Assembly: GCA_964036195.1 (NCBI GenBank)
Contig: OZ038459.1
Span: 3,531,206-3,595,205, forward strand
Source: Sphaerolaimus hirsutus
Taxonomy: Eukaryota > Nematoda > Chromadorea > Monhysterida > Sphaerolaimidae
DNA length: 64,000 nt
Reading direction: 5' to 3'
Each line of letters begins with the position of its first letter. Position 1 is the stretch's first letter. The translations under genes were made by a program, and so were the position numbers. The notes beneath the pieces are model-generated. The model was given only the letters and a program-made list of their open reading frames with translations, made no database searches and was not told the DNA's origin. Shown here one piece after another: positions 1-64,000 of the stretch.

Positions 1-366
1 CAGACAAAAAACTGTGTGGGAATGCCCGCCTCTCGAAAACATGTGAAACATCTGAAACTCAATTCAGGGGGGCATGAAGTAATGTAAGAATAACTAGCCA
101 AACAGCACTTTGTTTGACGGTGAACCTAAAAAGGATGGTAGAGAAAAATAGACAGGAGACTTCACTGAACGCAATTCAAAGCCAAAAGATTGCACATATC
201 TGAACAGACACAACCAGTCAATGTAGTCTGAAAAGCCTAAAATACACTCAATTAAACTGGTTTCGTGCACATCATAATGGGCTTTGTGATCACACAAGTA
301 CAGGTAGAAAAATATGTTTAGCATGTAGCACTGAAAATTGTAAAATACCTAGCAGTGTGATACATA
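1..366. other. No recognisable feature
   Basis: AT-rich sequence. I see no exon, terminal inverted repeat or tandem repeat here that I can support. Confidence 0.4.
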
Positions 367-663
367 TAAACACCTTCCCGGTCACGTCCGGCAGCCATTT
401 TTTGATCTTACTTCTTATATCCTATCCCCAGTTCTAGGGCGCCCCTGAGGCTGAAACTTGGGGGATATATTGGCGCAACCCCCCTCTACTTCGCATGAAT
501 TGGGGGGGGGGGGTCGCCGCGACCCCCCGATTCATGCGAAGTAGAGGGGGGTTGCGCCAATATATCCCCCAAGTTTCAGCCTCGGGGGCGCCCTAGAACT
601 GGGGATAGGATATAAGAAGTAAGATCAAAAAATGGCTGCCGGACGTGACCGGGAAGGTGTTTA
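367..663. repeat. Near-perfect 297-bp palindrome (foldback element)
   Basis: The left arm begins TAAACACCTTCCCGG and the right arm ends with its reverse complement. The two arms match almost base for base around a short G-run/C-run centre near 508-523. A hairpin this long and this well matched implies a young foldback insertion or an inverted duplication. I could not find a convincing target-site duplication, so the superfamily is not assigned. Confidence 0.85.
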
Positions 664-1787
664 CTATACACCTGCCCAAAATTGGACAGAATGCGAAATG
701 AGGTCACTCTTAAATGTGTGTACAACTGTGCATCTAAATATGATTTGCTTGATGGAAATATTTGCAGCAGACACAGAGAGTTGATAGATAAGTTGATAGG
801 CACTGGGTTATACTTTTGTGGATCATGCTAGTACTCCAATACTGCTGTAAACGCTAAATGAGTTCTGAATATAACAATCACCTGAGTCTGAATAATACTC
901 AGTCAGGGATGATTTTATTCATATTCATGCAACATCATTTGACATTTACAGCAGTATGTTTGCATGGGCAATCTGCATTTGCATGCATTCTGTGAATCGG
1001 TAGTTTGTTTAATTACAGTAATTTTGTTGTAAATATCTTCAAAATAAAGAAAAAAAATTATACTGAATATAATATGTTAAAATTCACAAGATGTGAATCA
1101 CACTTTTGAGGCAAATTGATTAAATTGCTTGCTACGCGATTTGGCCCAATATAATTGTGTTGGGCTGATTCTAGATGAAATCGAATGGCATTTTCCTTGT
1201 GATTGTGCATGAGTCCTCAATAAATACTGTCAGGCGCGGTGCAGTACAGCTGCATACAAATACAATTTGTATGCACCTGTATTCCATGCTGGGCCATGAT
1301 AATATTTATAGAGATTTTATCATGTACTAGTTGCACAAGTGACAAAACTTCTACATCTCTTTCACGTAGGGGCCCAAAATTTGTAAGAAAATCATTCATT
1401 TATGTGATAATTAAACCCTAAAAAGAAAAAGCCCATAATTTATCAGATCATATAATGAGCGTCATGTTCCAAGTCATAAATCTCTTTGGATTTGAGTGGT
1501 ATGCCATTGGCAAAATGCTTGATAACAAAAGGTTATTGACAGAATGTTGAGTGACGTTTATCTTATAAAGTTTACTTTTCATGTTACTAGTTGACATTGG
1601 AATAATTATTATTCTAGTGTTGACATTGGAAAATATTTATTGATATGTTATTCTGTGCGGAAGGACCGGACCTTATCTTGGCTGTCCCTTATGTATGAGT
1701 AAAATATTAAAAATGCTCATGTGTTGATCCGCTCTATTATTAATTAAATTGAATCATATTGGTCAAAATGACATTGCGGGGGTCATA
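664..1787. other. No recognisable feature
   Basis: AT-rich intergenic sequence. The short ORFs on both strands overlap each other and show no domain, splice site pair or codon bias that I would defend. Confidence 0.4.
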
Positions 1788-1789
1788 TA

Positions 1790-3056
1790 CTGTAAATGTT
1801 CTAATAATACGACAGGTCTCCAATAATACGACATCTCCAATAGTGCAACAGGTTTGGGCATGTTGTGTGAAAATAATCCGACACTCTCCAATAATGCGAC
1901 ACTCTTCAATAGTGCGACACCTGAGAGATAAAAAGAAAAAGCGCCGTAACAAGGGAAACCCATTATTTAACCACAGCGACTCGTAACCCATCGACTCGTA
2001 AGCCAAAGTGCATCAAGATTGAAGCCAAAGTGCCTCGTCTCTAAAGCTGCAGTCAATCATTGACTCGTCACCAAAAGTATGTCATTATTTAACCCCATTG
2101 TGTCATTATTTAAGCCATGTGTACATAGTGCATATTTTGTATCATTATTTAAGCCATGTGTACAGATAGTAGTGCTGTGGAAACCACTGACTTCTAATAA
2201 ATTGAATAGGCTTGTTCGTAATTGACAAGCCATGAATTACATGTTCATCCATAATTTTTCCAAAGATGGTGCCAGCCATTTCTGTGCCATTTTATAATAA
2301 AATTGGTACAATTGTACAAAATTGTTGCTAAAACGCAAAATCAACGTGCCAGTACAATAGGAAATAATGCAGTTAAACATAAAAATGAATTAATTTTTTC
2401 TCCATCTGACACATGATACACTCTTTATGTCCATTATGCTTTCCTTTGTTAACACCGAAATGGTCCCCAACACGATCCACCTCGAGGCAACAAGAAAATG
2501 GCCACATGTGTCCATGCTCAAGCAAATCACCCAAAAAATGGCCATGGCCACCACATGTATTTACTATACATCCATTTTGTGTTTATGTGTAATGTTAAGT
2601 ATTTACCTGTATTGTGGCTTACGAGTCGACCTATTGGCTTTAATAATGACACATTTTTTGAACATCAATTTGGCTTTAATGTCGCTATACTTTGGCTTAC
2701 CTAGCGAGGTACTTTGGCTTTACAGTCGATGGGTTAAATCTCGGGTAGCTTTAATCTCGCTATACTCTCCGCCATAACGATGTGGCAATCGGGAAAGCCG
2801 AAGCCGGGAAATCGGCGCTTTTGGACAAAGCGGCGGCTGGCCGCAGTTCACAAGAGTCGCTCGGCAGTTCGGAAGGGTCGCTCGGCAGTTCGCAAGGGCG
2901 CCAGCCGCTTCACAACAACCGCCACTATTGACTGGCCGAGAAGTTGTTGATTCGATGAAAACAATAATGCGACACTCTCTAATAATGCGACATCTCCAAT
3001 AGTACGACACCTAAAAATGTGCTAGTACGACTGTCGTATTATTAGAGCATTTACGG
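1790..3056. mobile_element. TA-flanked mariner-like non-autonomous element, word 'AATAATGCGACA'
   Basis: The element starts CTGTAAATGTTCTAATA and ends with the reverse complement of CCGTAAATGCTCTAATA, with TA on each side (1788-1789 and 3057-3058). Behind each terminus the phrase 'CTCCAATAATGCGACA' is repeated several times, pointing inward from both ends. The interior (about 2000-2950) holds short direct repeats such as TCATTATTTAAGCCATGTG and no intact transposase. The same family occurs at 44327-44754 and as the split host at 35048-50211. Confidence 0.85.
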
Positions 3057-3094
3057 TAGTTCAGCCTTTAAAATTTCAAATACCTAGTTGACAC

Positions 3095-4035
3095 CAGAGT
3101 AGTTAAAAGTACCGAACTTTTTTCAAAGTATACTTAAACGTAAAGTATTTTTTTTTACTCACACCCTGAGTACAGAAAACGTAAAGAAAATATTTTTTAC
3201 GTTTACTCATCAGTAAACATGAGTAAACGTAGTTTTCCCATCAGAAAACGTAAACGTGAGTACTTTTAAGAAATGTTGCCAAAATTTTCGCTCGAAATCA
3301 CTAATTTTCGTAACTTTTTGTCTATTTTATGCAATTTTTGACTATATATTTGGTGATATACCAATTTTCGACTAGTTTCTCATATTTTTAGCATATTTTC
3401 TCCCTTTTTACCCTTCTATGCGTTTAAAAATCTATATACAAGATGATCTGAAATACGTTTTCTGTACTCGAGTAGTTTCAAAAAGTATACGTAAACAAAG
3501 TACCAAAACTTTTTTCAGAGGAAACGTAAACGTATCTACTCTGTACTCGAGTACACGTATTTATCGAGTAAAAGTAGATACCGTATTACCTCGAATTATC
3601 CCTCCCCTTGAATTAACCCCCCCCTCGAATTAACCCCCCCTCAAAATGGGCTGGGGAAATAATAAACCCCCCCCTCGAAATACCCCCCCTTCGGAATGAT
3701 GTACGTCATGTACATAATAAATACGTCATGTACGCAATGTACATGATGTATATTACTGTTAATTTGCATTGCAGCTACACATAGAGTAGTTTGTGTATAG
3801 CTATCTACGTTTTTATGTCCAAATATATCCTGTTTGGACACATTTATTACCTATTTTGGGTACGCAAATGCCTACTATTTACTACGATCCTTACGAAAAT
3901 TTCTGACGAAATAATAAAACCCCCCCTCGAATTAACCCCCCCTCGAATTAACCCCCCCTCAAATTTTGCTGGCGAAATAATAAACCCCCATGGGGGTATT
4001 TCGAGGTAATACGGTACGTTTAACAAACAACTATG
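3095..4035. mobile_element. hAT-like element of the ACGTAAA-word family, interrupted by a TA element
   Basis: The left end CAGAGTAGTTAAAAG and the right end ..AACAACTATG match the termini of the better-preserved copy at 23372-23897. The flanks GTTGACAC (3087-3094) and TTTGACAC (4036-4043) agree at seven of eight bases, as expected for an 8-bp hAT-type duplication. The interior is mostly the words GTAAAC/GTTTAC and AAAACGTAAA in both orientations. A TA-type element (3581-4014) was later inserted close to the right end. Confidence 0.75.
3581..4014. mobile_element. TA-flanked element, CCGTATTACCTCGAATTA family
   Basis: This is a 434-bp element with inverted termini CCGTATTACCTCGAATTA and ..TTCGAGGTAATACGG, flanked by TA at 3579-3580 and 4015-4016. 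Both subterminal regions are runs of C broken by repeated CTCGAATTA. The middle, with a GTACGTCATGTACATAATA stretch, is nearly identical to the element at 25509-25954, so the two are sister copies. No coding capacity is visible. Confidence 0.9.
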
Positions 4036-4224
4036 TTTGACACACACACGGAATTTGACGGTCGAACTTTCGAAAAGTGGTAAAAAATTTTTGAGTTAAC
4101 TCGAATGAGGTTAACCAACTACCGCAAATTGAGGGGAGATCGAGAAAGGTACATTATGGTGAGTTCAAATGTGTTTTCAACGCATTCAGTTTCGATGATT
4201 TCCGTAATTCAAAGTGTAACACAA

Positions 4225-4443
4225 TGGCGCTGCACACACTAGTTTACTAACAGAAGTAAACTCATTTTGGGTGCCCATAAATCATATTTGAACGCATTTG
4301 AGTTTACCAAAATGAGGTATCTGTAAACTACAGGTGATGAGGATTGAAAAAACGTATTCTGGTAAGTTCAACTACGTTCAAAGCTGATTTATGGGCACCG
4401 AAATTGAGTTTGCTTGTGTTAGTAAACTAGTGTGTGCAGCCAC
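4225..4443. mobile_element. Foldback element with TGGCGCTGCACACACTAG ends
   Basis: The left end TGGCGCTGCACACACTAG is answered at the right by ..CTAGTGTGTGCAGCCA. The arms continue inward with GTAAACTCATTTTGGG-like inverted matches. A related element occurs at 8446-8692 (TGGCCCTACACACACTAG). No reliable target duplication was found. Confidence 0.7.
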
Positions 4444-4767
4444 AATATTGACCAATAGTCACGTAAGCATAAAATGCATGGCAATCGGAAAAGCAAAAGT
4501 TTTGGGGTAAAAATACTTTACATTTTTATGACACATAACAAATTTGTATGTCTATGACATTTTACTTTTTATTTATACTCAGCAGACCGCAAAGTATGCG
4601 CACAAAAAAATATTTTTGTCTCGGTCTATAACGCGCTAGCAGGATACTTAAATACGTATACACTTCCACAAAATAATAAAGTTAGGAAATAAAAAAATGC
4701 TGTGACGCGTGTTTTTCCTGAAACGTTGTTTTTCTTTTTTTTGTTGGAACAGTTTATTAATGAAGAC

Positions 4768-4775
4768 GTCATGAT
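4768..4775. repeat. Target-site duplication GTCATGAT (left copy)
   Basis: This octamer is repeated exactly at 7579-7586, directly outside the inserted hAT-like block. It occurs only once at the corresponding point of the related element near 17030. Confidence 0.9.
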
Positions 4776-5672
4776 TAGGGTTAGGGTGTCAAATTTCCGT
4801 TTCCGTTTCCGCCATTCCGCAGGAAAAATTTTTACCTTTCCGTTTTCCGGCAGCCGAAAATTTTTTACCTTTCCGTTTTCTGTTTTCCGGCAGCCAAAAA
4901 TTTTTTACCTTTCCGTTTTCCGTTTTGCGGCAGCTGTAAATTTTTTACCTTTCCGTTTCCGTTTTTCCGGCCCATTTTTCCGTTTTCCAGCTGAAAATTG
5001 TTTACCTTTCTGTTTCCATTTTTCCAGGCCATTTTTCCATTTTCTGGCTTGATTTTCAGTTTTCTGGCATTTTTCCATTGTTTTTCCAATCTGTATTTAT
5101 CTTTTTCCACTATGGTGTTTTTAACTACCAGGTTCTTCTGTCATTCATAATTTTTATCTTTATCCAAATCTGTAAAAAACAAAGTAATTTTGGACACATA
5201 CTTTGCAGTCTGCTGAGTATACTTTTTACTGTTCAGTTACATCAAAATTCACTTTTGTAAAATTATTATTGTTGTTGTAGTATATTTTTGCTACCATTTG
5301 ATGATTTTTTGTTGGTTCAGTTAAGCTTGAACTACAAGTGAAGTTACTGGCATGATCCATAGTTGCAGAATGTACAGCTACCACAATCAAAGCCAAACAG
5401 GCAAACCTGCATGCAGGTTTTCCTTCTGCAAATTTATCTATTACCGTGCAAATTTCACTTTATTTTTTCTGTTTCTGTGAAAATTTCGCTTTCCGTTTTC
5501 CGGCCAACAAATTTTTTTTACCTTTCCTTTTTCCGTTTTCCGCTGAGTGAAATTTTTTTACCTTTCTGTTTTCCGTTTTCCGGCAGAAATTTTTTTTTAC
5601 CTTTCCGTTTTCCGTAAAGTGAAAAAATTTTTACCTTTCCGTTTTCCGTAAAAAATTTTTTTTAACACCCTA
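4776..5672. mobile_element. hAT-like TTTCCG-word element, internally deleted copy
   Basis: The block starts TAGGGTTAGGGTGTCAAA, with an extra TAGGGT unit compared with other copies, and ends ..AACACCCTA. Both ends consist of many units of TTACCTTTCCGTTTTCCGG. The centre keeps only the small part of the BEL/Pao-derived filler that lies near the far end (about 5280-5450) together with unrelated sequence. It lies head to tail with the fuller copy starting at 5675, separated by two bases, and only the pair as a whole is flanked by GTCATGAT. Confidence 0.8.
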
Positions 5673-5674
5673 TT

Positions 5675-7578
5675 TAGGGTGTCAAATTTCCGTTTACGTT
5701 TTCCGTTTCCGCCTTTCCGCAGGAAAATTTTTTACCTTTCCGTTTTCCGTTTTCCGGCAGCCGAAAAATTTTTACCTTTCCGTTTTCTGTTTTCCGGCAG
5801 CTGAAATTTTTTTACCTTTGTGTTTCCGTTTTTCCGGCCCATTTTTCCGTTTTCCGGCTGAAAATTTTTTACCTTTCCATTTCCGTTTTACCAGGCCATT
5901 TTTTCCATTTTCTGGCTCGATTTTCAGTTTTCTGGCATTTTTCCATTGTTTTTCCAATCTGTATTTATCTTCAATTGGCTCATCCCATTGTGTTGTTTTT
6001 GTCTCTTGGAGCAGCATTGACAACTGGGATTTCAGGGTCAGTGAAACAGGTGCTGTGAACCCAATTGGGCCATATGCTGACACCAATAATTTATTCAAGT
6101 TTCGTCTGGTTGGTGTTGTGATGCTGTCAATTTGCAATTTTGGTGTTGATATTGCCAGCATGTCCGTTCGGTGATTTTATTTCATGCCCATTACTGTGAC
6201 AATTTGATTCACCTTTGGACTCCTGTCATTTTCAGCTATTTCATTCATGACTGATCTGGAGTTTGACAGCCAATCCCTCATGTTCATAGAACATTGGTTA
6301 AATAAAGCTTTAACTTTGTAATATAGTTCTAAAGCTTCAACTTCATTCGTGACACTCATGATGAAGTTATCGACATAAATGTTGTTTATTATCATCGCCA
6401 ACTGGTTTTGTTCCCCTTCATTTTCTTCATATTCATTTATCGTTTATTGTCACATTTGAATGGTATTTTATGACTGCTCCCAAAATTGCTGGGCTGCAGA
6501 CAAGTCCAAACAGTATGCATTTAAAATGAAGTACTATTAAGTTATTTTCAGTTACTGGTTTTGAGGCATCTTTCAGCCAGAAAAATCGTGTGTAGTGTCT
6601 AGCTTGGTCATGCAATCCTATTTGCAAAAATGCCTTTTCAATATCGGCAATTAATGCCAGATTGCCTGCCCTGAACCTCAGAAGTAGGCCCAGTGCTAAT
6701 GGTGTTGTAATTGGTCCTCTAAAAAGGCACTCGTTGAAACTGGGCTTACCTGCTGACCCATCGTACACGATTCTGCATGATGTCAATTTGCCCGGCGTGA
6801 TTACTGGCTGGTGTGGCATGTAATGAATCCCCTTGTTGTCTGTTTTGTCATCACAGATCTCAATTATTCCCTTTTTCTAGTTGGTCGTCCAAAACTTTCT
6901 GGTATTGTTTGAATAAGTTTGGATCTTTGTTGAATCTTCTTATCAGTGATTTAAACCACACCAAGGCTTCTGCTTTTCCCATGGGCAGGTCACTGATACT
7001 CTCTTTATACGGCCAGTCAATATAGTATCGTTTGTTGTTGTTGTTGAATTTTATGCTATTTATTACCATCTCCTCTGCAATGTTGTCATCAATTGCATAG
7101 GGGTCATCAGTGATTCCCACTGCTTCTAGACTGTGAAATTGTCATAGTGTTTCCTTTCCTATGGCCACTATGGCTACTTTTTGATGATTTTTTGTTGGTT
7201 CAGTTAAGCTTGAACTACAAGTGAAGTTACAGGCATGATCCATAGTTGCAGCATGTACAGCTACCACAATCAAAGCCAAACAGGCAAACCTGCGAGCAGG
7301 TTTTCCTTCTGCAAATTTGTCTATTACCGTGCTAATTTCACTTTATTTTTTTCCGTTTCCATGAAAATTTTGCTTTCCGTTTTCCGGCATTTCATTTTTC
7401 CGTTTTCCGGCTGACAATTTTTTTTTACCTTTCCGTTTTCTGTTTTCTGCTGAGTGAATTTTTTTTACCTTTCCGTTTTTCGTTTTCCGGTAGAAATTTT
7501 TTTTTACCTTTCCGTTTTCCGTAAAGTGAAAAAATTTTACCTTTCCGTTTTCCGTAAAACAAATTTTTTGACACCCTA
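5675..7578. mobile_element. hAT-like TTTCCG-word element carrying a BEL/Pao pol fragment (copy 1)
   Basis: The termini are TAGGGTGTCAAATTTCCG and ..TTTGACACCCTA. The subterminal arms are arrays of TTTCCGTTTTCCGGCAG-like units, both read in the same orientation. Between them lies about 1.4 kb of minus-strand pol sequence. The 8-bp duplication GTCATGAT (4768-4775, 7579-7586) and the TIR form point to a hAT-type transposase acting in trans; none is encoded. Copy 2 at 46141-48053 has the same architecture. Confidence 0.85.
5890..7320 (-). pseudogene. BEL/Pao retrotransposon pol fragment (reverse transcriptase), decayed
   Basis: Reading on the minus strand from about 7170 down to 5890, the translation gives the stretch leading into the BEL/Pao reverse transcriptase (ITDDPYAIDDN, then WPYKESISDLP and LIRRFNKDPN). 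The RT core follows, with LPHQPVI, CRIVYDGSAG, RFRAGNLALIADIEKAFLQI, LFGLVCSPAILGAVIKYH and NIYVDNFIMS, then the post-RT segment AYGPIGFTAPVSLTLKSQL. A single-base insertion near 6866-6880 shifts the frame just before the RT core, and a stop follows the VMGMK segment (6177). Protease, RNase H, integrase and LTRs are absent. It is filler inside a DNA element and not a functional retrotransposon. Confidence 0.85.
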
Positions 7579-7586
7579 GTCATGAT
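7579..7586. repeat. Target-site duplication GTCATGAT (right copy)
   Basis: Exact partner of 4768-4775; see there. Confidence 0.9.
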
Positions 7587-7904
7587 GCAGTGTTTCTTTC
7601 AGAAAAATGCATAGCATGCGGTCCGCGGAGTATACGTGACATTTTACACGGTACTGGACCGGTCCAGAAAAGAAAGGGCCCCAGCCAGTCATTGTAAACG
7701 TAAATGAAAATGGATTGTAAAAATGTTAGATGCCGTTCGACATTGTTCGTTTCCAGCAAAAAAATGCATCCATTTTATTCACAAGGAACATAAATGCATA
7801 ATGGAATGCGTGACTTTCGATATATAATACATATTTTTTACCATATATTTATCCTACTATAAATTGAACATCGCTCGCGCCTTTTGTGTCTCATATTTAC
7901 CTGG

Positions 7905-8046
7905 GGCCAGTTCCGCAAATTGAGAAGAGAGAAGTGAAATGGCAAAAGCGAAGTTAATAATAATTATTTTCACTTTGCCATTTTACATCTCAATCAACTC
8001 CGCTTTTGTCGTTTTACTTCTCACTTCTCAATTTGCGGAACTGGCA
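7905..8046. mobile_element. CCWGG-type foldback element, GGCCAGTTCCGCAAA family
   Basis: This is a 142-bp palindrome: GGCCAGTTCCGCAAATTGAG on the left and ..CAATTTGCGGAACTGGCA on the right, with GAAGTGAAATGGCAAAAGCG words folding back in the middle. The left flank is CCTGG (7900-7904) and the right flank is CCATGG, an imperfect match. A second member with a perfect CCAGG duplication lies at 33978-34204. Confidence 0.8.
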
Positions 8047-8277
8047 CCATGGTTGATTCATCAAATGCAAATGCAGAGTTTTCTACATAAATTCTTGAAC
8101 AGAGTAGAAAAAGATACTCACCTGGATACTTAGATGTGATTATACTTAAAAAATAAACCGTATCTTAAACTTACTGAAAAATGTCACCGAATTTTTGTCC
8201 CGACGTTTTTTCGAACCAGTCTTCAGCGATGTCGAGCTTTCATGCATTCTGAAAGGTGATTGAAACTTTCAAAAAAA

Positions 8278-8829
8278 CCGTATTTGCTTGAATAATTCCC
8301 TCTTGAATCATTCACTCTCGAATGATCCCCCCCCCCCCCTGTAAGAAGAGTGGGGAAAAATAATCCTCCCTGTTTGAATAATTCCCCTTTTAAGCATAAC
8401 ATCAATTTGTTATGTCCAATTTGAACAAAAATAGCATTGTGTTAATGGCCCTACACACACTAGTTTTCCCCGTGACATGTGTGAAAACTGAAATGGCCAC
8501 ATGGCCACATTCAGCCTACTCTTATTGTATGCTATATGTGTTTTAGTTAACAAATTTTCAAATTGTAACTTTTATTAAATTAAATTCAAATTTAATTTTA
8601 ATTAAATCATTCAACCGTGTTCATTTATTTGCATTTGAAAAATTTTCAGTTTTCACACGAAGTCACGGTGAAAACTAGTGTGTGTAGGCACAATAAAGCA
8701 TGTTTTCTGGGATGGGTTGATAGAAACATGGTTGAAAATTTTTACGAAATATTTATTCCTCCCCTTGAATAGTCCCCCTAGAAAAGGTGCGACGAAATAA
8801 TAATTCCCCAGGAGGATTATTCGAGCAAA
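8278..8829. mobile_element. Degenerate TA-type element with a nested foldback element
   Basis: The left end CCGTATTTGCTTGAATAA and a right end reading ..TTATTCGAGCAAATA are recognisable, but the outermost right bases have decayed. C-rich subterminal runs with TTGAATAATTCCCC words lie inside. A separate foldback element, TGGCCCTACACACACTAG.. (8446-8692), is inserted in its middle. Confidence 0.65.
8446..8692. mobile_element. Foldback element with TGGCCCTACACACACTAG ends
   Basis: The left end TGGCCCTACACACACTAG is answered by ..CTAGTGTGTGTAGGCACA. The centre is AT-rich. It is a relative of 4225-4443, with a different second codon-sized block in the terminus. Confidence 0.7.
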
Positions 8830-8918
8830 TAGAGATTATTTTTGACCCTACTCTCGTTTTTTATATCCCTCAGATATTTACCAGTTCCGTCTATTTGAGA
8901 TGCTCTTCTATTGAAATA

Positions 8919-9326
8919 CCCTAAATCCTCGAATAAGACCCCAGGGGAGTTATTTTTTCCTCAGACGTTTTGGAGGGGGGACTTATTCAAGGGGGAGTTA
9001 TTCGTGGGGGGGGAGTTATTTTTATCTCAGAAAACTTGGACTTTATTCATTGCATGGATGTAGTCTGTAACTCATGTAATTCATGTATTTAACTGTCCAA
9101 CAACAACAAGAGTGTATACATTGCATACACATCATGTATTTGCTTTCGCTGCTGTAGGCTCATACTCTTTTGTATTTTTGTATTGTATTGTTTTCATCCA
9201 AAGGGGTAGTTATTCATGGGGGGAGTTATTCAAGGGGGGAGTTATTTTTTCCTCGCCTCGCCAACAGGGGGGAGTTATTCAAGGGGGGAGTTATTCGAGG
9301 GGGGGGTCTTATTCGAGGATTTGCGG
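8919..9326. mobile_element. TA-flanked element, AAATCCTCGAATAAGACC family
   Basis: Termini CCCTAAATCCTCGAATAAG and ..CTTATTCGAGGATTTGCGG are flanked by TA (8917-8918, 9327-9328). The arms are G-runs with GGGGAGTTATTCAAGGG words pointing inward. The centre includes AT-rich sequence with CATGTATTT-like repeats. No ORF has transposase character. Confidence 0.8.
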
Positions 9327-9328
9327 TA

Positions 9329-10214
9329 CCTAAATACAGTGGAGGCAAATGTATTTAAGTGGACATAGGGAACTCAACCGCTATGTGTTTTGTTTAACCG
9401 ATCAGTACGGCTATCCCATCTTGCTATATTGCTCTATCTTGTATATTGTATTTTGTATAGTTCAAAAGTCACATTACTGGGCCACACCGCACTTCGTTGA
9501 ACACGGGAACAGTATTTCTAGATTCAGCGATAATTCACGCATTCGAATTGTCTACCTCTACAGTTCTACACTAAATATTTCACTACCTATTTACCTGCTT
9601 ATCTCCGTTTTCACCGCGTTGCCAACTGACAAATGGGCGTATCAATGCCGTTTTTCCGGAAATTACTTTAATATAGTTACGTATAATCTCAAAAATTTCT
9701 CAAAAATAAAATATGAACTATGTAAAAAAACAGCTTGAAAAATATAAATAAATGTAAATGTGAGATTTTTGTATTCGGTGGGGTTTATTCGAGGTAATAC
9801 GGTATTTAGATATTTAAGATACCTTTTTTTAAAAATCTCCAAGAATTTTTTTTTATGCTAGCCACACTACTGGAGAACAATTTCCTAAATGGAATTACGT
9901 CCCTGTCATTGAAATTTATACACGCGTCGAAAATATTTACCTGTGTACAGTTGTTAAAAGTGCGTGACTTTTAGAAAAGTAAATATAAAAAGTATTGTGT
10001 ATTTACTCACTGACTGTCAAAACTATAAACAAAAAACACTTTTTCCTGACGGAATTGTGATTTTTGTTCTATAAAACTACTAAATTACCTCGAAATACCT
10101 CCAGGGGTTTATTATTATGCCAGCAAATATCCCATAGGCGTTACATGTTAGTAGGAAAGACATTGATTTTTTGTTCTCGATCAGGAGGACAAAGACATTT
10201 CTCCAGGAGTGTAA
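9329..10214. other. Mostly featureless; one MITE end at about 9776-9803
   Basis: The only structure I can support is a lone right end of the CCGTATTACCTCGAATAA family (..TTATTCGAGGTAATACGG) near 9787-9803, and a lone left end of the same family near 10080-10115 (TAAATTACCTCGAAATACC). The rest is AT-rich sequence without a convincing gene. Confidence 0.5.
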
Positions 10215-10222
10215 TTGAGTGA

Positions 10223-11080
10223 TAACCAACGATGGAAAAATCACAAAAATTGAACACAGAAACTCATTGAGTTTCTGTGTTTTTGTTTTACACAGAAACA
10301 CGGAAACTCGGAAATTTGGAAAAACTCAAAACTCAAATGAGTTTTTTATTGGAGAACACAGAAACACAGAAACACGGAAACACAGAAAAGTTTTTTTTGA
10401 GTTTTTTCATTGGATTTGAGGAATATTGTGCTGTGTTTAACTGAACAAAAAAATAAATGTGCACGAGTGCATATCACAGATAACAAAGGGTCCAAATTTA
10501 ATAAAAAAGTAACAAAATACATTTTAAGTAACAAAATGGCACCTAGTCATTCTGACAATGATTCAAATTGTGATTGACACTCACTGGTTGACAAAGACAC
10601 TTGCACCCACCAACTCATTCCACCGAGTTGAGGGCTCACCCCAAAACTGCCAACAGCATTACCTGGTCACTTGTAGGGTATTATTTACAACTCTAATGGG
10701 TCAAAAGATGAGTTAGTCAAGTGAACCATTAAATTAAATTTGAACTTTGATTTGACATTTTGTATGACTGTTAAAATTTTTCAGCACATCTTACAGGGTT
10801 CTGGACATGCATAAACAAATGTGTAATGAGAAAACCACTGTTTTTGCATTGAACTACTGTATTTGGGTAAAAGCTTGCATTTTATGGAAAAAAACTCAAG
10901 TTTATATGGAAAAAAACTAAAGTTTTTACAAAAAAACACAGAAATAAAAACAGTGACTCGAGTTTTTTTGTGAAAAAACTCAAAACCCAGGTATTCATTT
11001 TTGAAAAACTCATAACACAGAAAGTGTTTTTTTTCTGGAGAACTTACCCATCGTTGGTGAAAACATCCATAGTGTAGTAG
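10223..11080. mobile_element. Element with CCAACGATGG termini and AACTCAAAA/ACACAGAAAC words
   Basis: The left end reads TAACCAACGATGG and an inverted match ..CCCATCGTTGGT lies at 11047-11058. Next to each end are repeats of ACACAGAAACACGGAAAC or AAAAACTCAAAACACAG. TTGAGTGA stands at 10215-10222 and again at 11081-11088, an exact 8-bp direct repeat that could be the target duplication if the right end extends about 22 bp beyond the inverted match. Related remnants lie at 20573-20830 and 21178-21356. Confidence 0.55.
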
Positions 11081-11289
11081 TTGAGTGAAGTTATACTGCA
11101 TTAAGTCATGATCAGGAGCCAACAAGCACTTCAAAAGCGGTGCCGCTCTCCGCCCCATCGATGCCTACCATACTCTTTTATCGACTTTTTATCTTTTATT
11201 TTTAGGCCCATCATGAACTTTACTATTTACAAGTTTTGTAGTAAGTTCACTCAAGAACAAGAGCACATGACAAGAGCACACACAAAAAT

Positions 11290-12945
11290 ATGCATCATGG
11301 ACATATCATAACTGGAAATCTAAAAATATGCAAAAATGAAACACTGGAAAAACTATTGTCCTATGGGGCAAACTACAGACTACCGGTACCAGTCAACAAA
11401 AACGAAACTAAAACAAAAACACATGCAATTCTCGAGGAAATAAAAACAAATTTGACTTCAAAATTCCCTGAGGAACACGAAAGCATAAACATATGGCACG
11501 ACAAAGCAAAAAAACTAACAGAATACTGCATACGCAGCCACAAAAACAAGCAAACATTGACACAAACTGACATCAAAAAAGCACTACGACACCTGAAGGA
11601 AATGCAAAAAACCTTTGTCTTTGCACCAATAGATAAAGCTGCTGCTACTTTCGCAATTATCTGCAAAAAATACTACATCTCGGTGATAGACAAAGAACTG
11701 GGAAAAACAAACACATGGGAAAACAGTGGAAACATGACATACAAATACGTGGGGCCAGAATCTACACATTGCAACAACATACATGACACCCTAGAAAAAC
11801 ACACATTTTCCCTTGGCTGTGATGAAAGTAGATTCAAAAGAAGCTTCCCAATATTATACCCTACACCGAAATTCCATAAAACACCCATAAAATTCCGCTT
11901 TATAGCAGGAAGCAAACAGTCAAATGTCAATGCATTAGCATTTGATCTACACAAAATCCTACAGCTGCTAAATGAAAAGCTAAAACAATATTGTGACACC
12001 ATCACACAAAGAAACGGGACAAATCGTTACTGGCTATGCAAAAACAGTAATGAATGTGTCAAAGCCCTTAAAAATCAGACGGTGATACACAACATCAACA
12101 CATATGACTTCGCCAACATGTTTACAACCCTCCCACACAACCTAATTATACACAACATAAAGTTTTTACTAGACCTAATCATTTCATCAACCAAAATCAG
12201 AGTATTAAAAAACAGAGCAATAAAAAACACGTCAGATAAGCCAGGGAGGATATTTGATGTTGAAAAAGTATGCCAGCTACTAGGCACAGTGGTGTCCAAC
12301 ACATACGTAACACATTGCGGACACGTCTATCAACAGACCAGAGGGATACCCATGGGTGGAAGTGCCTCTAGTGACATCGCCAATCTTTGTCTCGCAAGCC
12401 TCGAATATCGGTACCTGGGAAATAAAGAAAACAGAATAAGTGCCAGAACATTAAAAAACACCAGACGTTATGTGGACGACATTCTAGTGTTAAACGACCC
12501 CAAATTTCTGACTAAAGCCACCCAAATATATGGCAATGAACTGACACTAGAGCCAGACAGCAACGAAAATGGGAAAAATGCTCACTTTTTAGATCTATAT
12601 ATAGCCCTAAATGGCAATCTACCACATCTAAAAATATGGAACAAAACAGATGACTATAAATTTGCCATCGTGAAGAACACCCACGTCAGTAGCAATATCC
12701 CAGAAAGCATAACATACAACGTCATGTATGCACAGAGCAAGAGATTTCTCGAAATTTGCAGTACCTTGTCAGACTGCACCACTAGAATAAAAGATCTCAG
12801 AATCAACCTAAAGCAAATGGGTTTCGATCAGAGAAAAATTACGGAAACACTCATGAAGCTAAGTGTAAATTACCCTTGCTTGTTCACCAAGCATAAGCTA
12901 ACAACAAAACAGCTAATCATTGAATGGATAAATAACACGATCTAA
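11290..12945 (+). CDS. Penelope-like reverse transcriptase, apparently intact ORF
   Basis: This is a 551-residue uninterrupted ORF. In order: a DKAAATFAIICKKYYI segment (about residue 115), matching the conserved DKG-type block that precedes Penelope-like RTs; YPTPKFHKTPIKFRFIAGS (about 190-208, fingers); YDFANMFTTLPHN (motif A aspartate, about 275); GIPMGGSASSDIANL (motif B, about 355); RRYVDDILVLN (catalytic YVDD, motif C, about 397); FLDLYIALNGNLPHLKIWNK (motifs D/E, about 435). The FLDLxI plus LPHLKIW arrangement is typical of Penelope-like elements and not of LTR or LINE RTs. I see no GIY-YIG endonuclease after the RT, so it may belong to an endonuclease-lacking lineage or be truncated at the 3' side. 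I did not find a hammerhead ribozyme core nearby. The next exon downstream belongs to an unrelated host-type gene. Confidence 0.8.
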   Translation: MHHGHIITGNLKICKNETLEKLLSYGANYRLPVPVNKNETKTKTHAILEEIKTNLTSKFPEEHESINIWHDKAKKLTEYCIRSHKNKQTLTQTDIKKALRHLKEMQKTFVFAPIDKAAATFAIICKKYYISVIDKELGKTNTWENSGNMTYKYVGPESTHCNNIHDTLEKHTFSLGCDESRFKRSFPILYPTPKFHKTPIKFRFIAGSKQSNVNALAFDLHKILQLLNEKLKQYCDTITQRNGTNRYWLCKNSNECVKALKNQTVIHNINTYDFANMFTTLPHNLIIHNIKFLLDLIISSTKIRVLKNRAIKNTSDKPGRIFDVEKVCQLLGTVVSNTYVTHCGHVYQQTRGIPMGGSASSDIANLCLASLEYRYLGNKENRISARTLKNTRRYVDDILVLNDPKFLTKATQIYGNELTLEPDSNENGKNAHFLDLYIALNGNLPHLKIWNKTDDYKFAIVKNTHVSSNIPESITYNVMYAQSKRFLEICSTLSDCTTRIKDLRINLKQMGFDQRKITETLMKLSVNYPCLFTKHKLTTKQLIIEWINNTI

Positions 12946-12949
12946 GCGT

Positions 12950-13013
12950 CTTGCCGGAAAAGTGACACATAACTACACTTTTCCACCACAAAAACAAACA
13001 CTTTTCCGGCAAG
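12950..13013. repeat. Inverted repeat just after the RT stop codon
   Basis: CTTGCCGGAAAAGTG (12950-12964) is the exact reverse complement of CACTTTTCCGGCAAG (12999-13013), with another ACACTTTTCCACC in the loop. It begins about five bases after the RT stop codon, so it may be part of the element's 3' end or a structured 3' UTR. That role is inferred from position only. Confidence 0.7.
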
Positions 13014-13225
13014 CACGCAAATCTTTCAACAAAATAGATCGCTCACACGCGCAGAGATAAAAAGTCAAAATAAGCCGCCCACTTGAGTTAATCCTTCGAT
13101 AAAAAATCGGCAATCGGCATTCGGCATGATGCAACAAAGATAATCGACGCCAGACGCACGCAAATCCGATCGCGGAACACCACACGCACTGCGCAAACAA
13201 AAAACGATTATCGATGGGGTAGGCA

Positions 13226-13233
13226 TATAAATA
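13226..13233 (+). promoter_or_regulatory. TATA box of the duplicated gene
   Basis: TATAAATA in a GC-richer context (..GGCATATAAATAGAGCGCG) lies 81 bases before the ATG of exon 1. Start of transcription would be expected near 13255-13265. No comparable element precedes the second gene copy. Confidence 0.7.
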
Positions 13234-13313
13234 GAGCGCGATTTTGACAGAAAAACCATTCGCATCGAACTTAGCTCATTTCTCGGCATCCGACAGCGCT
13301 TCCTGACTTCACG

Positions 13314-13460
13314 ATGGGCAAGAAAACCGGCACGAAACGTTGGAAAAGCGTCGCGCCGGCACCGCAACCCGAAAACGCGTTGCCCGGTTGGCAGGTCGCC
13401 AGCGGGCGCGGTCAGCAGCCTTTGAAAAAGAAGGCAAAGCGCTACGTGGATGACTATCAG
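13314..13460 (+). CDS. Exon 1 of an unrecognised five-exon gene
   Basis: The ATG follows a TATA box and a short leader. The 49 encoded residues are basic and proline-rich (MGKKTGTKRWKSV.., ..KKKAKRYVDDYQ), and the exon ends in CAG|GTATAC, a good donor in phase 0. The phase-0 acceptor of the next conserved exon (17294) fits. I do not recognise the protein. The lysine-rich start could be a nuclear or nucleolar signal, but that is inference. Only one copy of this exon exists in the window although exons 2-5 exist twice. Confidence 0.7.
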
Positions 13461-14290
13461 GTATACTTGTGTATAGGTGGGGAAAGTTCAAGAAAATTGT
13501 GCGAAGTTGTTCTTACTATTCAACCCACCTGGAAAAATCGATGTGCATCTAGTTCGAAATTTATCATTTTAGACAAAAATCTGAATAGGATACGCTAGAA
13601 ACGCTTATCCCGGGGCGAGGTGCCAGTCACTCAAAATTATGTATGCACACCAAAATTTCCGGCGCTAATCTAAGACTGGGCGATAAAAGCTCGCCACTAG
13701 CTAAAATAAAAAATCAACTACTACAATAGGAATAAAACTATAAAGTATTGGTAAACCAGAACCACTCCTAACTCAACCGCCGACTACAACAATTACCTAT
13801 ATGCAAATAATTTTCTGTACTTAGATACTTAATATACCGGGGGGGGGGGGTATTTCGAGGGGGGGGTTAATTCAAGGGGGAATTATTCGAGGTAATACGG
13901 TATCAAAAACTATAGGCAAAAGCGGAAGATTTACTGGATAGCTACTGAGTATATGTGCAATTTTACAAGTAGAAATAAATACGTTTTAACAACTTTGTAT
14001 GCAAGTTATCTTGATTTGATGAATAGTACTGGCACTTTTTTGTCAGCGTATAAAATTGTTTTTTTTATGACTGGGTAATTTTCGTTCTATGGTGATATTT
14101 TCATTATTTGTGTTCGTGTTATTGTAGCAGAAGCGTCATAAAAACTTATTTCTATAGTTTTTTATATTTATTATATTTATGACTGCATCTAATGTAACAC
14201 CATTCAGACAATATATATTGATCATGCATTTTACTCAATACTCTGAAAAAATCACTCCCCAGTCGAAAAATTATGATAAAAAATAACTCC
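13461..14290 (+). other. Intron 1 (first part), with a TA-element remnant
   Basis: This is intronic sequence between exons 1 and 2 of the gene. At about 13838-13900 lies a lone C/G-run end of the CCGTATTACCTCGAATTA family, oriented outward to the right. The rest is AT-rich with no other feature seen. The intron continues through the nested elements up to 17293. Confidence 0.6.
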
Positions 14291-14295
14291 CCTGG

Positions 14296-16385
14296 GACCA
14301 AATTTTATTCTCCCTACAGGTTTTGCAGGGTAGGGCGTGCGCCCTATAAATTTTCAACGTTCCGTCTGGCTGACGCAATGCACTGAGAGCAAGGCAGTAC
14401 GTGAAATACACGAAAGTCTGCCTTGACGTGACTGATATTGCAATATGATGTGTTTTACTTAGATTTTGGCCCGGAAACGACGATTTTGTCGTTTTTTTGG
14501 CCATCGGCCAACTCTTTATTTTTAGGATTTTGTCTGGCGCATTACTCGCAAAACTCGCGATATTGTATGCCCGTGTTTATGCATTCCTTTATTTCCACTG
14601 CCCTCATGTTTCGGCAGTAGGGCAGTGAAAACTAAGAAGTGCGCACGGAACTTCACAAAATAATGAGTTATGCAGCAATGCGCCCCCCAAAAAAAACGAA
14701 AAAAGAAAGAGTTGGCCGACGGCCAAAAATGACAAAATCGTGATTTCCGGGCCAAAATCCAAGTAAAACACGTCATATTGCAATATCGGCGACGTCGAGG
14801 CAAACTTTCATGTATTACACGAACTGCCTTGCTCTCGGTGCGTGTACGTCGATCTGGTGCCAATCCCAAGCCCTGTAAAGTGTAAAGTAAAGTGTCAAAT
14901 GTAAAGTAAAGTGTCATGTCAAATGTAAAGTAAAGTGTCAAATGTAAAGTAAAGTGTCAAATTTAAAGTAAAGTGTCAAGTAAAGTGTCAAGGGTTAAAG
15001 TAAAGTGTCAAATGTAAGTCAAATGTAAAGTAAAGTGTCAAGTAAAGTGTCAATGGCCATGACAAATGATAAAAATTCCCAAAAAAAGAAAAATATTTTA
15101 AGTAAAGCCACGAAATCTGTGTATCGAAACCGCGATGTCGAAAAAAAAAGAAGAAATATATACCTAAGTATTTCGGAATGTCGGTTTGTTTCCAAATGAC
15201 TGAGTATCAATTTTGTGAAATATGTACGATTATATCCCGCTTTACATATATTTTTTGTAACAGCGCTATGTGTTGTTCCTCGCTCTTTTGGTAATGAACC
15301 AACGATTTCAAAATGTGACGATTTTTTCGGATCGGGTCACGTATGTTATCTTGGCCAAGTCCAAATTTGTATTGGATACAGTTGGATACAATTGGATATC
15401 ATACAAGCGAGAGTAAACTACGCGGGATTTCCGTCCACATCACCGATAATGACCACAGAAGACAATTAAGCAGCCGGAAATGGTTGCTAATAGTGGCCGA
15501 CACATAACCTGACACATGTATACCTATATGAAGTATGTACCCATACAAATGGGTGATCCAAACAACTGTTTTGGCTTGCTGCCAGGATAACATGCAGCGA
15601 ATGTTTCATTTTTCGGAGACAATTTCCTCTTTTGTGAAGTTGGCCAGATTGGCTAGTTGGCAGAATGCCAAATATTTCGAAATCGCTGTAAAAATAGGTA
15701 TTCAACTATGAATATGGCCAATTATGAATGCGATAATAATGAACGTCAAAATGGAGCTAAGTTTAGTGATTTTAAGCAAAAAATTCCATTTCGACAGCTT
15801 TCACTCTCATTCAAACAACACATAGACTGTAACTTGGATGTGAGCCAACTTAACATATTTAAATGATCCGATTTTTTAAATTTAAGCAGTCGATTTGGAT
15901 ACTCGACACATGTCACATTTAAGATCTGTCTATCTGCCAATAATTAATACTGCGGATTCATGATACATACAACATAATGCAATAAATACATGTCCGAGTC
16001 CATTTCGGTTGGATTCAATAACTTTCCGTTTAATATTAAATTTTTTTCGTGAATTTTTTATGTTTTTCATGACATTTGACACTTGACTTTACATTTGACT
16101 TTACATTTGACACGACTTGACTTTACATTTGACACTTGACTTTGCATTTGACTTTACACTTGACACTTTACTTTACATTTGACTTTACATTTGACACTTG
16201 ACTTTACATTTGACATATGACTTGACACTTTACTTTACATTTGACATTTGACTTGACACTTTACTTTACATTTGACACTTTACTTTACACTTTACAGGGC
16301 TTGGGACTGCCCCCTGGCGGAACGTTGAAAGTTTATCGGGCGCATGCCCTAAAATACAAAATCTGTAGGGATACTTAAATCTGGC
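14296..16385. mobile_element. CCWGG-type palindromic element, split by a second CCWGG element
   Basis: The left end GACCAAATTTTATTCTCCC.. is preceded by CCTGG (14291-14295), and the right end ..TTAAATCTGGC lies at 16385. The left arm (14296-14590) folds onto the sequence up to 14857 plus 16318-16385, sharing CCGATGGCCAA-like and GATATTGCAATATG segments. It is a diverged relative of the 632-bp palindrome at 18584-19215. A second foldback element (14858-16312) interrupts the right arm. The right flanking CCWGG copy is not preserved. Confidence 0.75.
14858..16312. mobile_element. CCWGG-type foldback element, TGCCAATCCC family, AAAGTAAAGTGTCAA word
   Basis: The ends TGCCAATCCCAAGCCCTG and ..CAGGGCTTGGGACTGCC are flanked by TCTGG (14853-14857) and CCTGG (16313-16317). 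The left arm (14870-15055) is a run of 'AAAGTAAAGTGTCAAATGT' units, and the right arm (16073-16300) is the same word in inverse orientation. The roughly 1 kb between them looks unique and non-coding. Joining the outer sequence across the insertion restores the host palindrome's pairing with its left arm, confirming the insertion. Confidence 0.85.
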
Positions 16386-16744
16386 GACAGAGGACTTAGC
16401 TATGTGAGAATATACGGTACTCGCTTTTTTCTCGCCCACTTTTCAGAACACTATTATCGTTCACAACACGTGGTTTTGCATTTCCCTACTGAAATGACTG
16501 AAGACACTTGAGCCATATTTATTTCTCTAGAATATTTAAAAACCAATATAAATAAATACAAATGATTCTCTGAAATCAACGAATTAAAATGCACTTTGAT
16601 TCGGCAGTAACATTAACAATCAGCTCTATTATCAATATTTTTATTTTTGGTGTGGATGCAAGGCAGATGAGAAGGATTAGAACAAGGAGACAAGCAGACA
16701 CATCCTACGACCTGCCAGTCACTTTTTTATCCTTACGATTTCTA

Positions 16745-17250
16745 CCGTATATTCTTGAATAAGCCCCCCCTTGGATAAGCCCCCGTGCAGGCTTGATGAA
16801 GGAAATTATCAATGTATACTCGGCGGACCGCAAGGTATGCGCCCAAAATTACTTATGACTAAGTCGATAACGCCCGAGCAGGATACTTATGTATGCATTT
16901 TCACAAAAAGAAAAATATTTTTAAAAAGAAAAAAGCGGAGCTGCGTACAACCGGTGTATGTTTTTTCCCGGAATGTTTTTTTTCTTTTTGTTTTGATTAA
17001 TTTTTATTTTATAAATGATGACGTCATGATGGAGTGTTTCCATCAGAAAACTGCATAGCATGCGGTCAGCCGAGTATAACTGGAAGACCCCCCCCCCCAC
17101 CGTCCAACAAGAGTATGACATTCGAAAACCTTTTTATCAGATTTTCTAACTGCAGAACTATTTGGAGTGAGTTTTTTCTGCTCACTCGGCCAACAGTGAC
17201 ACTTATTCAAGCCGCGAGTTGCCCAGGGTGATTTATTCAAGCATTTGCTG
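16745..17250. mobile_element. TA-flanked element, CCGTATATTCTTGAATAAG family
   Basis: Ends CCGTATATTCTTGAATAAG and ..TTATTCAAGCATTTGCTG are flanked by TA (16743-16744, 17251-17252). It carries a nested TATACTCGGC element at 16815-17078. It lies inside intron 1, directly upstream of exon 2 of gene copy A. Confidence 0.75.
16815..17078. mobile_element. TATACTCGGCGGACCGCA element, uninterrupted copy
   Basis: Inverted termini TATACTCGGCGGACCGCAA and ..GCATGCGGTCAGCCGAGTATA. Its single GTCATGAT near 17025-17033 is the empty-site counterpart of the hAT-like insertion at 4776-7578. Confidence 0.8.
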
Positions 17251-17293
17251 TATTCAAACATTTTGCACATCTGAAACAGTTTCCGACTCTCAG

Positions 17294-17402
17294 GTGTGGA
17301 GCCCCTTAGCCGACCGAAATGGCAGAGGGCCAACATTTCCACTAAGCACCGTTTTTGCCACCGGCTTGGAACACGACGCTGGCGGGTTCGGTGGAGTTGA
17401 AG
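17294..17402 (+). CDS. Exon 2, gene copy A
   Basis: The acceptor CTCTCAG precedes GTGTGGAGCCCC, and the donor GTGCGC follows ..GTTGAAG. The 109 nt enter in phase 0 and leave in phase 1. The translation includes VWSPLADRNGR and FPLSTVFATGLEHDAGGFGG. The same exon recurs at 26084-26192 with mainly third-position changes, which shows that the frame was under coding constraint. Function is not recognised. Confidence 0.75.
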
Positions 17403-17721
17403 GTGCGCAAAAATCTTTGCTAAAATTGGAATTTTTTCCAAAAACTTTTTTTCCATTTTCGGGTTTTTCAGTAAGGTTTTGAAAGCATTTTTGTTTGCCG
17501 ATTTCCTAGCTGTTTCCGCGCAGATATTTTTTCTCACATTTGTTTGAGGCCACAATTTTTTATTGTACTTCTGAATTTTATTCGAGAAAAGCAAGCGGTA
17601 TGCAACCAAAATACCGGGAAAAAGATCCGAATTTTCGAATTTTTCTCCGTCAAAGTAACGATTTCTTATTTTTTTCTTAAGTCTTAAATTCGAAAACATT
17701 TCCCATCACTATCCCCCACAG

Positions 17722-18064
17722 GCTTCCTAGACGTGCCCATACCGAACTGGGGTATATGGGACCTCTCTGGAAACCTGGTGCCAATCCCAGACCCCGTAAA
17801 AAGCCCTGTAAAATGTCAAATGTCATGCAAAGTGTCAAAAGTCAAAGTCAAGTCAACTCGGTTGCCATTTTGCAGGGCATTTTACATGACTTTTGACACT
17901 TTACATGACACATGGCATCTTACAGGGCATTTTACAGGGTCTGGGACTGCCCCAGGGCATTCTGGGACCCTTGAACGAGTTCGGCACGGGCGTCATGGTG
18001 CGGCCCACAAACGCGTTAGGCTTTAGTCCCCAGGGAACTGCTGAGTTGATGAAACAGTACAGTG
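17722..18064 (+). CDS. Exon 3, gene copy A, interrupted by a 173-bp element
   Basis: The acceptor CCCCACAG precedes GCTTCCTAGACG, and the donor GTGATG follows ..CAGTACAGTG. Without the insertion at 17779-17951 and one 5-bp target copy, the exon is 165 nt, exactly the length of the uninterrupted exon in copy B (26554-26718). It enters and leaves in phase 1. Translation of the flanks gives FLDVPIPNWGIWDLSGNL before and NEFGTGVMVRPTNALGFSPQ after the insertion. The extra 178 nt would shift the frame if retained. A GT..AG interval at 17778-17955 would remove them exactly. The copy is therefore either broken or has gained an intron. Confidence 0.7.
17779..17951. mobile_element. CCWGG-type foldback element inside exon 3 (candidate introner)
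   Basis: The ends are TGCCAATCCCAGACCCCG and ..GGGTCTGGGACTGCC, with ATGTCAAATGTCATG-like words folding back between them. The flanks are CCTGG on the left (17774-17778) and CCAGG on the right (17952-17956). Gene copy B carries the empty site AACCTGGGCATTC, which fixes the duplication at five bases. The right copy differs from the left only in the central W base, and that difference creates the AG of a potential splice acceptor. Confidence 0.85.
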
Positions 18065-18372
18065 GTGATGGGGGGGGGATTTTTCTGTTGTTGTTGTTTG
18101 TTTGTTTGTTGTTGTTTTTGTTTTTTTTGGGGGGGGGGTTGGGGTCAAGGGGCGGGTCTGCGATTCACGGCGGTCTACCCGATGTTTGACACCTTTTTCA
18201 GTTGACGTCGTATATCGATATCACCAGAGAAAAATTCACCACACGCCAAGGGTGCCAATGCGCCAATCAAAATAGGAATGTATCCTCCTTAAGGCGCCAA
18301 TGGCGCCCTAAAATAGCGTCACATTTCAATCGCAAGCCGTGAGCTGCCCACAATGATGATTATTTCCCACAG

Positions 18373-18430
18373 GAGACGAGCAGGCGGCGGTGTTGACGCT
18401 GCCCAGCGGCAAGGAGACCGTCCGGTGCAA
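18373..18430 (+). CDS. Exon 4, gene copy A
   Basis: The acceptor TTTCCCACAG precedes GAGACGAGCAGG, and the donor GTAAGA follows ..CGGTGCAA. The exon is 58 nt, phase 1 in and phase 2 out, encoding DEQAAVLTLPSGKETVRC. The phase leaving it does not fit the phase needed by the next conserved exon at 19452, so one short exon between them is probably unrecognised. Confidence 0.65.
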
Positions 18431-18583
18431 GTAAGATATAAATTTCGAAAATTGAGTGAACCACCAAAATGGCAATGTATTTAGAATTGGTCACAAACAT
18501 TTTTCACCATTTCCGAATTTTTCCAACTCGGGAATTCTGAACCCCCCCCCCTCCCGCCAACCCCCTCCCTTTCCTACCCCTGG

Positions 18584-19215
18584 GGCCAGATTTAATTCTC
18601 CCTACAGATTTGTAGGGTAGGGCTTACGCCCGATAGTTTTTTTTATCAGTTCAGCCGCATCGACGCACATGCACCGAGAGCAAGGCGGTTTGTAAAATAT
18701 ACAAAACCATCCCTGAAGGTCGCCGATATTGCAATATGACGTATATCGCTTCGATTTTGGCCCGGAAATCACTATTTCGTCATTTCTTGGCCGTCTGCCA
18801 ATACGTTTTTTATTTTATTTTGTCGGGCGGGTTACTCGCATAAGTCGCGCTATTGTGTAGTCAGGTGGTCACTTTTTTAGTGTTCACTGTCTGCAACCGA
18901 AACCATGAGGGCAGCGACAAAAAAGAAATGCATGCACGAGCGTACAAAAGCGCGACTTATGCGAGTAACCCACCCGACAAAATAAAATAAAAAGCGAATT
19001 GGCAGACGGCCAAGAAATGACGAAATAGTTATTTCCGGGCCAAAATCGAAGCGATATACGTCATATTGCAATATCGGCGACCTTCAGGGATTGTTTCGTA
19101 TATTTTACAAACCGCCTTGCTCTCGGTGCATGTGCGTCGATGCGGCTGAACTGATAAAAAAACTATCGGGCGTACGCCCTACCCTACAAATCTGTAGGGA
19201 GAATTAAATCTGGCC
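18584..19215. mobile_element. 632-bp palindromic CCWGG-type element, GGCCAGATTTAATTC family
   Basis: The left end GGCCAGATTTAATTCTCCC and the right end ..GGGAGAATTAAATCTGGCC are flanked by exact CCTGG copies (18579-18583, 19216-19220). The two arms match almost perfectly for about 300 bases each, with a short loop near 18890. It lies in the intron between exon 4 and exon 5 of gene copy A. No ORF is credible. The high arm identity suggests a recent insertion or continuing conversion between arms. Confidence 0.9.
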
Positions 19216-19451
19216 CCTGGGTCAAATATCATGTGAAATGCCCAGTAAAATTACCTATACATAAATAAATATTACATTTTGAAACTTTGTGTGAAGTTCA
19301 ACTGATGCATGAAACTTTACATAACATATGCACGCGCCAGGGCCGGACAACGCCCCCTCGCTACCCCCAAATAGACTCCGCCCCATCGCAACCCCCGAAT
19401 AGACTTCACCCCCTCGCAGACCCCCAGTCTGCAACCCCTTCATTCATTCAG

Positions 19452-19792
19452 TCGCTGTGGGCGTGCACGCCCAGGAACAACAGGACACCGGCATCGAGGG
19501 CGGCCTAGATTTTCCGCTGATGGACAAAAACAACAACCGATTTCCGCTCGCCGGACAATTTGAGGCGGTCGATGGACCCGTTTTGGTCGATTACGGACAC
19601 CATTTGAATAATGTCGACCCGTTTTTTAAAAGGAAGACCCAGCAGACGCAGAGGGTTTTTGTCAGCGATTCCGGCGGTGATAGTCGGTTGGCACAGAGCC
19701 AAGTGCAGAATGCTGGCAGCGGTATATTTCGTAGAAGGAGGTTGAGACAGAGGCAAAATGGCAATAATGGTTTTAGGTTGCGGAGAAATTGA
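19452..19792 (+). CDS. Terminal exon of gene copy A
   Basis: The acceptor CATTCATTCAG precedes the reading frame AVGVHAQEQQDTGIEGG, which continues through FEAVDGPVLVDYGHHLNNV to a basic, glutamine/arginine-rich C terminus (..GIFRRRRLRQRQNG..) and a TGA. Copy B at 28360-28700 has the same frame and length with largely synonymous changes (for example TTT/TTC, GGC/GGG), which argues that this frame is the real one. No family is recognised. Confidence 0.7.
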
Positions 19793-20083
19793 GACGGTCC
19801 TGTCGCTGCATTTTGTATTGTTATTCATTCAGATTTAAATTCCGTATTTGAATATTGGCACTCGTGACTTATTGCTAATTTTTCTTGTTAAAATTTCTAA
19901 GTGGTTACTTGCATACAAATTCAATTGAAAAATTCAAATTACGTTTGGATCAGTGCCAACGTTCCGTTGCGCATTTGACGCGGTTAATCTCAAGGGTGGC
20001 GTGTTCGCTTTATCAGACTGATTAATTTGAAAACTACGAAAAGCAATAGGCCACTCAACTTTACATAATTTTTGACCATGACC

Positions 20084-20089
20084 AATAAA
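20084..20089 (+). terminator. Polyadenylation signal AATAAA, gene copy A
   Basis: AATAAA lies about 290 bases after the stop codon and is also present at the same relative place in copy B (near 28988). Sequence after it differs between the copies because a TA element was inserted here in copy A. Confidence 0.5.
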
Positions 20090-20096
20090 CAATTTA

Positions 20097-20340
20097 CCGT
20101 ATATCCTCGAATAACTCCCCCCCTTGAATATCTAACTCCTCTGGGTGAAAAATATCCTACAAAATTTACAAAAATGATCGATGAAAACAGGAGTTAACAG
20201 AATGCATTCATACAATGAATTAAGTCGAGTTTTCTGAGGAAAAAATAACCCCCCCCTTGAATAACTCCTCCCCCTTGAATAACTCCCCCCTCAAAAACTA
20301 AAAAAATAGCTCCCCTGGGGACTTATTCGAGGATATACGG
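20097..20340. mobile_element. TA-flanked element, CCGTATATCCTCGAATAAC family, with empty site in copy B
   Basis: Ends CCGTATATCCTCGAATAAC and ..TTATTCGAGGATATACGG are flanked by TA (20095-20096, 20341-20342). The duplicated downstream region of gene copy B (near 28995) runs from CAATAAACAATTT directly into the T-rich stretch without it, so this insertion came after the gene duplication. Confidence 0.9.
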
Positions 20341-20572
20341 TATATATTTTTTTAATAAATACACATCGACTTATTACAAAACCATACAACATACAATCCA
20401 ACGCAAACCTAACACTACCTAATGGCACTACACGCACTGGGTGTCAACTGGTTTCATGTCAATTCACATTTTAGTTGACGGGCTACAACAGGGCAATTTA
20501 CAATTTCACACGTGGCAATATTGTAGAGGAATAATAGTGGTATGTGGATGTCAACATCAACCCGACCTGTGC

Positions 20573-20830
20573 CCAACGATGGGTAAGTTCTCCAAAAAAA
20601 ACACTTTCTGTGTTTTGAGTTTTTCAAAAATGAATACCTGTGTTTTGAGTTTTTTTCTCGAAAAAAACTTGAGTAACTCTGTTTTTATTTCTGTGTTTTT
20701 TTGTAAAAACTCGATTTTTTGAGTTTTTTTTCTAAAAAACACGAGGTTTTTTCCAAAAAATCGAGTTTTCCCCCCAAAAATTTTGATTTACAGCATTTCG
20801 ATCTGGAAACAGTGGTTTTCTTATAAAATA
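20573..20830. repeat. Remnant of the CCAACGATGGGTAAGTTCTC element family
   Basis: It begins CCAACGATGGGTAAGTTCTC and continues with GTGTTTTGAGTTTTT and AAAACTCGA words, as in 10223-11080. The opposite end is not clearly present. Confidence 0.55.
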
Positions 20831-21177
20831 TTGGTTTTACACATGTTTTAACCCCACATAACATCTGTGTATTCATTCAAGTGTCAAAAAGTCCATAAAA
20901 ATGTCCACATTGACGTAACCAAAACAGGTTATAAATGCATACAAACAGGATGTATTTGAAATAAACATGTAGATAGCTACACAACATAGTACAGTCTATG
21001 TGTAGCTGCGAGGCAAAATAGCAGAAATAAATACATCATGGATACATTGGATACCGCAAGACAGCTAACGTCTAACGTCTAACGTCCGGAATTTAACGTC
21101 TTTATTACAGCTTAGACACACCGCAAGTCAATTGTCAATTGATTTAGAAAGTTGAACTTGGATTACATACCAATGCC
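20831..21177. other. No recognisable feature
   Basis: AT-rich sequence. A short run of TAACGTC(T/C) units at about 21065-21105 is the only pattern seen. Confidence 0.4.
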
Positions 21178-21356
21178 TTGAATTACCTAAAAAAAATTCG
21201 AAAAGTATTTTCGAATCTTTTGAAAAAAAAATCGATTTTTATGTATTTTTTCACCGCGTGCTCAAAAATTCGAAAAGTCCAAAAAAATTCGAAAAGTCCA
21301 AAAAAATTCGAAAATTCGAAAACATTTTCGAATTTTCGAATTTTTTTTTGCCATCG
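21178..21356. repeat. TTCGAAAA-word element remnant with a CCATCGTTA end
   Basis: Many AATTCGAAAA/TTTTCGAATTT units end in ..GCCATCGTTA, the same core as the CCAACGATGG termini at 10223 and 20573 but joined to a different word. It is absent from the paralogous segment at 50506, where the flanking sequence ACCACAACCGATTG continues without it. Confidence 0.6.
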
Positions 21357-21990
21357 TTACCCACAACCGATTGAATGAAAAACAAACAACCGTGCACAAA
21401 AATCAACAGATTAAGCTGCAAAAGTTCTGCTGCATTGTGTTTGTGATCTAGTGTTGATTTCGATAACATTTCTCTCATCAAATTTTCTTTTACTATCTGT
21501 GGCATTTGCCAATCTTCATTTCATACGACTCAAATAGTATATTTTCTGGAAGTGTAGCAAGAGCGTGTTCAAACATGATTACGCAAAAAACACATTTGTG
21601 TATTTGGCTAGCAGAAATGTTTAATTATTTATGTGTTTGGCGTCAATGATATGTATTCATTAATGAAATGTGATACTGTTCTAAAAATCGCTTTGGTTGA
21701 AACTGAAAGTAAATATATCAACAATGGTACGGCATCAAGCAAAAACAAAAGCACCTCCAATTGTCACAGCAATGACTTCTATTGTAAGCACGTGAATAAT
21801 TTAAATCCAACTTACATTTCATTTCTACACGATATTGAAATAAATTAAAAGTATGTTCCTAAGATTTCATCAACACAATTTAGTAACTAGCAAACTTTCA
21901 ACAAAATATTTATAATTTTATTCTGTTTTGAACAGGTTCCTGGCATTTGGCAACAGGATGGCAAAATGATGCAACATATTATCATATAAT
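21357..21990. repeat. Segmental duplicate of 50506-51160
   Basis: The stretch from ACCACAACCGATTGAATG to ..CAACATATTATCATATAAT matches 50506-51160 at high identity with small indels. Both copies end at a GCGCCA-word element. No gene is recognised within it. Confidence 0.8.
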
Positions 21991-22378
21991 TAGTGATGGA
22001 AAAGGCGCCAGGACTTTGGCGCCAAAAGCTCCATGGCGCTTTTTTGAACCCCAGTGCCAAGCGCCAATGGCGCCAGGGCAATATGGCGCCAAGCGCCAGA
22101 AGCGCCATGGCGCTTGTTGCTTTGGCGCTAGCGCCAAAGCAAAAAGCTCCATGGCTAGTGATGGAAAAGCGCCATGGCGCTGGCGCCTGGCGCTAGCGCC
22201 AAAGCAAAAAGCGCCATGGCGCTTTTGGCGCTTGGCGCTAAAATGCTCTGGCGCCATTGGCGCTTGGCGCTGGGGTCTGAGAAAGCGCCATGGCGCTTTT
22301 GGCGCTTGGCGCCATTTTCTGGTGGCGCTATTGGCGCCTGGCGCCGGCATTTGAAATGGCGCCAAAAAAGCGCCAACC
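21991..22378. mobile_element. hAT-like GCGCCA-word element(s), nested
   Basis: The left end TAGTGATGGAAAAGGCGCCA is preceded by CATATAAT, and a second left end TAGTGATGGAAAAGCGCC starts at 22156 inside it. The interior is GCGCCATGGCGC, GGCGCTTGGCGCC and related words in both orientations. The right terminus is not intact. Open frames on both strands (rich in A, L, W, R) are by-products of the word and not genes. Confidence 0.8.
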
Positions 22379-22904
22379 ATAATACTACAAAAATTTTATA
22401 ATACAGTTAAATCGACACTGCAGTTGATCAATTTTGAGGCAAGGCAACTGAATAAATATTGAGTAATATTAGGGTAGACATTATATAAATAGATGCATAC
22501 ATTGAATAAAAGCAGAGGTGTTAAAATCGCGGTAAATCTCCTTTTGTGCTTTGCTCCTAATTCTTTCTTGCAGTCTAAATCAGGGGTTCAGTCTGGCGGG
22601 GGTTGGAGCCAGAGGGGGGGGGGGGGTTTACCCCCTCAACAAATGCTCCAGCTATCTATCTATTCCCGGGCCGCTCAGCTATCTATCTAACCTGAGGCTA
22701 AATTTTAGGCTACTATCCCTCGAGCCCCCCACCCCGCACCCCAAATCAACCAGATATGTATCTCTCCAGAGTGATTATTTGAGAAATTTTGCCCCAATTG
22801 AGTGGTTGTTTGAATGGGCAAAAAAGTTCAATAGACTACTATGACTTCAGCGGTACGTCACTCACAGTTATGCACTCATTTTTCTACCATCAAATTGTAG
22901 AACA
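22379..22904. other. Low-complexity and satellite-like remnant
   Basis: At about 22610-22700 a G-run, GTTTACCCCC and two AGCTATCTATCTA blocks resemble the inverse of the tandem unit at 61000-61960. I see nothing else in this stretch. Confidence 0.5.
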
Positions 22905-23191
22905 ATTTTTTTGGCGCTGGCGCTATTGGCGCTTGGCGCCATTACTCTCTGGCGCCATTGGCGCTTGGCGCTGAGGTTCAGAAAAGCGCCATGGCGCTTT
23001 TGGCGCTTGGCGCCATTTTGCTCTGGCGCCATTGTCGCTTGGCGCCGGGGTCAGAAAAGCGCCGTGGCGCTTGGCGCCGAAAGCCTGGCGCTTTTTCCAT
23101 CACTATCCATGGCGCTTCTGGCGATTGGCGCCATTTTGCTCTGGCGCCATTGGCGCTTGGCGCCAAAGTTCTGGCGCTTTTTACATCACCA
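22905..23191. mobile_element. GCGCCA-word element with right end ..TTTTTACATCACCA
   Basis: It begins AATTTTTTTGGCGCTGGCGC, a left end shared with 31050 and 45566 (CAGCAAAATTTTTTGGCGC), and ends TTTTTACATCACCA. An internal ..CTTTTTCCATCACTA at about 23085-23099 shows that two copies are merged. Confidence 0.75.
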
Positions 23192-23371
23192 GACATGAGT
23201 ACGATGTGCGCAAACGTTTGCGTTAAAAACAAAGTTACAACCCTATTTTACACTTTTATTCAGTAGATTCAATTACTCAATTGAATTATCATGCACATTA
23301 TTCGAGACTATACGGTAGTTTCTTTGCGATATTTATCCCAAATCCTTGAAAATTTCTCCGGTGTTATTTTC

Positions 23372-23897
23372 ATAGTTGTTAAAACGTATTTACGTTTACT
23401 CGATAAATACGGATACTAGAGTACTGCGTAAATACGTTTACGTTTCCTCCCAAAAAAATACCGGTACGCACTTACTCGCGTACTTTTTGAAAGTACGCGA
23501 GTACCGAAAACGTATTTAAGCGGTACCTTGTAGGTGTCATTTTGACAGACATAATGTGAAAAAATAGGACATTTTCCTAAGAAATGGTTATGGGGAGAAA
23601 AAACGCATATTTCATGCATTCTAGAGTAAAAATTGACAAAATTTCTGGTTTTTACGTTTTCTGTGAGAAAAAATACTCACTTTAACATTTTATATGAGAA
23701 TGATACTCAGTTTTACGTTTTCTGTGAGAAAAAATACTCAGTTTTACGTTTTCTCTGAAAAAAAGTATTTTACTCATGTTTTACGCAGTGTAAAAGTATT
23801 TGAAAATAACTTTACGTTTTCTGTACTCTGGGTTGAGTAAAAATCAAATACTTTACGTTTACGTTTACTTTGAAAAGTTTACTTTTAACAACTCTGG
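23372..23897. mobile_element. hAT-like ACGTAAA-word element with exact 8-bp TSD
   Basis: Ends ATAGTTGTTAAAACG and ..CTTTTAACAACTCTGG are flanked by exact TTATTTTC copies (23364-23371, 23898-23905). The interior is packed with TTACGTTTTCTGTG, AAAACGTA and TACTCAGTTT words. No transposase is encoded. CAGAGTTG.. with an 8-bp duplication fits the hAT superfamily. Confidence 0.85.
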
Positions 23898-24009
23898 TTA
23901 TTTTCCATCAGATTTACTGACCGCGGAAAGTTTCGGCGCTCGACCAACAGGAAGTTATTGTACCTACCAGAGTGATTTATTCAAGAATTTTCGGTATTTA
24001 AGCATTTAA

Positions 24010-24270
24010 GCATACCGTGTTTCCTCGAAATAGCCCCAGGGGGGTTATTTTTTCAGAGTGGAAATTTTGCGGGGGTTTCGAGGGGGGTATTTTCCAGAGT
24101 TTTTCAAATACTGGTATTTTTGGAAAACGTAAACGTAAACGTAAATACCTTTTCCAAATTTAAAGTATAAATACTAAAACGTAAGGTATTTTTAAAATAC
24201 CAAGGAATACGTAAAAGAAAACGTAAACGTAAAAATTTCAAGAAGTACCCCATATGAGCAGAGCTTCTGA
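24010..24270. repeat. Mixed ends of TA-type and ACGTAAA-word elements
   Basis: A left end CCGTGTTTCCTCGAAATAG at about 24017 runs into G-runs, then CCAGAGTTTTTCAAATACTGG and GTAAACGTAAACG repeats. This looks like an ACGTAAA-word element inserted in a CCGTA-type element, both now incomplete. Confidence 0.55.
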
Positions 24271-24740
24271 AAAAACCATTGTTATGACATTTTCAACAAT
24301 GTATTCATGATTTCCATCCACATTTTTCACTTGCATTTTATAGCAAACAAAATATCTTTTTTGAAATTTTTGTCTTTGTAAATGAATGTTGGTGCTGATG
24401 GCCTCGCAGTTTAGCATGCTCTTGGATTAGAACACTTCTTCATCAAACATTACATTTCTGCTAAACATCAGCACGATATGAATGAAACAAAACAGTGAAA
24501 GGTTGTCTAATACACAATACACACATTACATTTTCTGCTTGTATTTATAGATATTAATATATTCATTCACCACACATTCAACAATTGACACATTGATTAC
24601 ATTTAAAATTGCTTGATTACATTTATTAAGAATATTTGCACTGTCAAAATGACAATTACACAACACAATTGGCATTATGTCCAATTGGTATAACTACCTA
24701 TTTACACAAAATCAATATGTGATAGAGCACATTTGGCAGA
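24271..24740. other. No recognisable feature
   Basis: AT-rich sequence with ACATTGATTACATTTAA-like short repeats only. Confidence 0.35.
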
Positions 24741-24915
24741 CTCGTGTTTGGATTTTTACGTTTTCTCTGGTACCCGGGTAATTGTGCCAGGAAAACGTAA
24801 CAAAACGTAATGGTATTTTTGGAAAACGTAAACGTAAACGTAAGTATAAATACCCGAATAACCGGGTATTTCGGGTAAACGTAAATACGCTTTTCCAACT
24901 CTGGTATTTTCTCGA
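24741..24915. mobile_element. Short ACGTAAA-word element
   Basis: GGATTTTTACGTTTTCTCTGG on the left and ..CTTTTCCAACTCTGG on the right bracket GTAAACGTAAACGTAAG and CCGGGTAATT / AATAACCGGG words. Part of the same family as 23372-23897; target duplication not identified. Confidence 0.5.
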
Positions 24916-25017
24916 AATTCATAGTAAGGAGTACGCCTTTATATACCCAAAACCGGTAATCAACGTGTCGAAGTAGGGTATATTTGGCCGTATCAACGTG
25001 CATCGCTAGACAAACTA

Positions 25018-25465
25018 CCGTATTACCTAGAAATCCCCCCAGGGGGTTTATTATTTCGCCAGCAAAATTTGGGGGGGGGGGGGCTATTTCGAGGGTGGGT
25101 TAATTCGGGGGGGGGGGGGGTCTATTATTTCGCCAGAAATTTTTGGAAATTCCCCATACTCAGATGTACAAAAATCAAACAATTACGTAGCTGTATATGT
25201 GTTTATAGGCATATAAATATATAGATATATCTGCATGCATATCTATACACATAAACCCTTCCCTAACGTGACTCACTTATCGGTTTTAACTTGTGTTTTG
25301 CATTGTACAGATCACAAACTGCGGTATTTGTCATGTACGTTCTCTTTACACTAAATTTTAGGGGGGGTATTTCGAGGGGGGTTATCGTTTCCTAAGCCAA
25401 ATTTTAGGTGGGGTATTTCGAGGGGGGGTTATTCAAGGGGGGGGGGTTAATTCGAGGGAATACGG
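25018..25465. mobile_element. TA-flanked CCGTATTACCT element
   Basis: Ends CCGTATTACCTAGAAATCC and ..TTAATTCGAGGGAATACGG are flanked by TA (25016-25017, 25466-25467). G-runs with GGTATTTCGAGGGGGG words fill both arms. No ORF. Confidence 0.85.
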
Positions 25466-25508
25466 TAGCATACATGAAGTAGCTGCGATGCAAACTGCGA
25501 CCAATATA

Positions 25509-25954
25509 CTGTATTACCTCGAATTATCCCCCCCCCCCCTTGAATTAACCCCCCCCTCGAATTAACCCCCCTCAAAATGGGCTGGGGAAATAATAAACCC
25601 CCCCTCGAAATACCCCCCCCTTCGGAATGATGTACGTCATGTACATAATAAATACGCCATGTACGCAATGTACATGATGTATATTACTGTTAATCTGCAT
25701 TGCAGCTACACATAGAGTAGTTTGTGTAGCTATCTACGTTTTTATGTCCAAATATATCCTGTTTGGACACATTTATTACCTACTTTGGGTACGCAAATGC
25801 CTACTATTTACTACGATCCTTACGAAAATTTCTGACGAAATAATAAAAAAAAACCTCGAATAAACCCCCCCCCCCCCTCGAATTAACCCCCCCCCCCCTC
25901 AAATTTTGCTGGCGAAATAATAGACCCCCATGGGGGTATTTCGAGGTAATACGG
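25509..25954. mobile_element. TA-flanked CCGTATTACCTCGAATTA element, sister of 3581-4014
   Basis: Ends CTGTATTACCTCGAATTA and ..TTCGAGGTAATACGG are flanked by TA (25507-25508, 25955-25956). Middle sequence is almost identical to that of 3581-4014. Directly to the right (25957-26052) is a further piece of a related element ending ..CGAGGAAATACGG. Confidence 0.9.
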
Positions 25955-26083
25955 TATACATCATGTACATTGCATACATGATGTACATCATTCCAGACGG
26001 GGGTATTTCGAGGGGGGCTTAATTCAGGGGGGTATTTCGAGGAAATACGGTACATCAAATCGGCAACAGTTTCTGATTTTCAG

Positions 26084-26192
26084 GTGTGGAGCCCCTTAGC
26101 CGACCGTAATGGCAGAGCGCCTGTATTTCCTCTGAGCACCGTTTTTGCCACCGGCTTGGAACACGACGCTGGCGGCTTCGGTGGAGTTGATG
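26084..26192 (+). CDS. Exon 2, gene copy B
   Basis: The acceptor GATTTTCAG precedes GTGTGGAGCCCC, and the donor GTGCGC follows ..GTTGATG. It has the same length (109 nt) and phases as the copy A exon. Compared with copy A the changes are mostly silent (CGA/CGT, CCA/CCT, CTA/CTG) plus a few replacements. Nothing like exon 1 or its TATA box is seen between copy A and this exon. Confidence 0.75.
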
Positions 26193-26553
26193 GTGCGCTG
26201 CAAAAAAAATCGCAAAAATATCGATTTTTTGCATTAATTTTTTTCATTTTCCAATTTTTCTATAAGATTTTGAAGCATCTTGTTTGCTGCTTTCCTAGCT
26301 GTTCCCGCAGATTCTTTTGCTCATTTTTTGCCACAAACAGATTCATATGAAGATGAAGTTTTTAATTGTGTTTCTGCATTTTTTGGACATTTTCAAACAA
26401 AACACCGGGAAAATATCCGAATTTTCGAATTTTTCTAGAAGAAAAAAACGATTTTTAATTTGTTTGTTTTTCTAACGGTGCAAAAAATTCAAAAAAGCCC
26501 AAAAAGTCCTAAATTCGAAAACATTTCCCATCGGCATCGCTATCCCCCCACAG

Positions 26554-26718
26554 GCTTCCTAGACGTGCCCATACCGAACTGGGGCACGTGGGACCTCTCC
26601 GGGAACCTGGGCATTCTGGGCACCCTGAACGAGTTCGGCACGGGCGTCATGGTGCGGCCCACAAACGCGTTAGGCTTTAGTCCCCAGGGAACTGCTGAGT
26701 TGATGAAACAGTACAGTG
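26554..26718 (+). CDS. Exon 3, gene copy B (uninterrupted)
   Basis: The acceptor CCCCACAG precedes GCTTCCTAG, and the donor GTGAGG follows ..CAGTACAGTG. It is 165 nt, phase 1 to phase 1, encoding FLDVPIPNWGTWDLSGNLG and GTLNEFGTGVMVRPTNAL. It preserves the pre-insertion sequence AACCTGGGCATTC at the point where copy A carries a CCWGG element. Confidence 0.75.
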
Positions 26719-27106
26719 GTGAGGGGGGGGGGGATTATTTTCTCTCTTTTTTTTGGGGGGGGGGGGGGTCAAGTGAAAATTTGACAAAGTGTTTTTCACT
26801 CGGCTCGAGTCTCTGGCGGGTCTTCGAATCACGGCAGGCTAACCGGAGTTTGACACGTTTTTCGCTTGATGGCGAATGGAAAAGCGCCAGAAAAAAATGT
26901 CGTCACCGGAAAATGGCGCTATTTAGGTAACCATTAACCGTCAACCATGTAGCATGAAAATAACCAATAAAGACTGCCGCAAATTCTACCAGGATATATT
27001 TCTATAAAGAAGCCTTATGGTCTACATCGATATCACCAATACATCGATATCCAACTATATCGATATCAACACAGAACAATGCACCACGCGACAATGAGGG
27101 GTGCAC

Positions 27107-27423
27107 TGATACGCACATCTGCCCGTTACGCACATTTGCCCGTTTTTTTTCACTTGACACTTTTTAAGGTGATTTTCAGATATGAGTGAAGTGAAAAACG
27201 CTGCGCAATGACATTAGTGAAAAACAGTGAAAAATGGCTATTTTTCACTGTTTTTTTTTACTTGACACATTTTTAAGTGATTTTCAGATATGAGTGAAGT
27301 GAAAAACGTTCACTAATGTCATTGCGCAACTTTTTTTCACCTTACTCATATCTGAAAATCACTTGAAAACGTGTCAAGTGAAAAAAACGGGCAAATGTGC
27401 GTAACGGGCAGATGTGCGTATCA
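27107..27423. mobile_element. 317-bp foldback element with TGATACGCACATCTGCCCG ends
   Basis: Inverted ends TGATACGCACATCTGCCCG and ..CGGGCAGATGTGCGTATCA are each doubled inward by a variant (GTTACGCACATTTGCCCG). The arms continue with CACTTGACAC and TTTTCAGATATGAGTGAAG in both orientations. Gene copy A lacks it at the matching intron position (near 18265). Target duplication is not evident. Confidence 0.85.
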
Positions 27424-27555
27424 GGCCTGCCCCGCGACAATGGCGCCTTGGCGCTATTCAAAAGAGGAATGTATGCCCCATTCAGGCGCCCTAAAATACC
27501 GTCACATTCCAATCGCAAGTCATGTTCTGCTCACAATGGACCTTGTATTTCACAG

Positions 27556-27613
27556 GAGACGAGCAGGCGGCGGTGTTGACGCTGCCCAGCGGCAAGGAGA
27601 CCGTCCGGTGCAA
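27556..27613 (+). CDS. Exon 4, gene copy B
   Basis: The acceptor TTTCACAG precedes GAGACGAGCAGG, and the donor GTGAGA follows ..CGGTGCAA. It is 58 nt and identical in sequence to copy A exon 4 over the coding part. The same unresolved phase to the terminal exon applies. Confidence 0.65.
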
Positions 27614-27729
27614 GTGAGACCAAACTGAAACCTTCATCAGAGACTATAGCCTCGCTGCAATAAAAATTGAGCTATTGAGGCGTTTATTTCTAAAAGTCGA
27701 TAACTCCAAAATTTGGAAGAATTGAGTTA

Positions 27730-27846
27730 CCGTATTTCTTCTAAAAGAAAGGCGCCGTTCTATTTTTTTCGTCAACTTTTTTACCTGCCGTTCTATTGGA
27801 GGTGCCGTTCTATTGGAGCTATGCCGTTCTATTAGAAGGAATACGG
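27730..27846. mobile_element. TA-flanked element, CCGTATTTCTTCTAA family, GCCGTTCTATT word
   Basis: A 117-bp element with ends CCGTATTTCTTCTAAAAG and ..CTATTAGAAGGAATACGG, flanked by TA (27728-27729, 27847-27848). The interior repeats GCCGTTCTATTGGAGG. A longer relative lies at 33433-33781. Confidence 0.85.
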
Positions 27847-28154
27847 TAAGCACGGAAATCGAACCAAGGAGGTGTCCCACACATTTTTTACCATTTCCGA
27901 ATTTTTCCGGCGTCACTTACCTCCCATTTTATAGTGTCACATTTTGACACTTTTAAACAATAAAAAACAATTTTCAAAACATCTCCGGCATGAAGTCGAT
28001 AACTCCATGCAGCATACAGAAAAAAAGTTGATAAGTAAAATATTACGATTTGTCAAATGTCACGTAAATATCTTCGTTAAACTCATACACATCGCATTTT
28101 GCAAATTTGTGTGAAGTTCCAACTTATGCACAACACTTTACATGGCGCCCCAGG

Positions 28155-28281
28155 TGTCAGTCCTAGACCTTGTAAAATTCCCCGTAAAATGTCATGCAAA
28201 GCGTCAAAAGTCATGTAAAATGCCCTGCAAAATGGCAAACAAGGTTTACAGGTGTAAAATTTACAGGGTATGGGACTGCCC
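28155..28281. mobile_element. CCWGG-type foldback element, TGCCAGTCCC family
   Basis: Ends TGTCAGTCCTAGACCTTG and ..CAGGGTATGGGACTGCC are flanked by CCAGG (28150-28154) and, after one extra C, CCAGA. Inner words ATGTCATG and GTAAAATGCCCTG fold back. It lies in the intron before the terminal exon of copy B. Confidence 0.7.
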
Positions 28282-28359
28282 CCAGACTAACCCCCCCAAA
28301 CACCCAATAGACTCCGCCCCCTCGCAGACCCCCAGTCTGCAACCCCTTCATTCATTCAG

Positions 28360-28700
28360 TCGCCGTGGGCGTGCATGCACAGGAACAACAGGACACCGGC
28401 ATCGAGGGCGGCCTAGATTTTCCGCTGATGGACAAAAACAACAACCGATTTCCGCTCGCCGGACAATTCGAGGCGGTCGATGGACCCGTTTTGGTCGATT
28501 ACGGACACCATTTGAATAATGTCGACCCGTTTTTTAAAAGGAAGACCCAGCAGACGCAGAGGGTTTTTGTCAGCGATACCGGGGGTGATAGTCGGTTGGC
28601 ACAGAGCCAAGTGCAGAATGCTGGCAGCGGGATATTTCGTAGAAGGAGGTTGAGACAGAGGCAAAATGGCGATAATGGTTTTAGGTTGTGGAGAAATTGA
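28360..28700 (+). CDS. Terminal exon of gene copy B
   Basis: Same acceptor, frame and length as 19452-19792, ending in TGA. Replacements are few (for example S to T in the VSD segment). The polyadenylation signal AATAAA follows at about 28988. The copy lacks a visible first exon and promoter of its own, so it is either silent, a partial duplicate, or spliced from the upstream exon 1. Confidence 0.7.
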
Positions 28701-29111
28701 GACGGTCCTGTCGCTGCATTTTGTATTGTTATTCATTCAGATTTAAATTCCGTATTTAAATATAGGCACTCGAGTGACTTATTGCTAATTTTTCTGTATA
28801 AAATTTCTCAGTGGTTACTTAAATACAAATTCAATTGAAAAATTCAAATTACGTTTGGATCAGTGCCAACGTTCCGTTGCGCATTTGACGCGGTTAATCT
28901 CAAGGGTAGCTTGCTCGCTTTATCAGACTGTTTGATTTGAAAACTACGAAAACCAATAGGCCACTCAACTTTACATAATTTTTGAATAACCAATAAACAA
29001 TTTTTATTTTTTTTTTTTAAATAAATACACATCGACTTATTCCAAAACCTTTAAAACATACAATCAAATGCAAACCTAATACTACCTAATGGCACTACAC
29101 GCACTGGGTGT
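28701..29111 (+). other. 3' flank of gene copy B, duplicate of 19793-20440
   Basis: This flank matches the copy A flank (without its TA element) up to GCACTACACGCACTGGGTGTC, where transposon insertions begin. Roughly 8.8-8.9 kb separates all corresponding points of the two copies, so a single tandem duplication covers exons 2-5 and this flank. Confidence 0.7.
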
Positions 29112-29119
29112 CCCCTGAG

Positions 29120-30065
29120 TAGTGATGTAAAGGCACCGGGGCACCGGTGCCCCGGTGCTGGGCACCGAAGGGCACCAGCACCGGTGCTGGTGCGGTGCCA
29201 TTGCAATCTAGACGGGTGCCCTGCCGGAGCCGGTGCCATTTTTTTCTGAATAGCACCGGTGCCGGTGCGGTGCAGTGCCATTTTTTTGCCGGTGCCAAAG
29301 GTGCTAGCACCAGGGCCAAAGTAAAAGGCACCGGGAAAGGCACCGGCCAACGCTTCATGTGCTGTGCAATTTTGTCCATAGCACATGCTTATTCATATTT
29401 CAAAAAACAGCGAGATATTTACCCAACCGTTTTTTTGCCTATTTTGTAAACATCCCATCAAAAAAATATACATACTGTGAAATCCATTATACCCGATACG
29501 TGATCTGATGAGCAAATCTAAAATTTTGTTGAATATTAAATAATATTTATATTTTACATTTCTCTTACTTTTTTGTTCAAAATTTGTTGTCAGTTTATGA
29601 GAGAGTATACCTAGTTCCATTCTCTGTACAGCAGCGACTCTGTTCAGTAGACAATAGTGGCCATGGACATTGTAGTGTATTAAATATATTTTATCTTTCA
29701 TTTGTAATCATTGTAATTGCTTCATAAAAGTGATCGCGACATCATTCTGATCATTTTAAGTGCTCAACCATCAAAATCGGTAGAAAATTCATGGAAAAAT
29801 GCACTTCCGAATGTGTGGCCACTGAGAAACTGCCCAATATTTACTTCTGAAATTCCAGCCCGGTGCGGTGCCTTTCGGTGCTAGCACCGGCAACCCGCCG
29901 GTGCCCTTCGGTGTCGGTGCCATTTTTTTTGAATGGCACCGGTGCCGGTGCGGTGCGGTGCCATTTTCTGGCCGGTGCCCCAGGGTGCCAGGTGCCCTTT
30001 TCGTGCGTTGGAAAAGGTGCCGGTGCGGTGCGGTGCCATTTTTCCCGGTGCCTTTAACATCACTA
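29120..30065. mobile_element. hAT-like GGCACCGG-word element with 8-bp TSD
   Basis: Ends TAGTGATGTAAAGGCACCGG and ..CCGGTGCCTTTAACATCACTA are flanked by exact CCCCTGAG copies (29112-29119, 30066-30073). Both subterminal parts (about 29130-29350 and 29860-30055) are made of GGTGCC/GGCACC words. The middle is AT-rich with CCATGGACATTGTAG-like unique sequence and no transposase. It shares its outer TAGTGATGTAAA with the GCGCCA-word family. Confidence 0.9.
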
Positions 30066-30073
30066 CCCCTGAG

Positions 30074-31277
30074 TAGTGATGTAAAAGCGCCATGGCGCTG
30101 GCGCTTGGCGCTAGCGCCAAAGCAAAAAGCGCCATGGCGCTTTTGGCGCTCGGCGCCTTTTTGCTGTGGCGCTTTTGGCGCTTGGCGCTATGATGTCGTG
30201 GCGCCATTGGCGCTTGGCGCTGGTGTTTTATAAAGCGCCAAAAAAGCGCCAAATAGTACCAAAAAAAATCATTTTTCTTATGTAATAAGACCTTGCCTGC
30301 ATGAGTTACATAAGTAAATGTGTTACTGTAAGTGTGTTACAGGAAGAACAAACCCTCTACTTGCTTATTTTGTAAACCATGTCCATGCAATTGCAACGAT
30401 ATTCAAAACTTTTACCAAAAAATGGGACTACACGCACTACGTAGTTTTCAACGACATTTTATGTCAACTGGTTTTCGTCCCAATTCAAGGCTTGATGAAG
30501 AGCCGACGAACAGCGTTCAAATGCATAGTGTTGCATTATATTGCAAATGAAGTTGTATTGTTGTTGTGGTATGAAGTACGGCATGATGTACTTACCGTAT
30601 TTACTCGAAATACACCCATGGGGTTTATTCTTTCAGGGTGCAAATTTTGAGGGGAGTTTCGAGGGGGGCTTATCCGGGGAAATTTTTATGAAGGGTCGTA
30701 GTAAAGTATCGTTTTTTTTTTGTACCAAAAACGTAATCAATTGACCAAATAGGATATATTTTGGCCATATTATCATAGATCGTTCCATAAACAAGGCCAT
30801 GTATAGCTGCGATGTAAATTCACAGCTAACAAAATGTATCATGTTCATTGGATACATGATCTACCTTACTCCAGACGGGGTGTATTTCTAGGGGGGGGGG
30901 GGTTAATTGAAGGGGGTATTTCGAGGAAATATGGTATATGTGTATACAACGCTGGATAGTGTTACTTGTCAGCAAGCTTTGAATTGAAATGGGAACCAGT
31001 TGACAAACAAATAGATAGCACTGCATTTGCATCGCTGCACTTTATGCAGCAAAATTTTTTGGCGCTGGCGCTATTGGCGCTTGGCGCCATCATCCCCTGG
31101 CGCCATTGGCGCTTGGCGCCATGGTCTAGAAAAGCGCCATGGCGCTTTTGGCGCTTGGCGCTATTTTTCTGTGGCGCCATTGGCGCTTGGCGCTCGCATG
31201 CCAAAAGCGCCATTGCCAAAAGCGCCATGGCGCTTTTGGCGCTTGGCGCCGAAAGTCTGGCGCTTTTTACATCACTA
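30074..31277. mobile_element. hAT-like GCGCCA-word element adjoining the previous one, same TSD
   Basis: The left end TAGTGATGTAAAAGCGCCA directly follows the second CCCCTGAG, and the right end ..GGCGCTTTTTACATCACTA is followed by a third CCCCTGAG (31278-31285). Word arrays occupy about 30085-30255 and 31055-31270. Between them are AT-rich sequence and a nested TA element (30595-30934). Confidence 0.85.
30595..30934. mobile_element. TA-flanked CCGTATTTACTCGAAATAC element
   Basis: Ends CCGTATTTACTCGAAATAC and ..GTATTTCGAGGAAATATGG are flanked by TA (30593-30594, 30935-30936). G-runs with TTTCGAGG words form the arms. Nested in the hAT-like element 30074-31277. Confidence 0.85.
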
Positions 31278-31285
31278 CCCCTGAG

Positions 31286-31673
31286 TACAGGAAACGTAAA
31301 GTATTTTTAAATAATTTTACACTGCGTAAAACGTGAGTAAAATACTTTTTTCAGAGAAAACGTAAAAAAGGGTTTTTTTTCTCAGAAAAAAAGTCAGTAT
31401 TTTTCAAATTTTTACTCTGATATACAAAAAGATGTGTTTTTCTCTCCTGCTAAATATTTCTTACGAAAATGTCTTATGTTATCAATTTCTGCTTCGCAAA
31501 ATGACATTTTCTGTCCCCTAAAAATACGTTTTCTGTACTCGCGTACTTTCAAAACGTGCGCGAGTAACTGAGTACCGGTATTTTTTTTGCGAGGAAACGT
31601 AAACGTATTTACGCAGTACTCGAGTATCCGTAATTATCGAGTAAACGTAAATGCGTTTAACAACTATGATCCA
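31286..31673. repeat. ACGTAAA-word element remnant
   Basis: GAGTACAGGAAACGTAAAG at the left and ..GTTTAACAACTATG at the right, with AAACGTAAACG and TTACTC words between. The left terminus is missing, apparently displaced by the hAT-like insertions to its left. Confidence 0.6.
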
Positions 31674-31890
31674 AACCCAATACCCCACCCCCCCCCCCCT
31701 CAAATGCAATCCCAATCACACACGTGCCGCGGCAGTGGGCGCTGGTGCCGCGCGGCGCGACAAAACAGGCCCGGCGGCGGGGGGAGGCTTAATCATTGTC
31801 GTTTGGGCGGCGCGCATTATCCTGATCGCGTCCATGGCCGCGGTGGCGCGCTGAGAGGTGGGGGGGGGGGTTGTGTGAAGGATTTTAGAG
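31674..31890. other. GC-rich stretch without a recognised gene
   Basis: GCGGCAGTGGGCGCTGGTGCC and GGCCGCGGTGGCGCGC segments raise GC content locally. I see no defensible ORF or splice pair and cannot say what it is. Confidence 0.4.
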
Positions 31891-31949
31891 TAGTGATGGA
31901 AAATGCGCTAGGATTTTGGCGCCAAGCGCCATGGTGCTTTTCATCACTA
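31891..31949. mobile_element. Minimal 59-bp GCGCCA-word element
   Basis: TAGTGATGGAAAATGCGC at the left and ..GGTGCTTTTCATCACTA at the right, with only one GCGCCATGG word left between them. No target duplication preserved. Confidence 0.7.
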
Positions 31950-32292
31950 GCCATGACGCTTTTCCAACCACACCGCCATATATTTTGGGATCTGAAAGAT
32001 TTTACCAAATGGAAATGACAATGCTGGCAAAATATCGGGATCTAAAAATACAGGACCGAAAAAAACGTGGAAAGCCGGTTGAGCCGTTCATATGGAACCG
32101 GAATATGTGAAACCGAGTCGCACCAACCCATCAAAAACAAAAAGACATCAAAAGCATTTTATCAAACCTTTGATTTCTTCACATTATCATTTTCCTTTAC
32201 TTCTGCATCACTTTCATCATCAGTTTCGTCAGTGTCGCCCTTTTTCGGCATTTCCAATTGCTTCTTATGGAATGTTTCTTTCAATTTTTCCT
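31950..32292. other. No recognisable feature
   Basis: Mixed-composition sequence. No exon borders or repeats that I can support. Confidence 0.35.
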
Positions 32293-32297
32293 CCTGG

Positions 32298-32664
32298 GGC
32301 GAAATTTAATCAGCCCGACAGATTTTTGTCGGGTAGCATTGTTCTGTATTTTTTTAAAGTGTCAAAGAATGCGACGGCCTGTTCAATTTTGTTCGGCAGA
32401 AATGACAACGGCTACCGGTCGGGGGCCAATTTTGAAACTGGACAAGTGGTAAGTGACAAGTAAAGTAATAAGTGACAAGTATTATTAAAAATAGAAAATT
32501 ACTTGCCATCTATAACTTTACATGTCACTATTTTAACCACTTCTCACTTGTCCACTTTTGGCATTAGTTCCTGCCTCCCCGAGCACGTCAAATCGGGTAA
32601 ATCGTCAAACTACAACAAATCGGGCAGCCCGAAGAAAAACATGTCGGGCTAATTAAATTCCGCT
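32298..32664. mobile_element. CCWGG-type element, GGCGAAATTTAATCAGCCC family
   Basis: Ends GGCGAAATTTAATCAGCCC and ..GGGCTAATTAAATTCCGCT are flanked by exact CCTGG copies (32293-32297, 32665-32669). GACAAGTGGTAAGTGACAAG and its inverse CACTTCTCACTTGTCC fold back inside. Non-coding. Confidence 0.85.
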
Positions 32665-33079
32665 CCTGGTCCACCCTGTCGGGCTCTCGCGGCAATTTCT
32701 GACGGAAATTTCGCTCGTGCCTTTTGACAAGTAGTGCGATCGCTAGTACGATCAGACTGAATGGCAATGACATAAACCAACAGCCGAAGGATTTTCTGCG
32801 GTGAGTAATGGGCTGGCATGATGCCAAAATTTAGTTGTGGATCGTCTGATTGACCCGACTCTTTGGGCCTATTTAGTCAAAAGAAGAGTGGGATTTTAAC
32901 TGGTATTATGTCAAGTGTTACAACGGCAAGTGCTAATAAAAGTGGTTATATTTTTAAGTGTTTTTTTAATAACTTGAAATTTCAAAAAAAATCACTTTTT
33001 CTCTCGAATTTTCGAGTAAATTCGGCAACCATCCTCACTCAAAACCCGACCCCCAACCAACCCAATAGCATGGGTCAAC

Positions 33080-33210
33080 CCATCCACATGAATAGAAATG
33101 GTGCTTTTGATGGGCGCGCGCTTGGGGTCGCTGGACAGCCGGGTGCACTCGTACACGCCGCTGTCGTTCACCTGCAGCGGGCTGATCGATAAGTGCCCCC
33201 GCCAGTTCAC
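33080..33210 (-). CDS. Ig-domain exon (second part of domain)
   Basis: On the minus strand the acceptor TTTACGCAG precedes GTGAACTGGCGG, and a plausible donor GTTGAC follows ..CATGTGGATGG. The translation NWRGHLSISPLQVNDSGVYEC contains the DSGVYEC signature of an Ig fold (strand F cysteine), followed by TRLSSDPKRAPIKSTISIHV, the G strand. It fits the C-terminal half of a V/I-set immunoglobulin domain of a cell-surface or adhesion protein. The other half is encoded at 33850-34214. Confidence 0.7.
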
Positions 33211-33432
33211 CTGCGTAAAGTTGCAAATGCCTACCTATTTGCCTGGGTTAAGTGTCCAAGTGGGTAAGTGACGAATAAAGTGACAAGTGGTTTGTAAAGT
33301 TGGAAGTGTAAGAGCTTTCAATTGAGAATTTACTTGCTTGTTTACTGGCGATAAGGAGTCTCAATTCTGTCTGTGTCCAAACATTACTTACTATGTACAG
33401 TGGTTCAAAAAACTCGCCATCGAAAACAATTA

Positions 33433-33781
33433 CTGTATTTCTTCTAACATAATGGCATAGTTCCAATAGAACGGCACCTCCAATAGAATGGCAGGTAGAA
33501 AGTACGTTTGGGGGATGCCAAAACTTAAAAATGTTTAAAAAATGAGTGGTGAGAACATCCTAGGTGATGAATTAGATTCAGCGGTGGTTTTCACTTTGGT
33601 TTTGTTCGCATTGCTGCTCTGATATTAAAATGTTTATCACTTTTCACAAAAATACCATTTTCAAATGAAAAATGTGTGAAAAAGTTTGGTGAAAAATAGA
33701 ACGGCAGCCTCAAATTGAGGGAACGATAGGTAAAATGTTGACGAAAAATAAAACGACGCTCCTGTATCCGACGAAATACTG
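33433..33781. mobile_element. TA-flanked element, CTGTATTTCTTCTAACATA family
   Basis: Ends CTGTATTTCTTCTAACATA and ..GTATCCGACGAAATACTG are flanked by TA (33431-33432, 33782-33783). TAGAACGGCACCTCC and AGAACGGCAGCCTC words resemble those of 27730-27846. It lies in the intron between the two Ig exons. Confidence 0.7.
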
Positions 33782-33849
33782 TACCTCCCAGCTCCCAACG
33801 CCCTACGCCCTACCCACATGCGCCCTACTAGTCCTACTAGTATGCGTGA

Positions 33850-34214
33850 TTATAATGGTGTTTCTGCGCCACTGGAGCCCGTGTCTGCCCTTCCAGGTGC
33901 TGTACGCATCATCCAAGCGATCGACGCCCTTGAACTCCTGGTTGCAGTGTAGGGTGAGCTTGACACCCGCAACCAGGGGCCAGTTCCGCAAAATGAGAAG
34001 TGAGAAGTGAAATGGCAAAGGCGAAGTAAAAACGCAAAGGCCAAGTGAGTTGGCAAGTGAATTGGCAAAAGCGAAGCGAAAATATAAAAATAAAAAGTAA
34101 TTTCTCTTCGCTTTCGCCATTTCACTTGCAATTTCACTTCGCCTTTGCGCTTTTACGTCGCCTTTGCCATTTCACTTATCACTTCTCATTTTGCGGAACT
34201 GGCACCAGGTTCAC
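33850..34214 (-). CDS. Ig-domain exon (first part), interrupted by a CCWGG element
   Basis: The acceptor ACTCCCTCAG precedes GTGAACCTGG on the minus strand. After the inserted element (33978-34204) the frame continues VAGVKLTLHCNQEFKGVDR and ..WKGRHGLQWRRN, giving the B-strand cysteine (LTLHC) and core tryptophan (LQW) of an Ig domain. The insertion adds 232 nt including one target copy, which shifts the frame. In this orientation no AG ends the element, so it cannot be removed as a simple GT..AG intron. The donor end of this exon is uncertain. Confidence 0.6.
33978..34204. mobile_element. CCWGG-type foldback element in an Ig exon
   Basis: Ends GGCCAGTTCCGCAAAATGAG and ..CATTTTGCGGAACTGGCA are flanked by exact CCAGG copies (33973-33977, 34205-34209). 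Words GAAGTGAAATGGCAAAGGCG fold back. It is a longer relative of 7905-8046. The coding frame on both sides defines the empty site. Confidence 0.9.
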
Positions 34215-34487
34215 CTGAGGGAGTGTGGTGAGTTGAGGGGAAAGTTCAGTGAATCGTTGTTTGCTTTAAAAAAAAATTTACAATATGACGTCTGACTACC
34301 ATGGCTAAATGCCCGAAATTCATTGCGAACTTAAGGCACCAGGCACCTTAACATTTCTCATTCAATCTGACGCCAGGCACATAATAACAACAAATAATTG
34401 AGAAATAATTTGAAAAACCTACCACCTGGCCCTGGGCTACACTCGTCGTATAGTCATATCTGGCCTGGCTGACAAAAATCGACCTGG

Positions 34488-34777
34488 CGCCACTACCAGA
34501 CCCTGTAAAATGCCGTGTAAAATGTCAAATGTCATGCAAAGTGTCTTAAGTCATGTAAAATGCCCTAGAAAATGGCGAACGTCCGTTTTGATTTTTGCCG
34601 TGTATTTTACATGAATTTCGACTCTTTGCATGACTTTTGAGATTATGCAGGGCGTTTCACACGACTGTTAACACTTTGCGTGACGTTTGCCATTTTGCAA
34701 GGTATTTTACATGACTTTTGACACTTTGCATGACATTTGACATTTTACAGGGCATTTTACAGGGTGCGGGACTGGCA
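34488..34777. mobile_element. CCWGG-type foldback element, TGCCAGTCCC family
   Basis: Ends CGCCACTACCAGACCCTG and ..CAGGGTGCGGGACTGGCA are flanked by exact CCTGG copies (34483-34487, 34778-34782). The arms consist of AAATGTCAAATGTCATGC and TTTTACATGACTTTTGAC words in inverse orientation. Non-coding. Confidence 0.9.
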
Positions 34778-35208
34778 CCTGGCGCCGCGTTTGTTGATTG
34801 TCAGCCACTGGCCCATTTGTCGTTCGAACGCCTGCTTAGCATACTCCTTCTTGCTGTCGGATTCAGATTCAGTGCTGGTGGGTATTTTTGCGCCGGATAC
34901 TGCGAGGGTTGCTCTCAAGTTTATTTTTTCATCGGATCGGACATTTTTGGAGGGGGGACTATTCAAGGCGTGAGTTTTTCAAGGGGGGCTTTTTCGTCAA
35001 AATTTCAAAGGATGTGTCAATCAACTCATTTCACGAAATATGGTTTACCGTAAATGCTCCAATAAGGCGACGGTCGGTTTATTGTTTTCAGCACATTTTT
35101 GGGGGTCGCATTATTGGAGAGGTCGCTTTATTGGAGAGGGTCGTATTGTATTTTTCAAAAACTCAACAACTCAACTTTTCATTTAACACGTATATGAGCA
35201 TGGCACCG

Positions 35209-35217
35209 TAAAGCAAT
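35209..35217. repeat. 9-bp target-site duplication TAAAGCAAT (left)
   Basis: Repeated exactly at 49973-49981, immediately outside the giant palindrome. The intact relative of the host element has GTAAAGCAATATTG.. at the corresponding place. Confidence 0.9.
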
Positions 35218-35834
35218 GGCTATTTACACAGGCCCCGGCCGGGGACCGGTCCCCGGCAAAAAATAAATTTTTTCAAAAAACAATAATTGGTGTGCATGGG
35301 TTCTTTGTGTGTTCATTAGGTTAATTAACACCAAATTTGCATGCACAAAATTTCTGCATGACCGTCAAACACGGCGATGCAAATTTTGTTTGGGGGGTCT
35401 TTAATTTTTTTTGATTTTTCTCAAATTTGGCATGCATGTACTCCTTCGTCGAGTGAGTACGCATGCCAAATTTTAGCTCAGAGCAGTTACTGAGTATCGT
35501 TTTATTGACACTTTAATTTTCGTTGATTACTGTATTTTTTTATAGTGCATGAAATCCTGCCGGGGTCCGGTCCCCGGCAATATTGAAATGGCCCCGACCG
35601 GGGCCAAACGTCCCCGGTGAGGAACGTTTTTTTTCAGTATACAACGAATTTTGGTCCCCGACCGGGGTCGTTTGGCCCCGGTACCACACAAAAATTTATG
35701 GTACTTTTTGGGACTTTGTGGTAATTGTCCCCGGTCGGGGCCAAACAACCCCGGCGAGAAAAATTTTTTTTTTTAATAAACAGAATTTTTTAGTAATCAT
35801 AGAAGTAAACAGAGAACGGGCTGAAAAGTACCTG

Positions 35835-35873
35835 GACAGTGCTCGCCATTCGCGCTAGGGGCGAGCTACTGTC
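35835..35873. repeat. Small hairpin within the left arm
   Basis: GACAGTGCTCGCC and GGCGAGCTACTGTC pair around ATTCGCGCTA, with the mirror copy near 49320-49358 in the right arm. Confidence 0.6.
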
Positions 35874-35889
35874 ATAAAATTTCAACACG

Positions 35890-36640
35890 TAAACATATCA
35901 GGTGTTTTGAGTTTTTACCCAAAATGTCACCCCTCTAGCTCCACCCACTGCGGAACTGTGGGTGTTACAATTTCGGTCATTTTGTACTGATGTACACATG
36001 GTGCTATAGCTCAACGCTGCTTTCAGTTGTGATCATGTAACTTTGGCTAGTGTAAGCCAGTGTGCTGGCAATGTGCTGATAGTATTCAACACTTTTATCA
36101 ACATCATTGCTATCAAAGTAAAATTAATATGCAAATCAGGGTGATGTGCAAGAAACGTGGGAACTGTGATGGATGTTTTGGTGATCATCTGAGATCATGT
36201 TGTATTGCATTGTAGTGATTTGAATGTTGTTTTGAAATCTGCAGTAAATAATTATGTACATAAAATTTCATTTGTGTTGTGACCAAATATTTTTGTTTGC
36301 TCAAATAATCCCCTACTCCTGAGATTAGGGCGTCTATACAAAGCTGTTCATTTTGTATGCCTTATCTGGACATTGTTTTTGAAGCTTAATAAGTTGGTCA
36401 TTTATGGGCTGTTTATGAGCGGTCAACAATTAAAATGATCAGGACAGCGTGCAGATTCAATTTTTGTGGTCGGATTATTGATGTGTAAATTTCATATGCT
36501 GATTTGATCCAGTTGAATGAAAATGCATGCAATTTCAGAACTCAATATCTCAGCTATTTCTCAACCGATTTTCACCAATAAACACTTAAAATGATCAGAA
36601 TTACCTGGAGCTTCCATATTTATGTTCCGATTATCAGCTG
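35890..36640. other. Conserved unique segment of the left arm
   Basis: Sequence without repeats, mirrored almost unchanged at about 48555-49305. No ORF is shared between the arms that looks coding. It may be element-specific sequence or captured host DNA. Confidence 0.5.
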
Positions 36641-36649
36641 CCACTCCTA

Positions 36650-37012
36650 GACCCTGTAACAAACCTTGAAAGGTGTCAAAGACCCTGTAAAATGTCATGT
36701 GTAATGTAAAATACCCTGTAAAGTGTTATGTGTATCCAAATCTTATTTTATAATATCCAAATCTTATGTTTTTGTATCCAAATCTTACGTTTTACATAAG
36801 ATTTGGATACAAAAAAAACATAAGATTTGGATACAAAAACATAAGATTTGGAAACACGTGACACTTTACAGGGTCTTTTACATGACATTTGACAATTGAC
36901 AGGGTCTTTTACATGACACATGACATTTTACAGGGTCTTTTACATGACAAATGACATTTTACAGGGTCTTTGACACTTTACAGGGTCTTTTATAGGATCT
37001 GGGAATGCCCCA
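36650..37012. mobile_element. Foldback element TGCCACTCCTAGACCC, mirrored at 48213-48553
   Basis: Left end CTGCCACTCCTAGACCCTG, right end ..GGATCTGGGAATGCCCC. The centre folds through ATCCAAATCTTATG and CATAAGATTTGGAT words. The same insertion exists inverted in the right arm, so it predates formation of, or was copied during, the palindrome. Confidence 0.75.
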
Positions 37013-37379
37013 AGCATGTGGTCTATGCCCTTTCTAGTTTTACCAGGTGTGTTTTACTCTGCTCCAACATGATAGGCACATGGTTTCTGCATGGTACTTT
37101 TACAAAGTGCAGAAAACTTGTAACCTACATGTTTCATTGTCAAAATTGAAACAGCTACTCAATTGAGCCCTCAAAAAATTCCACTTTGAATACCCCCATG
37201 GTGCTTTTGGCATGCGAGCACAAAGCGCCAATAGCGCCAGTGCCAAAAGCAAGATTATGCCTAATCAAGTCAAGTTTTCTTATTTTTGTGATGTTATTTT
37301 ACAGCTGAGAGTTCCAGTTGACAATGGAAAGCCATCGCGGAGAAAAGTGCTTAGATTTGTATAGATAATGTCATGTGTC

Positions 37380-37934
37380 ACATAAAAAACTCAAAAACTC
37401 AAACTGTTTAGTGTCAAATGTCATGTAAAAGACCCTTTAAAGTGTCATGTGTATCTAAATCCGATTATATAGTATCCAAAACTTATGTTTTTGTATCCAA
37501 ATCTTACTCTTTTACATAAGATTTGGATACAAGAACACACAGTTTGGATATGATAAAATGAGATTTGGATATGATAAAATAAGATTTGCATACACATGAC
37601 ACTTTACAAGGTCTTTTACATGACACTTTACAAGGTCTTTTACATGACACGTTACAAGGTCTTTTACATGACATTTAACACTTAACATGGTTTTTACATG
37701 ACACCTGACCTTGGTTGGTTATATAAGAATTTTTTGTATATAAATTGTATGAAAATTGTATTTTATTTTAATTTTATTCTTGTTTCATTTTATTTTATTC
37801 TTCAATTTTCCATTTTATTTTTTTATTATTTTTATTTTATTTTTTATTTTGCCAGAGATTTTGCCAACCATGCACCTGACATTTTACAGGGTCTTTTACA
37901 CTTTACAGGGTCTGTTACAGGGTCTGGGAGTGGC
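37380..37934. repeat. Second TCTGGGAGTGGCA foldback half, left arm
   Basis: TTTACATGACA and ACAGGGTCTTTTACATGAC words lead to the terminus ..GGGTCTGGGAGTGGCA followed by CCGGG. It mirrors 44900-45400 in the right arm, where the terminus TGCCACTCCCAGACCC is preceded by CCTGG (44895-44899), again a CCWGG context. Confidence 0.7.
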
Positions 37935-38169
37935 ACCGGGTACATTGCACATTAACAAATAATATCGACAATAAAGCTTAATTTTCAACACAACGCAACA
38001 CCATGCATTTGAACATCTCTCATCTGCCCATTATTTGGGAAAGTGTTGAATATCCTTGCAATTGCATGAACATGTATACAAAATAAGCAGTAGAGGGTTT
38101 GTTCTTCCTGAATACACTTACAGTAACACATTTACTTCTGAAAATCATGCACACAAAATCTTTTCACAT

Positions 38170-38405
38170 AAAATAGTGATATATTTTTTGAACTCCTTGG
38201 CGCTTATTTGGCGCTTTTTAAAACTCTAGCGCCAAGCGCCAATGGCGCCACGGCATCACAGCGCCAAGCGTCAAAAGGACCATGGCGTTTTTTCATAACA
38301 CAGCGCCAAGCGCCAATGGCGCCACAGCAAAACGGCGCCAAGCACCAAAAGTGCCATGGTGCTTTTTGCTTTGGCGCTAGCGCCAGGCGCTTTTACGTCA
38401 CTCAC
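38170..38405. mobile_element. GCGCCA-word element in left arm, first unit
   Basis: AGCGCCAAGCGCCAATGGCG words end ..GGCGCTTTTACGTCACTC. The left terminus is not clear. Counterparts lie at 39718-39835 and 44158-44282. Confidence 0.65.
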
Positions 38406-39717
38406 CTTGAATTACACCCCTTGAATAAATCCCTTCTCATTGAGTAATTCCTTGCTTGAGTAAAATGTGATTGAGATTGATTAGTCCTTGGTTGGTTAAT
38501 TTTGTGCACAATTCCTGTGTGGTACTTGCAGACAGTGCAAAGAATTGTAACTTACATCTCTCTTTGCCAAAATTGATAGAGCTACTGTATTTACTCCAAT
38601 TTATCCCTCTCTAACTCCCCCATGTTAGTTGACTGTAGAAAAAATAAAAAATACTTGCTCCCTCTAAAAAACCCCACTCCCTAGTAAAACTCTTCTTTGA
38701 TTGATGTCTGTGAAAACATTCATGGGAAAAAATATGGAAAAAAAACATTTTCAAAAGTCAATAATTTGTGTGTATGGCTTGTTTGCATATTAATTTTGTT
38801 TATTATCACAAAATTTGCATGTGCAAATTTTCTGCACAATGGTTACATGCGCTGATGCATATTCTTTGGGAGGGTGTGTAGCAATTTTTATTGATTTGTC
38901 ACAAATTTTGGCATGTGTTTACTCCTTCATTTACTGAGTACGCATGCCAAATTTCAGCTCAGAGCAGTTAGTGGTGTATTGACCAGGATAAAGTGGTGTG
39001 TTGACCAGGATGTGTGAAAATGGATGGATAAAGAAATACAGAGATTTGATAATTAGGTTTATTTTACCCATTTGTCTATTTGCACAATTATATGTTTCGC
39101 ACACTGTATATTTCAACCACACAATTATTTCTAATTCATGCACTATATTCATTTACCATGCCAAATATATTTCCTGCGCTATATTTTTTATCCATGGAGA
39201 ATATTCAATTATGAAAGTGTCTTATGAGTTATTGACAGATTTATGTGGAATATTTAGGTTAAAAGGTCGAATAAGTTTTTATTAGGTTTATGAATAGAAA
39301 AGTAGGCTTATCCGACTCGCCATAATTTTCTGAATATTATTATATATACATTTACATGGTTTGCTTGTAAATTGGGAAATTCAAATCTTGTAATTATTTA
39401 TGTTCTACGTACTTACTTAGGCCAGCGTCCTAATAGTGAAATGGTGCCCTGTGTGTGACTAGCATTTACAGTACGTATTTACCAAGCCCTTTGCGTAGGC
39501 ATATTTATATTAGCTTTTCAATGCTTTATAATAATATTACTTTGACACTTCATAGTAAATACCCTGCTCAAGTTATATTAAATATATGATATTAACCCTA
39601 CTTAATAATATGCCCATTTACTTATTTGGGAAAAGTGTTGAATATCATTGTAATTCCATGAACATGTATACAAAATAAGCAGTAGAGGGCTTGTTCTTCC
39701 TGAATACACTTCTGAAC

Positions 39718-39835
39718 ACAGCGCCAAGCGCCAATGGCACCACAGCAAAAAGGCAGGAAGCAACAAAAGCGCTGTGGCGCTTGTTGCTTTGGCGCTAGCG
39801 CCAGGCACCAGCGCCATGGCGCTTTTACATCACTA
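39718..39835. mobile_element. GCGCCA-word element in left arm, second unit
   Basis: AGCGCCAAGCGCCAATGGC words end ..GGCGCTTTTACATCACTA. It mirrors 44158-44282. Confidence 0.7.
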
Positions 39836-41330
39836 GCCTTGAATAACACCCCTTGAATAAATCCCTCCTCATTGAGTAATTCCTTGCTTGAGTAAGATGT
39901 GATTGAGATTTATTAGTCCTTGGTTGGTTAATTTTGTGCACAATTCCTGTGTGGTACTTGCAGACAGTGCAAAGAAGTTGTAACTTACATCTCTCTTTGC
40001 CAAAATTGATAGAGCTACTGTATTTACTCCAATTTATCCCTCTCTAACTCCCCCATGTTAGTTGAGTGTAGAAAAAAGAAAAAATACTTGCTCCCTCTAA
40101 AAAAACCCTACTCCCGAGTAAAACTCTTCTCCGATTGATGTCTGTAAAAACATCCATGTGAAAAAATATGTTTTGTTTGTTTTCTTTTTGGTCATATATT
40201 TTTTTGTCTGTATGTTGGGGCTTTTTACAGCAGCCCCTATAAAAGACTGGTCCCCGGTGAAAAAAATTTTTTTCAAATGTCAATCATTGGTGTGTATGGG
40301 TTGTTTGCATATTAATTACATTGATCATCACAAAATTTGCACATGCAAAATTTCTGCAACATGGTTACACAGCTGACACATATTCTTTGGGAGTGTGTAT
40401 AGAAGTTTTTTTATTTGTCTCAATTTTGGCATGTGTTTACTCCTTCATTTACTGAGTACGCATGCCAAATTTCAGCTCAGAGCAGTTAGCAGTTCTTATT
40501 TTTCAATGCTTTTTTTTTTGTCAATCACTGTATTTTTGTATAGTGAACAAAATCCCACTGGTGACCGGTCCCTGGTGAGTACAGAAAGGTCCCTGACACA
40601 GTCCAAACATCCATGGTGAGAAATTTTTATTCTCAGTAAACAAAAATGTTGGTCCCTTACACGGTTTGTTCTGACATCGTGCCACACAATAATTTGTGGT
40701 ACTTAAAAAATTTGTCACCGAGGATGTTTGAACTGTGTCGGGGACTTTTCTGTTCTGACCAGGGAGCAGTCCCTGTGTTGACTGTAGTGGAAGGGATAGA
40801 CAGAGAATACAGAGAGTTGATTAATAGGAGTTATTTGTCCATATTTATTTCATGCACTGTGTGATTTATCCGCATCTAATTTGCACTATATTATTCAACC
40901 ACAACTAATATTCGGTTTTCATGCGCTATATTATTTATCCATGGAGAATATTTGATTCATAAAGTGTTTTATAGGTTATTTGGAGAATTGTGCAGGATAT
41001 TTAAGTTAAAAAGTCAATTATGTTGTATTTAGGTTTATGGACATAGATTTAGGCTCATTCGATTTGCTGTAAATTTCTGATCATTTTAATATATACATTT
41101 ATGCAGTTTACATGTAAATTGGAAAGGTCAAATGTTTAGTCAACTAATGTGCGTTTCTACTAGCATGTATTTACGTGGCCCTTCGCATAGGCATATACAT
41201 TCAACTTTGCACCGATTAAGATATTTAAGGCAAGTAAATATCTTATTATAAACCCTGCTCATTTAATATATTTATATACAGAATTTCAAACCTAATTTGA
41301 CTATGATACCCATTTACCTCAAATAAGTCC

Positions 41331-42890
41331 CAACTTGCTCATTTATTAATTATACATTTCCATGAGATGATAATTATATTTAATACATACCCTGCTCTAC
41401 CTATATCATTAGGAACAATTTACAATGCTATTTCTAGTTGCCAACTCTATCAAATTAATTTCCAAAGTGTGTCAATGTTTTCTGACAAATTTCTGACATA
41501 TTAGCAACTCACCCAAGTTTGCCGATCTGGTGCCCCGCAAGATTAATGGTTTTCTTTTGCCCAATTTGTACGCTGTATTTCTTTACCATAATTGTTCGAA
41601 TGTACACACACTCTGCATAAGCCAACTGTTTAGGCTAAATGTGTTTTATTTGTGCATTGTATTTAGGAAAGTACTGTAGCTACGTTTTTTATACAAAATT
41701 TCATGTTTCTGCAACTTTGGAAGTTTTTACTTCAGTCTTTTGACCCCGAGTCTGGAATTGACCTTGCAAATAAAATAAGTTAGCAATAGAAACTTCGACT
41801 AGGAAGCTTGCTAACTTTGCGCTTTTGTATTTTTATGCTGTATCTGATCTGAAACCTCTGATCTGATCAAAAAAAAAGTACCTGAAACAACTTCAAACCC
41901 CTTTTCCAACACGCAACAACGAAATAAACGTAACTGGCTGCTGAAAAGTGGATGTTTGGCTACAATGAGAAAATCTAACTACTCTAGAGACCGTCGCTCA
42001 TTATGGTCTTGGAGTTGCCAGAATCGGTGGCAGAGGTCGCTAACTTCAGTGGCTTCATCACAGTCCCATTGGGAGTTCAATCACTATACAAAAATACAGT
42101 GTATGACAAAAATAAAAGCACTAAAAAATAAGAACCACTTGTGATGAAGCCACCGAAGTCAGCGTCTTCTACCACCGAATCCGGCAACTCCAAGACTGTA
42201 GTGAGAAATGGCCTTTAGAGTGGTTTGATTTCCCATTGTAGCCGAACGTCCACTTGTCGACAGCCAAGTTGAGTTTATTTCGTGGTTGCGTGTTGAAAGG
42301 GGTTTTGAGATTGTTTCAGGTACTTTATTTTGAGCAGATACAGCTTGATCTTAAAAGCGCAAAGTTAGCGAGCTTCCTAGTCAAAGTTTCTATCGCTAGC
42401 TTATTTTCTGGGTCGGGACTTGGGTCATAAGACTGACTGAAGTAAAAACTCCAAAAGTTGCTGAGACACGGAAATTGTGTATAAAAACATAGCTACAATA
42501 ATTCCCTAAATACAAATGCACAAATAAGACATAAATGCAATAATAAGGCACACTTAGCCGAAACAGTTGGCTTATACTTTGCGTGCATACATTCAAACAA
42601 TTATGGTAAAGAAATACCAGGTACAATCTGGGCTAATAGAAAAACTATTAATCTTGTGAGGCGCGAAGTTGGCAAACTTGGCCAATTTACTAATCTGTTT
42701 CAATTTGTCAGAGACATTGACGCACTTTGGAAACTAATATATTAGAGTTGGGAATTGTAAATAGCAATGTGAATGTTCCTAATGACGTAAATAGAACAGG
42801 GTATATTCAACATAAATAATAATCACTTTCTGAAAACATATATTTCATAATTGGCAAATTGGGACTTATTTGAGGTAAATTGGCATATTA
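41331..42890. other. Palindrome centre and flanking arms
   Basis: CTTGGAGTTGCC (42008-42019) pairs with GGCAACTCCAAG (42183-42194), and GGCTTCATCACAG (42051-42063) with its inverse at 42140-42152. The unpaired loop is about 42064-42139. Arms here differ by many substitutions and small indels. No transposase or other gene is seen in the loop, which is where a coding core would be expected. Confidence 0.75.
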
Positions 42891-44157
42891 TTAAGTAGGG
42901 TTAATATCATATATTTAATATAACTTGAGCAGGGTATTTACTATGAAGTGTCAAAGTAATATTATTATAAAGCATTGAAAAGCTAATATAAATATGCCTA
43001 CGCGAAGGGCTTGGTAAATACGTACTGTAAATGCTAGTCACACACAGGGCACCATTTCACTATCAGGACGCTGGCCTAAGTAAGTACATAGAACATAAAT
43101 AATTACAAGATTTGAATTTCCCAAATTACAAGCAAACCATGTAAATGTATATATAATAATATTCAGAAAATTATGGCGAGTCGGATAAGCCTACTTTTCT
43201 ATTCATAAACCTAATAATAACTTATTCGACCTTTTAACCTAAATATTCCACATAAATCTGTCAATAACTCATAAGACACTTTCCTAATTGAATATTCTCC
43301 ATGGATAAATAATATAGCGCAGGAAATATATTTGGCATGGTAAATGAATATAGTGCATGAATTAGAAATAATTGCGTGGTTGAAATATACAGTGTGCAAA
43401 ACATATAATTGTGCAAATAGACAAATGGGTAAAATAAACCTAATTATCAAATCTCTGTATTTCTTTATCCATCCATTTTTGCCACGGTCAACACACCACT
43501 AACTGCTCTGAGCTGAAATTTGGCATGCGTACTCAGTAAATGAAGGAGTAAACACATGCCAAAATTTGTGACAAATCAATAAAAATTGCTACACACCCTC
43601 CCAAAGAATATGCATCAGTGCATGTAACCATCGTGCAGAAATTTTGCACATGCAAATTTTGTGATAATAAACAAAATTAATATGCAAACAAGCCATACAC
43701 ACAAATTATTGACTTTTGAAAAAAAATTATTTTTCACCGGGGACCAGTCTTTTATAGGGGCTGCTGTAAATAGCCCCAAAATACAGACAAAAGAATATAT
43801 GACCAAAAAGAAAACAAACAAAACATATTTTTTCCCATGAATGTTTTCACAGACATCAATCAAAGAAGAGTTTTACTAGGGAGTGGGGTTTTTTAGAGGG
43901 AGCAAGTATTTTTTATTTTTTCTACAGTCAACTAACATGGGGGAGTTAGAGAGGGATAAATTGGAGTAAATACAGTAGCTCTATCAATTTTGGCAAAGAG
44001 AGATGTAAGTTACAACTTCTTTGCACTGTCTGCAAGTACCACGCAGGAATTGTGCACAAAATTAACCAACCAAGGACTAATAAATCTCAATCACATCTTA
44101 CTCAAGCAAGGAATTACTCAATGAGAAGGGATTTATTCAAGGGGTGTTATTCAAGGC

Positions 44158-44282
44158 TAGTGATGTAAAAGCACCATGGCGCTGGTGCCTGGCGCTAGCG
44201 CCAAAGCAACAAGCGCCACAGTGCTTTTGTTGCTTCGCGCCTTTTTGCTGTGGTGCCATTGGCACTTGGCGCTGTGTTCAGA
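44158..44282. mobile_element. GCGCCA-word element in right arm
   Basis: Starts TAGTGATGTAAAAGCACC and continues with GGCGCTAGCGCC and GTGGTGCCATTGGC words. It mirrors 39718-39835 with several substitutions. Confidence 0.7.
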
Positions 44283-44326
44283 AGTGTATTCAGGAAGAAC
44301 AAGCCCTCTACTGCTTATTTTGTATA

Positions 44327-44754
44327 CCGTAAATGCTCCAATAAGGCGACTGTCGGTTTATTGTTTTCAGCACATTTTTGGGGGTCGTATTATTGGAGCG
44401 GTCGCTTTATTAGAGAGGGTCGCATTGTATTTTTCGACACCTCAATGACTCTATGGTTCATTTAACTCGTATGAGCATGGCATCGTAAAGCAATATTGTA
44501 AAGCGATATTCACCACAAAGCCACAAAATTTGCTAAATTTGCAGCAAAATTTGCTGAATTAGCAGCGTTTGAAGATTGCGACATTTTCTTATGTCCGTTT
44601 TTTGTTTTTTTATTTTTCTTTGGGGGTAGCATTATTGGAGGGGGTCGCATTATTGGAGAGGGTCGCTTTATACTTACACAATGTTCCAAAGGGGGTCGTA
44701 CTATTGGAGAGGTCGCTTTATTGGAGGGGGGTCGTCCTAATAGAGCATTTACGG
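44327..44754. mobile_element. TA-flanked CCGTAAATGCTCTAATA element with empty site in the other arm
   Basis: Ends CCGTAAATGCTCCAATA and ..TAATAGAGCATTTACGG are flanked by TA (44325-44326, 44755-44756). The left arm carries GTATACATG uninterrupted at its mirror positions (near 38070 and 39660), which defines the TA duplication. Words GTCGCTTTATTGGAGAG and GGGGGTCGCATTATTGG fill the arms. Confidence 0.95.
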
Positions 44755-45573
44755 TACATGTTCATGGAATTACAATGATATTCAACACTTTTCCCAAATA
44801 ATGGGCCAATGAGAGATGTTCAAATGCATGGTGGTGTTACATTGTGTTGAAAATCAAGTTGTATTGTTGATATTATATGTTTATGTGCAATGTACCTGGT
44901 GCCACTCCCAGACCCTGTAACAAACCCTGTAGAGTGTAAAACACCCTGTAAAATGTCAGGTGCAGGGTTGGCAAAATCTCAGAGAAAAAAAATAAAAAAA
45001 TAAAATGGAAATTCGAAGACTAAAATAAAATAAAATAAAATGAAACAAGAATAAAATTAAAATAAAATACTATTTTTATACAATTTGTATACAAATAAAT
45101 TTTATACAACTGACCATGGTCAGGTGTCATGTAAAAACCATGTGAAGTGTAAAATGTCATGTAAAAGACGTTGTAAATTGTCATGTGTATGCAAATATTA
45201 TTTTATCATATCTAAATCTCATTTTGTCATATCCAAACTCTCTGTTCTTGTATCCAAATCTTATGTAAAAGGGTAAGATTTGGATACAAAAACATGAGTT
45301 TTGGATACTATAAAATAGGATTTAGATACACATGACACTTTAAAGGGTCTTTTACATGACATTTGACACTAAACAGTCTTTTACATAACACATGACATTA
45401 TCTTTATAAATCTAAGCACTTTTTTCCGCGATGGCTTGCCATTGTCAACTGGAACTCTCAGCTGTAAAATAACATCAACAAAAAAAAGAAAACTTGTCTC
45501 GATTAGGCGTAATCTTGCATCTTACACAGGTAAATAGCACTGAATTAGCTTGCTGCACTTGAGGAGCAGCAAA

Positions 45574-45750
45574 ATTTTTTGGCGCTGGTGCTATTGGTGC
45601 TTGGTGCCAACATCCTTTGGCACCATTGGTGCTTGGCGCCTTGTTCTTGAAAAGCGCCATAGCGCTTTTGGCGCTTGGCACTGTTTTGCTGTGGCGCCAT
45701 TGGTGCTTTTGGCGCTTGGCTTTAAAAGTCTGGCGTTTTTTACATCACTA
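45574..45750. mobile_element. GCGCCA-word element in right arm, outer copy
   Basis: CAGCAAAATTTTTTGGCGC at the left (45566) and ..GGCGTTTTTTACATCACTA at the right. It matches 31050-31277 in its left-end form. Followed at 45800-45860 by a few more such words. Confidence 0.7.
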
Positions 45751-46132
45751 TTCAAGGCCAACTTTATCTTTATTTTTTTTTGACTCGATTAGGCATAATC
45801 TTGCTTTTGGCGCTGGCACTATTGGCGCTTGGTGCTTGCATGCCAAAAGCGCCATGGGGGTATTCAAAGTGGAATTTATTGAGGGCTCAATTGAGTAGCT
45901 GTTTCAATTTTGACAATGAAACATGTTGGTTACAAGTTTTCTGCACTTTGTAAAAGTACCATGCAGAAACCATGTGCCTATCATGTTGGAGCAGAGTAAA
46001 ACACATGCTCCACTTGATAAATCAAACATTGACTACTCAATCACATCAATGTGAACTTTTTCAATTTACAAATGTGTTCCATTGCAAAATACAGTTTATG
46101 CCACAATAAATACCCTATTGTAAAAAACAATT

Positions 46133-46140
46133 CTAACAAT
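46133..46140. repeat. Target-site duplication CTAACAAT (left)
   Basis: Exactly repeated at 48054-48061 on the other side of the hAT-like element. Confidence 0.9.
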
Positions 46141-48053
46141 TAGGGTGTCAAATTTCCGTTTCCGTTTTCCGTTTCCGCCTTTCCGCAGGAAAATTTTTTA
46201 CCTTTCCGTTTTCCGTTTTCCGGCAGCCGAAAAATTTTTACCTTTCCGTTTTCCGTTTTCCGGCAGCCGAAAAATTTTTACCTTTCCGTTTTCCGTTTTC
46301 CGGCTGAAAAATTTTTACCTTTCCGTTTCCGTTTTACCAGGCCATTTTTCCATTTTCTGGCTCAATTTTCAGTTTTCTGGCATTTTTCCATTGTTTTTCC
46401 AATCTGTATTCATCTTCAATTGGCCCATCCCATTGTGTTGTTTTTGTCTCTTGGAGCAGCATTGACAACTGGGATTTCAGGGTCAGTGAAACAGGTGCTG
46501 CGAACCCAATTGGGTCATATGCTGACACCAATAATATATTCAAGTTTCGTCTGGTTGGTGTTGTGATGCTGTCAATTTGCAATTTTGGTGTTGATATTGC
46601 CAGCATGTCCGTTCGGTGATTTTATTTCATGCCCATTACTGCGACAATTTTATTCACCTTTGGACTCCTGTTGTTTTCTGCTATTTCATTCATGACTGAT
46701 CTGGAGTTTGACAGCCATTCCCTCATGTTCATAGAACATTGGTTAAATAAAGCTTTGACTTTGTAATATAGTTCTAAAGCTTCAACTTCATTCATGACAC
46801 TCATGATGAAGTTATCAACATAAATGTTGTTTATTATCATCGCCAACTGGTTTCGTTCCCCTTCATCTTCTTCATATTCATTCATGTTGTTTATTGTCAC
46901 ATTTAAATGGTATTTTATGACTGCTCCCAAAATTGCTGGGCTGCAGACAAGTCCAAACAGTACGCGTTTAAAACGAAGTACTATTATATTATTTTCAGTT
47001 ACTGGTTTTGAGGCATCTTTCAGCCAGAAAAATTGTGTGTAGTCTCTAGCTTGGTCATGCAATCCTATTTGCAAAAATGCCTTTTCAATATCGGCAATTA
47101 ATGCTAGATTGCCTGCCCTGAACCTCAGGAGTAGGCCCAGTGCTAATGGTGTGGTAATTGGTCCTCTAAAAAGGCACTCGTTGAAACTGGGCTTACCTGC
47201 CGACCCATTGTACACGATTCTGCATGATGTTGATTTGCCCGGTGTGATTACTGGCTGGTGTGGCAGGTAATGAATACCCTTGTTGTCTGTTTTGTCATCA
47301 CAGATCTCAATTATTCCCTTTTCTAGTTGGTTATCCATAACTTTCTGGTATTGTTCGTATAAGTTTGGATCTTTGTTGAATCTTCTTATCAGTGATTTAA
47401 ACTGCACCAAAGCTTCTGCTTTTCCCGTGGGCAGGTCACTGATACTCTCTTTATACAGCCAGTCAATATAGTATCATTTGTTGTTGTCGTTGAATTTTAT
47501 GCTATTTATTATCATCTCCTCTGCAATGTTGTCATCAATTGCATAGGAGTCATCAGTGATTCCCACTGCTTCTAGACTTTGAAATTGTCGTAGTGTTTCC
47601 TTTCCTATGGCCACTATGGCTACTTTTTGATGATTTTTTGTTGGTTCAGTTAAGCTTGAACTATGAGTGAAGTTACAGGCATGATCCATAGTTGCAGAAT
47701 GTACAGCTACCACAATCAAAGCCAAACAGGCAAACCTGCATGCAGGTTTTCCTTCTGCAAATTTGTCTATTCCCGTGCTAATTTCACTTTATTTTTTTCC
47801 GTTTCCGTGAAAATTTTGCTTTCCGTTTTCTGTTTTCCGGCATTTCATTTTTCCGTTTTCCGTTTTCCGGCCGACAATTTTTTTTTACCTTTCCGTTTTC
47901 CGTTTTCCGCTGAGTGAAATTTTTTTACCTTTCCGTTTTCCGTTTTCTGGCAGAAATTTTTTTTTTACCTTTCCGTTTTCCGTTTTCCGTAAAGTGAAAA
48001 AATTTTACCTTTCCGTTTTCCGTTTTCCGTAAAAAAAAATTTTTGACACCCTA
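46141..48053. mobile_element. hAT-like TTTCCG-word element carrying a BEL/Pao pol fragment (copy 2)
   Basis: The termini are TAGGGTGTCAAATTTCCG and ..TTTTTGACACCCTA, with exact CTAACAAT duplications. Subterminal arrays of TTACCTTTCCGTTTTCCGG units surround about 1.4 kb of pol-derived sequence that is highly similar to copy 1 at 5675-7578. It is present only in the right arm of the giant palindrome and was therefore inserted after the arms formed or was lost from the left arm. Confidence 0.9.
46330..47760 (-). pseudogene. BEL/Pao retrotransposon pol fragment (reverse transcriptase), second copy
   Basis: An open stretch of 262 codons (46622-47410) carries the BEL/Pao RT core: LPHQPVITPGKS, FRGPITTPLALGLLLRFRAG, ALIADIEKAFLQI, RVLFGLVCSPAILGAVIKYH and NIYVDNFIMS. 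Upstream, a TGA interrupts the frame near 47474, where copy 1 has a sense codon. Downstream, a stop after VMGMK at 46622 separates the RT from the AYDPIGFAAPVSLTLKSQL segment, and this stop is shared with copy 1. There is no protease, RNase H, integrase or LTR. The two copies thus descend from one already broken fragment. Confidence 0.85.
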
Positions 48054-48061
48054 CTAACAAT
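48054..48061. repeat. Target-site duplication CTAACAAT (right)
   Basis: Exact partner of 46133-46140. Confidence 0.9.
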
Positions 48062-49972
48062 AATCTGTCACTGACATAGCCATTCAAAATAATTATTGCT
48101 GTGCACCACAGATCATCATAAATCACGATCATTCGGAGATCAAAAGATGTTGCTGCAGGCCATATGCAAAATGGTGTGTAAACTAGAACGGGCAAAAACC
48201 ACATGATTGCTGGGGGCACTCCCAGACCCTATAAAAGACCCTGTAAAGTGTCAAACACCCTGTAAAATTTCATGTGTCATGTAAAAGGCCCTGTCAATTG
48301 TCAAATGTCATGTAAAATACCATGTAAAGTTTCACGTGTTTCCAAATCTTATGTTTTTGTATCCAAATCTTACGTTTTTTGTATCCAAATCTTATGTAAA
48401 ACGTAAGATTTGGATACAAAAACATAAGATTTGGATATTATAAAATAAGATTTGGATACACACAACACTTTACAGGGTATTTTACATTACACATGACATT
48501 TTACAGGGTCTTTGACACTTTTCAAGGTTTTTTACAGGGTCTAGGAGTAGCAGCTGATAATCGGAACATAAATATGGAAGCTCCAGGTGATTCTGATCAT
48601 TTTAAGTGTTTATTGGTGAAAATCGGTTGAGAAATAGCTGAGATATTGAGTTCTGAAATTCTTTGCTTTTCATTCAACTGGATCAAATCAGCATATGAAA
48701 TTTACACATCACTAATCTGACCACAAAAATTGAATCTGCACGCTGTCCTGATCATTTTAATTGTTGACCGCTCATAAACAGCCCATAAATGACCAACTTA
48801 TTAAGCTTCAAAAGCAATGTCCAGATAAGGCATACAAAATGAACAGCTTTGTATAGACGCCCTAATCTCAGGAGTGGGGGATTATTTGAGCAAACAAAAA
48901 TATTTGGTCACAACACAAATGAAATTTAATGTACATAATTATTTACTGCAGATTTCAAAACAACATTCAAATCACTACAATGCAATACAACATGATCTCA
49001 GATGATCACCAAAACATCCATCACAGTTCCCACGTTTCTTGCACATCACCCTGATTTGCATATTAATTTTACCTTGATAGCAATGATGTTGATAAAAGTG
49101 TTGAATACTATCAGCACATTGCCAGCACACTGGCTTACACTAGCCAAAGTTACATGATCACAACTGAAAGCAGCGTTGAGCTATAGCACCATGTGTACAT
49201 CAGTACAAAATGACCGAAATTGTAACACCCACAGTTCCGCAGTGGGTGGAGCTAGAGGGGTGACATTTTGGGTAAAAACTCAAAACACCTGATATGTTTA
49301 CGTGTTGAAATTTTATGACAGTAGCTCGCCCCTAGCGCGAATGGCGAGCACTGTCCAGGTACTTTTCAGCCCGTTCTCTGTTTACTTCTATGATTACTAA
49401 AAAATTATGTTTATTAAAAAAAAAAATTTTTCTCGCCGGGTTCGTTTGGCCCCGACCGGGGACAATTACCACAAAGTCCCAAAAAGTACCATAAATTTTT
49501 GTGTGGTACCGGGGCCAAACGACCCCGGTCGGGGACCAAAATTCGTTGTATACTGAAAAAAAACGTTCCTCACCGGGGACGTTTGGCCCCGGTCGGGGCC
49601 ATTTCAATATTGCCGGGGACCGGACCCCGGCAGGATTTCATGCACTATAAAAAAATACAGTACTTAACGAAAATTAAAGTGTAAATAAAACGATACTCAG
49701 TAACTGCTCTGAGCTAAAATTTGGCATGCGTACTCACTCGACGAAGGAGTACATGCATGCCAAATTTGAGAAAAATCAAAAAAAATTAAAGACCCCCCAA
49801 ACAAAATTTGCATCGCCGTGTTTGACGGTCATGCATAAATTTTGTGCATGCAAATTTGGTGTTAATTAAGCTAATTAACACACAAAGAACCCATGCACAC
49901 CAATTATTGTTTTTTGAAAAATTTTATTTTTTGCCGGGGACCGGTCCCCGGCCGGGGCCTGTGTAAATAGCC

Positions 49973-49981
49973 TAAAGCAAT
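49973..49981. repeat. 9-bp target-site duplication TAAAGCAAT (right)
   Basis: Exact partner of 35209-35217. Confidence 0.9.
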
Positions 49982-50213
49982 AGGTAATCACATCAAAGCC
50001 ACAAAATTCTCAAAATACTTAATATTCGGGTTCAACGATATCAATTAGCGGCGTCCGAAGATTGCGACATCGTTTTTCGTTTTTTAAATTTTTCTTTGGG
50101 GGTCGGATTATTGGAGAGGGTCGCTTTATACTTAACAACGTGCCAAAGGGGGTCGTACTATTGGAGAGGTCGCTTTATTGGAGGGATGTCGTCCTAATAG
50201 AGCATTTACGGTA

Positions 50214-50505
50214 TTAACAACATTGACAATTTTGACATTTTTGTTCAAATTAAACACAAAATTTTTTCATCTGCCTATAGGCTAATTTTTTTCCTCACTT
50301 TTCTCAGAGGGCATTATTCAAGAAGGGGAAATTTTCAATGGGGGGGGGGGTTATTCAAGCAAACACGGTCGATGTATATGTAAAAATACTTAAATTATTT
50401 ATGGGTACTCGGATGGTGGAGAAAAAAGTATTCTACTTTTCAAGAAAAAAGTATTCAAGCCAGTCCCAGTAAGAATCAGTTTTCAGAGTGACTTTGCACA
50501 GCACA
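50214..50505. other. Remnant of a CCGTGTTTGCTTGAATAA-type end
   Basis: G-runs followed by GGTTATTCAAGCAAACACGG at about 50340-50368 represent one end of a TA-type element. The opposite end is not evident. Nothing else seen. Confidence 0.5.
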
Positions 50506-51160
50506 GGCACCACAACCGATTGAATGAAAAACAAACAACCGTGCACAAAAATCAACAGATAAGGCTGCAAAAGTTCTGCTGCATTGTGATCTAGTGTCGA
50601 TTTCGATAACATTTCTCTCATCAAGTTTTTTACGTTTTTCAAATGTTCTTTCACTTTCTGTGGCTTTTGCCAATCTCCATTTCATACGACTCAAATAGTA
50701 TATTTTACGGAAGTGTAGCGAGAGCGTGTTCAAACATGATTACGCAAAAAAAACACATTTGTGTATTTGGCTAGCAGAAATGTTTAATTATTTATGTGTT
50801 TGGCATCAATGATATGTATTCATTAATGAAATGTGATAGTGTTCTAAAAATCGCTTTGGTTTAAACTGAAAGTAAATATATCAAGAATGGTATGGCATCA
50901 AGCAAACACAAAAGCACCTCCAATTGTCACAGCAATGACTTCTATTATAAGCACATGAATAATTTAAATCCACAATATGCAGCAGTCATTTCTACACGAT
51001 ATTGAAATAAATTAAAAGTATGTTCCTAAGATTTCATCAACACAATTTAGTAGTAACTAGCAAACTTTCAACAAAATATTAATAATTTTATCCTGTTTTG
51101 AACAGGTTCCTGGCATTTGGCAACAGGATGGCAAAATGATGCAACATATTATCATATAAA
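50506..51160. repeat. Segmental duplicate of 21357-21990
   Basis: See that entry. Relative to it this copy lacks the TTCGAAAA-word insertion at its left edge and has several small indels. It ends at the same GCGCCA-word element insertion site. Confidence 0.8.
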
Positions 51161-51295
51161 TAGTGATGGAAAAAGCGCCAGGACTTTGGCCCCAAGCCCC
51201 AAAAGCGTATTTTTGAACCCCAGCGCCAAGCGCCAATGGCGCCAGAGCAATATAGCGCCAAGCGCCAAAAGCGCCATGGCGGTTTTCCATCACTA
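51161..51295. mobile_element. hAT-like GCGCCA-word element, short
   Basis: Ends TAGTGATGGAAAAAGCGCC and ..GGTTTTCCATCACTA are flanked by CATATAAA on the left and CATATAAT on the right. The paralogous insertion at 21991 has CATATAAT on its left, so the original 8-bp duplication was CATATAAT and one base has mutated here. Confidence 0.85.
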
Positions 51296-51299
51296 CATA

Positions 51300-51740
51300 T
51301 AATATAATATTTATAAAATAGGCCAAATAATAATAATAAGGCCAAATTTAAGTACCCACAAACTGATTTTTAAGGGTAATCCTGAAAACCTACAACCAAT
51401 GACAAGAAAAACGAGTAAGCTGATCAGGTGAAAAATGGCAAGAAAACATCTAGAAAAATAATCTAGGAAACCCGTTTAGAAAAGCTGCAAATAATTATTG
51501 AAGCCAATTTGTGTTTCTGACAGAAGCACAGATGACTTGCATCTCTAAAATGTAATTTAAGGGAAATAAGTATGTATTTAAATAAATACCTATATGAACA
51601 CTACTTTAAACATGAGCGAGTATCTCAGCAAATGAATATCAATAACTGAAAAACTATAAAATTATGACAATATCACTAAAACAGGAAAAAATTATCAACC
51701 TACAAACCTCAAAAAGCCTACAATTAGTCATGGAATGGTG
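51300..51740. other. No recognisable feature
   Basis: AT-rich sequence; nothing supported. Confidence 0.35.
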
Positions 51741-51745
51741 CCATG

Positions 51746-51990
51746 TAGTGATGGAAAAGCGCCAGAAAAAATGGCGCCAGGCGCCAAGGGCGCCATGGCG
51801 CCATTCGGAATGTGGGCGCCAAGCGCCAAGGGCGCCACAGAAAAAGGGCGCCAGGCGCCAAGGGCGCCATGGCGCCATTCGGAAAGTGGGCGCCAGGCGC
51901 CAGGGGCGCCACGGAAAGAGGGCGCCAAGCGCCAAAGGCGCCATGGCGCCATCTGGAAAATAGGGCGCCAGGCGCCAAGGGCGCCAGGAT
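51746..51990. mobile_element. GCGCCA-word element, GGGCGCCA variant
   Basis: The left end TAGTGATGGAAAAGCGCC continues with long arrays of GGCGCCAAGGGCGCCATGG. The right terminus is missing. The array creates overlapping open frames on both strands that are not genes. Confidence 0.75.
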
Positions 51991-52442
51991 CAATAAGTGC
52001 CTACAACCCCCTGCGTGTGCTAAAAATGTTGCTACAGCACGGTGGTACACGCATTCACGTTTTAATTCGCGTTCTTCAGGATGTAATGAACAAAAACACA
52101 TCTAGCAACAAAATTTCAAAAAAATCCACATGACGAATTCAAACACAACGGAAATTGTCATTTGATAACAATCCATTCACTTCAAATATGCTTTTCCAAT
52201 CAATGTTTCCCTGAAATGGACAAAACGGAATTGCAACGATTTGAATCCTTTTTATAATTTTGCAAGTTCGACGGTCCATCATTCTTATCTTCTGATCCGT
52301 CAGACACATCTGATGAAACGTTGGGCGAAAGATTTCCACCGACTCACACCACTTCGTCCATTTTTCTGGCTAATTTAGATCATCCACGGATGCGTTTTTC
52401 ATGATTTTTTTCCATTTTCACAGCACTCACCTTGAAACCTTG

Positions 52443-52663
52443 CTGGCGCCTTTTTGGCGCCCTTTTTAAGCAGGGCGCCAGGCGCCAAGGGCGCCACGGA
52501 AAAAGGGCGCCAAGCGCCAAGGGCGCCATGGCGCCTTTCAGAATGTGGGCGCCAGGCGCCAAGGGCGCCACAGAAAAAGGGCGCCAAGCGCCAATGGCGC
52601 CATGGCGCGGCGCCCTTTGGCGCCCTCAAATGGCGCCAGCGCCATGGCGCCATTCCATCACTA
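52443..52663. mobile_element. GCGCCA-word element, GGGCGCCA variant
   Basis: Words as at 51746-51990, in an array ending ..GGCGCCATTCCATCACTA. The left terminus is not intact. A further right end ..ATTTCCATCACTA lies at about 52840-52852. Confidence 0.75.
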
Positions 52664-52902
52664 GTGCCATGCCATGGTGCTCGTGCAATAATACCCTGTG
52701 GTATTTTTTTGAATGGCGCCATGGCAGACTTGGTGCTAGGAACAAATTTTCTTTGTGGGAACAAAACAAACTGAAATTTTAAAAGTGGCGCCAAAACATT
52801 GATTGCTCAAAAAATATCTAGCATCATCATTCTTGGCATATTTCCATCACTAGATAATCACAACACACATAAATAGTACCATATCAATTGCAATGCCAAA
52901 TG

Positions 52903-53045
52903 TCAAAACGGAGGTGCACCCATGTGCAGGTGTCCATGGTGCGGGGGTGCAATACTTCTGGAACAGGACGAGTCCTCATGTTTAGTCAAATAGCTCTTCA
53001 GAGCGAAGGCCTTGCCGCAGCGCGCACACGAGTAGGGTTTGACGC
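52903..53045 (-). CDS. Terminal exon with a Snail/Scratch-like C2H2 zinc finger
   Basis: On the minus strand the acceptor CCCTTAACAG precedes GCGTCAAACCC. The exon encodes VKPYSCARCGKAFALKSYL followed by TKHEDSSC and a short tail to TGA. The CxxC..FALKSYLxKHxxSxC pattern is that of the last, often Cys-ending, zinc finger of Snail/Scratch-superfamily transcription factors. The acceptor splits the glycine codon before VKPYS, the standard linker position. The upstream fingers would lie at higher coordinates, possibly in or beyond the assembly gap. Confidence 0.65.
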
Positions 53046-53228
53046 CTGTTAAGGGGGGGGGGTGTTTGTGGTATGGGTTTGTTGGTGGGCGCCCGCTGTC
53101 TACATAAGAGTTGAACGCATCAGTCATTGTTGGCATGTTGCCAATGAAAGACATAAATAACTGCATATGCATACTGTCACTGGAGCATAGAAGCATATCG
53201 TCACTTTACACCTTTCATAGAAATTCTG

Positions 53229-53428
53229 NNNNNNNNNNNNNNNNNNNNNNNNNNNNNNNNNNNNNNNNNNNNNNNNNNNNNNNNNNNNNNNNNNNNNNNN
53301 NNNNNNNNNNNNNNNNNNNNNNNNNNNNNNNNNNNNNNNNNNNNNNNNNNNNNNNNNNNNNNNNNNNNNNNNNNNNNNNNNNNNNNNNNNNNNNNNNNNN
53401 NNNNNNNNNNNNNNNNNNNNNNNNNNNN
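53229..53428. other. Assembly gap (200 N)
   Basis: A run of 200 N. The round length suggests a scaffold gap of unknown size. ORFs crossing it are artefacts. Confidence 0.99.
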
Positions 53429-54128
53429 GGTTTCCATGACCGCAAGCGCTTTAAGAAAATATAAACGCGCTGGGAACCGCGTGCTGGTCAATTACGTCGT
53501 TTTACCAATTATTGATTCTGATTTCTATCTGTTTGAATGCAAATCAAGCTACAAATATATTTACTGCAAAGGGCGTTACTTTCATTGTAAATATTATGAT
53601 GAATGAATGCAGTCAATGGATCGCAATTCAAATGAGCCGATGAACGTCTCTCAAATATAAAAGTGTTGAATTTGAAGCTGTGGTGTTGAAAACATATTGT
53701 GGTAAATATATGCAATGTAAATACAAAGCCGGCATGAACTGCATATGTGTATGTACAATGTACAATAATATGTAGTGACACTCGTCGGCAAGCTTTGAAT
53801 TGGGATCAGAACCAGTTGACATTCGATGTTTTTGTCAACTAGTGTTGTGTATGGCCATTTTTGTCACTCCGATTCCCTGTACACCCCATTGTAGTCTCAA
53901 TCTCTGTAAATATTTGTAAAAATACTGTTGCCGCAAAACAGATGAAAACTCAATTTGGATCCTCATAAATTGACCTTGAACACACTCCAATTTACCACAA
54001 ACATAAAGCGGCAGCTTAGGGGTAAGTACAAAGTTGCTTTTAAGTTATCGCGCAGCTTTATGAACATACCGCAACTACTACAGTTCAATGCCACTTGTTG
54101 CATGTCACACTCGCTGAGTGCCTACGGT
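53429..54128. other. No gene recognised; old repeat fragment
   Basis: GGCAAGCTTTGAATTGGGATC..CCAGTTGACA at about 53788-53822 is similar to 30967-31005, and CAACTAGTGTTGTGTATGGCC at 53836 resembles the TGGCNCTACACACACTAG end. Otherwise nothing is supported. Confidence 0.45.
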
Positions 54129-54481
54129 TAGTGATGTAAAAGCGCCATGGCGCTGGCGTCCGGCGCTAGCGCCAAAGCAATAAGCGCCATGGTGCCATTG
54201 CGGCTTGGCACTTTTTTGCTGTGGTTCCATTGGCGCTTGGCGCCATGCCCATGAAAAGCACCATGGCGCTTTTGGCGCTTGGTGCTATTTTTGACTGGTG
54301 CCAGGAACAAAATGCCTGGCCTGGCGCTTGGTGCTAGCGCCAAAGCAAAAAGCGCCATAGTGCTTTTGGCGGTCGGCGCCATTTCTCTCTCTGGCCATTG
54401 TCGCTTGACGCTAGAGGTTGGAAAAGCGCCATGGCGCATTTGGTCCTTGGCGCCAAAATGTTGGCGCGTTTCATATCACTA
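54129..54481. mobile_element. hAT-like GCGCCA-word element
   Basis: Ends TAGTGATGTAAAAGCGCCA and ..GCGCGTTTCATATCACTA. The interior has diverged GCGCCATGG and GGTGCTAGCGCC words. Flanks CCTACGGT and CGCACGGC agree only in part, so the duplication is decayed or absent. Confidence 0.8.
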
Positions 54482-54858
54482 CGCACGGCATGTTCAGAAA
54501 ACCGTGTGACAATCCGGCAGCAACTTTGTATGTGCCGCCGAGCTGTCGCTCAGCTCTATGAAGTTGCCGCTAATTAACGCCGCGCCGCCATTTTGTGGGC
54601 CGAACATTCTCCTTTTTTCATCATTTTAAATATGCTGCATCAAAAATTGTGTCACATGCAAGAAGTTCATAGGTGGATTGATTCTGTATACATTATAAAT
54701 GCTGAAATATAATGTAACTTACTGTATTGCAAATTAAACTTATAATGCCATTTTCTTGAAATCGTTTTTTTCTCGTATTTTAGTGCTCGCCTTTTAGAAG
54801 TAAAGGGCCATTTGCCAAACATTCCATTTGAAGTGGGCTGCAACAGTGCAAAAGTAAA
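54482..54858. other. No recognisable feature
   Basis: The first 120 bases are somewhat GC-rich (GCCGCCGAGCTGTCGC..), the rest AT-rich. No supported exon. Confidence 0.35.
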
Positions 54859-54860
54859 TA

Positions 54861-55116
54861 CAGGGTGGCTCAATAACATTCAATAAACAATTATTGTGAC
54901 ATACATTACTCTGTATGATCAGTTCAGTGAGATAAGTATATGCATGTAATTACATTCCACAGTTGTCAATAGGGTGGGGTGTGGTGGATAACAGAAATAA
55001 TTCAGTCTTATATTGCAAAAAAAAACAAAACATTATTGCAAAATATGTTCATTAAAATTTTATTGCAGTAAAAATGAAAATTGAAAAATTGTGATAACTA
55101 ATCTTGAGACACACTG
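54861..55116. mobile_element. TA-flanked element, CAGGGTGGCTCAA family
   Basis: Ends CAGGGTGGCTCAATAAC and ..TTGAGACACACTG are flanked by TA (54859-54860, 55117-55118). CAGGGTGxCxCAA termini with a TA duplication fit Tc1/mariner-type MITEs. A lone further end (TTACAGGGTGGCCAATG) lies at about 55199. Confidence 0.75.
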
Positions 55117-55318
55117 TATTCGAAAATGTCAATAGTCAGGTGATCAAAACCGTCGATAAAGGGGGCCTGTGTGCATGTGTTTTATCCATTTCATCAATTA
55201 CAGGGTGGCCAATGAAATTTACAGACCGTTTTTGTTTGAAAGGAAAAAGGTGTTACGCATTTTTAGATGGCATGAATATTAAAAAGATTTGTAAATACTA
55301 TGTTTAACAACTATGTTT

Positions 55319-55480
55319 AACAACTTTAACAAGAGCCCACTCCCTGTAAAGCTCTAGTAAATTGTAAAGTAAAGTGTCATATGTCATCGCCAATGGACAT
55401 TTGTCATGACAATTGACACTTTGAATGACATTTTACATGACATTTGAAATTTACTTTACATATTACAAGCGTTATGTGAG
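55319..55480. repeat. Fragment of the AAAGTGTCAAATGT-word foldback family
   Basis: AGCCCACTCCCTGTAAAGC followed by TAAAGTAAAGTGTCATATGTC and TTTACATGACATTTGAAAT resembles the inner part of 14858-16312. The right terminus is missing. Confidence 0.5.
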
Positions 55481-55818
55481 GCATTATGCTCGCGAATTGC
55501 ATTATTGCATCGCGAAATTTTAGAATTATCATTTTATTAGAAATGTCGCGAAATTTTAGAATTATTATTTTATTAGAAATTGTGTCGCGGGAAAGAAGTC
55601 GATACAATGAAAGCAGAGGCGGAAAAGTGTGGCAGACCCTGTGGCCGTTTATGTAACCCTCATAACCCTATAACCCTCGTTTTTATAACCGTTTTTATAC
55701 CATCACTAGGAATAGCGTAGCATATTATCTATATAGGCTAGGAAATAACCAGAGTTGTTAAAAGTACCAAACTTTTTTCAAAGTATACATAAACTCAATG
55801 TATTTCATGTGTTGCAAA

Positions 55819-56096
55819 TAGCGTTCCAAAAATCTCTGGGAGATTTATATTTCAAAAATATATTCGAATATAAAAAAATCTCTTATTAAATTATATTTTC
55901 TCCAGTTTTTTTTCCAGAGAGATTTTATTATATTTTATTTATGAGAAAAAAATATTATTAAATTTCCCATTTATATTTATTGATGTTTTTCAGCGTTTTT
56001 TTCCAGAAAGATTTAATTATATTTTATTTTTTGACAGATTTTCTGAGATTATATTCAATTATATTTTTCAAAAATCACCCATTTTTTGGAATGCTA
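55819..56096. mobile_element. hAT-like element TAGCGTTCCAAAAATC with exact 8-bp TSD
   Basis: Ends TAGCGTTCCAAAAATC and ..TTTTTTGGAATGCTA are flanked by exact GTTGCAAA copies (55811-55818, 56097-56104). The interior consists of AGATTTTATTATATTTTATTT and related words in both orientations. Non-coding, 278 bp. Confidence 0.9.
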
Positions 56097-56104
56097 GTTG
56101 CAAA

Positions 56105-56575
56105 CGTGGTGCCACCCCAATCCCCAACCGATAACTTTGATGTTCCTGTTTTATGCAGGGTGGCCCAAAATGCAGTTTCTATCATAAATGTGGTAACTTT
56201 TTATTTTTTATGATTATTTGGTTGTGTTCATATAGTTATTTTTGTGATGTGCAATTAGTGCCAAACAAAGTTTGTTTTTCAAACAATATTATTCAATATA
56301 ATCTCAGAAAATCTTACAAACAAACAAAATATAATAAAACCACTCTGAAAAAAAAACGCTGAGAAAATATGCCAAGGGGGGTTTATAAGTTCATAGTGTC
56401 CATTTTGAGCAGGGTATTTTGAGGAAATATGGTAGCCTTTTTTAGTTTTTCTCTTATTTGAAAAATATAAATCCCTCACGATTTTTTGAATACTATGTTT
56501 CTGGGCCACACTGGAAAATTGTGGTTTTGGTAATGCAGTCACACTATCTTCACACATCTCAGTGCTAACAATGCA
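56105..56575. other. Repeat ends without a gene
   Basis: GCAGGGTGGCCCAAAATGCAG at about 56155 is a lone CAGGGTG-type end, and ..TTTTGAGGAAATATGG near 56412-56430 is a lone CCGTATTTCCTC-type end. The sequence at about 56280-56345 repeats CAATATAATCTCAGAAAATC of the neighbouring TAGCGTTCC family. Confidence 0.55.
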
Positions 56576-56577
56576 TA

Positions 56578-56935
56578 CAGGGTGGTTCAATTGTGCATTT
56601 TGAAAAACATTTTGAACATTTTAATGCTTTTCCAGATTTAAAAATATGTTTTCCTACAATTATTTGATATCTGGAAGATATTAAAGACTTCATCATCTAA
56701 ATTTTCATCTATATAAAGTCATTGAACAGTTTTAAAAAGCTATGTACTTAAGTGAATTTTTCTGCTTTTTATCAAACAGGGTGGAGTCAATTCATCATAT
56801 TATCTGTGCAAAACATGACCAATGTAAAAATGTTTTGCAATGTAGTTTTAGAATAGTCTGTGTAATGTTAATTTTTTTGAAATTACAGCATAAAGTGAAA
56901 CTTTCTGAAATGTATTTGTTCTTTGAGACACCCTG
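56578..56935. mobile_element. TA-flanked element, CAGGGTGGTTCAA family
   Basis: Ends CAGGGTGGTTCAATTG and ..CTTTGAGACACCCTG are flanked by TA (56576-56577, 56936-56937). An internal CAGGGTGGAGTCAATTC at about 56779 suggests a nested or repeated end. Non-coding. Confidence 0.75.
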
Positions 56936-57355
56936 TATGCCCACTATATGGTTCACTCACTAGGCATAATCCCTAGCAGAGGCCGGTAAATTTTTTTAAA
57001 ATTATGTTTAGATAAATATACCCATTTAATTCAATGTAAATATGTATGAAAATTTCACAGGGTACAACAAATTATTTACAAGAGTGGAAGCTTACCAATG
57101 CATACTTTGATGTGCGTATAGAGTTGGAGGCATCGTTTGCACTGAATGTTTTCAATATTAAACACATAAATATAGGTACCTATATAGCATCGGCATTTTA
57201 TGTTCCCGCTAATCGGCGCCGATTTTTTCACTCTGTTTGCATCATTTGCATCAATATGCATTAACGCGGCAATTAGAATGAAATTAATCGATCGCGGAGT
57301 ATCGCAGCGCACGCGCAGCGCGGAGTATCTACAAAGGCTAGGAAATAACGCAAGG

Positions 57356-57530
57356 TAGTGTGTACATAGATGTATTTTGTAACTTGGTAAAAGTGTAAAT
57401 GTATTTTGTAAATTTGTAAATGTGTGATGTGTATGTGGTGTGTACATAAATGTATTTTGTAAATTGGTAAAAAGGTAAATGTATTTTGTAAATTTGTAAA
57501 TGTGTGATGTGTATGTAAATGATGTGAAAT
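57356..57530. repeat. Tandem repeat, about 80-bp unit, two copies plus
   Basis: The unit GTGTACATAGATGTATTTTG..GTAAATGTGTGATGTGTATG occurs at about 57358-57433 and again at about 57438-57517, with GTAAATGTATTTTGTAAAT sub-repeats. Frames on the minus strand (TFTNLQNTF..) are products of the repeat. Confidence 0.8.
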
Positions 57531-57699
57531 GTGTAATTGTAAAATGTACTGTATACAAATGTCAACAGGTTGACGTGTTAAATAAATATGCAGCCATGTT
57601 CCCATTTCAAACGTAATCAATAAAAAAATCAATTAAAAAAACCAAACAAATTATTCACTAGGGATGACCATAGCAGTTCCTTGCAATGTTTATTGTATA

Positions 57700-58109
57700 C
57701 CGTATTTCCTCGAAATACCCTCCCTTGGATTAACCCCCTGCTCGAAATACGCCCAGGTGTTCGAGCTGGGGAATAAATAAAAAACCCTTGAAATACCTCT
57801 GGAATGATGTACATCATGTATGCCACCAGTTTGGATCGCAGATACACATTTACACCAGTTTGGATTGCAGATACACATTTACACTAGTTTGTATAGGGAT
57901 GTATGTTGAATGCCCCAATTTCCTATTTAGTCACATTTATAACCAGTTACGGAAAAACATGTTCCTTACTATCAAATTTGCAAAAATTTCTGACAAAATA
58001 ATATCGCCCCCCCTCGAATAAACAACACCCCCCTCAAATAAACCCCGCCCCCCTCAAAATTTCCACTCTAAAAAAATAAACCCCCTGGGGGTATTTTGAG
58101 GAAATACGA
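57700..58109. mobile_element. TA-flanked CCGTATTTCCTCGAAATAC element
   Basis: Ends CCGTATTTCCTCGAAATAC and ..GTATTTTGAGGAAATACGA are flanked by TA (57698-57699, 58110-58111). The C-rich arms hold CTCGAATAAACAACACCCC-like words. A short direct repeat TTTACACCAGTTTGGATTG lies in its centre. Confidence 0.85.
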
Positions 58110-58111
58110 TA

Positions 58112-58884
58112 GTATAAAATATTCAGGAAATGTGCACCCACACAGTGAACCACCACTATCATTTTTTGGATTGTTCAGATTGTTGTCTAATGCCAAGAAC
58201 TGATAGTGGACTAAGGCTGATATACATGGCACACAAGCGCTGCTAGTTAAAAACATCAGCCATTATATTACCACAGGCACAGCCACCACCACCCTATGTG
58301 ACGACCAATTTTCCACAGTGTAGCACCTTCCACCAAAGCACATCCAGTTAAACTGGAGCCTTCAGCGAGCATCTGTCTGAAAGCTACAAATATGTTTCAA
58401 ACCGATGCCAGTACTGACAATTATGCGCAGATAGTAGGAAGTCAGGGTGTGTGTCAGCTATGTGTGGTAAACATAACAACTTAACATAACGATTAAGTTT
58501 GCTTGCTAGCGTGACATGAAATATCAGTCTCAAACTGTGTTTGGGAGCTTTTGAAAAAATCTTTAAAAAACAGGTCATTAAGAAAAGACATTTCTTCCAT
58601 CCCTATTTGTGATGAACCCTACTCCCCACCCAAGGACGTACGCAGGGGGGGGGCGGGGGGGGCGGCCGCCCCCCCCGTTCCCGGGCCGGTCATAAAAATT
58701 TGCCAGGAATGGCACTTTTGTAAAGCTATTTTGTAGGTACTTTGAAAATTTTTTGCGCGCAAGCGCGCAAACACCACCCCGTTGTTTAATGTATAATTTC
58801 AGGAGTCCGAACAGCATTATAAAAGTGCCCCACGTGGTCATAGTAACTATATCTAGGTCTTAATAGGTACCTATGTAGTATACG
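58112..58884. other. No gene recognised; C/G-run fragment
   Basis: A GC-rich block with G-runs at about 58640-58690 (GGACGTACGCAGGGGGGGGG) and a similar inverse block at 58980-59065 (..CCTGCGTACGTCC) form an inverted pair around the GCGCCA-word element. They may be the arms of a larger foldback element, about 58625-59065. Confidence 0.45.
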
Positions 58885-58975
58885 TTGGCGCCAGCGCCAA
58901 CGCCAATACTGCCATGGCGCTGGCGCCTACAAATGGCGCCAGCGCCATGGCTCCATTCCTTTACTATAGGGCCAA
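58885..58975. mobile_element. Short GCGCCA-word element
   Basis: TTGGCGCCAGCGCCAACGCC and GGCGCCAGCGCCATGGC words. Termini are degenerate. Confidence 0.55.
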
Positions 58976-59149
58976 ATTTTAGGGGGGGGGGGGGCGCCGC
59001 CCCCCCCGTTCGCCGGGCTCCGTATAGAATCCGCCCCCCCCGCTCAAAAATCCTGCGTACGTCCCTGTCCCCACCAACCGTGTACAATTGGCAGTCTGGC
59101 GCTGAATCCAAGAGGGGGTAAGCCAACAGGGGGTAAATGCCGAATCCAA

Positions 59150-59345
59150 ATGTAAAGATGCCGCAATCGTACTCTGTGCTGCGATTTGGGGGGGGGGGGG
59201 TTAGGGGATAGTAGCCAAACAAATTGCCCAGTGATAGATACATATAGCTGAGCGATTTGGGGGGGGGGGTAGAGAAAAGTAGCCAAAAAATTGTCCCCGG
59301 ATTGATTCCGGGCGATTCCGGGGGGGGGGGGGGGTAGGGGAACAA
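59150..59345. repeat. Tandem GATAGATA/GGGGCGATTT repeat block
   Basis: Units containing AGCTGAGCGATTTGGGGGGG, then GTAGCCAAAAAATTG, as in the larger array at 61000-61960. Confidence 0.75.
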
Positions 59346-59640
59346 GCCAAAAAAATTGGCAAAAAGTAAAAAAAAAAATTGGCGCGGGGATGGGTAGATA
59401 TACTCCAGTCACTTTACACCCAGCATGTGTGGTTCCCGCTGGAAGCGTGCCAACGAGATTTTACGCATGCGATTTACATAAAAAGTTGAAAGAAGTCATC
59501 TCTGTTACAACGCTATACGTTAATTTATTTTGCAACAACGATTTTTTCATCTTTTATAAAAATCGCATGCTTTATAAACATTGGCACGCTTCCAACGTGA
59601 GACATAAATGAGTGCGAGGGCAGAGTATCATGTTCGCCGA
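59346..59640. other. No gene; short inverted repeat
   Basis: CGCTGGAAGCGTGCCAACG..GCATGCGATTT at about 59438-59478 is answered by AAATCGCATGC..TTGGCACGCTTCCAACG at about 59559-59597, making a foldback of about 160 bp. Nothing else seen. Confidence 0.55.
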
Positions 59641-59890
59641 GTATAGCTGCGCGATTGGGGGGATAGGGAAAAGTAGCCAAAAAAATTAGCCCCGGGATAG
59701 ATAAATAGCTGGGCGATTTGGGGGGGGGGGGCAAAAAGCCAAAAAAAAATTTATAGGGATAGATAGAGAGATAGCTGGGCGATTGGGGGGGTAGGGGATT
59801 GACTTTTCGGGATCGGGATCGGAATTGGCTTTTTGTTCGGGATCGGGTAAAAAGCAAAAAAATTACCCCCGGATAGATAGATGCCCCCCC
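59641..59890. repeat. Tandem GATAGATA/GGGGCGATTT repeat block, second
   Basis: Repeats of GATAGATAAATAGCTGGGCG with G-runs and AGCCAAAAAAAAATT between, including a GGGATCGGGATCGG sub-repeat at about 59808. Confidence 0.75.
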
Positions 59891-59941
59891 CCCCCCCGAT
59901 ACTGAGTACGAAAAAGTTCAGACGCACAACAGAAATTTGTA

Positions 59942-59949
59942 GATTTGAG
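59942..59949. repeat. Target-site duplication GATTTGAG (left)
   Basis: Exactly repeated at 60673-60680. Confidence 0.9.
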
Positions 59950-60672
59950 TAGGGTTCAAACGATATGACTTTTCGATATCGATATTCGATAATCGATTTT
60001 TTTTTCTGAAACTCGATATTCGATATCGATACGATATGGAACCTCGATATCGATATTCGATATTGAAAAATGGTCGATATTCGATATTCGATATTTCGAT
60101 ATTTTCGATATTCGATATTGCGATATGCTTTTGGTATAGCAAGGCATATTTCAAGTGGCATATTGTATTTTCATGTGGTTGCACACATGTTTAATCATCT
60201 CTTTACTGAAATTTGAATGGTACAAGTGATTTTAACAAGCTTTATATCACTCAATGGTAGAAAATAGAAGAAAAACCTGATGAATCAAAGTGTATCAGAC
60301 AAATAACAATTGGTAGATATTACAGTTCATCCTAACCTAATTGCTTAAGGGCATGTTGCAAAAAAAAGTATATCAGCGTTTTCTGGCTTCAAATTTAGCA
60401 CTCCAACAACAATGACGTTATAAATACTGTACTTTTACTCATCAAATACAATACTATAAGCACATCAGATCAACCATAAACATCTCAAAATGAAAATGAA
60501 AAGTAAATTTGGGGACACAATACAGGTTTGATATATCGAAAAAATGGTCGATATTCGATATCGATATTTGATATTTTTTCAAAATTATTGATATAGATAT
60601 TCGATATTCGATATTAAAAAATGGTCGAAATCCGGTATTCGATATTCGATACGATATATCGTTTGAACCCTA
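59950..60672. mobile_element. hAT-like CGATATT-word element with exact 8-bp TSD
   Basis: Ends TAGGGTTCAAACGATATG and ..ATATCGTTTGAACCCTA are flanked by exact GATTTGAG copies. Both subterminal regions (about 59960-60125 and 60530-60660) are arrays of TCGATATTCGATATCGAT. The middle 400 bases are AT-rich and non-coding. The first five bases, TAGGG, are shared with the TTTCCG-word family. Confidence 0.95.
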
Positions 60673-60751
60673 GATTTGAGAGCAGTGTGCTTCAAAACTT
60701 AATGCAGACTTGTCAGCATCCAACCAATTAACAAACATAACACAAAAAAAC

Positions 60752-60879
60752 CTTCCCACCTTCTCAAAATGCTCCCTCAACTGGGTCTTGACGAAATCGC
60801 TCGGCAAGCCGCCAATGAACACCTTTTTATTTTCGCAACTTTTTGCCCCCTTCAAATCGCGCTGCAACTCGCGCTGCAT
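60752..60879 (-). CDS. RRM-type RNA-binding exon (copy 1)
   Basis: The minus-strand translation contains KKVFIGGLPSDFVKTQLREHF then EKVG. KVFIGGLP is the RNP2 hexamer context of an RNA recognition motif of the hnRNP/Musashi/DAZAP type, and the next helix (LREHFEKVG) fits. A possible donor, GTTTTT, follows ..GGGAAG at 60751, which is weak. The acceptor is uncertain (CATGCAG before CGCG is one option). A second copy lies 1.26 kb away. This may be a live exon or a duplicated fragment. Confidence 0.6.
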
Positions 60880-60924
60880 GTTGTTTATGGATACATTAAC
60901 TAGTGATTTTGAAGGTTATGATGG

Positions 60925-61214
60925 GGACAAGTTATGAAAACTTCGACCAATTGTGTTCCTATCAAATGCACAATGAATTTTGGCTTGTTGCCAAATCACC
61001 TAATTGAGTCCGGACCAGATAGATGGCGATTTGGGGGGGGGGGGGTACGGAAAATAGCCAAAAAATTTGCCTGGGACAAGTTATGAAAACTTCGACCAAT
61101 TGTGTTCCTATCAAATGCACAATGAATTTTGGCTTGTTGCCAAATCACCTAATTGAGTCCGGACCAGATAGATGGCGATTTGGGGGGGGGGGGTACGGAA
61201 AATAGCCAAAAAAT
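60925..61214. repeat. Direct repeat of about 147 bp, two copies
   Basis: GGGACAAGTTATGAAAACTTC through ..GTACGGAAAATAGCCAAAAAA occurs at about 60925-61066 and again at about 61072-61213, nearly identical. Confidence 0.9.
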
Positions 61215-61960
61215 TCGCCTCCTGATAGATAGATAGCTGGGCGATGTGGGGGGGTTACGGGGTAGCAGCCCGAAAAATTGCCCCGGATTAGATAGATAGC
61301 TGGGCAATTTGGGGAAGGTGAAAGTAGCCAAAAAAATTGCTTCCGTATAGATAGATATTGGGGCGATTTGGGGGGGGGGGTTGGGGCAAGTAGCTTAGAA
61401 AGTGCCTTCGGGAAAGATAAATAGCTGGGCGATTCAGGGAAGGGGTAGGGGAAAGTAGCCAAAAAATTTGCCCCCGGGATAGATAAATAGCTGGGCGATT
61501 CAGGGGGAGGGCAAAAAGCCACAAAAATAGGTGTGGGGATAAATAGACAGAGAGATAGCTGCGCGATTGGGGGGGGGTAGGGGAAAGTAGCCAAAAAATT
61601 CACCTCCGGATAGATAGATATTTGGGCGATTTGAGGGGGGGGGGCGTTTAGGCAAGTAGCTAAAAATTGCCCCCGGGATAGATAAATAGACAGGCGATTT
61701 TTTTTTGGGGGGGGGCTTCGGGGCAATTAGCAGAAAAAATTGTCCCCGGGATAGATCACAAACTGTGCGATTCGGGGGGGAAAAGCCAAACAATTGCCGC
61801 TGGGATAGATAGATAGCTGGGTGATTTAAGGGGGGTGTTGCTCGGCAATTTGAGGGGAGGTGGGTTAGGGGAAAGTATTCAATAAAATTGCTGCCTGGAT
61901 GGATAGATAGGTGAGCGATTTATGGGGGGGGGGTTAAGGGGAAAGCAACAAAAAAAATTG
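61000..61960. repeat. Minisatellite array, unit about 65-75 bp
   Basis: A dozen or so units of the form GATAGATAGCTGGGCGATTT, a G-run, GTAGGGGAAAGTAGCCAAAA, then AATTGCCCCCGG. Units vary in G-run length and at single bases. The minus-strand frames rich in P, Y, L and S are products of the array. Blocks of the same unit occur at 59150-59345 and 59641-59890, and traces at 22610-22700. Confidence 0.9.
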
Positions 61961-62017
61961 CTTCGAGGACAGAATTTGCTTTGATGTTACCATCAAAACA
62001 CAAAACAAAAAATCTAC

Positions 62018-62133
62018 CTTTCCAACTTTCTCAAAATGCTCCCTCAACTGGGCCTCGTCGAAATCGCTTGGCAAGCCGCCAATGAACCACTTTGTTTGCC
62101 GCGACTGTTTGATTTAAGTCGCACTGCATGTTT
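62018..62133 (-). pseudogene. RRM-type exon, copy 2, frameshifted
   Basis: The part encoding FIGGLPSDFDEAQLREHFEKV and the donor GTAGAT after ..GGAAAG are in good order. One extra G in the RNP2 codons (near 62088) throws the upstream part out of frame. DEAQLREHFEKVGK looks closer to a standard RRM than copy 1 (VKTQ). Upstream sequence AACCTTCAAAATCACTA is shared with copy 1, so intronic DNA was duplicated too. Confidence 0.6.
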
Positions 62134-62580
62134 TGTATGGATACATTAGTGATTTTGAAGGTTATGGCGGTGGCGGGTGGGGACATTATGAAAACAGCAA
62201 CCAATTTTGTTCATTTGATATGTTGCAAATAATTTTGGCTTGTTGCCAAAAAACCCATCTCAACGTTATCAGGATGCAGGAGCTTCAAAATGTTGTAAAA
62301 TCAATCAAAATTCATTCAAACTAACAAAAATATTATGTCCAGTAGATGCATGTCGCTTGGCATAGGGAATGTTCAAACGGAATAAAACATTAGTGCAAAA
62401 ATTTCCTTTTTTGTTAGTCGCTCCTTTTCGCAGTATTTTTGAAAAACCGGTTTTCAATTTGCCCGGTATTTATGTCACTGTGAAATTGTCTTATCTGCTG
62501 CGAACAGATGGTGACATTGTGGGCGTTGTTGTGCTGTCGTTTTTTTAGCATTGTTGTGTTGTGCTGTCGTCGTTTTGCAG
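62134..62580. other. No recognisable feature
   Basis: The first part duplicates the sequence upstream of the RRM exon copy 1. GTTGTGCTGTCGT occurs twice at about 62527-62571. No supported gene. Confidence 0.4.
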
Positions 62581-62765
62581 TGTCTGGAAGTCCTGTAAAA
62601 GGCCCTGTAAAATGTCAAATGTCATGCAAAGTGTCAAAAGTCGTGGAAAATGCCTGCAAAATGGTGACTCGGTTGCCATTTTGCAGGGAATTTTACATGA
62701 CTTTTGACACTTTGCATGACATTTGACATTATACAGGGCATTTTACAGTGTCTGGAAGTCCTTGG
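62581..62765. mobile_element. Foldback element of the TGTCAAATGTCATGC word family
   Basis: AAAATGTCAAATGTCATGC and its inverse GCATGACATTTGACATT fold around GGTGACTCGGTTGCCATTTT. The phrase AGTGTCTGGAAGTCCT is present exactly on both sides (62579-62594, 62750-62765), so one terminus is missing and the direct repeat may be partly element sequence. Confidence 0.65.
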
Positions 62766-62944
62766 AAAAATAAAAAGCGACTTTGGAAACCATTTTCACT
62801 TTCAAAACGGAAAAGTGTCAGAAATTTGAAGCAAAACCTGAAACCTGAAATCTTAACAAAAACGGACGAAAATCAAAGTAATCGAGCATTTTAATATCAG
62901 AGCATCAAACATTCCGCGGAACCCCAAAATTATTCAAAAATCGT

Positions 62945-63230
62945 TAACGCGGTTCCCGGCTGCAAACACGCAATGCATCTAATGCAAAAGCGTTTATGAT
63001 ATGGGAACCGCGCGCACTAAAGGGTTTCCCCCCCGCAAGCGCGCAGGTGGCACATGCGCTGCGCGACTCCCGCCCGGGAACCACGCGCACTAAAGCGACT
63101 CCCCCCCGCAAACACTTTAGTGCGCGGCCGTTAAAGCGCTTGTGATTTTGGCGAGCGCGCAGCGATAAACGCGCTGGAAACACTACGCGTTTCCGGCGCG
63201 GACAGCCTGCCTGTCGCCAGACCCCCACAT
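62945..63230. repeat. GC-rich block with repeated GGGAACCGCGCGCACTAAAG
   Basis: GGGAACCGCGCGCACTAAAG, GGGAACCACGCGCACTAAAG and the inverse CTTTAGTGCGCGG occur within 120 bases, together with CAAGCGCGC words. It may be the end of an element. A similar phrase GGGAACCGCGTGC occurs just right of the assembly gap (53471). Confidence 0.55.
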
Positions 63231-63480
63231 TTCATCAGGTTCGACCCCCGACGATTCGAACCGCACCAGGTATTTCCTGCGCAGTTCTTGGGAGTCGAAC
63301 GACGTCAGAATCGCGTCTGGTGCCGGGACACATTCCCATAATCAACGCTTAGTTTTACCTGGGTATGGATCGGTGCCGTATGTTTCTCATCAAATTAGGC
63401 ATGTCGATTTGTGCCTGTTCACTGCACCCATTCAACCGGTCTGTATTTTAGAGGTGGGTGCATATTTGAGCCGCACAAGT

Positions 63481-64000
63481 ATGACGGTGCCACCGCCGAA
63501 TGTAGAAGTTCCACCGCCACTGGGCAACCCATATGAAAAAACAGAATCAAACCTGTTGACGGAGTTGCAGAAAACTGTGCAAAGTTTGTCAACACAGATG
63601 AGTTTATTGGCAACTTCCGTCAACAAAATCTCTTCTCGCGATGAAATTTCTCATTCTCCAGTGGTGGGTACGCCCCAGCCGGCGGTGGAACCCCTAGTTT
63701 CGGGGGTGCAGCCAGTGGTGGGTACACCCCAGCCGGCATCGGAACCCCTAGTTTCGGGGGTGCAGCAGCCACAAGAGTGGCTAGTGAAACATTTATCCGC
63801 ATTGCCAAATGCGGCACAGGCACCCACAGTGGGTGATCGTTTGCAACATTGGATGTTAATAAGGCCCCATATTCTTGACAAAATACCGATGTTTAGGGGC
63901 AAAGGCGATGTGTTGTCGTTTTCTGAGTGGCGCCGCTTGGTGCGCAGCGCCGCAATTTCGGTGCCATCTGTTGATTTACTGCCACAGTTTTGGCAGGACA
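63481..64000 (+). CDS. Gag-like ORF start, partial (runs off the window)
   Basis: An open frame from ATG at 63481 to the window edge, at least 173 residues; the frame is also open upstream of the ATG. The N terminus is proline-rich (MTVPPPNVEVPPPLGNPYE), followed by an amphipathic segment (LLTELQKTVQSLSTQMSLL) that could form a short coiled coil. Next come two copies of an 18-residue repeat, PVVGTPQPxxEPLVSGVQ, and then MFRGKGDVLSFSEWRRLV. A proline-rich leader, coiled coil and an 'F(R/D)G.. W' entry to a capsid-like helical domain are typical of gag proteins of LTR retrotransposons, but I cannot assign a family from the N-terminal part alone. A cellular protein is possible. Confidence 0.5.
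   Translation, partial: MTVPPPNVEVPPPLGNPYEKTESNLLTELQKTVQSLSTQMSLLATSVNKISSRDEISHSPVVGTPQPAVEPLVSGVQPVVGTPQPASEPLVSGVQQPQEWLVKHLSALPNAAQAPTVGDRLQHWMLIRPHILDKIPMFRGKGDVLSFSEWRRLVRSAAISVPSVDLLPQFWQD

Follow-up and report, generated by a model that had tools for sequence, protein, structure and literature searches.

The exon of a gene that lies within the 64-kb stretch of Sphaerolaimus hirsutus DNA analysed here (the window) raises an evolutionary question: How did an inserted element of 178 nt come to begin with GT and finish with AG, so placed that its removal as an intron would rebuild the exon of a neighbouring paralogue? The element, which we call E2 (table 1), follows AACCTG (17772-17777), opens with GTGCCAAT (17778-17785), closes with TGCCCCAG (17948-17955) and precedes GGCATTC (17956-17962), so that the order AACCTG, GTGCC..CCCCAG, GGCATTC given in the original prediction is confirmed letter by letter. 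Excision of 17778-17955 joins the flanks into AACCTGGGCATTC, the very sequence that stands uninterrupted in copy B at 26604, as had also been claimed. E2 has inverted arms (17782-17844 and 17887-17949) that are 87% complementary across 63 nt, and its DNA hairpin has a z of -11, with none of 200 shuffles folding equally well. Our answer, to which we assign a probability of about 0.88, is that E2 is one copy of a family of introners, formed by a non-autonomous, nearly palindromic transposon that duplicates a CWG target; it would be spliced out exactly at its ends, and its right target copy would have changed from T to A after insertion.

Table 1. Positions, within the window, of E2, of the paralogous genes around it and of other members of the family
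Feature	Position	Strand	Remarks
E1 with flanking triplets	14854..16316	+	1.46 kb; AAGCCC type; CTG..CTG; nested in another repeat
Copy A, first modelled exon	17294..17402	+	Acceptor CTCTCAG upstream, donor GTGCGC downstream
Copy A, interrupted exon, 5' half	17722..17777	+	
E2, left target copy CTG	17775..17777	+	Native Leu codon; G at 17778 is the first base of the putative intron
E2	17778..17955	+	Element read as GT..AG intron; MITE-like hairpin; class CTG-left/CAG-right
E2, right target copy	17953..17955	+	CAG in place of CTG; gives the putative 3' splice site AG
Copy A, interrupted exon, 3' half	17956..18064	+	
Copy A, third modelled exon	18373..18430	+	
Copy A, last modelled exon	19420..19792	+	Stop codon included; acceptor picked to preserve the frame
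Copy B	26084..28700	+	Exons 26084-26192, 26554-26718, 27556-27613, 28328-28700
Empty site of E2 in copy B	26604-26615	+	Target there is CTG
E3 with flanking triplets	28151..28285	+	Shorter member, in intron 3 of copy B; CAG..CAG, then A
E4 with flanking triplets	34484..34781	+	Longer member; CTG..CTG; left end GCGCC, not GTGCC

The model of the two tandem paralogues, copy A and copy B, begins without a located gene start, and the exon bearing E2 is its second (exon 3 in the original prediction). Removing E2 as a GT..AG intron yields a frame of 234 codons common to both copies, with no indel; the ordinary introns of the pair are likewise of the GT-AG type. Over 704 coding bases the copies differ by substitutions only, 16.5 synonymous and 9.5 non-synonymous (dS 0.11, dN 0.018), whereas introns 1 and 2, which are 85% identical, contain 100 and 711 gap columns, respectively. 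The low dN with respect to dS, together with coding sequence free of indels between gapped introns, indicates selection on the coding sequence after the duplication, and the modelled exons of copy A show no lesion besides E2. Copy A may still be a recent pseudogene, with a signal of selection that could predate the insertion of E2. The spliced product of copy B had no homologue at E 1e-3 in a word-based search of about 5.8 billion proteins (522 candidates). In the frame of copy A, E2 has no internal stop codon, which distinguishes it from most of the 40 loci compared; given its length of 178 nt, it shifts the frame all the same.

In the genome searched (348.5 Mb in 762 contigs), the 25-base left end GGTGCCARTCCCAGACCCYGTAAAA has 1535 exact matches and the reversed pattern used as control has 0, thereby presenting the many similar copies by which introners are recognised. 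Full-length members measure about 190 bp, with GTGCCARTCCC as left end and GGGG as right end; at the right end of E2, CCC precedes CAG in place of the usual four bases, a short form present in six of 40 loci, E2 included. These 40 relatives are the best places scored out of 1500 first-look candidates, and many of them lie in open frames. Junctions of family members were evaluated by comparing the peptides encoded by the element-removed DNA with solved structures, or else by Pfam spans. No gap appeared across the GT..AG junction in DNA polymerase beta (L008, E 1e-21), UQCRC1/MPP-beta (L002, E 6e-20), the SLC4 bicarbonate transporter (L019, E 1e-16) and the beta-1,4-galactosyltransferase B4GALT (L018, E 1.5e-11), while OSCP1 (L056, Pfam 3e-19) has equal spans after GT..AG removal. 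By homology, then, members of the family read as end-to-end introns in unrelated genes, with boundaries that are deduced from the alignments. Further copies at exon positions, for which the original prediction had proposed a search, are indeed found in these four genes aligned across the junction, and such copies in conserved exons with gap-free junctions support its view of E2 as a candidate introner. The first three loci have CTG, a native codon, as left triplet and CAG as right triplet, exactly like E2, and the OSCP1 gene (around 3592-3593 kb) carries two putative introners about 0.8 kb apart, L056 ending with AG and L055 with TG.

Other peptides were less informative: six of eight coding-looking ones matched no Pfam family, and the other two did so only below the cut-off (EGF, RusA); in a second Pfam set four of ten had no family and L068 matched only below the cut-off, with L049 giving an LRR match above it. 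Two matches were excluded as junction tests, that of L035 to Ig, confined to the right side of the junction, and that of L014, a CTG/CTG copy, to Wnt-3a (1e-8), in which just two aligned residues precede the junction and mainly the right half is tested. The Wnt match and that of L011 to a kainate-type glutamate receptor nevertheless mark the host as an animal. Judged by motif recognition, additional loci may encode IFT70, GLUT, GPCR, AMP-binding, Kelch, zinc-finger, cadherin and FBXL proteins.

The reading frames around the elements were evaluated in 60 loci, 20 in list order from each of the classes CTG/CAG, CAG/CAG and CTG/CTG (left/right triplet), one duplicated pair (L116, L117) being among them. 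To score the six frames of each flank separately, we used a codon model whose training set was 745 codons taken from other loci. Under exact removal of the element the best frames of both flanks agree in 33 of the 60 loci against about one-sixth expected (p 1.6e-11), a chance level that GC-rich flanks may exceed; the median GC of the flanks, across the loci compared for it, is 0.57 for CAG/CAG, 0.58 for CTG/CAG and 0.54 for CTG/CTG, compared with 0.32-0.47 in the window. The element lies in sense in 31 of these 33 loci. Agreement occurs in 11/20 CTG/CAG, 9/20 CAG/CAG and 13/20 CTG/CTG loci, which makes the CTG/CTG class seem no less exonic than the other two, and is missing in 27 of the 60 (9, 11 and 7 loci of 20, in the same order). 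A test based on ORF length with one-base shifts was weak, since both arms reached at least 25 codons in 15/20 loci with the exact cut and in 13/20 with either shift.

What the element duplicates upon insertion can be deduced from its flanks, which are CWG on both sides in most copies examined. A 5-bp duplication of CCWGG had been proposed originally; the flanking context is CCWGG as stated, but the duplication itself is better read as the 3-bp CWG within this preferred context, since L007, L008 and E3 retain the G ahead of TGCC although another base follows their right copy. That same G, which had been attributed to the target copy as the first base of the donor, is consequently best assigned to the element. 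The acceptor AG, on the other hand, does lie in the right target copy and depends upon a single T/A difference (CAG vs CTG in copy B), in agreement with the original prediction. The 63-nt arms of E2, the CWG on both sides in the CTG/CTG and CAG/CAG classes and the empty site in copy B provide the TIRs and TSD that introners often possess. The idea that CCTGG and CCAGG are merely part of the inverted ends was discarded in view of the true duplications CTG..CTG and CAG..CAG, and also because DNA polymerase beta, UQCRC1 and SLC4 have CTG as their native codon.

Across the whole genome, copies with the AGACC left end number 220 for CAG/CAG, 135 for CTG/CTG and 22 for CAG/CTG, some of the latter being copies of one insertion. 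The CTG/CAG class, which departs from a perfect CWG duplication, comprises 157 places without the AGACC restriction, about one-third of them by eye belonging to an AAGCCC-type subfamily that may not be exonic; at least 40 carry AGACC, by a hand count among the 100 of the 157 that were listed. Under neutrality, CTG/CAG and CAG/CTG could each be reached from CTG/CTG or CAG/CAG at equal rates and should be equal in number; the observed values are at least 40 vs 22 (p 0.03), or 63 vs 22 when extrapolated (p 1e-5). The rarity of the mirror class fits selection for an acceptor AG. The original prediction had left the choice between a neutral mutation and such selection, and these counts favour selection over a neutral accident as the probable reason for T to A in the right copy, with an order of mutations that is reconstructed from the present classes. 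Template switching at the quasi-palindrome is a possible cause of the change.

The age of the copies does not decide why the right copy reads CAG. Median divergence from the consensus is 0.090 for CTG/CAG, 0.081 for CTG/CTG and 0.066 for CAG/CAG; CTG/CAG differs from CAG/CAG (p 0.03), and as a test of age the comparisons of CTG/CTG with CAG/CAG (p 0.32) and with CTG/CAG (p 0.22) gave no difference. The base directly after the right copy is G in 30/35 CTG/CTG, 18/30 CTG/CAG and 20/31 CAG/CAG copies, and GT follows in 15/35, 4/30 and 10/31, respectively (CTG/CTG vs CTG/CAG, p 0.013; vs CAG/CAG, p 0.45); a TG site may need a downstream context of G or GT. A rule by which non-coding copies always keep W and coding copies never do was dropped, its first classing having been circular, for AG had been used to find the coding copies. 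When elements were removed without requiring AG, CTG/CTG copies appeared in exons too.

These CTG/CTG copies in conserved exons, which the original prediction did not foresee, create a puzzle of their own: sliding the cut along the repeat produces only GT..TG or less usual pairs, and the intron that would restore the frame ends with TG. The junction is gap-free in a kainate-type glutamate receptor (L011, 4e-43, cut inside SSYTANL^AAFLTV), CNOT9 (L121, 1.8e-33), EFTUD2 (L124, 9.8e-36) and AMPK gamma (L112, 2.4e-32); Pfam spans are equal in OSCP1 (L055, 4e-17, same gene as L056) and one residue apart in a chondroitin GalNAc-transferase (L067, 1.5e-10). From frame and homology, such genes would be either spliced as GT-TG or rescued by another route. 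We lean towards constitutive splicing by the host of transposon-made GT-TG introns having TG as their sole 3' site, including those of CNOT9 and EFTUD2; the class would then represent an intermediate, in which an insertion at CTG produces a GT-TG intron held by its hairpin and a later change of T to A turns it into an intron of ordinary GT-AG appearance. The alternative, doubtful in our judgement, is that exonic CTG/CTG copies represent knock-outs, either young or heterozygous, or use other splice sites, and only the copies ending with CAG are introns. It draws upon human genes, in which TG is reported never to act as the only 3' splice site (Szafranski et al. 2007, PMC2374985), and upon the nearest downstream AG, which is in frame in 11 of the 20 sampled CTG/CTG copies, 3 to 78 nt away, so that its use would cause an in-frame deletion. 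It is weakened by the intact flanks of the six conserved genes just listed, and by the CNOT9 query, which has a single place in 348 Mb, namely the right half of L121 (the left half, of 16 residues, is too short to be reported). Nor is the divergence of CTG/CTG copies below that of CAG/CAG copies, as would befit younger insertions, and all 13 of the frame-consistent CTG/CTG loci are in sense.

For E2 itself, the plainest rival is that an ordinary MITE broke copy A and that its GT..AG fit is due to luck. If retained, E2 does shift the frame of copy A, so that translation of the modelled part would end after 137 residues, and the close, intact paralogue would render the loss tolerable. The donor GTGCCA and the acceptor CTGCCCCAG are weak with respect to the usual metazoan consensus; GTAAAA, a stronger-looking donor in frame, is present 18 nt inside both E2 and the family consensus, and its use could include six extra residues. 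Luck does not account, however, for family members that have the same boundaries in conserved genes with gap-free homology, nor for the sense orientation of 31 of 33 frame-consistent loci; the purifying selection between copies A and B and the lack of any other lesion in the modelled exons of copy A also argue against a broken gene, which we consider improbable. Still less probable is that the exon copies spread by reverse splicing of intron RNA, without a transposase. Their exact GT..AG fit and the CTG/CAG copies without a perfect target duplication would suit such a route, which fails to explain the inverted ends, the perfect CWG duplications at many copies, including non-coding-looking ones, and the left CWG retained in most copies even where the right triplet is CAG; inverted ends combined with CWG duplications point to DNA transposition. 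We give the least credence to the removal of the element from DNA by precise somatic excision between CWG copies, in the manner of the internal eliminated sequences of ciliates. It would account for CTG/CTG copies in conserved exons without invoking a TG splice site, yet it leaves unexplained the excess of CTG/CAG over CAG/CTG, the sense bias and the GT at the left end; to our knowledge, nothing similar to DNA excision at such a scale is known in animals.

The reading that we favour, of E2 as an introner, can be cast into a mechanism. A non-autonomous DNA transposon, almost palindromic and about 190 bp long, probably mobilised by a NuwaI-like transposase, would duplicate a CWG target. Because its left end is GTG, insertion in sense would place a GT donor directly behind the target CWG, and the intron would finish with the right copy of the target. 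A target with W = A would thereby furnish both splice sites immediately (CAG|GTGCC....CCCCCAG|). A target with W = T would leave TG at the right, in insertions that apparently persist in exons; E2 is among the loci that today have A in place of the right T, which would provide a normal AG. In RNA folds predicted for the 60 loci, about 85% of the element is paired, internal AG being so in 243 of 325 cases and internal GU in 537 of 635, and the ends of the two exons become neighbours; base-shuffled elements, computed for 20 of the 60 loci, have 97 of 206 AG paired and under half the folding energy. The hairpin might hide most of the internal AG and GU and join the exon ends, steering the spliceosome to the element's ends even when the latter is TG.

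Family and mechanism appear to be of an already known kind, E2 probably belonging to a large animal introner family that is also a candidate source of GT-TG introns. Introners are non-autonomous, many have TIRs and TSDs, and they were found in two animal groups by Gozashti et al. (2022, PMC9860276); in their account, with which the elements here appear to agree, introners insert in exons, can draw one splice site or both from the target duplication, and usually leave the length of the mRNA unchanged on removal. Those introners, however, came from annotated introns or partial genomes, whereas here W would decide between an AG and a TG 3' end, both kinds lying in conserved exons. The introner elements of Amoebophrya (PMC7789003) similarly have direct repeats across exon/intron borders (3-5 nt there), inverted repeats and non-canonical splice sites, and a hairpin bringing exon ends together was proposed for them; that host is a parasitic dinoflagellate in which splice motifs are highly varied and few elements were assigned to MITEs, in contrast to an animal with one left end and one target rule. 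The duplication of CWG is shared with NuwaI, of the PIF/Harbinger-like PHIS superfamily of animals (Han et al. 2015, PMC4482050), and is seen here in the 220 CAG/CAG and 135 CTG/CTG copies vs 22 CAG/CTG; NuwaI TIRs usually start with GGG, with which the right end (GGGGCAGTCCC) agrees and the left end GTG does not, and the accessible portion of its description has no mention of intron making. In human genes TG can serve as a U2 3' splice site, as it may here, but only as an alternative to a neighbouring AG (PMC2374985), while in this genome it is the sole end that would restore the frame exactly. In the animal Fritillaria borealis (PMC13326754), too, the triplet preceding the 5' site is of the same kind as the one that closes the intron, and introners were suggested to give rise to weak splice sites; the commonest introns of that species, AG/AC and AG/AT, carry YAY triplets, as opposed to GT and CWG triplets here. 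For a choice between AG and TG ends that is set by W, no precedent was found in the open-access literature searched, as far as the accessible text of these sources extends.

In evolutionary terms, the origin of introns is a long-standing open question and introners have been reported from few animals. One genome here appears to display the possible steps together: a target with a splice site, a target without it, and a target in which the missing base is present. The CWG target allows each locus to tell if its 3' site came with the insertion or must have been gained afterwards. If CTG/CTG copies are indeed spliced, the human rule that TG never stands alone fails in an animal, and the hairpin would be a likely reason.

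A few additional observations concern variants of the family and other features of the window. L023 and L025 have altered donors, ATGCC and GCGCC, with CAG as right end; they are possibly AT-AG and GC-AG forms, or non-functional copies. A subfamily starting with CTGGTGCCARTCCCAAGCCCTGTAAAGTGTAAAG has CTG..CAG ends at many places in the genome. Within the window, intron 3 of copy A contains a second inverted repeat (18578-19221, arms 89%), with relatives at 14289-14853. An open frame of 566 codons at 11245-12945 weakly resembles reverse transcriptases (RVT_1, E 1e-4, below the cut-off), and two related reverse-transcriptase-like frames lie on the minus strand at 6433-6876 and 46622-47473, the RVT_1 match being limited to the latter (E 3e-6, below the cut-off). 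Finally, inverted copies of a related longer element lie at 36600-37970 and 44870-48600, with outer ends CCTGGAGCTTCC.. and ..GGAAGCTCCAGG; they enclose an inner stretch of about 7 kb that is bounded by ACCYGGTACATTGCAC in inverted order, and may represent a larger relative or nested insertions.
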